Source: Corbicula japonica (lineage: Eukaryota > Mollusca > Bivalvia > Venerida > Cyrenidae). From it: a DNA stretch of 64,000 bases. Location of the stretch: assembly GCA_038501625.1 (NCBI GenBank), contig JAZAYU010000123.1:1488001-1552000 (forward strand). Reading direction: 5' to 3'. The position numbers and the translations under genes are program-made. The notes beneath the pieces were generated by a model, which did no database searches, had not been told where the DNA came from, and saw only the letters and a list, made by a program, of their open reading frames with translations. Shown piece after piece: positions 1-64,000 of the stretch (position 1 is its first letter; the number at the start of each line of letters is the position of its first letter).

Positions 1-244
1 CACACCTTTAGAGCTTATACATAAGTTACAATAAATTTCTAGGTATAAACAGCGATACACTCTTGAAAACTGTAAAATCCAATAATCTTTAACGATAAAT
101 GATTTGGGTTTGTACATCTCTATTTATTTGTTTTTGTATTTTTAAATATTTTACCATTTATTCGATATTTATATTTCACACCGAACATGCCGAAGTGTCA
201 ATGTGTGTATATTTTCGCCCACTTTAACACTAGTATCAGAAACG

Positions 245-350
245 TACGGAAACCCATTAGGGCTATTTTGAGTTAGAAGGCAACAATTCTAACTTAGATG
301 TTATATCTTAGAACTTAGGTTTTAGAACTTAGAATGTAGAAATCTCTTAA
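245..350. repeat. Inverted partner of 7395-7505
   Basis: This stretch runs through CCCATTAGGGC, TTGAGTTAGAAGGCAAC and then several TTAGAACTTAG units. The reverse complement of 7395-7505 has the same order of motifs. The two copies lie about 7.2 kb apart in inverted orientation. I see no convincing target-site duplication, so they may be ends of one element or two independent copies of a short repeat. Confidence 0.6.
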
Positions 351-662
351 AAGCGGGGACGCCTTTTTTTCAAGAATATCAACAGCGCAGGTATATATGA
401 AAATTGACCACAAGGGTTATAATTCACTGATGACAAGAATTCTATCCAAGCGAAAGTGTAATTTTGATCTTGATAGTATATGTACCAATAAATGTTAAGG
501 TAGGTCGCATTAGAGGTGTTTTTTGTAATTGTAAAAAGGAGGTGTTTCTAACTCCGCTTCCCGTCAATAATTCAGTCACTGAGCTATATATTTAATATGT
601 ATTAATATGTATTATTAGGCTTTCCGATCCTAACTGTTCTAGATGTTCGTTAATACACAGGT

Positions 663-2792
663 CAGGGGGTAGGACGTGGCATTGCATCCGAAGATAGTTA
701 AGCGAGGAAAATGTTGCATTGGGATAAAAATGGCGGTTTAGGGGGCATTTTTTAAATAAAAAGGATTTATTCTGCGAGGTAAGTGCCTTCATACTATATT
801 TAATTTAATGTCCACCTGTGTATACTGCGACCAGATGCCTAAAATACCCTCGACAATTTGTTTCAGGAACGCAGGTTTTGTATAACAAAAATGTTATTGA
901 GGGTTTTATACAGTAAAGGTAATGTAAACACGCCAAAAATATGGTATTTTAGGCTGATCTTCAGACATCTGGGCACTTCCATATTGGGTTTTAGCATTTT
1001 ATCAAGTCAAAATATCATTTTCTTTTTTCTTCTTGGCTCGTCCACAATAAGCAAACCCCCACGCTCGAAAGAAAACAGGACATGTCATTTTCTTGCATTC
1101 GAGGATTGGGACATTCCCTTTTTGGCATACCTGGATATCTTTACTGAACGTGTTTCTCATAACGCACTTGCTTATTCGCAGATTTTATTACGGAGTATGT
1201 TTATTTTCTTGTTTATGTTTCTAATATAATAACGACTGAATATTAGCAGATTAAGTTGGAATATCATTTATGATGTGTTAGGCATAATAAAATTCGACAA
1301 TTTATCCAGTTTCCTATACATTAACTACACCATCGAGCACGCGCAAAATGTTATTATTTGGAGTTAAGCAATGTTAAGCTATCTGAAGAATCAATGCTAA
1401 CGTTTACCTCAAGGTTCGCGAGTGCAGGTGCCTCCATTTGCAGAATAATTTAATCGTCAGCATCTTTAAGCAACACTCATGTGACAAAATCACAGGCTGG
1501 AAGTTAGCCATTTATGATTTGCATACTATATTAGAATTATTAAATATAGAACTCTTGGAAGTTTCAATGTAGCATTTTAGCAACCTGGCTTAGTATGATT
1601 AAACTTGAACATCTATAACATTTCAACCAGTATACCGGCGTGTAATATCCTCCCTCGAAATTTTCAGCATTGTACCGCTTTGGGATTAACACTCGTTGTT
1701 TGAAGTTTTACTTTAGCAGTTATTTTGATATGTGTTTTGATCCACAAATTTGTTATAACTTGGCCTTACTCCACGCTATCTCAAAATGACTTTTTTTCTT
1801 AAACGACCAGTTACGATGTTTTCCTGTGCTACCGTTGGCAGTTTTAACTTTTCCTTAACGATTCCTCGTACGGTTTGAGAGTATAACATCAGGAGACGAG
1901 GCAATATATTGATGCATATTGCATTGCGACCGGACATGCATTTTTATCTATCAACTATTTACACAGTTACCTCCCTTTTTCACTTTTTTTCTATTGTCTC
2001 TTCAAAAAAGCAAATCGTAAGCGAACTTAATTATTAATCATTAATAATGCTATAACTAGTTATAATGTCATGTAATATCATGATCATTTTGTACACTTTA
2101 CTAAAGCTAAACATCGGCACTCGGAAAATATCTCACTAAAGATCTCTATCTTATGAAAAAAAACATATTTGTAACCATGCGCATATACTAATTTTGTAAA
2201 TGTATTGTCTTTTTAAGAAAACACATTCAGAAAACATATACATAACAATAAAAAATCATATTCTTTAATCAAATCTGTGAATAAGCAATTGCTTTGTGAA
2301 AAACCCGTTCAGTAAAGATATCCAGGTTATGCCAAAAAGGGAATGTCCCAATCCTCGAATGCCAGAAAATGGCATGTCCTGTTTTCTTTCGAGCGTGGGG
2401 GTTTGCTTATTGTGGACGAGACAAGAAGAAAAAAGAAAATGTTATTTTGACTTGATAAAATGCTAAAACCCAATATGGAAGTGCCCAGATGTCTGAAGAT
2501 CAGCCTAAAATACCATAGTTTTGGCGTGTTTACATTACCTTTACTGTATAAAACCCTCAATAACTTTTTTGTTACAAAACCTGCGTTCCTGAAACAAAGT
2601 GTCGAGGGTACCTTAGGCATCTGGTCGCAGAATGCACAGGTGGACATTAAATTAAATATAGTATGAAGACACTTACCTCGCAAAATAAATCCTTTTTATT
2701 TAAAAAATGCCCACTAAACCGCCATTTTTATCCAAATGCAACATTTTCCTCGCTTAACTATCTTCGGATGCAGTGCAACGTCCTACCCCCTG
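663..2792. mobile_element. 2.1 kb foldback element with ~0.5 kb arms
   Basis: The left arm (about 663-1215) and right arm (about 2260-2792) are near-perfect reverse complements, and the outer ends read CAGGGGGTAGGACGT. A unique spacer of about 1 kb separates them. Open frames of up to 123 codons occur in both arms, but they are mirror images of each other and resemble no protein I know, so I treat them as chance. No transposase is visible, so this looks like a non-autonomous DNA transposon. The flanking 8-mers do not match, so the exact ends are uncertain. Confidence 0.75.
1216..2259. other. Spacer of the foldback element, no gene seen
   Basis: This AT-rich spacer lies between the arms. I found no coding pattern, RNA gene or tandem repeat in it. 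Confidence 0.4.
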
Positions 2793-3072
2793 CAGGGGCT
2801 CCCTGTGAAAATAACCCGTTAAAGAATCTGTTGCTTGTCTTTGTGTTATTACCCACTTTGTCAAAATTTGGAACGATATTTGAAAAAGTATCATGAACTG
2901 TCAGTTGTATAATAATTGATACCATCGGTTTTCTGTGGAGTATTATAATTTTATTATTTTTCCTATTGCTGTATCTTCTCTCTTCTTTCTTTTCCAGACT
3001 ACAAAAATGGTCACTAAATGGGTATAGAGGTTTGGAATTGGGCTGCTTGTTATTACGCCGGTAACTAGTGTT

Positions 3073-4144
3073 GTGATCACGGATTTAGCTGTCATTCTCA
3101 GAGGGACGCATTTAACAAGACTAGAACTTATTAAGAATTATTTCTTCTATAGCTTATCATACAATGATATTATTTTGTTATTATATATTGGGCGTGATAG
3201 TAAACTAATCTTGCGTCAGCTAAAGCGTATACTGAGAGCTCACAATCTTGCCCGACGCAAAACACGTATACCTGAGTTGTAGAAATCTAGAGGAGTGAGT
3301 AGGTTTTTGTTCGATGTTGCAAAAGTTAGTGACTGACTGCCGACTTGTGGTTTCTGTAATGGATGAAATCGATCTCAAAGAAACAAGTGAACACAAAGCA
3401 CACCGATTATCACGCCGAAGATATGTCTAGAATGTCATATCTAACAGCAACAACACACCCGCAGTAATAGCGTCATAGTACCTTGACACATTACATGAAT
3501 TTGGCGTTGCCCCATGGCTTCATCGTTGCGATAGAGGAACTGAAAATTCGACGCTAGCACTGCCTCAACCATTTTTCAGATTGAAAATGTTTATGTATGG
3601 CAAGAGTGAAGCGAATCAGCGTATAGAATCATGGTGGGATTACTTAGTAGACATAGGGTCCACTATCGGATTTCATTGCAAGGATCTACTTGACGTAAAA
3701 GTTTTGGATGCAACAAGTCTTATACGCATTAAAATGCCTCAGATATTGTTTCGTGGATTGATCCAAGAAGAACTCGACAGGATAGCTCAGCAATGGAACG
3801 CTCACAATATTCAAGCCCAAAATAATTTTGATATTACTTGCGGAAGACCCGATATAATGTATTGTGTACTTGATAGTGGACATAACTATAGTCATCGTGT
3901 TGATCAAGAAGACATACAGATATCCCAGAAACATTATGGATCACATAAACGGCTTTATTCTAACGTAACCGAGGATAGCGTTCGAGTGTTGTCGTTGGAT
4001 AACAGAAGGCCTTTGACAGCCGACGAATCGTTAACATTGTACATTGAAATTTTACCGATCACCGAGGTGATGATTGAGATGATTGATGTTACAGTGACTT
4101 ACAATGAAACAGGGGTTTCGTACATCGTATCAAATAAATTGTAG
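3073..4144 (+). pseudogene. Broken integrase-core (DDE) gene
   Basis: 3073-3282 encodes a helix-turn-helix-like segment ending LRQLKRILRAHNLARRKT, the N-terminal pattern of the large animal integrase-core family that occurs in many copies in bivalve genomes. In another frame, 3359-4144 continues with RRRYV, then CDRGTEN (a likely catalytic Asp) and GKSEANQRIESWWDYL (the family's NQRIE.WW block with the likely catalytic Glu). TAG codons interrupt this frame near 3428 and 3469. The block between RRRYV and CDRGTEN is too short and lacks the WH.DGYDKLKP segment with the first Asp, so part of the core appears deleted. The last 187 codons are intact. Frameshift, stops and deletion together indicate a dead copy. 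The assignment rests on remembered family motifs. Confidence 0.75.
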
Positions 4145-4494
4145 CACTACAAAATTCGTGTGATTACTGACCATTCAACCTGTCTGCCATAGTCGAAAAT
4201 AATATCTATATTGTGCTTATTGTGCTTATTGCCAGAAAACTTATTAAATTGTCGGATACCTCTTGTGGTTATCATAATATAAGTATATTAAAAGAAAATG
4301 TTTTGTCTTATATAGTTTTTGAAATACCATATGATACAATTTCCATAGGTGACAAAGGGGCATAATTCTGCAAAAATGTTTGATGGTGTGACCTGCTCTT
4401 GGCTCCAAATTGAGGACATCTGTACATATATAATGGATCGCATAACTAAATGAATCTTGACCATACATGAGAAAAATAGCTATAAAACTATGTT
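4145..4494. other. No gene seen
   Basis: This is AT-rich sequence after the integrase remnant. The only structure is a short TTGTGCTTA direct duplication near 4212. Confidence 0.4.
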
Positions 4495-4717
4495 ATAACT
4501 AAGCTCTTAGAATAAAGTTGTTAGAACTTAGACATTAGAACTTAGTTCTTAGAACTTAGACATTAGAACTTGGACATTAGAACTGAGAAATTAGCACTTA
4601 GTTCTTAGAATTTAAACATTAGAACTTGGACATTAGAACTTAGACATTAGAACTTAGTTCTTAGAACTAAGACATTAGACCGTAGAAATTAGAACTTAGA
4701 CATTAGAACTTAGACAG
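4495..4717. repeat. Minisatellite of TTAGAACTTAGACA units
   Basis: About 220 bp of imperfect head-to-tail units built from TTAGAACTTAGACA and TTAGAACTTAGTTC. The same word family appears at 290-345 and, inverted, at 7400-7440. Units vary in length and contain substitutions, so the array is old. Confidence 0.85.
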
Positions 4718-6789
4718 AAATTTTCAAGAAATCGGTTATGCTTTTCAAATACGAAGCTTAAAAAGGAAAAATAACTCTCTTCTTAAACATAAAACGTTAT
4801 TCAAGTAACAGTTAACTACACAAAATGAAACAATATACTTATCTCATTTATCACTAAATATAATACCAAAACCTCGACACGAACTTGTCGATGGCATACC
4901 GCAGTGCCACACTAAATAAATAGTTAATACTTACGCTTTGTAAAATTAAATACTATTTATGGCAAAGTTCAATGTTATCTTCAGGTCAAATATTCAAAGA
5001 AGTGCTTATCTCAGGGATTCCTTCATATAAACAGGAGTAAAAAAGGTCAAGAAATTTTAAAGTTATGGGGAAAAATCAATAAAATTTATGTATTTGTGAA
5101 TTAGAGCCAAATAGTTCAAGAAATGCTCAATTTTAGTTACAAGAAATAAATAAGATCACTGTAATCTGTATGTCATGGCCAAATAATCCAAGTTAAGAAA
5201 ATTGTTTAAGTAGTCAAGAATTGTTAAATTTTAATGGTCAAAAACAAGAAATACTCAAATTGTGTTGAGTTTATTTTAAAATTTATGGTAGAATAACATA
5301 ATAACAAAACCACTGCTACAGAATAAGTTGGACCATCTAAAGCAGCCACCTATTCCAACAGCTACCAGTGAAGTAAGATCTTCTAAAGAAGCCTCTAAAT
5401 CAGTGTAATGAAGTCATTCTTTCGCGTAAATGACATTGAATTAGGCATTAGTAAGAGAATCGTTGTATGAATTGCTATTCAATGAAAGGGTGTTATGAAA
5501 CAACTTTAATGCACGTTCCATTTGATGAATAAAATCCTTTTTTGAATGGATTTAGTATGTCACTTTTGTCACTTTATGCCATTTAATCAGCTCGGGTAAT
5601 ACAGCTTTGCTCCTCAGACAGAAACTGTCGTTCTATAGATTATTTTGTTTCATCATCAGTTCTTTTTTCTCCTCCTTCTCACAAGGTTCCTACAAAGCAG
5701 AAAACATATTTTACTTAGTTGAGATAAATTGATAAAAAGATCATTTCCAATTGCCTATGTTACACTTTCAATGATAATTTGCTTACAGTCATTTTGATAA
5801 CTACATTGAACTGCTCCCTCACCTTTTCCCTGGTTACTAAAGTCAGCTGTAACTTTGAAAGAAACTGGTCGCTAAGAATACTTTGTTGGTATGGAATAAA
5901 TGTTTGCTTGGGAAGTCATTGGTTGACATGAAAGTAAATGCTTGCAGATGAAAATATATGGTTGCTAGGTTGCTTGGGCGACATTGACATTCCCTTGATT
6001 GCAAATCCTTTTGTTTCCATAGCAATTCAAATACAACTTATGGCCTTGGATTTTGTCAGGAAGACAAATAGACGAACCGACAGACAGACAGACTGAAAGA
6101 CGGATAGGCAGCCTGCCAGCTAGCCAGCCAGACTAAATTTGATCACAAAAGTCATCTGGTCACAAAATTCTGGTGAGATAAAAATAAAGATAGCACGAAA
6201 ATTGACTTTATGCGAATGTAGACTTCATGTGACCGTTACTTTTATCCTTGATAGAGTTACTTTAGAAAGTAAATAGATCATAAAGTTTGGATTTTTCATA
6301 TGAATCAATGAGTTACACCTTACTGAATTAGTTATCGATGCTCACTTAAAACAACACCTCCATGTTAAATAATCTGACATTTTTTTCCGAGGCAATTTAT
6401 TTGCAAATGAGCCGAGTGTCTAAATACTCAAATATAATACCTTTGCATTCCTTCGTTTTCTGCAGAAACCTCTAATAGATGATGACATAAAGTTTATATC
6501 TGTCTCTTCTTTCGCCTTCCTTTCCCCTTTCTCTGAAGTAAAGAAGTAATTAGGTTGAACCTCAAGTTGCTCTTCAAATTGTCGTCTTGAAGATCTATTT
6601 TAGCCGTATTTGGCTAAACTTGTTTGAACTGGCTATATAAACCACTTTTGAATTTCGTCCCAGTCAGTTATAGATAGCTTGGTCAACCTATGCATATTGA
6701 AATTGATTGTTTTGACTCAGCCCTTGAAGTTGTACCGATATAATCACCTGATTTTTAACTTACTAGCTATATCTCACCAATTCTTGAAA
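4718..6789. other. Gene-free stretch with a CAGA-rich patch
   Basis: I see no supported gene. Between about 6065 and 6130 there is a degenerate tetranucleotide run (GACAGACAGACAGACT, then GCCAGCTAGCCAGCCAG). Short AAGAAAT and CAAGAA words recur at 5080-5260 without forming a clear array. Confidence 0.4.
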
Positions 6790-6970
6790 ATAAATGAAAA
6801 AGGAACTTTGAAAGCCATCGAACATGACAAATACGAAAATATTGCAGGCTCGGTTTGATTGAGCCTGTTCGTGGGCAGTAATGAAAATGCATCTTACTGC
6901 CCACGCCGCCTAGCCCCGGGTTGAGCGCAACTCAATATTTACACCAATAAACAATACAATTTTGATCCGG
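6790..6970 (-). repeat. Interspersed repeat family A
   Basis: It contains GCAGGCTCGGTTTGATTGAG, then GGGCAGTAATG, then CCCACGCCGCCTAGCCCC and CTCAATATTTACACC. The same ordered blocks recur at 16125-16290 and 47585-47765, and on the other strand at 31575-31660, 36745-36900, 39110-39160 and 46505-46660. It looks like a MITE- or SINE-sized element; no coding potential is visible. Confidence 0.8.
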
Positions 6971-7394
6971 AACTAAACAAAAAAGAATTTTGATAGGGGA
7001 TCTGAGAATATACAATGTAAATCCTGCATATCACAGATAACGCCAAAGGAAAAATTTAAAAAGCAGGAAGTATATCCTTGGGATGACTGAACAATATCCA
7101 AATCTATATTGCCTGGGATATTGATACCACCCATCTATAAACTGGCCGAAACATTTAAACAAAAGTAATTTTAGAAGTTTTTTTAACGTAGTACATAAGT
7201 ATCGTGCTAAACGACTTTCAAAGGACGTAACTGATAACAGCACTGATTGAATGTACGGGGAGACTTTTAACAGCCGTCACACGGTACAAACTACTGTGAT
7301 ATAAGACATAAGAAATAAAATTAAAGGAATTAAAATAAGAAGTTTATCTCACATCTTCTTGTCTGTCTTCCATTCAATATGGCGTTTTCACGTC
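6971..7394. other. No gene seen
   Basis: This lies between a family A repeat and the inverted 7.4 kb block. No motif was recognised. Confidence 0.35.
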
Positions 7395-7505
7395 TAATTT
7401 CTAAGTTCTAAGACCGAAGTTCTAAGAACATCTATGTTCGAATCGTTGCCTTCTAACTTCTAACTCAAAACGGCCCTAATGGGCTTCCGTAGGCTTCCGT
7501 AGGAA
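7395..7505. repeat. Inverted partner of 245-350
   Basis: It reads TTCTAAGTTCTAAGACC, then CTTCTAACTCAAAACGGCCC, then CTAATGGGCTTCCGTAGG. This is the reverse complement of the block at the window start. GGCTTCCGTA is tandemly duplicated at its outer edge. Confidence 0.6.
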
Positions 7506-8099
7506 TGCCTATAACAAGGTGATAGCATAACTCAAAAAAGAAAAAGATTCTTCAGCACTGATATTATCTTATAAGTTGTAAGGGATCACTGATTGTCACT
7601 GAGATAAGTGAAATTTCACTTAGATTTCTGACCAATTACAGCTGTACCAGTGTATATTCTGAAATAGTAATGATGGACATTTTTGTTTGAATGTTAGAGT
7701 AAACAGCAGCTGACTGATATTAAATGTTAAGCGATGAAAACGCATTTTAACAGGAGTTCGGTGCTCCTCATTTGATCAAACTTGATCTAGAAATTACTGA
7801 GCAATAATCAAATAAAAACATACATGTAGCGAGTGATTTTGTGTGTGCATGAAATTTTAATGTCACTTGGTATATTATAATATTTCGACATTGACAGCTA
7901 AAGTTCTAGTAGTTTTTTTTAAGATTACAATATTTGAATTGACGTGCTCTTGCGATATATTCAGTGAATTAGAAGAAGCAGTGTTCATAATATGGTGAGA
8001 GGAAAATGTTAAGTCAGTAGGAATACTTGATCCGAAAAAATTGTTAAAGATAAAAATTGAAGACATAAGCATAATTTACCACGAAAATCATTTCATTCC
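7506..8099. other. No gene seen
   Basis: AT-rich sequence without a recognisable gene or repeat, upstream of the Tc1 remnant. Confidence 0.35.
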
Positions 8100-9500
8100 C
8101 GTTGAATTTCAACAATATAAACTGAACCCAGTATTAAAAAGCCATTTAAGATTTAAGACAGAGATCAAACTCAAAATTACACTCAATTTCTTGTATGACC
8201 ATCTCTAGCTTGAATAACGGCCAGACAACGCCTTTCGTATGCAATAACCGTTTCAGATCCTTTACGTTGTTGACGTCATTACTGTCACGCAATTTTTTTC
8301 CAAGATAGTCAAAAATGTGTTAAATTGGGAAGAGATTAGGTGATTTTAATGGCCGTTCGAGTATTTTTATGTTGTTTACAACAAGAACGTTCCGTGTATG
8401 ATATGCCGTGTGGCATCGTTCAACAATATTGACTGAACCCAGTCATAAAAAGGCATTAAATTTGATTAAGATTTTAAACATAGAGGTCGAAATCCAAAAT
8501 TACACTCAATTTTTGTATGACCACCTCTTGCTTGAATAACAGATAGACGACGACTTTCGTATGATGTTTACTAGTGTTCGGATGTGTATAGGGGTTTGGG
8601 CCAATTCATTGTGCAATAACCGTTTCAGATTATTTACGTTGTTTACGTCATTTCTGTCATTCAACTTTTTTTCCAAAACAGTCAAACATGTGTTAAATCG
8701 GGGAGAGGTGATTTTAATGGTTATTCGAGTATGTTTATGTTGTTTACAACAAGAACGTTCCGTGTATGACATGCCGTGTGGCAGTGTGCATTATTCTGCT
8801 GTAGAACGTAAGCATTGCTGTTCACTGTGTATGGAACAATGACAGACATAATGATTTCTATGCAATAATGGGCGGCATTTAAGATACTCCGTATGTTTTG
8901 AGTTCTGTCTTGCCATTTTAAGAAATACCACCCCAGACCATAGAACTCCCAACACCTTTACGGTCATGAAAGTAGACGTTGGCAAGATCAAACCTTTCTC
9001 CTTGGCGCCACTAAAACCCTTCCATCATCTTCTTAGAGATTAAATTTGGACAAAGCGATAAAAACGATCCTGTTCCATCGCAATCTTTGCCGGTTTAAAG
9101 CGGTACAAACGGATGTTCTTGTTCCCCGTTGATTGTGTAAGACGTTGAATGAGCTTTGGAGCAGTTGTGAAGTGATTATGTCGTGTTGACGTCACTCGGA
9201 AGCGATCTTCGCGCGACGTTGTTTGCAACGACCTACCTGGACGAGGCAAGTGGTTGACGCTGCAAGTTTGTCACGATCACGCTTGCCTACGATATATTGT
9301 TCGCTCAAGGCAGCCAAAATGACCTGCTACGTCAGCTTCTAGAAATCTCTGTCATTAATGGATAGGCCAGGACGGCGACCCATGCTAGCTTCCGGAAATT
9401 TTACTCCGGCTTTTTTCATTGTGGACAATATTCTTTTAGTGTAAAATGACATTTGTAAAAATATCCCTGTCGGTTTTCATTGGCACGTGCGTCTCGAGCC
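8100..9500 (-). pseudogene. Tc1/mariner-like transposase remnant, tail duplicated
   Basis: On the minus strand, 9249-9040 encodes GRSLQTTSREDRFRVTSTRH, then FTTAPKLIQRL and STGNKNIR, the DNA-binding to catalytic transition of Tc1 transposases. 8772-8506 encodes a decayed C-terminal part (KITSPRFNTCLTVLEKKLND, then LKRLLHNELAQ), matching the family's SPDLNPIEH..D.L region and helix after it, but with the key NPIEH block lost. Roughly 8100-8410 repeats the sequence of 8415-8790, so the 3' part is tandemly duplicated. Stops and frameshifts are frequent. No intact transposase is possible. Confidence 0.7.
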
Positions 9501-9506
9501 TTTTAA

Positions 9507-10215
9507 GGGCTTACCACACTCCTCCCAATCCTGTTCTTCGATAAAAAGAAAATTAACAAAATCTCAATAACGGCAAAATGTCGTAAAATGAAACATTTCA
9601 CAAATGTATGTAATTAATGTATCTTTTTTTTGCATATGGTAAGACACGTGAGAACAGTAAAGAAAAATAGCAAGATCTAAAAATTCCCTCAACTTCTATT
9701 TACATGAATTCACAAATTTTAAAACTAAACAACACAAAACACCATTTTAAATGCCCACATAAGTAATATGATACCGACAACAATTTATTGTGTCATCTTG
9801 ACTTACAAATTTAAACTTTACGAGATATTAGTAAAGGTGTGTTTGACCTTCAATTTCCTGGTCGCTTCCTGGTCGCGTAAACGGATGACAATCACTGATT
9901 TCTCTTTAAGTAGTTGAAAGTTTTTTACAAAGTACGCAACATTTTCTAGTCAGTAACATTACACTCACGTTGGAATTTAAAATTATGTTTTGTATCGCTT
10001 AGTTTTTGTGAATTTATATAAATAGAATTTAAAGGAATTTTAAGGTCTAGCTTGTTTTCTTTACTATTCTAACGTGTCTTGCTGTATGCAAAATAAATAT
10101 ACATTAGTAACATTTATTTGTGCAAAGTTTCATTGAACGGCATTTTGCCATTATTGAGATTTTGATAATTTTCTTTTTATCGATGAACAGGATTGGGAGG
10201 AGTGTGGCAAGCCCT
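9507..10215. mobile_element. 709 bp foldback element flanked by TTAA
   Basis: The sequence folds on itself over nearly its whole length, with arms of about 350 bp. The left end reads GGGCTTACCACACTCC and the right end, reverse-complemented, AGGGCTTGCCACACTCC. TTAA occurs immediately outside both ends (9503-9506 and 10216-10219), the target duplication of piggyBac-type transposons. It contains no transposase. A single right arm recurs at 50955-51310. Confidence 0.75.
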
Positions 10216-10219
10216 TTAA

Positions 10220-11583
10220 CTTACGCAGTCACGGTCAAATATATCATTTCGTAAATATATCATACTGTATTTAATGAGAAGAGTTAGAATAACACATACG
10301 TTTAATTTCTTCACGATATATGTCATATTGTAGATTTAGGGAGAAAACGAAAATACTTACTGAACTTTTTCTTTTGACTATGTATAATGCAAACGCATTC
10401 TGATGTCATTATCGGTCAATACATATTGAATGCCATCATGAAATCGAATTATGTTATTTTAGCGAATATCGTATACTTTTTGTGCTCAAAATTTGAATAT
10501 TCTTGCTTATGTTCGTTTAGAGTTGCTTAACTTGGCTTAACAAAAAATAAATACTCCAGGAGGCAATATTTAAAGACAGCTTACTGCGATTGATGTTCTC
10601 TGAAAACTTATGTTGTTTTATCTGACTCCGCGAATAAAAATCATGATTATATGATACAATGTTCTTTAATCATAAGTGATAAAGTTTGTACGTTTCGATC
10701 ATTTTTTAAAAAGAGTGGTATTATTGGAAGATAGCAAAAAATACAAACATTGTAAAACTTCGAGCACCATGGAAACCTCGAACATTATAAAAATCCCCAT
10801 TTGTATTTAAGGTTTCGAAGTTTTACTTTAATTGCCTATTGGTATTGTCTATTGAATGGATATGCTTTTATAAATGATAATTCAGAATAATAATTGTATA
10901 TAATACTTTTAAAGTATTGATATCTACTTAAAGCTGTTTACTTCGTTATTTATTTAGATAAAAAGGGAATTTTGATTTAAATTTTCATGACTATTATGTC
11001 AATGCTATAAATCCGTTTGATTTTAAGCCAAACTTGTACGAGACTGGAACACTCCTTTAAAAAGTAACCGACCATGTTGACACATTAAAATATTGAAATT
11101 GGTTTAAACATGTTATATAAAACGACGGAATAGATGCTTGTGATATTGATGACTTGGCGGTCTATCGTTAATGTATTTGAAAATGACGAAACATATATTT
11201 TTCTTTTAATGTTGATGTCGTGGTGGGTTACCTTTGATGTGGATAATACTTGCATAAAATCATGAAAAACAAATGACTAGAGAACTGAAATAAGTGACAA
11301 TGAAGGCTACAGCCAACCGAGATAAACATTAGAGGAAACTATTCGGAATGATTACTGGAGAGCTAGTAAAACGATAGTGATTGTAAACAGTATTAACATA
11401 TGCAGTAACATCATTATGTGATTTGTTTCAAAGTTAATACAGACCTCATTTTACAATAGAAAATTCATGAAAATACTGATGGGTTTAAATTAACAACATA
11501 AGTATCTTGCTTATACCATAATTTCCTTAATTTCACTTTAGCAATGGTGAATTCGAACTCATCTCGTTTTTCTTTTAATTTCA
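10220..11583. other. No gene seen
   Basis: AT-rich DNA with no supported exon, repeat or RNA gene up to the candidate exon at 11584. Confidence 0.35.
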
Positions 11584-11651
11584 GGTGTCAACCTTAATCC
11601 TAATTCAAAATGAACACTTCGTTTCTTCAAACACATGTCAAATGGTTGCAT
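11584..11651 (+). CDS. Candidate first coding exon of the IgGFc/Ly6 gene
   Basis: A polypyrimidine tract and TTTAATTTCAG precede the exon and a strong donor GTAAGT follows TTGCAT. The exon holds an ATG with 14 codons (MNTSFLQTHVKWLH), ending in phase 0. The next candidate exon (19141-19201) begins in phase 0. The peptide is not an obvious signal sequence, so another exon may be missing or this may be unrelated. The link to the downstream gene rests only on phase and strand. Confidence 0.3.
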
Positions 11652-12659
11652 GTAAGTAGATTTATAAAATAGATCAAGGATAAATGAGAAAGTCAAATAA
11701 ATAAAAACATTAAAACGCTTGTTTTTAATCGAAGGTTTGAAAAAAGCATGCGTCTGTCTTGGTATAGGAGTTGGCTTAAGTCATTTCTAAGAAAATGTAC
11801 ACTGTTAATAAATGTTCATGATATTTCCAAATATATATTATTCAAGTAATAAGTTGAAATCATGGGACTGGTTTGATAATTAGTCTAGCACTTACCTTAG
11901 CGTAATGCCGATAAAATATGTATTGCTTACAAATGTATTTTGATTGATTTTAACTTTAGGTAAACTACAATATTGATGAAATTTATTTTAACTTTGTTTA
12001 AACTACTATTTTTCGAACGATTCTCAATCCACCTCGATCATATGTCAATGTCACATATTTCTTTAACTTCTAAAGTGTGTCATATACTTTGTGTACAAAT
12101 AACTATATGCTAAAAGCTAAAATATTGTAAAAATGCCCGAATTGGTAAACACTGCGGTAACAGTTAATACTATTTGATCATTGCTAAAAACATTAATTGA
12201 CTGTCAAGGTTTCAAACTTTGTCGAAAGAACAGAAATTTGAGAACCAAGAACTATACTGAATCGCAATAATATCTTCGTGACCTTAATTTATACTTAAGT
12301 ACTGTGAAATCATTTTGTCAATAGTGAGCTGTTTAAAACAAGATTAGTGAGTTCTGTTACAACGAGAAAACTAAAAACTTTCGGGTCAATAAATATTTAA
12401 AGAACTGCGAATAATGCATTAAAGTGAAAACTGCTGATTTCAGAACCAGTGAAAGTTTATAATTATATTGAATATTATAGGATGAATGAATATAATTGAG
12501 AGTGTGGTGAATATTGCAAGAATAGCGAATATTGCGACATCAATGATTATTGCTAGAATGTAGTGTAGAATATTGGGTTTTGCGGAATCAATGATAAAAC
12601 TATCATAACCGAGAGTATCATAACCGAGACGTTTTACATATACAATTGTAACATGTTAG
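11652..12659. other. No gene seen
   Basis: AT-rich sequence with no recognisable feature. If the exon at 11584 is real, this is the start of its intron. Confidence 0.35.
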
Positions 12660-13551
12660 AAAGATTCAAGATTCAATAGTTTATTGTGATGTAGGCCTCC
12701 GGCCCATACACAAACACATCAATACAACATGATACAGCTATTTCAGTACAAGTGATCTCACAATACATTCAACATTACATAAAATAACATTCGAGATAAT
12801 GAAAAATTAAGTTGAATACTTAGTAAATAGAGAAATATAATTTGCTATACCAGCTTTAAATGAAAGCAAATTATAAACAAATTGTTATCCTTGAAGAGAA
12901 ACTTGGCAGAATCAGTAATACTATTCCACAGGGGTTCTGTGGATAAGGCCAATAAGGGCAAACAACTCACTCAGTCTTGTCGAAACGAAAATCAAGGTAT
13001 CTGAGCGAGAAAATAAAACCTAACAACAATACAGCAGCGTCATAATATAGTAAAACCTTATTGAGTTTTAACAAGCGCCATAATAAAAAACTGAAACTGT
13101 TTAATTTGATTAAACGCCTAGTTTTACACATGATATTCACTCGCGTTGTACATAAGATAAATATTAAGAAATGAAAAATATACAATGTTTTACAGTAACA
13201 CAGTTTTACATATGTTTTATATATTCAGCACATCAGCACATGAGTCACTTAAAATCAAGATTCAAAATTTCTAAAGAACAGTGTTTTAAGATTTTTCTTG
13301 AAGGTGTCTACAGAATCACAATTTCTCAATTCTATTGGTAATTTATTCCGTAATTTTGGACCCACTGTCTTAAAACTCCTGTCACCAAATGTATTGCGTT
13401 TGTTGAATGGTACATCATAGTCTGATGATCTTAACCTGCGTCTTGGTACCTGTTCGGATATTAGTTCAGTTAAATAAACTGGCGCTTTTCCCTTTGAACA
13501 ATTGAACATGACATAATGCAAATATAATATTGTAACCATGACAATATGCAT
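12660..13551 (-). pseudogene. 5'-truncated LINE: RT C-terminal tail and 3' UTR
   Basis: 13551-13255 (minus) encodes APVYLTELISEQVPRRRLRS, then FGDRSFKTVGPKLRNKLP and SVDTFKKNLKTLFF, the typical C-terminal end of CR1/jockey-type reverse transcriptases. The 3' UTR follows and ends in a short tandem tail of GATTCAA words near 12660, as in LINEs that end in short tandem repeats. EN and most of RT are absent, consistent with 5' truncation on insertion. The clade is not firmly assigned. Confidence 0.75.
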
Positions 13552-13629
13552 TATATAACATCACCTGCTTAATGAGATAAGTGAACTATACAACAGTTGA
13601 ACGGACAACAAACCTATGGTAAATAAATG

Positions 13630-14275
13630 ATGCCAAATTTTTTATTGTTTGATCGTTTTGAGAAGCGTAAGAATATTAAATTTTTGAAGATTTGGATTTA
13701 TATAATATTTCTTATCGATATATCGTTTACGTAATGATTTATAAAATGGGCATACAATCATAAAATGATACTCATTTTCAATTTATCATTACAATAGAAA
13801 CAGGTTCTTTGCTCTCTTGGTAAACCAATATGTCTGCCTTTTCTATAAGAAGTGAATGCGCCGATGTTCTAAAAGACGAAAAATAGAATCTAACTTTTTT
13901 AATATCAATTATTTCGAGATACCTTTCGAGCTAAATATGATTTAAGCTTTAAGTTTTGTTTACATTCTTCTGACCATTGTTGCATATATTGATCCTTTAA
14001 CCTTTGTAAATATTGGTGAAGAAACAATACCGAATTTTCAACTGTTTGTGCTTCCCAAATGTAACCAAAGGCTTTCTATATTAATTTCTTTTCCCGGATG
14101 TAGCCCAATTCGAATAGCCTAAACTATCGTTATGTAATAACATAGCATAGCACTTTTTCGCATGTCTATTAGAGGGCATCGACAAAATTTTAAGCCAATA
14201 CTTAATACATCGTTTCGAAGAAATAATATGTAAAGGGAAACGAGCACAATCTCCATGCACTGCGGCATTACAAAA
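13630..14275 (-). pseudogene. 3' half of a split LINE reverse-transcriptase ORF
   Basis: Minus-strand translation gives NAAVHGDCARFPLHII, then KRCIKYWLKILSMP, then IGLPREQRTCFYCND, the C-terminal region of a LINE polymerase with its final Cys motif. The preceding part of the same ORF (ending LLYGSEIWG) is on the same strand at 18245-18545. The two halves were separated by the insertion at 14276-18241. Several frameshifts and stops show it is dead. Confidence 0.75.
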
Positions 14276-17200
14276 AAAGTAATATATGCATATCAGGAAT
14301 CGCCACACTCACAAAACACAGCCTACCCACGCAGCGAAAAAGAAGAGAGGAAGAGAGAGAGAGCATGTTTTTTAATAAGTATGTCAATTCAAATAGGACG
14401 CCACAAACAATTAAAGAAAGTGAGAACCTTTGGGGATACTGCCTTGGAACGGTCAATGGCAAAACAAATTGCCACTGGGGGTTAAAACCAGGTTCTAGGG
14501 TGCACCAACCTCATTCTTGCCCCAACAGGTTATCGTATCACTAAACAAGTACAAGTTGTCTCGGTGAAATAACTTCAACCCACCCATCGGCTCAACAATG
14601 TTGCGTGCAAAAGCACACAAACATATAAAACATAAGAAGCTAATAGCATTGTACCGAATGATCTTACCGAAACCAGAGCTCCTGGAGTAAAATCAGCAAG
14701 AACACGATAACAGAGATAAAAGAAACGAATCGAGCTTCTATCTTCTTTTAAGAAGAAAAGATTTCCCCATAAACCTTCATAAACTGTTAAACCTCTGCCA
14801 CCGTCGTGCAATCAAAAAGGTAAGCATAATGTTCAACTGTAGATGGGTTAATCACCAGGCCTGCAGAGCGCTGTAAAATATCATGTTGGCAACCTTTCTT
14901 TTCAATTTACATATGTTTTTTACGAATAAGCGGGGAAAATTAACATTGCCTAATATCTTCTTAAGTTTGTAAATAAAAGCTCCATAAAACCCGGCTGTGA
15001 AATACCTTGTTGCAATAGTGATTTTAAACTGCACATGTATTTATGAATTAGATCTGGGTATCGGCGATAAAACTTGCAAAAGGTTTTCCTTAATTTGTGA
15101 TACCGATAACCCTGTTTTAAAAGTTTTTATATTATGCACAGATGACGTTCATTGAAATCATTCACATCGTTGCAAGCTCTTGAAAAGCGAACAAGCTGTG
15201 AGATATAAACCCCGTAAGATGTTGCACGAGGAACATCGCCGTCTAAAATGGAAAAATTACTATATTAAAATTAAAATCATCTCTTTTATCATATATTTTA
15301 GTAGTGACGTAACCATTTCAATGGACAGATTTAGATCAAGAAAGTTTGCTTGCGAGCTTATATGTTCTTTAAAGAAAAGAAAAAGATTTACCCATAAACC
15401 TTCATAAACTCTTAAACCCCTGCCACAGTCGTGCAACCAAAGAGGTAAGCATAATGATTAACTGTAGATGGGTTAAGCACTAGGCCTGCGGAGCGCTGCA
15501 GAATATCATGTTGGTAACCTTTCTTTTTGAATTTACAGATGGCTTTTACGAATAACTGGGAGAAATTAACATTGCTTTCAATTTTCTTAAGTTTCTAAAT
15601 TAAATCTCCATAAAAAAAACTGGCTGTGAAATATCTCGTTGCAAAAGTGATTTTAAACTGCATCTGTATTTTTGATTTAAATCTGGGTATCGGCGATGAA
15701 ACTTGCAAAAGGTTTTTCTTAATTTGTGAAACCGATAACCTTGTTTTAATCTATGCTCTCTCTCCCTCTCTTTTTCTTCTTATCTGTGTGGGGAGGCTGT
15801 TTTCTCTGAATGTGGCGATTCCTGATATGAATATTTTACCTTTTTTATAAGTTTTTCTGTTATGCAAAGATTGCGTTCATTGAAGTCATTAACATCATTG
15901 CAAGCTCTAGAAAAGAGAACAATCTGTGAGATATAAACCCCGTAAGATGTTGCACGAGGAACATCGCCGCCTTAAAACGGAAAATTTACAATATTGAAAT
16001 TAAAATCATCTCTTTTATCATATATTTCAGTAGTGACGTATCCGTTTTGAATAGAAAGAATAAGATCAAGAAAGTTTGCTTGCTTATCTAAGGTGTTAGC
16101 TTTATTATTAAAATAGATTAAAATGGAACTTTTTAGACCCTCGACCACTACAAATATGAAAATATTGCAGGCTTGGTTTGATTGAGCCTGTTCATGGGCA
16201 GTAATGGTAATGCTTATTTCTGCCCACGCCGCCTAGCCCCGAGTTGAGCGCAACCCAATATTTACACCAATAAACCGTACAATTTTGTTCCATCTCAAAC
16301 GATGGTATGCATATGGCGGTGAACATGGAACCTTCAATTAGGTATTTTCAGATTAATACAATTCCATGTTCAGCGGCGTATGGTCCCCAGATAAAAGTAT
16401 GGGTGATAGTTAATTAGGATAAATTTCATTACCAAGAGATGGAAAATGGTTATCTATATTCAACAAATCATCAAGGTACCTCGAAGTGTTGTTAAAGGCT
16501 GTAATAATGTCATCCTGATGTTCGGTAGAAGAGACAACAAAAATCTCTTTCATAACAGTATAAAAACAGATCAGCAACAAGGGGTGCACAATTAGTTCCC
16601 ATTGGAATGCCTATTACTTGTTTATAAATAGAGGTACCAAATCTTACATAAATATTATCCAATATAAAGGTGAGCCACTGGATAAGGCCTTAACAGGTCA
16701 ATGAAGTATAATTATCATAAGAACCATCTGTAAAGAATGCCCTATGTTCATTACAAGTTATAAATGTTTTATTTTCTCTAGCAAAAGTTTTTTGTTCAAT
16801 GAGAATGGTTAGCTTGTCTCTTATTAAATTATGAGGGAGAGAAGTGTATAAGTTGAGAAATCATAAGTAGACAAACAGAACGCCTGAAAGTTGTCTAATT
16901 TAAGCTTCTTTAAAACGTCATTTGAATTTTTTATAGACCAAAATAAATTTTTGCCAGTGGTTTCAAAAACTTTTTCGCAATACCTAATTACATGTTCTTT
17001 TATAGCTATGAGACAAGATGTTAAGGGTACGGATAATTTAGTTGTTGTACAAGAAATAGAGCTTGCAATAAATCTTGCTGTGTACGGTGTTTTGTGCATT
17101 TCAGGCAACCAATACATAGTAGGTACTTTAAGCATTTCAGGTTAAAACATAAATAATATTATCCGTTTGTCAGTCAATATCTGAAGTGATGTTTACTGAA

Positions 17201-18241
17201 AACGTTCTTCCGTTAACTGTTGATTTTATTGTTGAATTACATTATAAAAAATTGCAGCACCTACAAAATTGTACACCTCTTTAAATTGCACTTGTATATA
17301 AAAGGATAAAATCTGCGTCTTCCGTCGTTTATTTTTATTGGAGTGGAAATGTTATATTTTTGAAGAATGTGTGATTTAAGAGGTGACAATTTTATTTTCA
17401 AATTATTTTTAAATAAATTAGTTTGTAATGTAATAGGGAAATTATGCTAATAATTTACCAACATTTTAGGTGTTAAACATTTATATTTTAAAATATTTAT
17501 TTAGGACCTTGTTTAGTTACTAATATCCTTTTCTAGATAACATCAAATAGTTTGTTTACTAATTACCATCTCGTCAAAATATTTTTGCTACAGGTAATTT
17601 CATGTCTCATCTGTATGTATTAATTACATTTGACTCGTTCTTTTTATGATTAAGCAGGACGTTATATAACTGTTAATGTAGTTTTATAGATATTATTCAT
17701 GTCAAACTGTCATCACGAAACTACATTTACTTAGTAATACGTCTGCGGGAACAGTCTAGTGTAGGGTATAAAAAACAGATATGTATCTGTATAAAAGAAG
17801 AGAACGGCCGGATGGCCGGAATGGGCCACGGAATGCCTTTAGGAGGATGGTTTGTTAGTCTCGTGGCTAAATTACTAAACTTTGAAAAAGAGAAACTTAT
17901 GACACTTGGGAAATTATTTAGAAACGCTACATTTATAAGAAAGAACTGTTTATGTTTTAGAAGTAATAGATAAACTGTTTATAAAGCTCATACAGATATA
18001 AAGTAATTTTGGAACAAGTGTTTGTGTTATTAAACCCTGAGACCTTTGTAAGAATTAACGCACTACATTACAAGTTCATTGTGCACTCTGCAAACCGGTC
18101 ATATTGACGAAGTAGCCGAAGATAAATTTATTGGAGACAAACGAACTGACGTTTGCATGTATGTGAAAGTGTTTAATTTAGCCGGAATATGGACAGAAGA
18201 CGCAGAAGATAGCCTGGGAGTTAAAATATTTGCTTTTAAGC
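14276..18241 (-). mobile_element. RT element (Penelope-like?) inserted in a LINE, internally duplicated
   Basis: 17140-16824 (minus) encodes VPTMYWLPEMHKTPYTARFI, and 16610-16532 encodes GIPMGTNCAPLVADLFLYCY, a reverse-transcriptase motif. Near 16115-15895 and again at 15380-15130 is the conserved C-terminal block GDVPRATSYGVYISQ. Two copies of the 3' part thus lie head to tail (about 16115-15400 and 15380-14276). The element end TGTGGCGATTCCTGATATGC abuts the LINE sequence at 14275. All frames are broken. The YWLPK.HK.PYK.RFI signature suggests a Penelope-like lineage, but I am not certain. A family A repeat sits inside at 16125-16290. Confidence 0.7.
16125..16290 (-). repeat. Interspersed repeat family A, copy inside the RT element
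   Basis: It carries GCAGGCTTGGTTTGATTGAG, GGGCAGTAATG and CCGCCTAGCCCCGAGTTGAG in the same order as the 6790-6970 copy, followed by TTTACACCAATAAACC. It interrupts the RT element between its RT motif and C-terminal block. Confidence 0.8.
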
Positions 18242-18244
18242 ACA

Positions 18245-18545
18245 AGCTTGCAGCGGTGCTGACATATATCTTTTACATGCATATAAATGTACTTTTTCTA
18301 TAGAATATATATAATGTAATCAGTCCCCCAAATCTCAGAGCCATATAGTAAAATTGGAGCTATGTTTGCATTAAATAATTTAAAAAATACATTTCTTGGC
18401 AAAGGGTATAGATGGTGAAGAGAGGATAACAATGTTACCAAAAAGCGCTTTGCCTTTTCTGACATATTTTCAGCCTTTTTATACAAGGATAGTTGGCTAC
18501 TAAAAACATACCTACATAACAATACATTTAATTAAAACATAATTT
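18245..18545 (-). pseudogene. 5' half of the split LINE RT ORF
   Basis: Minus-strand translation includes SSQLSLYKKAENMSEKAKRF, then LYPLPRNVFFKLFNANIAPI and LLYGSEIWG, the thumb region of LINE polymerases. After small frameshifts it continues KVHLYACKRYMSAPLQAC. The next residues of the family pattern resume at 14275 with NAAVHGDC. TTGT (ACAA on the plus strand) is present at both junctions, a possible 4 bp duplication. Confidence 0.7.
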
Positions 18546-19140
18546 GCTAACCGTTTGCAATCAAGGCAGAATATTGATTTAGCTGATCCAACGTAGACAA
18601 TTTCTTTAAGTAATATTTAAAAGATATTATCTTAACTTTACTAGATAATTTTACCTTCGATTTAAAAATAAAGATAAGTGCTAACTTGATAAAGTTATAT
18701 TATTTTCTAAACTTTTGTATTTATAAACATTATAGTTTTGGAAGTTTGGTGTTTCACTTTGTGTTTAAAATACGTAAAAGTGTAGCAATACTGTAACTTT
18801 AAATTGATTACACACTTTCAAAAATTCTTTAAATAATATTAACGTAAATATGCATATGCTTATTTCTGGTCTCGCTATAAAATGTATGGTAATACACACT
18901 GGCAATTCTCAGTTGCTGTAATCGTTGGTTTTGAGAATGACTATTCATAAGCTTAGTCTAGCTTTTAAATCGTTTTACAGTGTACATATTTCATATTAAA
19001 CGAGTTTCACAGTTCGCTTGTTATGAATATCTTACTCAAAATTTGATAAGGATCACTTAAAAATTGGGTTTATTCCTTACATAAGAATGAAACAATAAAG
19101 TAGTTGCTGTGATTCTCAAAAATTTTTCATTTGACATCAG
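18546..19140. other. No gene seen
   Basis: AT-rich intron-like DNA before the candidate exon at 19141. Confidence 0.35.
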
Positions 19141-19201
19141 CTTTGTGCCAAAGAAGGAATGAGCCGACAAACTGTTGAAGCGGAACAGCGGTTGAAACTT
19201 T
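19141..19201 (+). CDS. Candidate short exon preceding the IgGFc exon
   Basis: The exon is bounded by TTTGACATCAG and by a GTAGGG donor. It reads LCAKEGMSRQTVEAEQRLKL plus one base, so it enters in phase 0 and leaves in phase 1. The IgGFc exon at 19382 needs exactly one base from upstream, so the frame closes to give ...RLKLLTLGTNF. The donor is mediocre and the peptide has no recognised domain. Support is phase consistency and proximity only. Confidence 0.4.
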
Positions 19202-19381
19202 GTAGGGGCAATAATTAGGGATAAAATAGAAAGCGATCCCTATCAAATTTTGAGTAGTATATTAAACGAATTGTTTTTAAATAATTACCATTTTCTGTAC
19301 AAGATATATTGACATATTGTAAATATTGACTTTGTTCATTCGGGCATGTTTATTTTAATTTTGAAAAACATCTTATTATAG

Positions 19382-20593
19382 TAACACTTGGGACAAACTT
19401 CATGTTTGGAGTACCTGCGAAACCTCAATCAAATGCTGATCAAATTTACGTTCATATAACATCAATGTCTAACAATCCAGCTCATGTAAGAATTACAGCG
19501 CCATTCATTAACTACGACAAACAGTTCACTGTATCCAACGCAACCATCATCGCTTTAAACGAACGTCTTATCCAAATGGAAGAAGGTCGTCAATTTAAAG
19601 GAATAGAAGAGTTTTCCGACTGGAATATATCAGTTTCCGTACTAGCTTACACCGGTATTCTCAACACGGAGGGCTTTCTCGTTCTCCCAACATCAGCGCT
19701 TTCCACACGATATATAGCAGCTTCGTATTATCCCTATCAGGCTAACAATAATACAATATTAGCTGTTGGTTTAGAGAGTAACACTGATGTATCTATCAAA
19801 TATAAAACCTCATGATCATCTTTTACGTTTCAAAATGTGACGCTGCAAAAGTTCCAGACTTTTCAAGTTTTGGCTAATTATGATTTGAGTGGAGCTGTGG
19901 TTATTAGCAACAAGCCTGTTGCCGTGTTGTCTGGGTCATATTGGTCAAGGATTCCTGTAGCAATAGGAGATGGAAACTGTATAGTAGAACAGATGATCCC
20001 TACACAATTCTGGGTAACTAAATTCGTAGTTCCACCTATATTTCCTCACAACTTTTACATCGTAAGGCTGTTTGCTGATGAGGACAACACGGAAGTTCAC
20101 TGTTATAACCACACACACCATTTTGCTGTGTACCTTGACCAGGGATCAATGCATGAGGTATTGTTTGGATCAGATCCGGCTGTTATCGTGGCCAACAAGC
20201 CAATCTGCGTTATTCAATACTTAGTAAACAACGAGAACATGTATGGCAATCCTTTTATGACCACTGTGCAAGGAATGTCTCAGTTCTTAAATTCTTACAA
20301 GTTTATCACAGAAACTGCCGACAGCAGAAACAGTACTATCGCTTTAACGGTCTTTAGAAACAACTTGGAGTCATTACAACTGAATGGGAGAAATATTTCC
20401 TTGTGGAATCCAAGAATAATACCGGTGGCAAAACCATTAGATAATTACATAACAGTATTTATTAATATTTCGTACAACGGTTTTTATGAACTGCATCACA
20501 CAAATGATGAAATATTTGGGGCTACAATCTATGGCTTACTAGACAGCCTTACATCGTATGGTTATCCTCTACAGCTAGCACTCTCTACCAGTG
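19382..20593 (+). CDS. IgGFc-binding protein N-terminal domain exon
   Basis: One long exon of 404 codon equivalents, entering and leaving in phase 1 (acceptor TTATTATAG at 19381, donor GTAAGT at 20594). The translation opens TLGTNFMFGVP, continues HVRITAPFINYDKQFTVSNA, then AVVISNKPVAVLSGSYW, and later VANKPICVIQYLVNNENMYG and TTVQGMSQFLNSYKFIT. These match the order of the IgGFc-binding N-terminal domain of secreted mucosal and adhesion-type proteins. The repeated 'NKP(V/I)(A/C)V' strands are typical. One in-frame TGA at 19813-19815 splits the exon into 137 and 254 codon pieces. It could be a nonsense allele, a CGA to TGA change in a dying gene, or an assembly error. The phase 1-1 boundaries match the linker exon and Ly6 blocks downstream. 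The domain is expected to be extracellular. Confidence 0.85.
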
Positions 20594-20819
20594 GTAAGTA
20601 ATACAAGTGCTAGAGACATATAATTTATGCAACAAGGGCTGATCACTCTCGTTGGCATACATTTTTAATGAAATCTGTTTAATTAGTACATGTAATTATA
20701 ACGTTTGTAAAAACAAAACTAGCATACTCCATTTTTCTTCTTTTCAAACGTTGGATAATATAATAAATAAAGAAGTTCGCAAATAAATTCTAACTTTGAA
20801 ACTTTTATTTACAGGCTTA

Positions 20820-23800
20820 GGTTCGAATGCAACGAACAACAAAAGCAACACATGCACATAATTAATATCAAACACAAAATAATGCTAATGGCGGCATGAG
20901 TTAGGAAACGACAATATAATAAAGGTTCTTAGAAAACATCATTCATGCGATTATTCGTAAAATAATTACCAGACACAAAACGTAAATGCTGGAAATAAAA
21001 TTACAGGTAAACACAACATGTACATGATAGAAATGAAAAAACAAGTATACATGTATATTTGAATAAGTATTCACAATCTATGAGTATATACACAAATATC
21101 ATTATGATATCATTTTTCTAAAACAAAGCAAAATGATATTTTATGCCTTTACAATATCTTTTATTTTTTGTAAAAAGGTACAAAGATTTTTTAAATCAAT
21201 TAATTTGTCAGTGCTGAATAAATTTTTAGGTTTTTAAATATTAGGTCTGGTAAAGTAAAAAAGGTTTAACATATCTTTTCCTATCTTCGTCAAAAAAGGG
21301 GCATTGCAAAATATAGTGGAATTCATCTCCTAAGGATGCGCAGTAATTGCACATATTTTCATTTGATGGAATACCTCTCCATCTGCTTTTTTCTATCAGT
21401 AGTCTGTGGTTTCTGGTTACAAAGGAGAATATAATTTTACATTGATATTTAGGCAGTAAAGTTAATAACAGTTGGCTATTTTTTCTTACAAGTGAAAAGA
21501 GCGCTTTATTCGCTGGTTCCGCTAAGTATTGTTTTGTTTTAATGAATGACCCCGTTCTTGTAAAAAAGATACCTAAGTATTTATACTCATCTAGTATTTC
21601 GATGTTTTCATTTCCTAAATTGAATATTGTATGGTGTCTACGCCTGCCTTTACGAAATATAACAATTTTAGTCTTATCTACATTGACAGTTAATCTCCAC
21701 TTATCGCAATATTCCTTAAAGTATCCTTAAGTGCGTTTTGCATGTCATGTTCATTTTCACTAAATATAACAGTGTCATCAGCGTATAATAATAATAATAA
21801 TAATTTTAAATACATATGTGCGTCTTCTATAGCCAAATGCGTATCGGTATCTTTGACATTTTTATCTTGTAAGAAGTTTTCAAGATCATTTAAGTAAATA
21901 CTGAATAAAAAAGTGAAAGATTTTCACCTGGACGCACCCCATTTAGACATTCGAAAAAGGCTGAGCTTCCCTCGTTTGTTTGTACTTTTGACTAAATATT
22001 CTGATACATATTGTAAATAAACCTTAAGCATTTTCCATTAATATTTTCTTTTTGTACTTTTCTCCAGAGCCCTACCCTCCAAATTGAATCGAAACATTGT
22101 TTAAAGTCGACAAAAAAGCAGAGCAAATTTTTCTTGTTAGAATTTACTATATCTATGAGACTTCTTAATATGAATAAGTTATCTACGGTTGAATGGTGTT
22201 TCCGAAACCCCGATTGATTGGCATTAATCACATTTGTTTTCTCCGCCCATTTATTTAACCTGGTATTTAAGATACTCGTTAACAATTTACCGAGGCAACT
22301 TAGTAAAGATATAGGTCGATAATTTTCGGGTAAATTTGGGTTTCCTTTATTTTTATAAATGGGTTTAATTATACCAATGGTCAAGCTTTGTGGGACGATT
22401 CCCTCATTTAGAACTAAATTAAACAATTTTTTGAAAACAGGCAACATTGTATTAATCGTCGACTTAATTTGTTCGTTAACTATTTGATCGTATCCCGTTG
22501 GCTTGTTATTTTTCCACTGCATTACAGCTTTAAGAATTTCATCACCATCCATCGGTCGATTTATTTCTTCATTAACATCGCCAGATGCATTCCAGTATTG
22601 CTTAGGATCAGAGTTTTTTAGTTTTCTAAGTTTTTCAGTTAGGTCGTTATTGTACCTGTTTTGCAAAATTCGTAATGTTTGTTTATAAACTTTACTCACT
22701 TCTTTTAATTTTAATTTAAAATAATCATTTTTGTATCTATTGTATGCTCTTCGCGTTTTATGGTATATGTTTCGGATGTTTTGACACACAAAATTTTTCG
22801 TTTTTGTTTTAATAATTCCATTTTGTCGAACGGTACCGAATGTTTTCTTTGAGTTTTGTTCAAATAAGGTTCCTATATTATTAACTATTTCGTCAACAGT
22901 TGTTTGGTTACATATATTTTGTTCGATAATTTCATCTTATCTGGTTTCTAATTCTGCTAGGCGGGTAATATCAAAATTTTTAATAAAATCTTCTTTTTTG
23001 TCAGGATCCCATAATTTTGTTTTACAGTTTACCTTTACATCGTTGGCCAGATAATGATGACTAGTTTTACTTTTTAAAACCAGTGATATCGGGCAATGAA
23101 CATCAGAAAAGAGATCGCAAAATTCTATGATTTGGTTTCCGTAAAAATTTACAGCATGGTATATTGTTTTTCTAATATATGGAACATTACAAATGCTAAA
23201 CTGTTGTAAACTATTCATGTGCTCTTCTTCCACAGACTGCAGATCAAACATATCAGACAGAAAACTATCGACCTCACAGATGTCTGACATGTTACCACAT
23301 CTGGAGTTATAATCACCAATTAAGAGTTTATCGCTGCTTGAATTGCAGAATCTAAAAACTTCATTTTGAATTTCAGTAAATGGGTCCTCATGTGCATATT
23401 TTGAACCAATAGGCGGTATATACACAATACCACAATTTAAGTCATTTTGGGTGCTTCTATTTAAACCATAAAGATTTTTGGAAATAGTAAACATCAGTAT
23501 TAATTTACAGTTAGAGCTTGTATCAACTGTTATAAAGGGTGCGATATCTTTTTTAACTATCTATCTATCTATATATACTGCATGACGCTATTGTTTAGCA
23601 TTTTATGCAGGTGCGTGTCTGTGCAAGAAATATTAAAAGAAGAAATGTACAGGAGAAAAAAAGTAATACATAATGTATTTGTGAGAGTTCTGAGTTAAAG
23701 CTGATAGTGTTAGTTAAAAGACTAGATTTACAGTTAAAAGAGTAAAAAACAGCATAGTCACTTAGAAATTATGGCACAGTTTAGTTACCCCCTGCCTAAA

Positions 23801-24100
23801 CTGGTCCAGGGTGGGTGCCTGTGCAATATTTGCTGGTAAAGAATTCCACAGTACAATAGTAGCAGGGTAGAATGAAAATTTATACAAGAACTACAAGAGC
23901 TATACCACCTGAACGTTTATTTGATAATTTTTCTCTGTTCAAAGTATGTACATTATACCCATCAACATTAATTACAACTGAGTCGTCTATTTTTGTTTCC
24001 TGAAGCCCAATTATATCATATTTGTTTATTAAAGTTAAGAACTCGGGCACCCTTAACTTAGGTTACAGACCGCAAACGTTTATGCACAATATTTTTATAT
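20820..24100 (-). pseudogene. LINE ORF2: endonuclease and reverse transcriptase
   Basis: Reading the minus strand from 24100: KLRVPEFLTLINKYDIIGLQ and ETKIDD open an APE-type endonuclease, interrupted at about 23890-23540 by another LINE, then resuming with GIVYIPPIGSKYAHEDPFTE and LLIGDYNSRCG. The reverse transcriptase follows: WKNNKPTGYDQI, ENYRPISLLSCLGKLL, NQSGFRKHHSTVDNLF, FVDFKQCFDSIWR, then YADDTVIFSENEHD at about 21790-21750, and KYLGIFFTRTGSF. A C-terminal MCNYCASLGDEFHYILQCPF block ends the protein near 21300. Frameshifts occur near 21905 and 22930. An AAT microsatellite has expanded directly before YADD. Together with 24280-26160 this is a nearly full-length but dead L1-like element lying antisense in an intron of the IgGFc/Ly6 gene. 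Confidence 0.85.
23540..23890 (-). mobile_element. 5'-truncated LINE nested in the endonuclease
   Basis: Minus-strand translation of 23885-23775 gives FYPATIVLWNSLPANIAQAP, then TLDQFRQGVTKLCHNF and a stop, the C-terminal end of a different non-LTR polymerase. A 3' UTR follows and ends in a GATA-type tetranucleotide tail near 23570. The endonuclease of the host LINE breaks off at GGIALVVLV on one side and resumes with FITVDTSSNCK on the other. A second LINE therefore inserted here on the same strand. Confidence 0.75.
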
Positions 24101-24287
24101 CACTTGTTGAGTTGCAAGTTAGTTCACTGTAACACAACGGCTGATTTTGTATATAACTGTCCCCATTGTTCGGTAAATAATAGCCGTTTTCCGTTAATCC
24201 TTATTGACTGTCATCAATGTCAATTATCTGTGGTTCGTATGATCTTTGGTCGCCGCCAACTGTTGTTCTCGTCTGCCCATTATCTGA

Positions 24288-24370
24288 GTGTGTGTGTGTG
24301 TGCGCGTGTGTGTGTGTGTGCGTGCGTGCGTGCGAGCGTGCGTGCGTGTGTGTGTGTGTGTGTGTGTGTC
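24288..24370. repeat. GT/GC dinucleotide microsatellite
   Basis: About 80 bp of alternating GT with GCGT interruptions. On the minus strand it is read as alternating Thr and His codons at the end of the LINE ORF1. Confidence 0.95.
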
Positions 24371-25229
24371 ATGTCTGGTTCATTTAATATTACCGTTGAG
24401 TCACTATTTGTATCAGTGTTAATTGTTTCGTCTCTTTGTTTTTTTAAAGATACACTATCTTCAAGAGGAGATCGTGCTTTGGTTTTTCCTTGAATTGGAT
24501 CTCGTTTAACAGGTGTCACTTCAGTGCTCCAGCTTAGGGGAGCGAATCTATTGTCCGTGTTTAGGCTGAAGTCGCGTGACTCGTTCTGAGGCTTATGAGA
24601 TCGATTTTTGCGAGTAAACGTTCTTGACCATCGTGTATTATTGTCTGTGTGTCGTGTTTCATCTTGTCGCAGATCGTGTTTGTTAGTCGGCTTTGCATTG
24701 TAATCACGAATATTCGTGTTATGTGTTGGATGGTTTCTTGTTTCAGGCCACTCTACACCTGGTATCGGGTCGCCATCCCTGTATTCCTTGTTGTTAATAT
24801 AAAGTTTGTCTCGTATGAGTCTCACTTGGTTTTTTTTGTTTTTGCGTGCCTGTTTCGCTACTGTGTATAATTGTTTTCGTCTGGTCTCCATTTCTTGTGG
24901 GTATTGTTCTTTAACGTAGTAATCAGTGTCTTTAAGTTTTATTGGTGCTTGTTGTCTTACGTATTCTCTTTAGTATGTAAATTTTGCCACAATCGGCCGC
25001 GGATACTAAGCGTCACTTTTATATTTTCCCAAGCGATCTACCCTTTCAAAATAGAAAGTGCCATGTACATGATGTAGTTTCATCTCCCGTTCTAAAAAAT
25101 TCTGAACTACTTCTTCACAATTCTCTCTCTCTTCTTCAAAATTTACTGCCTCTGGGATTCCAGAAAAAATTAAATTGTCTCTCATGCTTCGCCACTGTAT
25201 GTCGAAAATTTTTTCGTCAGTACTTTTAA

Positions 25230-25911
25230 GGCGTCGCAAAAATTGCATATGGCGAAAACTAGCTAAAATTTCAAAAATGAATTTTAGGGAAAATAGTTAT
25301 TGCTGCCTAGATTATAGTAAAGGAATGTATTTAGCTAAGGATGTAGTTAATGATTGCAAGCTCAATTTTGTCTAATTCATGTTCTAATTATCAAGCACAT
25401 ACTAAAACAAAAGAAAAACCGTTTGCATGAGAACTCTGTAATTCATGGACAATATACCAAACCAACTCATACCAGAAATGAGTATATGCTTGTCTACAAT
25501 GTTTAGTGCCAATTCATTGAAATAATGTTGTGGTTTTAAAGAAATTCAAGGAAAACTTACTTCCCGGTTCAAACCGAAAGAAGAAATCTATATAAATCTA
25601 CTTTCGGTTTGAACCAGGAAGTAAGTTTACCTTGAATAAACATTGTAGACCAGCATATACTTATTTCTGATATGAATCGCTTTGGTATATTGTACATGAA
25701 TTTCAGAGTTCTTACGCAAATGGTTTTTCTTTTGTTTTAGTATGTGCTTGGTAATAAGAAAATGAATAAGACTTAATTGAGCTTGCAAACATTAACTACA
25801 TCCATAGCTAAAAGCATTCTTTACTAAAATCTAGGTTGCAATAAGTATTTCCCCCAAAATTCATTTTTGAAATTTTAGCCAGTTTTCGCCATTTGCAATG
25901 TTTGCGACCTC
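25230..25911. mobile_element. 682 bp foldback element inserted at TTAA in LINE ORF1
   Basis: Nearly the whole element is one inverted repeat with a loop of about 20 bp at 25582-25600. Left end GGCGTCGCAAAAATTGCA; right end, reverse-complemented, GAGGTCGCAAACATTGCA. The left arm has about 40 extra bases near 25505-25545. TTAA flanks both ends (25226-25229 and 25912-25915). Removing the element and one TTAA rejoins the LINE ORF1 in frame as EKLKSTDEK. There is no coding potential. A piggyBac-type mobiliser is inferred from the TTAA duplication. Confidence 0.85.
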
Positions 25912-26337
25912 TTAAGTTTCTCCGTAAAAATCTGTTGATGGTTTTCTAGTGTTTGTACTTGTCTAGTAATGTTATTTATTGTCCTATCTGCATCTGTAGT
26001 ATTAGCAGTGATTTCGTCACACATATCGCTGTATTGTTTTATTGTTTCGTCGTAGTCCTTGACCTTTGTTTTTATGTCGCACATCTCAGAGTTTAGTTTC
26101 TCAATGCGTTTATTTGTTTTTTCAATTTCGTGCTGTAACATTGTAATTTGTTGAAACTCTTTCTCAATCTGAAAACATGTTTAGCGAATTGTTTGTCAAA
26201 CAAACAAACAAATGCATGCATTTTGAAATGAAATTCTTACAGACGTCATATTGCTTCCAGTAAGATCATGGCAACGCTGGAGCAAAAGTTACAATTATAA
26301 CAACAATACAATTATTACTATTTTTATAATAATATTT

Positions 26338-26347
26338 AATAATAATA

Positions 26348-26392
<45 letters not shown>
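26338..26392. repeat. ATT trinucleotide microsatellite
   Basis: An uninterrupted run of about 16 ATT units next to the 5' end of the minus-strand LINE. Confidence 0.95.
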
Positions 26393-26404
26393 TTATGCAT
26401 CCTA

Positions 26405-26530
26405 ACTACATAATACGTAGTATCAATATCATGTAACGGCTCACAGAACGTTATCAAAATGTCATATTTAGAGATGAGCCTATAATAAGACATTTTGATA
26501 ACGTTCTGTGAGGCGTTACATAATATTGTA
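26405..26530. repeat. Short hairpin repeat
   Basis: CAGAACGTTATCAAAATGTC at 26443 is mirrored by GACATTTTGATAACGTTCTG at 26490, with GTAAC/GTTAC at the outer ends. This gives arms of about 35 bp around a 25 bp loop. It lies just upstream of the linker exon at 26559. Confidence 0.75.
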
Positions 26531-26558
26531 TTGAAGCTTTTTGCTGATGTTATCACAG

Positions 26559-26648
26559 AATGTGGAGAAATAACGACCATAAAGATTGAATCAACTACAA
26601 ATGAACAATTTGTTACAACCACTAGTGCTGATCACATAAAGTCGCAAG
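26559..26648 (+). CDS. Ser/Thr-rich linker exon between IgGFc and Ly6 domains
   Basis: A 90 bp exon bounded by TGATGTTATCACAG and a GTTTGT donor, symmetric in phase 1-1. It reads CGEITTIKIESTTNEQFVTT and then TSADHIKSQ. The preceding IgGFc exon ends in phase 1 and the next exon begins in phase 1, so the frame is kept. The many Thr/Ser residues suit an extracellular, possibly O-glycosylated stalk. The domain is not recognised; phase fit and position are the main support. Confidence 0.6.
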
Positions 26649-26860
26649 GTTTGTTTCTTTTACCCATGCATTTAGACAAACAGGTATTACTATAGTGTTG
26701 ATGGTCAGAAACTATTTTTTTCGAAAAAGTCGGACAGGTAAAACGATTTTTTTCGAACGGCACATTTTCGTGTTACATAGAAGAACCTAAAAATTACAAA
26801 TGAGGCGTCCTTATTTACCTGCGTTACTACACCACGCCAGAGCTTCAATGGATTGCCTTT

Positions 26861-26945
26861 TTCTGAAATTCAAAACAAAATGGCGAAAGACGATAATATG
26901 TGGGTTGCCGGGGAAGGATTTTAAAGCACGTGACTTAATATACAT
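26861..26945. repeat. Diverged fragment of the 44-45 kb palindrome family
   Basis: It contains GAAATTCAAAACAAAATGGC, then GACGATAAT and AAAGCACGTG, matching the order at 45375-45440 and, inverted, at 44205-44285. It is the only copy of this family that I recognise elsewhere in the window. Confidence 0.6.
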
Positions 26946-27274
26946 TTTAATATACAAGCATAGCGAAATAAGCTATGAAAATGGCTAATGTTTCATTAAT
27001 ATTTTTATTATAAAAATATTATGATTGTAATATAGTTTCTGTATCTTTCAGCAGATTGAAGTTAAGATGCGATATTGATGTCAATAGACGTTGTGTACTG
27101 ATTAATACAACAGGTCTGTGAATGTTCAAGTAAAAACTGTAAAAACTTTTATCACCTGCTTTGAAATAGATCAATGAAGAAAATGTATACTTATGAATTA
27201 CAACGGGCACGATGTACGGGTTCGCGTATAGCAGTGTCTTCGAGAGAGAAATTGTCTTGTTTATTTGACTTCAG

Positions 27275-30200
27275 GAAATGGGACATGGTGCATGGACTGT
27301 GATAATATGCCGCTTCTTGAACTTTGTGACCAAGTTGTAAAATGTCACAATGATGAGGTAAGTGTTGGTATACGACAAGTTACGTTTTCGATTTTAACCG
27401 AATCAGTATTTGTTGCAAAAGGTTCGAAATATAGAATTCCATCAGACATCGACTTTAATACCTGTCGCGCGGAAATTGCAGAGTCTTTAAACTCTTCTTG
27501 CAAAAATTGTGTAAACGAGAACATGCTGAGCCTAATGCTCTTTCAAACTGGAAAAAACAAAAATTCAAAATAATTGAGACTCGTATATCCTTCTAAAAAA
27601 GAAACATAGCTTTATGACCACCTCGACCTCGTTTTAACTTTCGTCATTTGAAAAAGGGTATTCAAGATTTTCACAACAGATTTGTTTTAACACCTGCTGA
27701 TAGGGCTGCAAATAATGTAATTATAGTGTGATGTACACACTATATATTAATCCTCAAACTGAAGAGCTTAATAGCACTAATGCTTATTCACTGACCTTTT
27801 CATCTGAAAGTGATATTGTTAATACACACACTTTAAAATTACAAAATTCAGAATCAGTGTTGAGCCGAAAAAAAGACAAAGTACCTACTATGTATTGGTT
27901 GCCTAAAAGGCACAACACACCGTACAAAGCAAGATTTATTGCAAACTCTATTTCTTGTACTACAACAAAAATATCCGTGCTCTTAACATCTTGTCTTACA
28001 GCTATAAAAAACATGTTGCTGATCTGTTTTAATACTGTTATGAAAGAGACTTTTATTTTATCTCTTTCTACCGAACATCAAGAAGATATTATTACAGCTT
28101 TTAATAACACCTCAAGATACCTTGATGATTTATTAATATAGATAATAACCATTTTCCATCACTGATTAACAAGATTTATCGTAAAGAACTACAGATTAAT
28201 AAAGCGAACACTTCAAAAAAGCAAACAAACTTTCTTGATCTAAATTTGTCTACTAAATTTATGATAAAAGAGATGATTTTAATTTTAATATAGTAAATTT
28301 TCCGTTTTTAGACGGCGATGTTCCTCGTGCAACATCTTACGGGGTTTATATTTCACAGCTTGTTCGCTTTTCAAGAGCTTGCAACGATGTAAATGATTTC
28401 AATGAACGTAATCTGTGCATTACAGAAAAACTTTTAAAACAGGGTTGTCGGTATCACAAATCAAGGAAAACATTTTGCAAGTTTTATCGCCGATACCCAG
28501 ATCTAATACATAAATACAGATGCAGTTTAAAATCACTATTGCAACAAAGTATTTCAGAGCCGGTGTTTTATGGAGATTTAATTTACAAACTTAAGAAGAT
28601 AAAGGGCAATGTTAATTTCTCTCGGTTATTTGTAAAAACCATCTGTAAATTAAAAACGAAAGGTTACCAACATGATATTTTACAGAGCTCTGTACTACAT
28701 AGGCCTGGTGATTAACCTATCTACAGTTGATCATTATGCTTACCTCTTTGGTTGCACGACAGTGGCAGGGGTTTAAGAGTTTATTAAGGTTTATGGGGAA
28801 ATTTTTTCTTAAAAGAACCTAAAAGCTCGATTCGTTACTTTTATTCCTGTCATCGTGTTCTTGCTGATTTTACCCCAGGAGCTCTGGTCTCTGTAGGATC
28901 GTTGAGTACCTACCCTTTGGCTTTGCAATGCTATTAGCTTATTATGTTTTTTATGTTTGTGTGCTTTTACATGCAACATTGTTGAGCCGATGGGTGGGTT
29001 GGAGTTATTTTACCAAGACAACATGTGCTTGTTTTGTGATACGAGAACCTGTTTGGGCAAGGGTGAGGTTGGTGAACCCTAGAACCTGGTTTAAACCCCC
29101 AGTGGCAAATTGTTTTGCCACTGACCGTTCCAAGGCGGTATCCCCAAAGGTTCTCTTCTTCGTTAATTGTTTGTGGCGTTCTATTTGAATTGACTAACTT
29201 ATATAAAACATGCTCTCTCTCTTCCTCTCTCCTTTTTCGCTGCGTGAGGAGGCTGTGTTTTTTTTTAGTGTGGCGATTCCTGATATGCATATATTACTTT
29301 TTTGCAAACCTAGGTTCCGAGTGTTTCATAATGAGCTGTTTCCATTTAAATAGGCAATCTTTATTTATTTTTCGTTAGATGCTTATTGGATGTCAACGAA
29401 AACTGCAAGCTATTTGATGCTATAACATCGTTAATAACATCACTTGAATTTGAAGCGCTTCTACGAGAGTTACTAGAATTTAGTAGATGACTTTTTGGTG
29501 ACAGAAAATTGAATATCATGACTTATCTTATTGAAAAGTGACAGTGATGCTAATCCCAAACACTTATGCGTAAAAGAAATAAACTGCAACAAAATGTTAT
29601 TGTAATGAATCTACCAATATAGATAACCGATTATTGAAATTGAAAGTGTTTGTTAACATTGAATTATTATTAAATTTATAAAATTACATCCCTTTTACCT
29701 AAATTAATAATTAACAGTGATGTGTATTAAAACGAGCCATGAGCTTCGTTGCAGATTTTATTATTTATAACTATTACATTATTTTTGTAAACCATAACTA
29801 ATTACTATATTAAGAATGTAACGGATTAAAAAAAATCATAAATATTGAGACATGTACCTTTAATTAAAAATGTTGGCGGAGGGATTTTTTTTTAGTAAAA
29901 CAAACCATTTACTAACACAAGCCATATTTTCATTATTTTCACCAGTATTGCAATTCTATTTTTTACTTTGGATATGTTGATAATATTATATGTGCTCTAG
30001 TTATTTACCTTATAAAGAATTTCCTTAAAACGTGCATGAGAGTTTGGCGTTTTACATGTTGCCATCTATAAAAGTTTACACGCATTTAAAATTACTTTTA
30101 ATTACTTTGACATTGACCTTTGAAATATAAACCTCTAAACTAATTGTAGATATTTACATGTACCACTTGTAACCAATTGTTACCAACTATCCTACCAAAT

Positions 30201-31981
30201 TTAGAAAAGCGTTCTCTATTTGTTATTTGAGACAAAGTTGTGCATTAAAGGTTACAGAGACCTTTGATCTGTTAACCTCAAAATCAACAGGAGTCATCTA
30301 CCTGTCTTGCAAATCGTTAACACTAGTCCTCAGAATTCTTTATCTAACTATCGGATATTGTGCTCACACTAGAAGTCACCATGGCCTTGGCCTTTGACAG
30401 TTTGACCACAAAATCCATAAGAGTTATCTACTTTCCTTGAAAATAATCTTCCATGTTTATAGACACATAGCCTTACCCTTCTCTAAATATTGACATGGTA
30501 CTGTTTGGTCTACCAAAAGAAAATCTGCTATTTAAAGATAATCTTCAACGTCAATTGAGGATCATCTGCATATAGACACATATTAACACAGACATGTTTT
30601 AATGAAATATAACTTGCCAGTTACAAGATAAGTCTGGCTTTATGGAATATAAATGAGTTGCAAAAGACGATAATTCGTCTCTACATTGTTGGATTTGACC
30701 ATGACCATTCCTCTATCCTAATATACAATCATGAAAATAAAAACAAAATCAGCATCCCGTGCCAAGCAGATATGACACTGGACGGACGGATGAATAGACG
30801 GACGGATGAACGAGGCAAAAACAGTATTCCTCCGCTTTCGGTAGGATAAAAATGATCTAAGGAGAGAACAAGTAGAAAGCGTGTTTTCCCTTCTATTTCT
30901 CGGGAAGGTTCATCGCGTTTAGTTACAGAATATTTTATGGCTTGCAATCTCTTTCGACAGAGTGTCACTTGTCGTGTTTCAGGTATGCTTTGTTCTGTCC
31001 TACACAAAGGGCCAGCATGTTACTTACTTCCGGTCGGGATGCATGGCGAAATCTGTAAGATTTATGCTAACTATTCCTATGATAGTTTTCTTATTAGCTG
31101 AGTTATTTTATCGTAGCATATGATACCTTTTTCCGTCACGGTATGCTTTAAATCGTTTTGCTTTTAATACTCATTCGGTAATAGCATACAAGGTATATAC
31201 TTAACTTAATTTACCTATTCTTACTCGTTTACAATCTGTTTGTTTGGATCCTTTATCAGTAACAAACATTATGAATAATATATGATAAACATTACCTTCT
31301 GCTTTTTAAATTTTGTTCTCTGTGATACGCAGGATTTATATTTTCTGATTCCCTATCAGAAGTCTATATTGTTCTGTTCTTGTCATTCTATTCACATTCA
31401 TTTATCAAAGGACCATAGACCGTTGATCATGGAGTGTTGTTAATCTAAAAATACCACCTCGAAAATTCCACCGTCATATGCACACATTCGTTTGGAATTG
31501 ATTATATTTATATTGTGTACTTGTGTAAATAAAAAGTTGCGCTCGATCAATTCGAGGTATTGATATGCATTTGAATTTCTATCCATATACAGGCTTTATT
31601 CAAACCGAGCCTGCGATTTTTCATATTTGCCGTGTTTGTTGGCTTTTTCATCTGTTGTCATATATAATGTACGTATTGATTACTGAAGGCCGACCCTAAC
31701 AAAACATTTCTCGACCAATACTAAGTTTTAAACGTCTTAAAACTCATAAAAAGAATATGGCATTGTCACTTTTGTAAAACGTTTGGCTGTTAAAACTTAT
31801 TTAAAGTTGCTTACCTGTCAAGAGACTGACCAGCTATCGATAAGATATTATATGACTGCTTATATTTAAAACAGTCATTGCCTACATGTATTTTAGAAAT
31901 GCGACATTATTGATGAGCGGGTCAGCTGTCAAACATGTTGTGAACATGACTTCTGCAATACTGCCGGATGTGGAGATTTAG
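27275..31981 (+). CDS. Ly6/uPAR domain 1 (three exons)
   Basis: Exons 27275-27357, 30983-31054 and 31897-31981, with phases 1-0, 0-0 and 0-1; all have AG acceptors and GT donors (GTAAGT, GTAAGA, GTCTGA). Spliced, they encode 80 codons with 12 cysteines: TWCMDCDNMPLLELCDQVVK, then CHNDE, VCFVLSYTKGQHVTYFRSGC, and SCQTCCEHDFCNTAGC. The closing CC....FCN and the C..C...C..V..C...E.C spacing are the signature of the Ly6/uPAR three-finger fold, an extracellular disulphide-rich module. The last intron phase matches Ly6 block 2. The first intron hosts an RT element at 27400-29305. I found no stop or frameshift in these exons. Confidence 0.85.
27400..29305 (+). pseudogene. RT element remnant (Penelope-like?) in an intron
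   Basis: SVFVAKGSKYRIPSDIDFNT (27408-27470) is the N-terminal conserved block. VPTMYWLPKRHNTPYKARFI (27880-27940) and NTSRYLDDLLI (28105-28140) are RT motifs, the latter bearing the catalytic Asp pair. FPFLDGDVPRATSYGVYISQ (28300-28360) and FCKFYRRYPDLIHKYRCSLK follow, and then a 3' region ending TTCCTGATATGCATATATTA at 29305. Much of the central palm domain is missing and several stops are present. It is the same family as 14276-18241 and 32450-33240. Confidence 0.75.
29306..30982. other. Intronic DNA, no gene seen
   Basis: No supported exon or RNA gene before the Ly6 exon at 30983. A degenerate GGACGGACGGATGAA run lies at 30781-30820. Several 'TTGACCTTTGA' words occur at 30110-30400 without forming an array. 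Confidence 0.4.
31575..31660 (+). repeat. Repeat family A fragment
   Basis: TTCAAACCGAGCCTGCGATT followed by TTTCATATTTGCCGTG matches the reverse complement of the 6790-6970 copy's start. Only the end of the element is present. A further trace lies at 32110-32165. Confidence 0.6.
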
Positions 31982-32449
31982 GTCTGATAAGTAATACGTG
32001 TTTAGTATATTTATGTAATACTATGTTTACAGTTTAAACCATTTAACACATCAAAATAATATTTTTTATTTAGGGGCTATTAATATACATTTTAATTACT
32101 ACCCATTGCCATGCTCTGCAATATTTTGATATTTGTCATTTACGGTGGAATTCAAAGTTCCTGTTCCATCTATTGAAAAGTTTTTATTTAAAAAAAACCG
32201 GTTTGATTACATGTAAGAAGTGTGCCTCTTAAAATACGCTCCAAAACGGGCAAACGTATATGATTTATCTACATGCATTTCCCCGTATATGGTAAATGAC
32301 TAAATTATAAATTTTAAAGCCCTTTGCTTCTTTCAAATTCTTTTAAAAGGATTAGATAATTATAAAATAATTAAATACCTTAACTGATACCAGTTACGCA
32401 CACTTAAAATTTTAAAATTACCATTTTTACGCTGCTCAAAATCATTGAA

Positions 32450-33240
32450 GGGGTACAAATATGTTATAAATTGCCAACCATACTACATATTCTTTGCATA
32501 ACAGAAAAACTTTTAAAACAGGGTTATCGTTATCATAAATTAAATACAATCTTTTGCAAGTTCTATCGCCGATACCCAGATTTAAATAAAAAATTCTAGT
32601 ACAGTTTAAAATCACTATTGCAACAAAGTATTTCACAGCCAGTTTTGTATGGAGATTTAATTTGTTATGTTCAACTTATGGAAATAAAATGCAATGTTAA
32701 TTTCTCCACTTTATTTCGTAAAACAACATCCGCTTATTCAAAAAGAAAGGTTACCAAAATGATATTCTACAGCGCTCTGCATTCCTGATGATTTACCCAT
32801 CTACAGTTGATCATTATGCTTACCTTTGTGGTTGCACGACGGTGGCAGGGGTTGAGTTTATGAAGGTTTATGGGAAAATCTCGTTAAAAGAACATAGAAG
32901 CTCGATGTGTTCCTTTTCTCCCTGTCATCGTGTTGTTGCTGAATTGACTCTAGGTGTTCTGGTCTTGGTCTCGGTGGGATCTTTGAGTACCCGCCCTTTT
33001 GACTTGCAATGCTTTAAGCTTCTTATGTTTTTTGTTTGTGTGCTGTTGCATGCAACATTGTTGAGGTGATGAGGGTGTTAGAGTTTTTTCTCGTAGACAA
33101 CTTGTACTTGTTTGTTCATATGAGAACCGGTCTGGGCAAGTTTGATGTTGGTGCACCCTAGAACCTGGTTTAAACTCTAGTGGCAAATTGTGTTGCCACG
33201 GACCGTTCTAAGGCGGTAACCCCAAGGGTTCTCTGTGGTT
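32450..33240 (+). mobile_element. 5'-truncated RT element copy
   Basis: Translation of 32495-32690 gives LCITEKLLKQGYRYHKL, FCKFYRRYPDLNKK and SLKSLLQQSISQPVLYGDLI, the C-terminal part of the RT element at 27400-29305. The shared 3' region follows (GTGGTTGCACGACGGTGGCA; GCATGCAACATTGTTGAGG; CACCCTAGAACCTGGTTTAA). A run of 14 C lies just beyond at 33262. Confidence 0.75.
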
Positions 33241-33374
33241 ATTGTTCACAAGGGAAATTGTTCCCCCCCCCCCCCAACCAAGAAAAATAAAAGATTGCGA
33301 CTATGCATACGTACAGTTCATTCACGATAGCACATTTGACAAAATGAATGTTTTAATGCAATTTAACTGTATCT

Positions 33375-34220
33375 GCTCTTATGGCAACAACCCAGCGGCG
33401 TCCTTTAGCAACTACTGATGTTGCACGGCTGGTGCAGGTGATCGAGAATGGATTAACGCAACGTTAGGTGGCCACCGTTTTAGACGTTTCTTGCAGCGCT
33501 ATGCCAGGTTCTGGAGTCGTTATCAAGAGACCAGGGAATTCACAACAAGTCCTGGGCAAGGTCGTCACAGCATTACAACACCTCGTCAGGATCGATACTG
33601 AGTACTTTGACCCTCGAAAATTGTCAGTGTGTACTGCTACTGGCATTGAAATTTACTTCCGATAAACTACAGGGGTGTGTGTGTCCACACAAACTGTCAT
33701 TCCAGGAAGTATTCTGGCGGTCCTGAGATATCGGAACCAATAGTTAGGCAATATCCTGGTGCAACAGATGAAACTTTTGTTTAGTGACCGATTATGATCG
33801 CGCACACAGTGCGAGAACCGCCCGAAACTTTGTTGATGAAGATATCGAAGTCATAGACTGGCCAGCGAGGTCTTCCGATCTCAACCCTATAGAGCATGTC
33901 TTGGACACGCTTTCTTGTATACTTTCTTTGCGTCTGAACCCCGTAAGAAACGTCCGTGAGCTTTTTCATGCTCTTGTAGCAGCTTCCGATCTTAACCCTT
34001 TAGAGCATGTCTTGGACTCGCTTGCTCGTAGACTTTCTTTGCGTCCGAACCCTGTGAGGAACGCCCGTAAGCTTTTTCATGCTCTTGTAGTAGAATGGGA
34101 TGCCATACCACAGGATGTGATCAGAGGTGTCATCAGGCGCATGTCCAAAAGATGCAGAGTTCCTAAACGCTCGAGAGGGAAATACCCCTTACTGACACTG
34201 AGTATGAAACTTTTGTTATG
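33375..34220 (+). pseudogene. Tc1-like transposase with an internal duplication
   Basis: 33375-33490 encodes MATTQRRPLATTDVARLVQV and IENGLTQR, the Tc1 N-terminal helix-turn-helix, ended by a TAG. 33784-34221 encodes AHSARTARNFVDEDIEVIDW, PARSSDLNPIEHVLDTL, then a second DLNPLEHVLDSLARRLSLRP and FHALVVEWDAIPQDVIRGVI. The D(L)NPIEH block carries the third catalytic position. It is present twice because about 120 bp (roughly 33868-33985) are tandemly duplicated in frame. The middle of the protein is missing. The transposase is dead. Confidence 0.8.
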
Positions 34221-34269
34221 ACTGAATATGCTTTTACAGACATTTATTGTTCTCCTGTAAGACTACCAT

Positions 34270-34880
34270 TACAGTGTCTTAAGTTAAATTCAATTTGATA
34301 GTGTTCATATCATGGACACCGTCTCTGTTCAGGAACTTGCCTATTGGCGATGAAAATGCCGATTTGTTCTTTGTTAAAAGAACGATTTTGTTATTTCTGT
34401 TAAAGATATTCAAAAATCTTCTGAACAGGTACGGTATTTTAAAGATTATATGGACGCTCCTTTAATTATTTTGAGCAGTGTATTAGGTACATTGTAGGTC
34501 AATAATAGGCCTTAGGAGCATGCTACTTCAGTGACATCCTTTACAAATACATACCTATATAAATAAGCCCTACTTGTTACAGGAAATTATTACATTGAAT
34601 GAATGCTCATTGACATACTGTCCGGTGATTGACTGCTAGATAGTCTCGGAAAGCCTACTTATCTACGTTGTCTGTTAGTGTAACTAACCATTACTTATAT
34701 AGCCCCGAACATCCTTCAGGTATTTATATCAGATTCTGATATTGTGCAATCGGATTGAATCCGGGTATCGTAGGGTTTGTCTGTTGTTTTATTTTCGAAA
34801 CAATCACCACCTTACAGCGATCATAATTTCTTTTAAAATTACCTTAGCTTTAAAAGCATATACCCGGTGATAATACAATG
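34270..34880. other. Intronic DNA, no gene seen
   Basis: No exon, array or element end was recognised between the Tc1 copy and the tandem repeat. Confidence 0.35.
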
Positions 34881-34904
34881 AATTTTGCTAGAAGCCCTTT
34901 TTTG

Positions 34905-35445
34905 TCGCCCTTTCGAAGAAAAGGCGAGACATAGGGATCGCTGTCCGTCCGTCGATCCGTCGGTCCGTCACGAAAACTTAACGTTGGCTATTTCTTAATA
35001 TTTCTTTATCAAACTTTCAAATAATATTGCTTATGACAACACGCTCGAGATGATGCCAAATTCTTAAGATAAAGGTCATATTTGATGGAGTTATTCCCCT
35101 TTTTGTACTTGGATTTTGTCGCGAAAACTTAACGTTGTCTATAACTTAGCCATTTCTTAATATTTCTCTATCATACTTTCAAATTATATTGCTTATGACA
35201 ACACGCTCGAGTTGATGACAAAGTCTTAAGGTCAAGGTCACATTTGATGTAGTTATGCCCCTTTTTGTACTTGGATTTAAACAATGTTTGCTATAACTTT
35301 GCCATTTCTTAATATTTCTTCATCACACTTTCAAATTATATTGTTTATGACAACACAGTCGTGATGATACTAAATTATGTAGGTCAAGGTCACATTTGAT
35401 GGAGTTATGCCCCTTTTTGTACTTGCACTTTTATTCCGACAAAGC
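34905..35445 (+). repeat. Three ~160 bp tandem units with a hairpin head
   Basis: Each unit has the blocks AACTTAACGTTG or AACAATGTTTGC, GCCATTTCTTAATATTTCT, CTTTCAAATTATATTG, TATGACAACAC, AAGGTCAAGGTCACATTTGA and ATGCCCCTTTTTGTACTTG. Units start near 34970, 35115 and 35275. The head holds CCTTTCGAAGAAAAGGCG, a short hairpin, then a GTCCGTCCGTCGATCC run. This is an interspersed element with an internal tandem core. Confidence 0.85.
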
Positions 35446-35517
35446 ACCAGAGGTCGACACAAGTGTTCAACTGAACACCCATCTAGTAAAGATATTTTAT
35501 TGCAAATATGGTTATAG

Positions 35518-37123
35518 GCCTACCGGAATTGCAACACCGGGGACCAATGTGTTTTGATTGTTTGCACCAAGAGGGTTCCGACACGTGTAGGACTGTGCAA
35601 ATGTGTGGATCCGATCAGGTACATGTGTATCTTGGTTAACATTGACATTTTAACTTTTTGTGTCGAATCCAATCTTTTACTACTTTGTAAAGGATGTTTT
35701 TGATGAATATATCTTGCTATGTGAAGCATTAATATGTTGGAAAGTTTTCATTGTTAGCTTTAAAATAATGTTGTTTCTGTAACATTGACTTTGTATGATG
35801 GTCACATGTCTTTAAGCCTGCGAATTGCAAGTTGTAACGAAATAGTAAATAAAATTAACATATTAAGTCAAACAGCTTTAAAAGTTAACACATTTTCCAT
35901 TGACTGATTTTTGTTATTAAATTAACAACAAATTAACAAAAGAGAAAGAGTGAGGTAAGTTTTCGTTAACTTTGCAAATTCTTTGAAAACTATAATTGTA
36001 TTTACGTGTACTTTGCCTAAAGGTTTGCACAATTGACCAATACAAATGGGGTGATGGATATCGTTACGAAACGGGTTGCTCAGATACAACGGTAGGAAAA
36101 AAAACTTTGTTACCTTTAATGAATAAGGAATAAATTAAGATTTTGTTGGAACATATTAAATACAGCCACATATAGAAAATAGATAACACTTATGGGTTAG
36201 AACATTAAGTCTAAGTGTGAATTGTAATGCCTCTAATGGACCTAGCAATCGTACCATAGAGTAATTACAACGAGTTCTCTTAAGAAAACAGCGACAACAT
36301 GAAAACAGGAACTACGTGACCATTTAAATCTTAATAATCAGAAGTTTACTAATACAACAAGTGTTACTAAGCTTAATAACCAGTCTTTCAGTCGGGCAGT
36401 CAATCCGCAAGTTTTCTTAGCTCTTCTCTATATTCGAACTATAATATGTATGTGTAATACGTCTTATGTTAATATCTTTATAAGTTCAATGTGTAAAGAA
36501 AAATAAACGTTATCATGAAATTCAATGTTGGATCTTCACAAAGCAAAATAAAACGCTATAAATGCACAATGTACACGCGAAAAATTTCTCGCCCATTGAC
36601 CCGTCCATTTTGGCGCTAAGAACATTTTTACAGCGTTAATGTATGTGAATATTGACAAAGTACGATAATAAATTGTTAAGTCAAGTCGTAAACACATGGA
36701 ACAACGCAAAATATAAACATGATTTATAAATTTTTAAAAGTAACTTTGATGGGGTAAATTTTAGGTTCGGCTAAACCCGGGTCTAGGCGGCGTAGGCAGC
36801 TGTAGGCATTTTTATTACTACATATGAACGGGCTCAGTCATACCGAGCCTGCTGTATTTTCATATTTTCCGTGTTTAGTGGCTTAAAAAGTTCACTTTTA
36901 ATCTATTTTATGTCATATTTCACAAGCGATAAACGGTACAAAGAACATGTGATGTAGAAGCCTTAATATCCATGATAACTTATTTTATCGCAGGCATGCA
37001 AATCTAGACGGGACGTTCAAGACCTTCAACTTCAGTCGAGATCTGTTCTAACATGCACGCAGTGTTGCCATACAGACTTTTGCAACACTAACTGCTCAAA
37101 TACACGTCATCCAGAAATAATAG
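35518..37123 (+). CDS. Ly6/uPAR domain 2 (three exons)
   Basis: Exons 35518-35618, 36023-36091 and 36994-37123, with phases 1-0, 0-0 and 0-1, the same architecture as domain 1. Donors are GTACAT, GTAGGA and GTATCA. Spliced, they encode 100 codons with 12 cysteines: MCFDCLHQEGSDTCRTVQMC, then VCTIDQYKWGDGYRYETGC, and VLTCTQCCHTDFCNTNC. A short GLPELQHRGP linker leads in. The exon pattern and CC....FCN ending match domain 1. The exon leaves in phase 1, so further coding sequence must follow, but I could not identify the next exon. No stop interrupts this block. Confidence 0.8.
36745..36900 (+). repeat. Repeat family A copy
   Basis: It contains CTAAACCCGGGTCTAGGCGG and TCATACCGAGCCTGCTG, reverse complements of the conserved blocks at 6790-6970. 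It lies inside the intron between the last two Ly6 exons. Confidence 0.75.
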
Positions 37124-37864
37124 GTATCATATATTTTACTACTGAGATGACTTTGACATATTGTTGCTTATAAGTTTGAACATACTTATATGTTGTTGTC
37201 ACTTACCTATCATTTTCGGCAATGTATGGCTAGCGAGAAAGTAAGGAATCATTATACAAAAATACTGTGCTGACACAAATACCCTTTTAGTAATAAACGT
37301 ATTAAAACTTTCGCTAGCAGGAACAAAAGACAAACTATTTAAAGGGAAAGGTATAGCCTTTTAAATTTATACTGTATAATTAAACATGCTTTTCATGTGC
37401 GACTGTACTTATAACAATATTTCTAGCTGTCAAACCAAGGGATGCTATTATGAGGCCCTTCTGATTGTTCAAGCGCATACGTGTATAATCGTAGTTAAAT
37501 TATATTTTAACCATCAATGTTTACAAATTATCAACTAACCATAAGGGTCGCCATGGCTGGTTATTTTAAATTAACGAGTTACTGATTTCCTGTTGATTAT
37601 ACTATTACAGATTTAGCAGTCGGGCCTCAGTTTTAACACTTCAGTTAATACAATAACAGCTGTTTTACAGTTACTCGTCTTGCTTTACTCATGCAAAATC
37701 TCTATCAAAACATTTACCGTCAACTAAAATTACCGATGTCTTTAACAAAATATATTGTCAAAACTGTGGAGTCGTCAGTCATGGCATTCATTGCCAGGCG
37801 AAATTGATAAAAACCTCGTGATCTTATTAATTAAGAAAATGCAATCTGAATTTAAATTAGCGAT
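37124..37864. other. No supported exon
   Basis: The next exon of the IgGFc/Ly6 gene should lie here or beyond. A stretch after CTGTTTTACAG at 37670 stays open for about 45 codons in the required phase, but it has no recognisable domain or membrane segment. Confidence 0.3.
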
Positions 37865-38040
37865 AACACGGAGGCAGAAATAAAAGAAACTGATCGTGCT
37901 TCACGGTGACGTCTCGAAATGCACCTAACATATACACAAACTTTAAAACTCCTGCCTCAATCTTGCAAACAATGAGGTTATAAATAGTAGATGGGCGAAT
38001 CACCAATCTTGCAGATAACGCTGTAGAATGTCATGCTGGT
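37865..38040 (-). repeat. RT element 3' fragment
   Basis: AAATAAAAGAAACTGATCG, then AACAATGAGG, GTAGATGGG and GATAACGCTGTAGAATGTCA align in order with 14720-14885, the 3' region of the RT element. Confidence 0.6.
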
Positions 38041-38984
38041 TGTTGTTGTTGTTTATTTTTTTTATTTTTTTCGTTTTTTATTTCCCCATTGTTATTTTTG
38101 TCACTAAATCAACGGATAACTAACATATTACAATTAGCGTTAGTTAAGTTTTTTAACTGTATTGTTGTTTTGTTGTGTTTTTTTTTTGTTTCAGGTTGAA
38201 CAGCTTTATTCTGTTGCGGAGGGGATGTTTTGATTATGTGATTCAATGCTTGCAATGAAGTTAATGACGAAAATAAATAACTTCAGCATGTTTTCGTTTG
38301 ATTTGGAACACAAAAAGTAAAACAGCTAGGTGCAATGCTTGTTGTAGAGCTATATCCACGTCGTTTGGTTTATTGGTGCTTAAACTTGCTGTTGTGATGT
38401 TTACGTTACGTTATTAAAATCCTGTTATAAGTATTCTTTGAAAGTCTGGCCAAGCTGTTAAATTCAAATAAGAAAAACTTAACAATCAAGTTATACCGGA
38501 GGTATTTCCCTCACCTGGTAATTAGCATCAATACTTATCGGAGCCCCTGATTATTGAGACAAGTACGAACTATTTTTTACATGTTGTTCTTTTTAAGTAA
38601 TAGCTAATGTTTTACACATATACACCCTTTCATTTAATATTCATTTGTCTATTCTTTGATTTTATTAAATGGTAATAAAAATACATAAAACCTTATTCTA
38701 TACTCGTGAGTCAGTAAAATTACAAAGAATAAACAAGTGCTGATTTGATTAAGCTTTTTGTGTTGTATATACTCACAACTTTGAATATTTCTGATCCCAT
38801 TATTCCCATGTTTAAATCTAACGCGGATTCCGGGAAGGGTTGAGTAGGTTACCCTTTTTAATTCTTTAATATAATGAGTGTCATTACTTTGTCTATTTGT
38901 CTAGTGTTGATATTTCAAATGAGCAAAATTCGCAATAATTATACCATACAAAAGTATAAGCGTATTTTGTGTCAACCTGATGAT
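38041..38984. other. No gene seen
   Basis: T-rich sequence with short GTT and T runs near 38040-38195. Nothing else was recognised. Confidence 0.35.
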
Positions 38985-39160
38985 AACTTTAAGTGTGAGG
39001 TTGGTGCACCCTAAAACTGGTTTAAACGCCCCTGTCCCCGTGGGAAATTGGAGTACCCTAGAACCTGGTTTAAACCTACGTTGGATAATTGTTTGCATTT
39101 CCATTACTGTCTGCTCAATCAAACTGAGCCTGCACTATTTTCATATTTATCGTGATCGGT
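38985..39160 (+). repeat. Composite fragment: RT element 3' part and family A
   Basis: GTGAGGTTGGTGCACCCT and GTACCCTAGAACCTGGTTTA belong to the RT element 3' region. CAATCAAACTGAGCCTGCAC, immediately after, is the end of family A. Confidence 0.6.
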
Positions 39161-40194
39161 TCCCGAAATTCCCTTTTCTATTATTGTTATGCTAACTTTG
39201 AGATTGTTCGTATACTGTTGCAACAATTTCAGCAATGCTCAACAGTATAATTATCGCCAGTCTTCAACGGTAGCCTAAGTGAAAAATAAGACGGTGGAAT
39301 ACACTTATTCTCTAAGAAACCTGCATTATTTTGGCATTAATCGCATTAAATGTTATTTCACCCATTAGAATTTAAATAATCATAAAGCTTGATATACACT
39401 TTAAAGGACAAGAAAATACGCAATAAAATAGTTTCCAGAACTGTTTAATTGACAACCATTTCTATTAAAAGTAAGCCGAACTCTAGAAACATTTTCACTT
39501 TCATGTGACTTAAAAGGAAATTTCGTAGCGATATCCTTGTGTGATTCTGTTCAGTGAGAGAAAACACTGACTGATTATCAAGCCAAGAGGTATTTACTAA
39601 CACTTAAGAAAAAAGTGTGTTCAAGTCGTTACTAATATTTGAAATTTCAAACGTAGTTTTACAATTATTTTTCGCTTTTTTACTCGTTTGCATGGGCAAC
39701 TAAAAAGAGATTGTATTCACATGTTGTCGCATTCCTTGTATGCTTGTTTTCAACTGATGAGTAAACTTATTCGCCAATGTATCCGTTCTTGAACTGTTTT
39801 CAGTTATCATATATTACAATAGACAATGGAGCAACATTTTGCAAGCTCGGTAAACATAAATTCTCGTTCTCTGTCGTTGACTTATTTTTGAGACTGTTTA
39901 TTGTTTTCAATAAACAATATTTAATGTGCTTTCAATAAAAAATAAAATATGAGTCAGAAGCCATCGCCTTTCCGCACAGCCAAAGCGTTAACAAAATGAT
40001 CAATTTCAAATTAGACACCACGTGCAAAGAACGAAAGAGAAAACCTGGGGGTTATTGCCAGGTAACGTCAGGACTTATGTTGCATCGACATCATTTGTAT
40101 TAGATATTTGGTATTTAGTTGGGTCATTTGACGTTATGACATTGTTTTACCTCCATTCTCTACTTCAGCTTTATATAATTACTCATTTCGTAAA
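39161..40194. other. No gene seen
   Basis: AT-rich DNA downstream of the serine hydrolase stop codon. It may include that gene's 3' UTR, but no clear polyadenylation signal was settled on. Confidence 0.35.
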
Positions 40195-43100
40195 CTAATT
40201 GATAATGTCCAGTAAGAAAACAAAGAACGCAATAAACACTTCGGAAGAACAGACATGTGAACCGCGGTTAATTCCATGAGCTGCGTTGTTCTTTGGTCTG
40301 CTTTTGGGTTTAACCTTCGGGAATACTGGTGGATCTTTGGTCTCGAAACTTGTTGCAACAACAGAAACTACGTTTTCTTTGCCGAACGTAAATTTCATCG
40401 TCGAATAGTCGCGGATATTTTCCAGCAATCCACATCCTTGTGCGTAAAACTGATCTCTGGACGTTTTGGCATACAGAACAAATTGAGCGAACCCGTATGA
40501 AGCCATCAGATATCCTGATGTATCGTTCAGATATATTTCGATATCGCCATATGCTTTGTTAGAAAATAGTCCCTCGTATGACGTAAAAGGTCTGTACGGT
40601 ACAATATCCTTGCGCGGAGTAGAAGATTCCGACTTGGAAGACTTCTTATGCCATGGTTCAGGAAAAGAACAAACTGACTGATTGTCAAGCCAAGACGAAT
40701 TTCCTAACACTAAGTCTGCCATATATAGATGCATATTTGTGCGGAAAAAGTAGTCCGAGTCGTCACCACTCATAGCGGTAAACATTCCTGTTTTCAGTGC
40801 AGGAATAAGCGTCAAAATTGAACAATAGCCGTATGTTGATCCAGTATGAGTCAATATTGGGTATCCTGAAAACACAATCAAAGCAAATACAATTTTAAAA
40901 TACTTAAACATATAAATACAATTTATATTACTCAGTTAAAAAAATTAACTAACGTAATACAAATATTTTAACTTTTATAAACTGAAAACTTTATGACACA
41001 GCAGACAAAAGTTATGTAAGAGTTGTGTTTGAATAAAATTACTATATATCGGTAAGCTTCTTTAAGAGCATGATCAAGTTATCATTTGATTTTACAATCA
41101 TGCAAAGTTTACCTCTGTAATGCCCTAACCTCCAACCTAGTCCATAGTTGGTATTAGTCAGTGTCACAGGTGTTACCGGTTTCGTGTAATATTTGCTCGC
41201 TGTGGAAGATGAAATGCTGTTTTGCGGCTTGTAAGCTTCTTCCAGTAGATCGTGTTCAATGATATGTCTATAAGAATCTCGTTGAACCTCACTGTCTAAA
41301 TTAAACATCATCCATTTTGCCATATCGACTGCATTGCTGAGAATACAACCCGAACCACAAAGAAGACCCCATCGCCTGGAAGATTAACAAATAACTTATA
41401 AACAATAAAACATGGTAGTTTAAGATTTGAGAAAACTTTTAAATTAGCTATGTATTAATATAAATTTTACACTACCAGTTCTAGTAAAACAGTAAAAAAG
41501 TGAAATATGTATATTAGGAATCGCCACACTCACAAAACACAGTCTCCCCCCCCCCCACACACACATATATTGAAGCAGATTAGAGGAAAAGAGTGCATGA
41601 TTTTATGAGTATGTCAAATTAAAATAAGTCGCTACAAACAATTACCGAAAAGGAGAACTCCTGGGGTTACCGCCTTGGAACGGTCAGTGGCAAAACAATT
41701 ACAAATTGTGTTCAATACAATCAAAGCGGTTTGGAAGATGACGTAAGATACGCATAAAGCTCTGCCAATTCTATCGTAACCATGTAAATCAAGCAATCAA
41801 AGCAGTCAAAGAGATTATATAGATCACAGAAATTGACTTTAATGTCATGCCAGTTCTATATATAAGTAAGCATTCGAGGACAAATAATAAGTTTTCATAC
41901 ATGACCCCCCCCCCCCTAGTTTATTCCTTTATCAAGCAATCATATAGCATCCATAATAAGTTGTCCGAAATAATAAACATGCCCTTACATGTGTGATGTC
42001 TGACTTTGCAATAGTCTCTGCTATTTAGTGAATGATCTGGTAAAGGCATTATTTATTGTAAACATCCCTCGATGGTATTATGCTCCTTTTAAACCATGCA
42101 GAATGTCAATCACTGTGACTGGCATTATATAGGCATACTTGATCTATCCTTTTCGAAGGATACTGATGGTATGTTATGTGTCTGTCACTTGCAAGGTTGG
42201 CTTGGCGCTGCTGCCATATTTGTACTGCTTTGGAGTTATCTGTACATTTAGTAATGAAATATCATGTAATTTGTAGAGTTTGATGTGTGTATACTCGGCC
42301 AAAATGATACATTGACAAAACAACATGGAAAACTCTTACACATGTAATACATTAATGATGCCAGTGAATGCAAATATCTGGAGGAATTTGATCACCAATA
42401 TGTTTATCTTGGAAGTTGTCGGTACAGTATCTTATCAGTTTAAAAAAAAAGAAAAAAAGAACAAAGTTACGTTGTAGTGGAAAATTAGGCATTAACTGTG
42501 TGAAAAAAAAACCCATCTTCCCGCTTGATCACATGTCCAGATATGTGCAAATGATACAAATTAAATGAAAGATAAAATATATCATTACTAAACAATATTT
42601 AAATTTTAAAAGGTAACTTTTCATTTTTGTTCAGTATATATCCCTTGCATACTGAAGCTTTGAACGCTAGAAATACGCAAACAAATTTTTACTCTTGGAA
42701 ATGGCACTTCAATTCGGATTCTGGAGCACAATCAATGATGTTTCTTCTAACTTATCATTGTCGGTAGCAGTATAAAGGCATACTTGAACTATTCTTTATT
42801 TGTTTATACGGATAGTACATATATGTACTGTGTCTGTCTCTTGCATGGTTGGCTAGGCGCTACCGCCGAATTTGTATAACTTTGGGGTTACATATACATT
42901 TATAAAAACAAATAATTATTCTTTTATAATAGTGATGACGTTACTACACGTAAGCTTTCACTTCGTACGATGCACGACATCTTAGTAACTCACTGTCAGC
43001 TTTTTAATTATACCAAGAAAGAAATTTAGAAACTACCTGCTAAAATCTGAAGGAACAGGATTCAATATTCCATACATTTTCTGGTAAGCAGTGGCAACGT

Positions 43101-46100
43101 CTAATTTGTCCAGGTTTGCCGTAGTAAGGAATGTAGTTGACGTCATATTCAAGGGAGATACTATTTTCTCTGTAACAAGCTCCTCCCAGGATTTCCCTCC
43201 TATGACCTCCGATATGTAAGTAAGAAGCCCATACATTAGGTTGCTGTAGTAGAAGGATGTCCGAAATCCACCATCGGGAGAAAGATGCTTTAAACGGCTG
43301 AATTTGGAAAAAAATGTCATTATAATAGTGTATGCATTTGGGATTATACTTGCGAACAGAATTCAAAAGTAGTTCTTCTGAAATATCGTATTCATTTAGA
43401 AACAAACGCTAATCTATATTTTCTATGCTGTGTAACAATTTAAATACTATTAACTGACTGTATTAAAAAAACAACGTCAAATTCTCCCATACCTCACAAA
43501 TAGCGTTGGCTTTTTAATCGGATTTTAATAAGATGTGAAACAACGTGAGATCTGCCTTTCTGTTGTTAAATGTAAAATTATAAAATTAAGCTATTTCTTT
43601 TCATTTAATTTAATAGAACTAAAATCATAATAACTCGACGAGATTCTCTCGTGTCAACTTGTCGTCCAGGCGTAGTTGGTTGTGACTTGGTATGCCTAGA
43701 CGGTGTGCCAGTAAATCTTCAAGTGTGGCGTAGTTGGACCGCAGATAATCTTTGAAGATATCGTTACGTTTCAGAACGTCCTTGATCTTAGTTGACAGCG
43801 ACAACCTTAAAATATCAGGGAAGTTAATAAGTTGTTGGGTTTTGTTTCAAAGAGGTTGCACTGTTCTATAAAAGGTTGAATTTATCAACAGCTTCTTTCG
43901 CTCTGACTGACGGCGAAAGTGAATGATAACTGCTTTGAATATGTTTTAACTGTGCCACTTTCCAAGGACTGTAGTCCTCCGTTTGTCGTAATTTACTAAT
44001 TCATATGTTTGATTCAACACGATTTTTATGAGACTGACCAGCTTTATGAAATTTTAAAGTTAAAACCTGTTTTATACTAAGAAGATTACTAGTATTCGGT
44101 AACTCTTTACTAAGTTTATTATTATACTGCAAAGAAATTTGCTTTAATTTGATTGGATGGTTTGCCGTTGATGTATATCCGTATTTACGGATCGGCCGTA
44201 GATATGAACGCACGTGCCTTAATTTCCCTCTCTGGCCTCCCACCTTTTGTTGTCGTCCGCCATTTTGTTTTGAATTTCCGTGAAAATGCATAAGTTGAAG
44301 CCGATTTTGTAAATTATATAGCGATATGCTTAGGGATTACTAAAATTGTTACAGAAAATATTTGTGTTATGTATTTAACGTTGAAAACGATCAGATTATT
44401 CTCAAATTTTGTTAATAATTATCAAATCGATAGTCCCTTCAATTTCCATAGAAGTGACGTCATACAGGTAAATTAATGACGTCAGACATGTAATTATTGA
44501 GGTTCTCAGAGGGGAATAAAGCCGTTCGGCATTAATAAGCAAAAAAATGAAAAATCTATGTTTTCTAATCAATTTTGTCTGAAAAAGTCTTTGCAGTATA
44601 ATAAAACAATTATTTGGTTCCTTAAAAGGGTATGTGAGGATATATTGCCGGTCTGGGTGTCATATTATCCCTCGCCTGCGGCTCGGGTAATATGACACCC
44701 AGACCGGCAATATATCCTCACATTCCCTGTCAAGAAACCAAATAACTATATAATATTTTAATTTATTGATTAGATGCATATTCAGTGTGTTGGTCTCGCG
44801 TGACGCTCTCTATGATACTGAATGCAGTAAACAAAACTGAGAAATCATGCAAATCGTTTAGAAGACAGACAAATACAGTTTGAAGAATATTATATAGTTA
44901 TTTGGTTCCTTGACAGGGTGTGTGAGGATATATTGCCGGTCTGGGTGTCATATTACCCGAGCCGCAGGCGAGGGATAATATGACACCCAGACCGGCAATA
45001 TATACTCACATACCCTTTCAAGGAACCAAATAATTGTTTTATTATACTGCAAAGACTTTTTCAGACAAAAAAAATTAGAAAACATCGATTTTTCATTTAT
45101 TTCGCTTATTTAATGCCGAACGGCGTAATTCCCCTCAGAGAACCTCAATAATTACATGTCTGACGTCATTTATTTACCTGCATGACGTCACTTCTATAGA
45201 GATTGAATGGACTATCGATTGGATATTTATTTACAAAATTTGAGAATAATCTGATTGTTTTCTACGTTAAAACATAACACAAATATTTTCTGTAACAATT
45301 TTAGTAATCCCTAAGCATAACGCTTTATAATTTACAATATTGGCTTCAAATTATGCATTTTTACGGAAATTCAAAACAAAATGGCGGATGACAATAAAAG
45401 CTGGGAGGCCAGAGAGGGAAATTAAGGCACGTGCGTTCATATCTAAGGCCGATCCGTAAATACGGATATACATCAAAGGCAAATTATCCAATCAAATTCA
45501 AGCAAATTTCTTTGCAGTATAATAAAGCGACTCATCTATAAAAAGATCATAATATAATGTTCTAAAATTTCATATTTGTCCGAACATTAGCACAAACTTT
45601 TAAATATAAAACCCTAAGGTTTTCCCCTTTTAATAGTGTCATGTGTTCTGCTCTCAGAAAGATTGTTAATTAAGTCCTTTTTGTATTCTCCGGAATACAA
45701 TGGCTTACTTAATAAGTTATCACTATATGTTTTTTTATTTATCCATATTTAATAGTAGATAATTCACAACTAGAAATAAATCTTTTATCGTTCATAAAAT
45801 TCATGACTACGCTACAACGATTAACATTTAGAAGATTTATCTGTTCAGTGTAGCATTATGCTACCGCAAGAGAACAACACTAACAAAAGTTAAGTGTAAA
45901 TGTCGGTCTAGGAGCCCTCGTCGAAGGTCGCTCGGACGAGCTACTAAGACTGCCGCACTAGCATGCTACTAGAATGCTGCACTAAGAATACCGCACTCTC
46001 AATAGCAACTGCCTTGCTCGTCCAGTATATATGTAGAACCTATACTGTTTACATAGCTACCTTTATAAACAAAGTTAACGATAATGTCTCTAGGATTATA

Positions 46101-49100
46101 TAACTATTGTAATAATGAACAATCTGCAACCATAGCGATAACAGGCCGATACAGTGATGTACCTGCTGACCCTATCCGCAGGCATTGTGTCCAGTTCAAG
46201 CTTGACAGACTGACCCTCTAACAGGTTCATCGAGTACTGATATCGCTGTAGTTGCTTATTATATTACATTCAGCTATAAATATAATAATGCTCTTTAAAT
46301 GTTTTCTTGTTTTGAAACCTTCTTTTTTGTACCGAGTCTGCAATATTTTAATCTATTTGCTTTCAATCTTTATTATTCATCTCTATAATATCAAAGTAAC
46401 GTTGTTTTGGCGCATGGCGGCTGTAAAATGTCTCCGTATACATTCAGTCAGTGGTGTTACCATTTACGCCCTTTCAACATCGTTGAGAATGATACATAAT
46501 ATCTGTGCACATACTGTATTGAGTAGGCTCACCCCGGTGTTAGGCGGCGTAGACAGTAATACGCATTTCTATTACTGCCCATTGGCTGGCTAGGTTAAAC
46601 CGAGCCTATAATATTTTGATTATTTTTCGTCGTCGATGGTTTCCAAAGTTCCTCTTTCATCTATTTAACGGAAAACTGTGAAATATAAAATACAAACAAC
46701 CATTATTCCCTGTCCCCCATCTTTTCATTAAAACAACAATTTGCTTATGTTATCATTTTCTACTGTGCTAGTTTTTTTTTCGTTTGATCCAGTTTAAAAT
46801 GTTTACAAAACTTTCTTTAATTTAGAAATGTTTTCATCTGTTTTATAAAAGAGTTTAAAACTGCAGTAACGTTGAAGTTAGCGATTGTTATCTGCACCTG
46901 GATTTGTTTTCGTTTCTCGAGATTATTTACATAAAGTCTCTCTGAACATTATATACACATGATCATTACTAGTTACTGAATCTGCTGCAGGCCATTACTT
47001 CTTAATACAATACTCTCAATACCATGTAACTATACATTTTATTTTCTGCATGGTATATTGATAGAAAATGGACTTTGTTTTCTTATTATCAATATTGTTT
47101 GGATCATTAATTAGTTGCTGTTTTCGCGTCGTGGACTTCTGCCAAAAATGTGTAGATGGAAGAGATGTTGTATCGGTTGGCCTCAGTAGCTGAGTAGCTC
47201 GGTGGTTGAGTTCAAGTTAATGTCGTTAAATTAATATTTAGCCTGGCAACAGCTAGATGGTTTATAAAAAGAAAAACACTGAAATACTTATTATCCCTTT
47301 TTTATTATTGCATTTTCTTTTTTCTGATATGCTGAACCATCTATGTTCTGTGAGATAAGGGGATAAGGGATGTATGCAAAATGTGTATCAGTAAGGTACC
47401 TGCAGGAGTTGCTTTTCTTGCAGGTTTTGATAATTATTGCATTGGTGACATGAGAATATATAACAGAACAAAGGAACGGAAATCAATTATTTCAAAATTA
47501 TGTAGCCCTTTATGTTATGACTTGAATGACTCGAGCTTTAAGTTTCCGTAACTTTCAAAACAAATACAGAGTCTGACGTAAAACAGATGAAAAAGGAACG
47601 TTGAATGCCAATGAACATGGCAAATTTGAAAATAGTGCAGGCTCTGTTTGATTGGGGGCCTGTTCATTAGCTGTAATGGAAATGCATATTACTGCCCATG
47701 CCAATCGGCCCCGGGTTTAGCGTAACTCAATATTTACACAAGTAAACAGTGCAGTTTAGATCCATCCCAAACGTTGTTTTGCACGAGTCGATGCAAGTAA
47801 GTCGCCATTGTCTGCTCGCATTAATACTAATAGCATTTTAGCCATTTGACGTAGGGACATTTTTTTCTGATTACAACATACGTACATGTTCCAATTAAAA
47901 GGTAAAAACATATAGCAGCTATCGTTCCTTATAGTCTCCAGGGAAAGGAGCAATAATCCTGTCAAGAAATTGAACATGTATCAAGAACTTCTAACATTTA
48001 ATGTTCTAATACTTGTGTCGCATTTTCCAATCAGAATGAAAAGAGACAATTTAAACATGTATTTAATGTAATGTTTGTTCAAATCCTTTTTTAAACTGAA
48101 ATATATGATTATAATGTTGAGCAAGGTCAGCCAAAACGACTAACGCTACAACTTTTGTTTTACAAGACCCAATAATAAATGAAACTAATATTGGAGACCA
48201 GTCTCAAATCTCAATATGTTTGGGATTTGAGACTGATCTCCTGGGCCCAAGATCATAATGCTAAGATTGGAGAATAGTCTCAAATCTAAAGCATCGGTTT
48301 GGCTGAATTAGCTGAAATTGCGACCAGTCAGATGCTTTAGATTTTTAGAGACTGGTCTCCAGATTTAGATTTGATTAATGTTAATGCATTTTGCACCGTT
48401 AAATTGCGGGAAATTCCAATCTAAGCAATATGTCAAAATACATACATGTGAATTCATATTCGCTGTTTTAATAGCCTCTCATGAAATAAAAAAAATATAT
48501 AAACGATACCAAAAATTTTTTAAATGTTTTTCTGCTATGTGAAATGTTCATTTTAGAGCCCGTCCATTTAACATTACATTCATTTCATTATGATTGCTTT
48601 TTGTGCACATGCTATAGAAAGGTCTCTCAAGTGAAGTATACCATTCTGAAATCTCTATATTCTTTTGTTTAAGTTGTAGACGACCGTTTAATAACACCGT
48701 TGAAAACACATTGTATCGTTTCTTTTGGACAGTAGTTTTATATAAAACTTTTCGAAATTCATTAATGTTTGTATTGATTGACACATTGTCATGAAATATA
48801 ATGTTATTGCTAAACAAAATATTTTACACACTTACGATTTATTTTCTTCAATCTGTTTCAATATCAACGTCGCTGCAAACGCCTTGGACAGTGAAGCGAT
48901 TCCAAACAGCGTTTCGTTTGTAACGGGTTCGAGTTGATCCAGTGACTTATGCCCGAACCCCTTTGCAAACAACACTTCTCCGTCCTTTACAACAGACACG
49001 CTTAAACCCGGGTTATCATGACATGCACGTCCGGCTTCTATAAAGTCCTCAACTTGCCTCTGGAAACTTAATTTATCAAAATTTCCACTATCACCTGTTA

Positions 49101-49194
49101 TTGTAGATAAAGCTAATCCAGATAAAATAATCGTCAAAAATTGTACGTAAAACATGTTTCTCGTTAAAACGTTCAAGTTGTTATTACCCCTCAA
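40195..49194 (-). CDS. Class C beta-lactamase-like serine hydrolase, five exons
   Basis: Exons on the minus strand: 49194-48836, 43805-43635, 43297-43037, 41375-41113 and 40865-40195, totalling 1725 bp (574 residues). All have GT-AG borders and every junction phase agrees. Residues about 14-31 form a signal-peptide-like hydrophobic segment. The three motifs of the serine beta-lactamase/penicillin-binding fold are present: S101-L-S-K104 (nucleophile and general base, in GIASLSKAFAAT), Y194-S-N196 and H358-T-G360. ATLEDLLAHRLGIPSHNQ and ISEVIGGKSWEELV are also typical. The last ~15 residues are hydrophobic after a Ser/Cys-rich spacer, suggesting a GPI signal or membrane tail. Animal relatives are mostly uncharacterised hydrolases, so the substrate is unknown. 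Intron 1 (5.0 kb) holds a 1.4 kb palindrome. No stop or frameshift was seen. Confidence 0.85.
41505..41712 (-). repeat. RT element terminal fragment in an intron
   Basis: TATTAGGAATCGCCACACTC opens the fragment, followed by a C run, and it ends GCCTTGGAACGGTCAGTGGC. This is the terminal ~200 bp of the RT element 3' region (compare 14290-14475). Confidence 0.75.
42085..42910. repeat. Diverged direct repeat, ~170 bp units
   Basis: 42100-42260 and 42735-42905 share TATAAAGGCATACTTGA-type, GTGTCTGTC(A/T)CTTGCA, GGTTGGCT(T/A)GGCGCT and TTTGG(A/G)GTTA blocks in order. They lie about 640 bp apart in intron 3 of the hydrolase gene. The intervening DNA shows no other feature. Confidence 0.65.
44117..45526. 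mobile_element. 1.4 kb nested palindrome
   Basis: Outer arms start TTATTATACTGCAAAGAAAT on the left and end with its complement on the right, and they run through matching blocks (GTATATCCGTATTTACGGAT; AAAACAAAATGGCGGA on the right, its complement on the left). Each arm also carries the end word in inverted form at its inner edge (near 44590 and 45045). Between them lie two separate hairpins, 44600-44755 and 44895-45035, each built on TATTGCCGGTCTGGGTGTCA. So there are short palindromes inside a long one. No coding sequence. It occupies intron 1 of the hydrolase gene. Confidence 0.85.
45527..46504. other. Intronic DNA, no gene seen
   Basis: A short GC-richer patch with CTGCCGCACTAGCATGCTAC-type repeats lies at 45940-46000. 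No exon was recognised. Confidence 0.35.
46505..46660 (+). repeat. Repeat family A copy
   Basis: GGCTCACCCCGGTGTTAGGC, ATTACTGCCC and GGTTAAACCGAGCCT are reverse complements of the conserved family A blocks. Confidence 0.75.
46661..47584. other. Intronic DNA, no gene seen
   Basis: GGCCTCAGTAGCTGAGTAGC at 47179 faintly resembles a tRNA-derived SINE A box, but no matching B box was found. Confidence 0.35.
47585..47765 (-). repeat. Repeat family A copy
   Basis: It opens GATGAAAAAGGAACGTTGAA and continues GCAGGCTCTGTTTGATTG, then TACTGCCCATGCC and CCCCGGGTTTAGCG. It has the same layout as 6790-6970. Confidence 0.8.
48185..48370. repeat. Palindromic MITE family B, copy 1
   Basis: It contains TTGGAGACCAGTCTCAAATC near the start and GAGACTGGTCTCCAGATTTA at the end, with AGCATCGGTTTGGCTGAA and its complement between. 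Copies also lie at 55290-55440 and 61065-61150. An extra GGAGACCAGTCTC unit at the left makes this copy the longest. Confidence 0.8.
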
Positions 49195-49370
49195 TTCACG
49201 TTAGGTAAATGTGAGAGAAATAAGTCTGTGATCTATCAGTACGCAAATCCCCAATGTTTACCTCTGTATCGCGCGTATTGCCAATCATTCCATCCAAAGT
49301 TAAACTGAACACGAGAAGAACAGAGGTCTGTGTGTACAGGTGCATTTATGCTCGTTGGGCGGACCACCAA

Positions 49371-49440
49371 CCACGAGATCGTACATTTTACGACCACGAG
49401 ATTGTACATTTCCGACTATGCGATCGTACATTTCGCCTGT
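49371..49440. repeat. Minisatellite, 22-24 bp units
   Basis: Three units of CACGAGATCGTACATTTTAC-type sequence, with GATTGTACATTTCCGACTAT and GCGATCGTACATTTC variants. Confidence 0.75.
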
Positions 49441-49850
49441 GATTTATTTTAAATTTTGGTGGTGGTTCACATACTCAATACGGGTTGCATTCTGATGCAG
49501 TTAAGCTACCCTTCCCCATTTTAAATGGTTTTAAAATGCAAACAAGATACGTTTGTTGGCTACACGTACATGTAAAACGAGAGGTTTGTATACCTTTGCA
49601 ACAAATGGAAAATTATATTAACAAATACAAAGCAAATAAACATCAATATAAACTATTATCTTTTGTAACATTAATGAGAAAAAATCTTAAAAATACAAAG
49701 TGTACAGTAATGTACAATCGTTTCAAAATAAGCAGTAACTCAAACTAACAGAACGGTGGAGAACACAGCAACGTCGACGTCGATATAACGTTAAGCTAGG
49801 TCCGGCACGTACCGCATACCGTTCCGTACTCCGTACTTAGACGCCGTCAC

Positions 49851-50361
49851 TAGTGATGTGCCGATGATCGAAAGACATCGATTAATCATCAGGAAGAACC
49901 TCCCGATGCCGATAATCGATGTCATCATCCCATAATCGATTTAAACCGATGTATACCCCCGGCTGTAAACTACTGCACAATTAAACATATCTTGGTCAAT
50001 ATTTGTACTAGTCATGATTGAAATTAATTAGTAGGGCCTTTTGGGCATTAAGTGCTATCAACAACGTATTATGGGGTGTGTATTCTTTGTTAAGCATTGT
50101 TCATTCATTCTAATCAGTGCATTTTTAATAAAAACACGCGAAAAAGTTTTTTTTTTTGTAATTGGAGCACCAACCTTTATGTGGAAAGTAGCAGCAAACA
50201 CACAATAATAAAGGATGTTATATATGCTACTTATTAGAAACTTTTGTTAATGTAACACAGATATGATTTATAAACCGATTAATAATCGGTGAAATCACAT
50301 CGGAAGTGGCAACCGATTCCAACTGATGATCGATTGTTATTTGCAACCAATCCCAACTTTA
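49851..50361. mobile_element. hAT-like non-autonomous element, 511 bp
   Basis: An 8 bp word GCCGTCAC lies immediately outside both ends (49843-49850 and 50362-50369), the duplication size of hAT transposons. The ends read TAGTGATGTGCCGATGATCG on the left and, reverse-complemented, TAAAGTTGGGATTGGTTGC on the right, so only the first bases match. Many ATCGAT and CCGAT words near both ends form subterminal repeats. No transposase is present. Confidence 0.7.
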
Positions 50362-50609
50362 GCCGTCACTGATAACGTCCAGATGGGCTGGACTAACGTA
50401 AGGCATGATCGAACATCTTTCTTGTGTGTGGTTATCAGCTTTGTAACCTAAGGTTCGCCATCTTCCTGCATATGGTATTTGTCTTTCAAAATTCTTAAGT
50501 GCGAACAGATATCTTTCTAAGATTTGCTGCAATAGTTTTTCCATAAATTGTCTAGAGCATTTTGGCATCTGTTTCAATTTGTCGTTGAAAGCGATTCTAC
50601 AAGACATAT

Positions 50610-50950
50610 CTGCTTTTAACTTTATTTACATCTTAAGGTACATATTACAATCAACATCAAACGAAAAATCATTAAACACAATTTATCAATGAACGAACAG
50701 TTAATTGGAAACGACGGTTCTGTCTATATTACGTTAGTTGAAAACAAATAAATGAAGAACATAAGTCTGCACAAAAATAATGTGTTGGATTTTTTCAAAA
50801 TGATATAATTATTATTCACTTTTCTTTTCGAAACATAACGCAAAAAAAAACTAAAAGCAACAAAAAAACATAAATTGAAATGCCCCTAACATATGTTTTT
50901 GACAACTGTATGTAAGGTCCTTTTGTCTAACAAATGCATTCAATACAATA
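50610..50950. other. No gene seen
   Basis: A-rich DNA with no recognised feature. Confidence 0.3.
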
Positions 50951-50954
50951 GTCT

Positions 50955-51310
50955 CTTCTTTGTCGCGTTAACGGATGACAATCATTGATTTCTCTTCTAG
51001 TAGTTGAAAGTTCTTAACAAAGTACACAACATTTTCTTGTTAGTATCATAAACTCACGTGGGAATTTAAAATTATGTTTTGTATTGCTTAGTTTTTGCGA
51101 ATTCATTTAAATAGAATTTTAAGGAATTTTTAAGTCTAGCTTTTTTTTTCTTTAATTTTCTAACGTGTCTTACTGTATGCAAAATAAAGATACATTCGTA
51201 ATATTCATTTGTGCAAAGTATCATTGAACGACATTTTACCGTTATTGAGATTTTGATAATTTTCTTTGATCGATGAACGTGCAGGGGAGGAGTGTAGTGG
51301 GCTCGTAACA
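50955..51310 (+). repeat. Solo arm of the 9.5-10.2 kb foldback element
   Basis: GTTAACGGATGACAATCATT, GTTTTGTATTGCTTAGTTTT, TGCAAAATAAAGATACATTC and GAGATTTTGATAATTTTCTT match 9880-10205 in order and orientation. The opposite arm is absent. Confidence 0.8.
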
Positions 51311-51604
51311 TTAATTTGTACAATGTTTTATTGGACTGCATTTTATCCGTTATAGAGATTTTGATAACTTTCTTTTTTAGTTTAAACTATATTTATTCAT
51401 CATAAGCACATATAAATACAACATAAATATTTTACATAAAGTGAGTGGATCAGAGAACAAGTGTTAACTACACTTATATTAACTCTTTTCCAGATGTTTA
51501 AAGTAATTTGTTTAAATGTGCAATAATAATCCGGTATCAAGTTGATTTACAAGTTACAGTGATATATTCAAGTTTAGAACAGCATAACAAGGGGGACAGG
51601 ATGT

Positions 51605-51725
51605 AAAAAGATGGAGAGAGAGAGAGAGAGAGAAAGAAGAGAGAGAAAGAAGAGAGAGAAGAGAGAGAGGGCGAGGAAGGAAGGGAAAGAGTGAAGGAGT
51701 ACATGAGGGAGGAAAGGAAGGACGG
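51605..51725. repeat. GA-rich simple repeat
   Basis: A purine tract of about 110 bp, with GAGAGAGAGAGAGAGA grading into GGAAGGAAGGGAAAGAG. Open frames here on the minus strand are low-complexity Ser/Leu artefacts. Confidence 0.9.
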
Positions 51726-51806
51726 TAAGAGCAGCCAAGCGTAAAACAAGCTTATGCAAATCTTTTGGTTGCCTCGATGTATGTTTGAACTTGAGTAAAA
51801 ACGAAC

Positions 51807-53116
51807 TTGTTTTCGTCAACTGAAAGATTCTCAGATCCGAATAATCAGTTTTGGAGAATAAGGGGGCACGGTACAAGGGCAGATTTTACCGTTAATCAAC
51901 TTCTGTACATTTATAATGACATATGTAAAGCTCTAGATGAGGGTAAAGAAATAAGAATTGTATTTTGTGATATTTCTAAAGCTTTCGATCGAGTATGGCA
52001 TAAAGGGTTATTACATAAATTTAAAAAACATTGGTATAAATGGAAAACTACATAAATGGTTCACCTCATATCTTAGTGACCGGAAACAGAGGGTAGTCTT
52101 ACATAGTTCTCATCCACAAATTCAACACATTACAGCTGGCGTGCCACAAGGCTCAATACTAGGGCCGATACTATTCTTAATTTATTTTAATGATATTGTT
52201 AAAGAAATAAATTCTAATATAAGACTTTTTGCCGACGACACTAGTTTGTACGTCAAGGTAGAAAATCCCGTATTAGCATCAAATGAATTAAACCGCAATC
52301 TTACTAAAATTGAATCTTGGGCTAAAACTAAAACTGGATACAAAACCGAATCACTCATTATAAGCCGAAAAAAATCCAAACCAAATCATCCCAACCTCTT
52401 AATGGACAACACAATTATGGCCGAAGTGAAAGAACATAAACATTTAGGTATTTACCTCTCACACGATGCAAAGTGGTTTATAACAGAAAAGGCATGGAAA
52501 CGTATTGCAATCCTCAGACAGTTTAAATTTATTGTTGATAGGAAATCACTTGGGAAAATGTATTTTAGTTTCATCAGGCCTCTTTTAGAATACGGTGACA
52601 TAGTCTGGTCCAATTGTACCATCGAACAATCAAACCTTATTGAAGCAATCCAAACAGAAGCCGCCAGATTCGTTAAGTCCTATTACCTTCAGTCTCTAGT
52701 CCCGGAACGAAATGAAACAAGATCAACCTTCACGCTTCGTAACAGCTCAAACTACTCACTCATTCAATGCAAAACAACACTTTATTCCAATTCCTTTTTG
52801 CCGTCTACAGTACAAAACTACAACAACCTACCTGAAGAAATAAAAAAACATTACAAGTTTGACAGTGTTTAAATCAAGGTTACCTGGCAACACAAATAAA
52901 CCCCCGTTGTATTATAATACTAGTACTAGGAAACTACAGATCCAACACTGCAGACTACGATTAGATTGCAGTCCTTTAAATCAGTTCCTTTATAGAAGAA
53001 ACATTGCCAACTCACCTTTATGTTCTTGTGGAGTCATAGAATCCACTGACCATTATCTCTTAAGATGCCCTAACTTTGACAACCATAGACAACACTACCT
53101 TAACTTTCCTTTTTAA
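51807..53116 (+). pseudogene. Frameshifted LINE reverse transcriptase
   Basis: 51850-52030 encodes the first palm motif (FCDISKAFDRVWHKGLL). After one extra base in an A run near 52022 the next frame continues KLHKWFTSYLSDRKQRV, GVPQGSILGPILFLIYFND and LFADDTSLYV (the catalytic Asp pair). A second single-base shift near 52870 leads to VFKSRLPG, then SPLCSCGVIESTDHYLLRCP, the C-terminal Cys/His motif. The order and the CSCG...H...C ending fit a jockey/I-group non-LTR polymerase. The 5' part is missing. With only two frameshifts it is the youngest-looking RT here. Confidence 0.85.
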
Positions 53117-53326
53117 AGATGACATTGCAATGAAGACTGCCATAGCATCTTATTGAAAACATAAAATATCATATTCATAACATTTTCCTAAATTATGTAA
53201 ATATGACAAATTTAACCACATGTTTGTGCAATAATATATACATGTCGTTTTCGACAGTCCTTACCCAGATGCTTGGCCTATGTTAGTGCAAAAAATGTCA
53301 TGCGTGTCGTTTGAGACAGTCCTTAC

Positions 53327-56300
53327 TCAAAAGCCCATAGCAATATAAACTTGAAAATATACCAACATCATATATATAGTAAAACTCCCAGATGATATAG
53401 CTTTTGCTCCTGATATACGCAGCCTGAAATAGTCATCAATACATACATCATGAGTCCCTGCTAGAGAACCCAGTGTCGATTCATTGTCTGAAGTGCTGAT
53501 ATTCAGATCTGTGGCTTCCTCACTTGCTAGGTGTATTCGTGAACAGTAATTTACAATGTCTGGACCCACATTGTAATATGCCGCACTATTCAAACATTGA
53601 GGTGTTATCCATTGTGCCGGAAACACGGTAGGATCATAATCAAAGCTCGATGTTATTTCCACGTGAACCATTTGCGTACCATTTTTCCATCTCAGATGAA
53701 CAAGTCCATTAAGTGCTATTGTACGAGCCCTCGACATCAGGTAGAATGGTGAGCATGTTCCTCCGGAAGCTATCGAAAGTCCAAGATGCTGTGTACCTTT
53801 GGGCAACGAAGGGAGGTCATGTTCTATGAAATAAGCGCACATCTGACATGCTTTCTCGTACTCTGGCTGAGAAATGAATTGCACAAGTCGTTTGGCTAGC
53901 ATACTTTTTAAACGTTTTTCAGTTGAGAAGTTTCCCGATACAAACTTTAGGTGAAAATACATTCTGATATTAAATCCCCGGGCCTGTGTAATAACAGGCT
54001 GACACTCTCCGCCATTTGCAATAGTTCCATCTTGACATATCAGCAAACGGCATACATTCTGAAATGAAAACAGATGAATTTTATTTCTGATTCTAACCAA
54101 AAACTTATAAAGAATAAAAACCTGAACGTGGAATATTAAGTGATGATGTGCTTTTCTGCATGTTGGATGTCCTGACATGCGTGTTTAACATTTTTATTAA
54201 ACTGTTTGTCGAAATGCAAATTGTTTCCATATTTATAAATGAAGAAGTGTACTTATTAAATCAGCAAAAACACATATCACTAGCAAAAAATAACTAAGAA
54301 ATGTAGATATTAAGATAAAATATAGTAAATTTCTAACATACTTACAGAGTATGGATCCCAGATTTCAGAATTCCCACAGTAATCATCCGTACCATTGTCT
54401 TCTAAATTCAGTATGCCCGCAAATACAAATCCTGTTTTAGATTTTACATCGAAAAATGTTTGTTCAACTAAATCTAATTCAGGAACTTTGCAAATACGTG
54501 TGATAGGCGTTGACTTTGGAGTGTTACACAGAAGGCAGTAAATATTACCATATACGGAGATGCTGTTCAGTACGTTTGTTTGCAGATAGAGTGTATGCAG
54601 TCCCAATGTGTTTTGCGCGCATGCGTCTGAAAGCAAATTGTCTTTGGTGTCCCACAGCTTTGATTCGTTGCACGTTTTGATAATTTTCACATTATCGTAA
54701 CAACTTGATCTACCAGCATTAGCTGATTTCGGCAGGGCGCTGATCGGACAGTTTTGAAGTATGAAATAATTTCTTTCCTGGAGTGATTGGAAGGTGCGGG
54801 TCAGTAGTTCTTCACAGCCGACAAGAAGGTCCCACTCTATGTAATTTGTAAAATTGTTACAAAGCGCGCAGTGCCTATTTTTGTAAACTTTGTCATTTAA
54901 GGGGTCTGATACCATAACGAAGTCGAGCAGATCGTTAGGCGAGTTGCAACGAGAAAATTCCAATGTAGTATTTTGGTCCGGACAATCTTCAATAATTCGA
55001 AACCACATTTCTTTACTTCTTTCGAGCTTTCTTCCTGTTAACCTTCCATAGAATTCTGTCAGCTCTGTACAGGGGTATTTTTCTGGCATATCTTCTATTG
55101 GTTGCTGATCTGGGCAACAGTTGTCAAACAAACCGCAATCCATGTCACACGAACACGGGTGGCAACACGACTGCTGGTTAGCCTCGGTCAGCTGAAGTCG
55201 AAATTGAAAGAACTGTGTAAATGATTGGAAAATGCATATCAGAAATAACCAAAGTCAGACAACACAGTCATATCTCTCAGCCATTAAGCAATTAAGCCAA
55301 TGGTCAAAGATTTTAAATCTAAGATTGAAGACCAATCTCAAATCTCAAGCATCAGATTGGCTGAAATGGTGACTGGTCGCCATTTCAGCCAATAAGATGC
55401 GTGAGATTTGAGATTGGTCTCCAGATTTAGTTTAATGATCTTGGGCAAAGATGTAAGACGTCATTACTTTATCAGCATATCGTCACTACTATAAAGCCTC
55501 AATGGACTATCAATTCAATATTACTTTTGATAAAAGAAACTTTGAATATTTTTTGTTTTCAATTTTAAAAACATGACACAAATATATTCCATAGAAATTT
55601 AAGTTATCCCAAAGCATACCCCAGTCACTTCAGTGTTGAATTGATAAAGACTTCATTTTAATTAACAATATTTTGACAAAGTTCAATCAGTTCAATCAAG
55701 TAACTTTAAAAATCAAGATTTATGAAGTGTGCACTAGTGCTTAAACAATAGACCGAAGTAAACAGTAAAATGTGTAAGAATCGAATGAAGTAGGAACCTT
55801 ATACAATACATTGAAGTTTTTATGTGTAAGAAAACTAAAAAAAAGTATTGTGTCACTTATCCAAATAAACGCACCTTATACAGGAAATAATAGGTATTTA
55901 GATCTACGTTTTAGATTATCTGAGCCATATGCGAGAGCTAATATGACAAGCTCTTTCCCAGGCCTGAAACTTAAGGAAACACTTTTTTCTTATTTCGTTT
56001 GAAGAGTTTAATAATTATAATAAAACTCAAATTACATAGTTGAGAGCGGGTCTATGCAACCAGCAGTTACAATGTGGTAACTTTATTTGTCTCATAGTGG
56101 TCTGGTTAAAATTGTAAGTGTTTTAAACCTTTTAACAGTTTTTTTTTCAATTTAACACATGTGCGACTAGTGTAGATCCGGACCCACCTGCACATCCGTG
56201 CGAACAGTCCACTTAGGAACTGCATTGATGCTTTTAGATTGACATGTGTATTAGGTTATTGCTCACCAAGAAGCTAAAACCGTAGATTGTCAACAGACTG

Positions 56301-59300
56301 CAAGGATGTGGATCTACACTGGTCGGACATGAAGTATGAGCAATTTCCTATAAATTTACTATAGTATAAGGTGTAAGACCTGTAAATAGACTTCCCTATA
56401 GAAACTATAGTAACCATGACACACAGGGGGTAGACCAACATATGTATTTCAAAGTGGGCTCCGCCTAAAATAATATGTTGTACTTCCGGGATTCCAAATG
56501 TTAGCCGACAATCGACGAGAAAACGGTAGGTGACTTTGTTGTTTCGATCAAAGTTAATATTTCAATGCAGGATTTTGAACAATCTCAATGCTATTCGCCG
56601 TGATATACATTTCGGAGTCTGAAGATGCAAAGTTTAGTCTTGTAACTGGAATATTCGTGTAGAAATCGTTTTTCTGGTGCTTACCTAAATCTGTCAACAT
56701 TGTCTCCATCTGTCGTTTTTCGATAGATTTTGGTTATACCGATAAGATACTGGTACAATTTTGTCATATTATGAAAATTTACAAATAGGAGGACTATAAC
56801 GGACAGTTTGTTTTGGTCACAAAGACAAGAAATCACCAGATATAAACAAATTCAAATTGGGCTCCATATGTTGTCGTGGATTCCATATGTTGTATTTTTT
56901 CATTAAATCTTATGGAGATAGTGTTGACGCGATGTCGTCTCTTATTTAATAATAAATGGATATTCATGAGTACTATAAAGTTGCTGAATGCATTTAAGAC
57001 GGATCTGTTTGATAATCATGAATATCTTGCCAGGGTTTATTATTTACTAAGGACAATCGTGGGTGTAAGTAGTCATAGATCCTACCCCTATTTATATGTT
57101 AAATAATTCACAAAATGGTTGCATGTCACTTTAAAGAGAGTGGGGTTTCGGGAGAATGATACGAGCATTCTATATATATCGTAAAGTCCACCATCTGAAT
57201 TTTACTCCCTTGCGGACTCCCTTGCGGTATAAAAATACGCCTTTAAACTACATCTGACTTTCAATTGTTAAGCAGCCCTGTGTAAACGAATCTTGCCATT
57301 ATAATGAAGATCTGTTATTATTGTAATTTTCAGGAATCATTTCTTCGACACCGAAGACAGGCTTAGGGGCAGGAGGTCAAAGGAGAAGCCCGTTACTTTC
57401 TCCGGATTCAACCAGCCTTTGAAAGGAGCTTTGACCTAAGCCTGTAGTTTAAAGGCGTATTTTTATACCGCAAGGGAGTAAAACTCAGATAGTGGAGTTG
57501 ACGATATATATAGAATGCTCGTATCATTATCCCGAAACCTCACTCTCTTTAAAGTGACATGCAACCATTTTGTGAATAATTCAACATATAAATAGGAGTA
57601 GGATCTATGACTACTTACACCCACGATTGTCCTTAGTAAATAATAAACCCTGGCAAGTTATTCATGATTCTCGAACAGCTCCGTCTTAAATACATTCAGC
57701 TACGTTATAGTACCCATGACTATCCATTTATTATTAAATAAGAGACGACTTCGCGTCAACACTATCTCCATAAGATTTAATGAAAAAATACAACATATGG
57801 AGGCCAATTTGAATTTTTTTATATCTGGTGATTTCTCGTCTTTGTGACCAAAAGAAACTGTCCGTTAGGGTCCTCCTAATTGTAAATTTTCATTATATGA
57901 CAAAATTGTACCAGTATCTTATCGGTATAACCAAAATCTAGCGAAAAACGACAGATGGAGACAATGTTGACAGATTTAGGTCAGCACTAGAAAAACGATT
58001 TCTACACGAATATTCCAGTTACAAGACTAAACTTTGCATCTTCAGACTCCGAAATGTATACCACGGCGAATAGCATTGAGATTTTTTCAAAATCCTGCAT
58101 TGAAATATTATCTTTGATCGAAAAAAACAAAGTCACCTACCGTTTTCTCGTCGATTTTCGACTAACATATGGAATCCCGGAGGTACAACATATTATTTTA
58201 GGCGGAGCCCACTTTGAAATACATATGTTGGTCTACCCCCTGTGATGACATGTTTCAAAAGGCTGGCAATCATAGTTGGTAAAATTTGATAAAGGGATAA
58301 CTTACATGCTTTTGAAGCTAAGTGTTTCTACTGTCCATTTCCAGCAAGAAAAGTAGGGGTCATGTATCAATTAACAAATTAACAGAGATGTCACACCTTG
58401 AAACTGGTGATCTGTTGTTTGTTTTTTTTCACTTCTGTGGCAACGTCAAAACTGCCATCATAAAACCAGGGCATTTTTTCATATCCTTTCTACGACCATA
58501 ATGTATTTAAACGTGACAAAAATTTTGACTTCCCCAAACCCGACCCTGTTTTAAGGGAAGACGCCTGAAACGTATTTAAACGTATCAAAAAGTCGCTTTT
58601 CAAAACCCGACCCTGTTTTTCCGTCGGAAACTCGTTTTTTTTTGTTTTTTTTTATTAAAAAGTCCTTACTTTGGTGGCTATTTAGAAGAACACGGAATCA
58701 TCGATCAGTATTTTTACACTATTAGTCCTTTGAACGCATCGCATATTTTCTCTCAAATTTTAAGAAAAAAATCTTATTACAGTGTTGCTGTTTTTTCATC
58801 TTTTATTGTCAAAATAAGAAAGTGACTCCAAAACAGTTATCCATTATGCTAGAAAATACTTATATCAACCTAGTAATTACTTTAAAATGACATAATTGCA
58901 AGGACATAAAAATTAATGACTGTTAATTAGTTTAATTGATTTACGGAGTTTTCCGTTACAGTCTTCCAGCGATAACCCGAAGTTTTCGGTTTGGTTTCTC
59001 CCATTGCGTAAAAGAGCGTTGAGATTCGGAATTTTAACGCACTATTTTTAATATGCATATTCCACCTTTTTACAGAAGAAAGACCGTAACTTTAGATTAC
59101 GTGATTTACAGTTCTTTAATCGGGTTTCTGACCATGTGGAAAATTCCGAATTTCATTAAAAGGTAGAATACCTGTAACGGACAAAAGCGTATATGCTTTA
59201 TTCAAACATACGCTTCTCAGCGGGCATTTAAAAATACGCAGATTTACGTTATGAGTATTAAAATCGTGAAAAAAGCATACGTTTATTAAAATACGTTTCG

Positions 59301-60507
59301 GGCGTCCTCCAGTAAAACAGGGTCGGGTTTTGAGAAGTCAAAATTTTGTATAGACATCCGTCCGGAAAACAGGGTCGGACGCGGAAAGGATATACTGCAT
59401 TTCCAAACATAAATTTGCTATCAGTGTCGGTAAAAGCATGTCATTTACTAAACATGTTCCTTTCAGGCCATACTAGCCATTTAATGCCCCGAAAAGGCCA
59501 AAAACATGGGACTATTTAGTGTCAGCCATTGCCAAAACTGGTGAACTGTTTACAAGTAGTTAGCCATTAAAGTTTAAAAACGGGTAAAGACTTTAAAATC
59601 TGAATACTTGTTAAATAAACAATTATATACTCAGCAAAAATAAAACTTATCCACATGCCTACCTTGTTTTTAATAAAATTAAAAAAATTAAAATTTAAAA
59701 TTCTTTCTTTGAACAAATTTGCATTTCTTTAATCATTGCAAATGAATAAAATGAATAAAGTGTTTTTGAAAATCAGTCTCCACTGAGTTATCTTCTCCTT
59801 TGTTATAATTAGAGTTTCAAGAAGAAGCCAGTAATTCTAAAAATCATCCACGTACAGTTTGTTAGAATTAAATCAATAACTTCAGTCAGTACTTGTGTTC
59901 AATAACATAAAATAAAAACATTTCTAAATAAAACAACTAGCACTCGAAAATCAGCGCTTGAAATTCCAATCATTTGCAATTAATTCCCTTTCAATTGAAA
60001 CTGTAGTGTTTTGAAATCCTTAATTATAATTCCATGGGCAGTTCCTCTGGTCGGGGTGTTGAAAATTATGTTCATGATCAAGTAAACTTTAAACAATATA
60101 GATTTACTTACAAAACATCATTCAAAGCATTCCTTATTAAATGAAAATATCCTAATGAAAATAGAAATATAAAAAAATTGATACATTTTTATCAGTATAC
60201 ATAACCCGAGTGCGACCAGTGTAAATCCAGATTAACTAATAAGTCACCATTAATTTAAATCATTCCCCATTTTATGAAAATATCTTAATAAGAATAGAAG
60301 CATTTAAAATGTTATAACTTTTTTCTTGTTCAGTATACAAAAATAGCGAAAAAGTAGATCTACCTTGATTGGCGATGTCCGATTTGACGACTGGCAGTAA
60401 GTATTGTACGGACATAAGGTGTAAATGTCCGGTAACGCTCGAGAATAGTAGAATATTGGTGTCACACACAACAGTACGACACTCAACCGCTGAGCCGTCT
60501 GTAACAT
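53327..60507 (-). CDS. Cysteine-rich receptor-type ectodomain protein, three exons
   Basis: Exons on the minus strand: 60507-60364, 55191-54346 and 54058-53327 (573 residues). All junctions are phase 0, with donors GTAGAT and GTAAGT and pyrimidine-rich CAG acceptors. Exon 1 starts with a signal-like segment (RLSVVLLCVTPIFYYSRALP). Exon 2 opens SCCHPCSCDMDCGLFDNCCP, a cysteine cluster I associate with the N-terminus of mollusc family-2-type receptors, and continues YKNRHCALCNNFTNYIEW. Exon 3 begins NVCRLLICQDGTIANGGECQ. Several N-X-S/T sites are visible. The protein ends in one hydrophobic stretch (SFTIYMMLVYFQVYIAMG) with no visible seven-helix exons, so it may be a membrane-anchored or GPI-linked ectodomain, or an unseen donor may lead further. 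The function is unknown. Intron 1 holds two long foldback elements. Confidence 0.7.
55290..55440. repeat. Palindromic MITE family B, copy 2
   Basis: AAGACCAATCTCAAATCTC, then AGCATCAGATTGGCTGAAAT, mirrored by ATTTCAGCCAATAAGATGC and GAGATTTGAGATTGGTCTCC. An almost perfect hairpin of about 130 bp. Confidence 0.85.
56155..56345. repeat. Palindromic repeat with GTGTAGATCC ends
   Basis: GACTAGTGTAGATCCGGACC at the left is mirrored by GGATCTACACTGGTCGGAC-like sequence near 56314-56335. Internal bases are unique. A related fragment (GCGACCAGTGTAAATCCAG) lies at 60211. It resembles a family I recall as very common in bivalves, but that is from memory. Confidence 0.6.
56422..58244. mobile_element. 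1.82 kb foldback element with a 6 bp target duplication
   Basis: Arms of about 0.8 kb (56422-57250 and 57445-58244) are near-perfect reverse complements around a spacer of about 195 bp. The ends read CACAGGGGGTAGACCAAC and its complement, and ATGACA flanks both (56416-56421 and 58245-58250). The arms carry TTTCAAAGTGGGCTCCGCC and TGTCAACATTGTCTCCATCT blocks. The spacer has its own small inverted repeat (GACAGGCTTAGG / CCTAAGCCTG). No transposase. It lies in intron 1 of the ectodomain gene. Confidence 0.85.
58475..59400. mobile_element. ~0.9 kb inverted-repeat element
   Basis: The left arm reads CATATCCTTTC, AAATTTTGACTTCCCCAAAC and CCGACCCTGTTTTAAGGGAA, then GACGCCTGAAACGTATT. The right arm carries the complements in reverse order (AATACGTTTCGGGCGTCC; AAAACAGGGTCGGGTTTTGA; GGAAAGGATATAC). 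Arms are about 110-160 bp. The left arm contains the CCCGACCCTGTTTT block twice. No coding sequence and no clear target duplication. Confidence 0.75.
59401..60363. other. Intronic DNA, no gene seen
   Basis: AT-rich intron sequence of the ectodomain gene. Nothing beyond the small repeat fragment near 60211 was recognised. Confidence 0.35.
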
Positions 60508-60509
60508 TT

Positions 60510-61600
60510 TTACATCCTATTCTGTCAAACATACAGTCTTATATGGTACAGTATCGGTGTTTGTTCATTGGAAATGGTAGAGATTGACTGAAAGCAGTAC
60601 CGTATTTACTCCGCGTTTCGATTTAAGAGAAATGAGCTGTTTCATAAATTCTCGGAAATGCTATCCTTCTTCAACCTTAGATGATATATTACATACAGTT
60701 TGAGATAAGTTAACTCAGTTTGTCTGAATTTCGAATCAAAACTTGTTGTGATACGTAAATCAGTGAAATTTACATTGAACTCTAATTTTTGAAGCACGCC
60801 GAAGTCAACGAAACGTCACATTAACGTCAATTTGAACGATGCGGTTCACATTTTCGACGTAGTCAACACCTGAGGACTAACATTTTCTTTGTCCATATTC
60901 ACTGGTCAAATCCAATCTTGAACCAATCAAGATTTCTCTTAATTTGTTGCAAATTCTGACGCTGTTTAAAACCGCTGTCTTCTCGTTTCTTTCACTGATT
61001 TCACTTTTCCAACAAAAACTATAGATGTCTGGTGTTTGCTTTCTCAGGGATTTCTCTTTAAGACAATGCAGACTAGTCTCTATTTCAGCAAATCCGATGC
61101 TTGAGATTTGAGACTGGTCTCCAAACTCAGTTTTATTATCTTTGGGCCTGGTCTGTTTTGTTGTTTTTGGTATTAAACAATGAGGTTCTATCATCTCTCA
61201 ATCGCTCAAGCCTTTTGTACATTATGGTTTTCCATGCGGTCTAAATGTTTCATAGATTAAACATGTTCAAGTGTTCACGCCTGTGATAGTTTGAGTCCAA
61301 AACAAAATTCTACAACGTAACATAACTCAATTTCATTCGTTGAGTTTGCGAAGTTGTGAAGAATAAACGTTGCTGTTAAATAACCTTTCAAAACAACGTC
61401 TTTAAAGGTTCCTCGGGTTCTTTTGCTTCAATACTGATTAAAGTTTGACTTTCGAACAGCACTATTAGTGTGTTTAAAATGTAGAAAAAAAATGCTTGCT
61501 TTTAGTCGCTAAATAGTGGTTGCTATAGAGACCACAAAATATTCGATTAAGTTGAAAAAACACGTATTTAAATGTTAAATTGATTGAAAATAATGTTTTG
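60510..61600. other. Upstream region of the ectodomain gene
   Basis: Any promoter of the minus-strand gene should lie here, but I cannot single out a core element. MITE family B copy 3 is at 61065-61150. Confidence 0.35.
61065..61150. repeat. MITE family B, copy 3 (half)
   Basis: AGACTAGTCTCTATTTCAGC, then GATGCTTGAGATTTGAGACT and GGTCTCCAAACTCAGTTTTA. It corresponds to the right half of copy 2, with the left half lost. Confidence 0.75.
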
Positions 61601-61942
61601 AGAAGAGATTATTCCGCGAATAATGGATCAACTCTTTTATATGCATATGACATTTAATTCCGAATTTAAATATCTCGGAGTCGTGTTCTCCAGAAGTGGT
61701 TCAAAAAATCATATTGCAGCTCAAGCAACTAGAGCAATGTACAGTCTAATTAGAAACGTGAATAGACTCGATTTTCCAACAGACATGCAAATTGATTTAT
61801 TTAATGAAACTGCAATACCCATTCTTATTTTTTGCACAGAAATATGGGGGGTAAGGTAATTTAGATGTTTTAGAGAGAATGCAACTTTTTCTAGTTTTTC
61901 TACAAACACATGATAAAAATGAAAAACTCAACACCTAATTGT

Positions 61943-63355
61943 CGGTCATCCTGATGACCGACATATTATAATGGACCAAACTTGAGCTTTCTACCTGAAC
62001 ACCGGTTAACAGCGATGTAAAAATAAGTTCACGGACCAGACGGAATGGATAGTTTAGAAAAGTAGACTCTTACTAAGTCGTTATTTATGGATAGACTCTT
62101 ACTCAGTCGTTATCTATGAAAACCTAGAGGCCTCTTATTGGAGGTTAGACGACCTCATATATGGAGTCTGTACCTATTCTTAAATTCTCTCTCCAGCTTC
62201 TGATCAGCTAGGCTTATTACTCATAAAGATATTTCCAACGAAGAACAATAAACATATACATGGATTTTGTCTAGTAAATGTATACTGTGTATGATAAACA
62301 AAAGATGTACAACTTATGACTCTATTAGCAACTACAATTTGTAAAGAGCACTGAACAGAGATTAGCTTATTATTTTGCTTTATTTTCTTATCTACGACTT
62401 CTGCAGCATTTTGTGAAACTCGGGGACAGGGGTATCACGGGGAACGTTTTTCATGTTTAAGCTAGCTCGATATGAATTACATTCGTCATTACTTTGATAA
62501 GTTTGCTAAACTGTTATCTTGCATTTTGCCACTCAACTGGTTATTAAAGTTTTATAAGGTTTTGAATGTAAAAAATATCATTCGAACATCATTTTTGCAG
62601 GAATCTTTAATCGGGTCATGAAACTGACAATAATAGACAATACAAGTTTTAGCTTTCCAAAGTTTTAATTTGGTTTTGAATCTACAAAATAATCTTTGGA
62701 ACATGCGAAAACACATATTTTTGTGGAAGTTTCAAATCGAGTCATGAAACTGTCAATAATAGACAAAACAAAATTATGCTTTCCAAAAAGCTAGTCGGTC
62801 ATTAGCACAACCTTTTAACAAACAAAGACGGCGCTGAAGTGCATACTTTAGGCAAATTTGAAATTAACGCGTTTGGTTGTTATTGGAAGTCATAAGACAT
62901 TCTAAGTAAATACCAACATTCTAACGAAATTGTTCTAGATCAGAAAGAGCAATGTTATACCAGTGAGTCCCGGCCAGACTGTGTGAACATTTTTCTCTCC
63001 CACTCTGTGACAGTAAAAAACTTTGTTTTTTTTTAAACATATTCTGAAGCTTTTGGTATATATTTACAGCTTGATTATCGTTGCTTTCTAACACTTTGTG
63101 ACAAAAAATAGTGTTTGATAAACTTTTCAATTTCGGTTTACCTTCAGGTGAATTATTTTGTTTGCAAACGGGGTTAGTTTTATCACCTGCTTAAATACAT
63201 CTCCTTTGAAAGAAGGAATACCTATAAATAAACTTACATTTGTATGACATCCAATAAATATAAAGCGCTTTAATTTTAAGTGGCTTTAAACTTTTGTGCC
63301 GTCTTCTTAAAAGGTTGTGCTAATGACCGACTAGCTTTTTGGAAAGCTAAAACTT
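61943..63355. mobile_element. ~1.4 kb insertion in the LINE, GTCGGTCAT ends
   Basis: The left edge is a perfect hairpin (GTCGGTCATC / GATGACCGAC) directly after the LINE codons for TPNC. Near the right edge is GACCGACTAGCTTTTTGGAA, an exact complement of 62783-62802, and the LINE frame resumes with MVYGE after it. An inverted repeat of about 40 bp thus lies at 62778-62817 / 63309-63348. No transposase was recognised; its type is unknown. Confidence 0.65.
62547..62785 (+). repeat. Two ~115 bp tandem units inside the insertion
   Basis: Both units contain GGTTTTGAAT, then TCATGAAACTG(A/T)CAATAATA and GACAA(T/A)ACAA, then GCTTTCCAAA. They differ by scattered substitutions and a small indel. Confidence 0.75.
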
Positions 63356-64000
63356 GTAATATGGTATATGGCGAAACCGGTAGCTACCCTTTACAAATTG
63401 ACATACAGGAACGAATAACATCTTTTTGGTCTCGCCTTTATACATTTGAAAATGCTTAAACAAGTAAACTCTCTGTAATAATGTACCTATATTTGTATAA
63501 ATTATCGTGCAACTTAAACGCTAATATCTTTAAACGCCGTTTTCCTCGGATACATGCTGTTAAAACAATTCTATTAAAAACTGGTTTATCCAATATTAGG
63601 GGTTCAAAAAATTGTCTTAATATTAAATGGCTAAAATTATCAGTGCGACAAAACCTGAAAGACTTATTTATTAGTGAATGGTTTGCGTGTGTAGAAAACT
63701 TTAACAAAAGTATCACATATAGAATATTTAAACACAGTTTCGCAATGGAAAGCTATTTAAGTAATACCTCTAAATTATCTTTACTTTACATGATAAAGTT
63801 TCGTACCCGTAATCATCCGTTACCGGTGGAGATGGGCACAAATACCTTTAAATTTGCGAGTCTGTAACCTATGCCAAAATCAAATTGGAGATGAATTTCA
63901 ATTTTATTCGAATGTCCAATTTTTGAAATAGAACGAAAATTTATCTCAAACTATTTATCGAAAATTCGCTACTCAAACCTTTTTTTTATAACAGACCCAG

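What the first reader, a model, noticed from the sequence alone, without database searches (positions are those of the whole stretch)
19141..37123. Chimeric gene joining an IgGFc-binding domain to tandem Ly6/uPAR domains
Plus-strand exons spread over 18 kb can be joined without breaking frame: IgGFc exon (phase 1-1), linker (1-1), Ly6 block 1 (1-0, 0-0, 0-1) and Ly6 block 2 (same). All internal junctions agree, and both Ly6 blocks have identical exon architecture and 12 cysteines. IgGFc-N and Ly6 are both extracellular adhesion or recognition folds; I do not recall this combination being described. The symmetric phases would let whole domains duplicate, so Ly6 number might vary between individuals. 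A role in mucosal or haemocyte recognition would be speculation.
Basis: partly seen in the sequence, partly recalled or inferred. Interest (0 to 1): 0.85.

Follow-up and report, generated by a model that had tools for sequence, protein, structure and literature searches.

The report
Stop-interrupted IgGFc–Ly6 fusion gene
This stretch of a bivalve-like genome carries a real gene that joins an IgGFc-binding domain to two Ly6 domains, an architecture also seen in predicted proteins of two venerid clams, but the copy read here has a stop codon in the middle of its first domain.

Summary
The exon chain is real. Eight plus-strand exons (19382-37123) have AG/GT borders and matching phases; both Ly6 blocks have 12 cysteines. 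The spliced protein, with X at one stop, aligns end to end with a predicted hard-clam protein (Mercenaria LOC123560552, 53% identity, 100% of the query). Six database records from Mercenaria and Ruditapes hold IgGFc plus Ly6; 24 of 24 Ly6 cysteines are kept in 7 of 7 relatives compared. This copy is most likely a null allele or young pseudogene, or the base is a sequence error. I saw no paper on the combination (open-licence library, capped lists). A review doubts that Ly6 is a bona fide mobile module (passages); this gene, and a Ruditapes protein with the same Ly6 pair on another N-terminus, suggest that here it is. Function, inferred: secreted recognition or mucus protein.

The parts
19382..20593 (+). 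IgGFc_binding exon, phase 1-1, interrupted by a stop
   Evidence: 59% identity by tblastn to P0001 residues 32-430
19813..19815 (+). in-frame TGA inside the IgGFc exon
26559..26648 (+). linker exon, phase 1-1, Thr-rich, second residue Cys as in the relatives' linkers
   Evidence: not matched by tblastn
27275..27357 (+). Ly6 block 1, exon 1 (phase 1-0)
30983..31054 (+). Ly6 block 1, exon 2 (phase 0-0)
31897..31981 (+). Ly6 block 1, exon 3 (phase 0-1), holds CCxxxxCN
35518..35618 (+). Ly6 block 2, exon 1 (phase 1-0)
36023..36091 (+). Ly6 block 2, exon 2 (phase 0-0)
36994..37123 (+). Ly6 block 2, exon 3 (phase 0-1), holds CCxxxxCN; if unspliced it runs to a stop at 37171-37173

Best explanation
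This is a bivalve (probably venerid-related) gene whose intact relatives encode a secreted protein: signal peptide, IgGFc_binding domain, Thr/Ser-rich linker, two tandem 12-cysteine Ly6/uPAR (LU) domains, and no visible membrane anchor. It arose by joining phase-1-bounded modules. The copy in this window is interrupted by a stop in the IgGFc domain and shows no convincing signal exon in the window, so as read it cannot make the fusion protein: a null allele or young pseudogene, or a base-level error in the assembly. Intact relatives most likely work as soluble two-ended binders in mucus or haemolymph: the IgGFc domain holds to mucus or microbial glycoprotein, and the two LU domains bind a second protein ligand. 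Shown: exons, phases, stop, relatives, cysteines. Inferred: the source group, secretion, loss of function, and the whole mode of action.
For: Spliced query (X at the stop) to P0001: 53% over 100% of the query, E 6.1e-224. Fusion records: P0001, P0002, P0006, P0035 (Mercenaria), P0032, P0033 (Ruditapes). 24 of 24 Ly6 cysteines kept in 7 of 7 relatives compared. P0001, P0002, P0032 and P0033 begin with a hydrophobic signal-like stretch; P0006, P0032, P0033, P0034 and P0035 end in I-I-G or L-I-G without a hydrophobic tail (by my reading; P0001 ends differently and P0002 is marked partial). One stop and no frameshift in 613 codons. IgGFc-binding proteins of bivalves are reported among genes changed by LPS and PGN in Ruditapes (passages) and in oyster mucus and larval settlement (passages).
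Against: No transcript was available. The fusion proteins are predicted records from two related genomes. One predicted isoform (P0036) ends before the Ly6 exons. The values printed for the Ruditapes IgGFc-binding gene after LPS and PGN are negative (-9.4 and -8.8), which does not look like an induced defence gene, and the passages do not concern Ly6-bearing proteins. The Ly6 part is modelled at low confidence. Youth of the stop rests on a crude simulation (mean 3.9 extra stops by 10% amino-acid change, but the lowest of 200 runs was -1). The assembly's own genome could not be searched.
Confidence: 0.72

Rival explanations
1. The stop is a sequencing or assembly error, or a rare allele, and the locus is a working gene whose signal exon lies upstream of the window. 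(Overlaps with the best explanation, which leaves this open.)
For: Only one defect in 613 codons; all borders AG/GT; all 24 Ly6 cysteines intact.
Against: No convincing signal exon in window 200-19381: the widest scan gave 6 rows at 4 donor sites on the plus strand and 4 rows at 4 donor sites on the reverse strand. First introns can be longer than that.
Confidence: 0.4
2. Two neighbouring genes: an IgGFc gene ending near 20860 and a separate tandem-Ly6 gene, not one fusion.
For: An acceptor-like site before 20815 opens a short frame that ends in TAA at 20859-20861; an isoform of a Mercenaria relative ends without Ly6; a stretch with reverse-transcriptase frames lies between the parts.
Against: Six predicted records carry both parts in this order with a Cys at the same place in the linker; none of nine relatives matched the short terminal frame by tblastn.
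Confidence: 0.1
3. An old, decaying pseudogene with no role.
For: Stop in a conserved domain; no convincing signal exon; introns hold transposable-element fragments.
Against: No frameshift, no second stop, all splice borders and Ly6 cysteines kept.
Confidence: 0.18
4. The exon chain is a chance assembly of open frames.
For: The linker alone would not be distinctive (78 open phase 1-1 candidates).
Against: End-to-end homology, E 6.1e-224.
Confidence: 0.01

Closest known systems
Predicted proteins Mercenaria mercenaria LOC123560552, LOC128559542, LOC128548862 and Ruditapes philippinarum LOC132739566
   Same: IgGFc_binding + linker + two 12-Cys Ly6 domains, same order
   Different: Open reading frames; the window copy has a stop and is 53% (LOC123560552) and 36% (LOC128559542) identical to the two listed with the window query
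Vertebrate FCGBP (IgGFc-binding protein of mucus)
   [quoted passage not shown] PF17517 here
   Different: FCGBP continues with vWD-C8-TIL repeats; the relatives here have two LU domains and no such repeats by Pfam
Multi-LU proteins such as uPAR, C4.4A, Haldisin
   Different: Multi-LU proteins contain only this domain, typically two exons per domain and 10 consensus cysteines (PMC6600238, passages); here three exons, 12 cysteines, and an IgGFc partner
Ruditapes philippinarum LOC132759583 (P0034)
   Same: Same two-LU module with Ser/Thr-rich linker
   Different: N-terminal part is not IgGFc by Pfam; precomputed label PF25898 did not appear in the Pfam copy scanned

Membership tests
IgGFc_binding (PF17517) | Score above Pfam gathering cut-off | tested here: met
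   27.9 and 139.9 bits on the two halves either side of the stop, cut-off 25.6
IgGFc_binding (PF17517) | Open frame through the domain | tested here: not met
   TGA at 19813-19815
FCGBP proper | vWD-C8-TIL repeats after the IgGFc domain | tested here: not met
   P0001, P0002 and P0006 show IgGFc_binding, UPAR_LY6 and Toxin_TOLIP (below cut-off in P0006), plus a below-cut-off Castor1_N in P0002, and nothing else up to E 1
Ly6/uPAR (LU) domain | Score above Pfam gathering cut-off | tested here: met
   PF00021 32.1 bits, two stretches, cut-off 24.8, on the joined Ly6 part; the single exon 36979-37170 alone gave no UPAR_LY6 match
Ly6/uPAR (LU) domain | 10 consensus cysteines, Asn after the tenth | tested here: met
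   Both blocks hold C-x2-C ... CCxxxxCN with 12 cysteines each; rule from PMC6600238. Which two are extra is my reading: one between the 6th and 7th consensus Cys and one after the CN
Ly6/uPAR (LU) domain | Exon set flanked by phase-1 introns | tested here: met
   Blocks enter in phase 1 and leave in phase 1, if 37123 is a donor
Ly6/uPAR (LU) domain | Two exons per mature domain (typical) | tested here: not met
   Three exons per block
Ly6/uPAR (LU) domain | Three-finger fold | tested here: inconclusive
GPI-anchored LU protein | C-terminal hydrophobic anchor signal | tested here: inconclusive
   Five relatives end in IIG or LIG without a hydrophobic tail, by reading; the window's last exon is unsettled
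Secreted protein | Signal peptide exon | tested here: inconclusive
   Signal-like start in P0001, P0002, P0032, P0033 by reading; none convincing in window 200-19381

The most novel reading that the evidence does not exclude
In venerid-type clams, phase-1-bounded cassettes (signal + IgGFc + linker + first Ly6) are duplicated in tandem and alternatively spliced onto a shared second Ly6 block, giving a variable-constant set of secreted recognition proteins; the window holds one cassette of that system in which a null allele is present. The same Ly6 pair is also shuffled onto an unrelated N-terminal domain.
Probability: 0.18. Interest if true: 0.7.

Novelty: new variant of a known kind. Interest (0 to 1): 0.42.

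Why it matters
[quoted passage not shown] A phase-1-bounded LU pair joined to IgGFc in one set of clam proteins and to another domain in P0034 speaks against that. If the Ruditapes isoform models are right, it also offers a testable route by which an animal without antibodies varies one end of a secreted binding protein while holding the other constant.

Full report
What was checked. I located each exon and its borders and joined them. Eight exons result: IgGFc 19382-20593, linker 26559-26648, Ly6 block 1 at 27275-27357, 30983-31054, 31897-31981, and Ly6 block 2 at 35518-35618, 36023-36091, 36994-37123. All eight acceptors are AG and all eight donors GT. The phases are 1-1, 1-1, then 1-0, 0-0, 0-1 twice. 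Each Ly6 block has 12 cysteines.

The IgGFc exon is not open: an in-frame TGA lies at 19813-19815, residue 144 of the 613 that I can join. The two halves score separately with Pfam PF17517, at 27.9 and 139.9 bits against a cut-off of 25.6, so the stop sits inside a recognisable domain. I also found no convincing signal-peptide exon upstream. The widest scan, over 200-19381, gave 6 rows at 4 donor sites on the plus strand and 4 rows at 4 donor sites on the reverse strand as control; a signal split over two exons would be missed. As read, translation entering this exon would end after 143 residues and not reach the Ly6 exons.

Is the join real? The spliced protein with X at the stop was searched against 5.8 billion proteins: 31 of 7498 candidates passed E 0.001, and 3 of the 31 carry both IgGFc and Ly6 by precomputed Pfam. 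The best, Mercenaria mercenaria LOC123560552, aligns over 100% of the query at 53% identity. A search with words from the Ly6 part of that protein gave 6 passing proteins of 16 candidates: 5 with IgGFc and Ly6, 1 with Ly6 and another N-terminus. A profile search gave 59 passing proteins of 7995 scored (a capped set), 5 of them with both domains by Pfam. Distinct fusion records over the three searches are six: four from Mercenaria (P0001, P0002, P0006, P0035) and two isoforms of one Ruditapes gene (P0032, P0033). P0043 (Ruditapes) has IgGFc and, by tblastn only, a first Ly6 exon. Both species are Veneridae. The searches find only proteins sharing exact five-residue words, so absence elsewhere means little. 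The window's species is not given; I cannot exclude that it is itself one of these clams and the gene a paralogue missing from the database.

Exon by exon. In tblastn of nine relatives against the window (E up to 1) the IgGFc exon is matched by 8 (not P0034, which has none). All six Ly6 exons are matched by 6 of 9 (P0001, P0002, P0032, P0033, P0034, P0035); P0006 matches five, P0043 one and P0036 none. Off-target matches in the window have E 0.085 or more, so there is no sign of a second copy. The linker is not matched. Its support is a Cys as second linker residue at the same place in the relatives and its Thr content. Of 78 open phase 1-1 frames of 60-150 bases between 20611 and 27100, 11 have Cys second: 8 lie in a simple repeat, 1 in the retrotransposon stretch, and the other 2 share the acceptor at 26559. 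In pairwise alignments 24 of 24 Ly6 cysteines are kept in 7 of 7 relatives compared (P0001, P0002, P0006, P0032, P0033, P0034, P0035); P0036 and P0043, which lack the full Ly6 part, were not in that count.

How broken is it? There is one stop and no frameshift in 613 codons. A crude simulation of unconstrained substitution gave a mean of 3.9 additional stops by the time 10% of amino acids had changed (200 runs, lowest -1, that is, a run that lost the stop). It ignores indels and base bias, so it only suggests that the stop is recent if real. I cannot tell null allele, young pseudogene and sequence error apart without reads.

Modules. LU genes typically use two exons for the mature domain, with phase-1 flanks and 10 cysteines; the review calls LU a 'proto-module' rather than a bona fide mobile one. 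Here each LU has three exons, 12 cysteines and phase-1 flanks, and the pair is joined to IgGFc in six records and to a different N-terminus in Ruditapes P0034. The two Ruditapes isoforms P0032 and P0033 share 348 of the first 440 alignment columns, differ also in the first Ly6 block (one change in the part matching the window's third Ly6 exon) and are identical over the second block, as expected if two duplicated cassettes splice to one shared end. This rests on two predicted models whose gene I have not seen. A Mercenaria isoform, P0036, stops after the linker, so Ly6-less forms may also exist.

Verdict. The architecture is real and already sits in databases as predicted, uncharacterised proteins; I saw no paper on it in an open-licence library (listings, two of them capped). 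The window copy is interrupted. New variant of a known kind, moderate interest.

Noticed in passing
window 40195-49200, minus strand: Exons of a beta-lactamase-family (PF00144) serine-hydrolase-like gene: 48832-49200 and 43033-43362 above cut-off, 41042-41383 below it, and 40195-40935 with a below-cut-off DUF3471 match.
   Followed up: partly
window 53327-55254, minus strand: Two long open frames (285 and 314 residues) with no Pfam match up to E 0.01, the second rich in cysteine; the look of an adhesion-GPCR ectodomain is recalled, not tested.
   Followed up: no
window 21241-25296, minus strand: Broken frames of a reverse-transcriptase element (PF00078 at 21992-22936; the outer limits are my grouping of frames) in the intron between the IgGFc and linker exons.
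   Followed up: partly
window 28406-29156 and 32485-33234: Two copies of a dispersed element, 77-91% alike piece by piece, in two different introns of the Ly6 part.
   Followed up: no
window 33772-34221 and 34969-35430: DDE_3 transposase fragment with an internal 111-base tandem duplication, and a 152-base tandem array of 2.8 copies.
   Followed up: no
window 3479-4144 and 51955-52872, plus strand: Integrase-core (PF24764) fragment and a second reverse-transcriptase (PF00078) fragment.
   Followed up: no
Ruditapes philippinarum P0034 (LOC132759583): The same two-LU module on a different N-terminal part (precomputed label PF25898), suggesting that the pair is shuffled.
   Followed up: partly
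Ruditapes philippinarum P0032 / P0033 (LOC132739566 X1, X2): Isoforms with different IgGFc-to-first-Ly6 parts and an identical second Ly6 block.
   Followed up: partly
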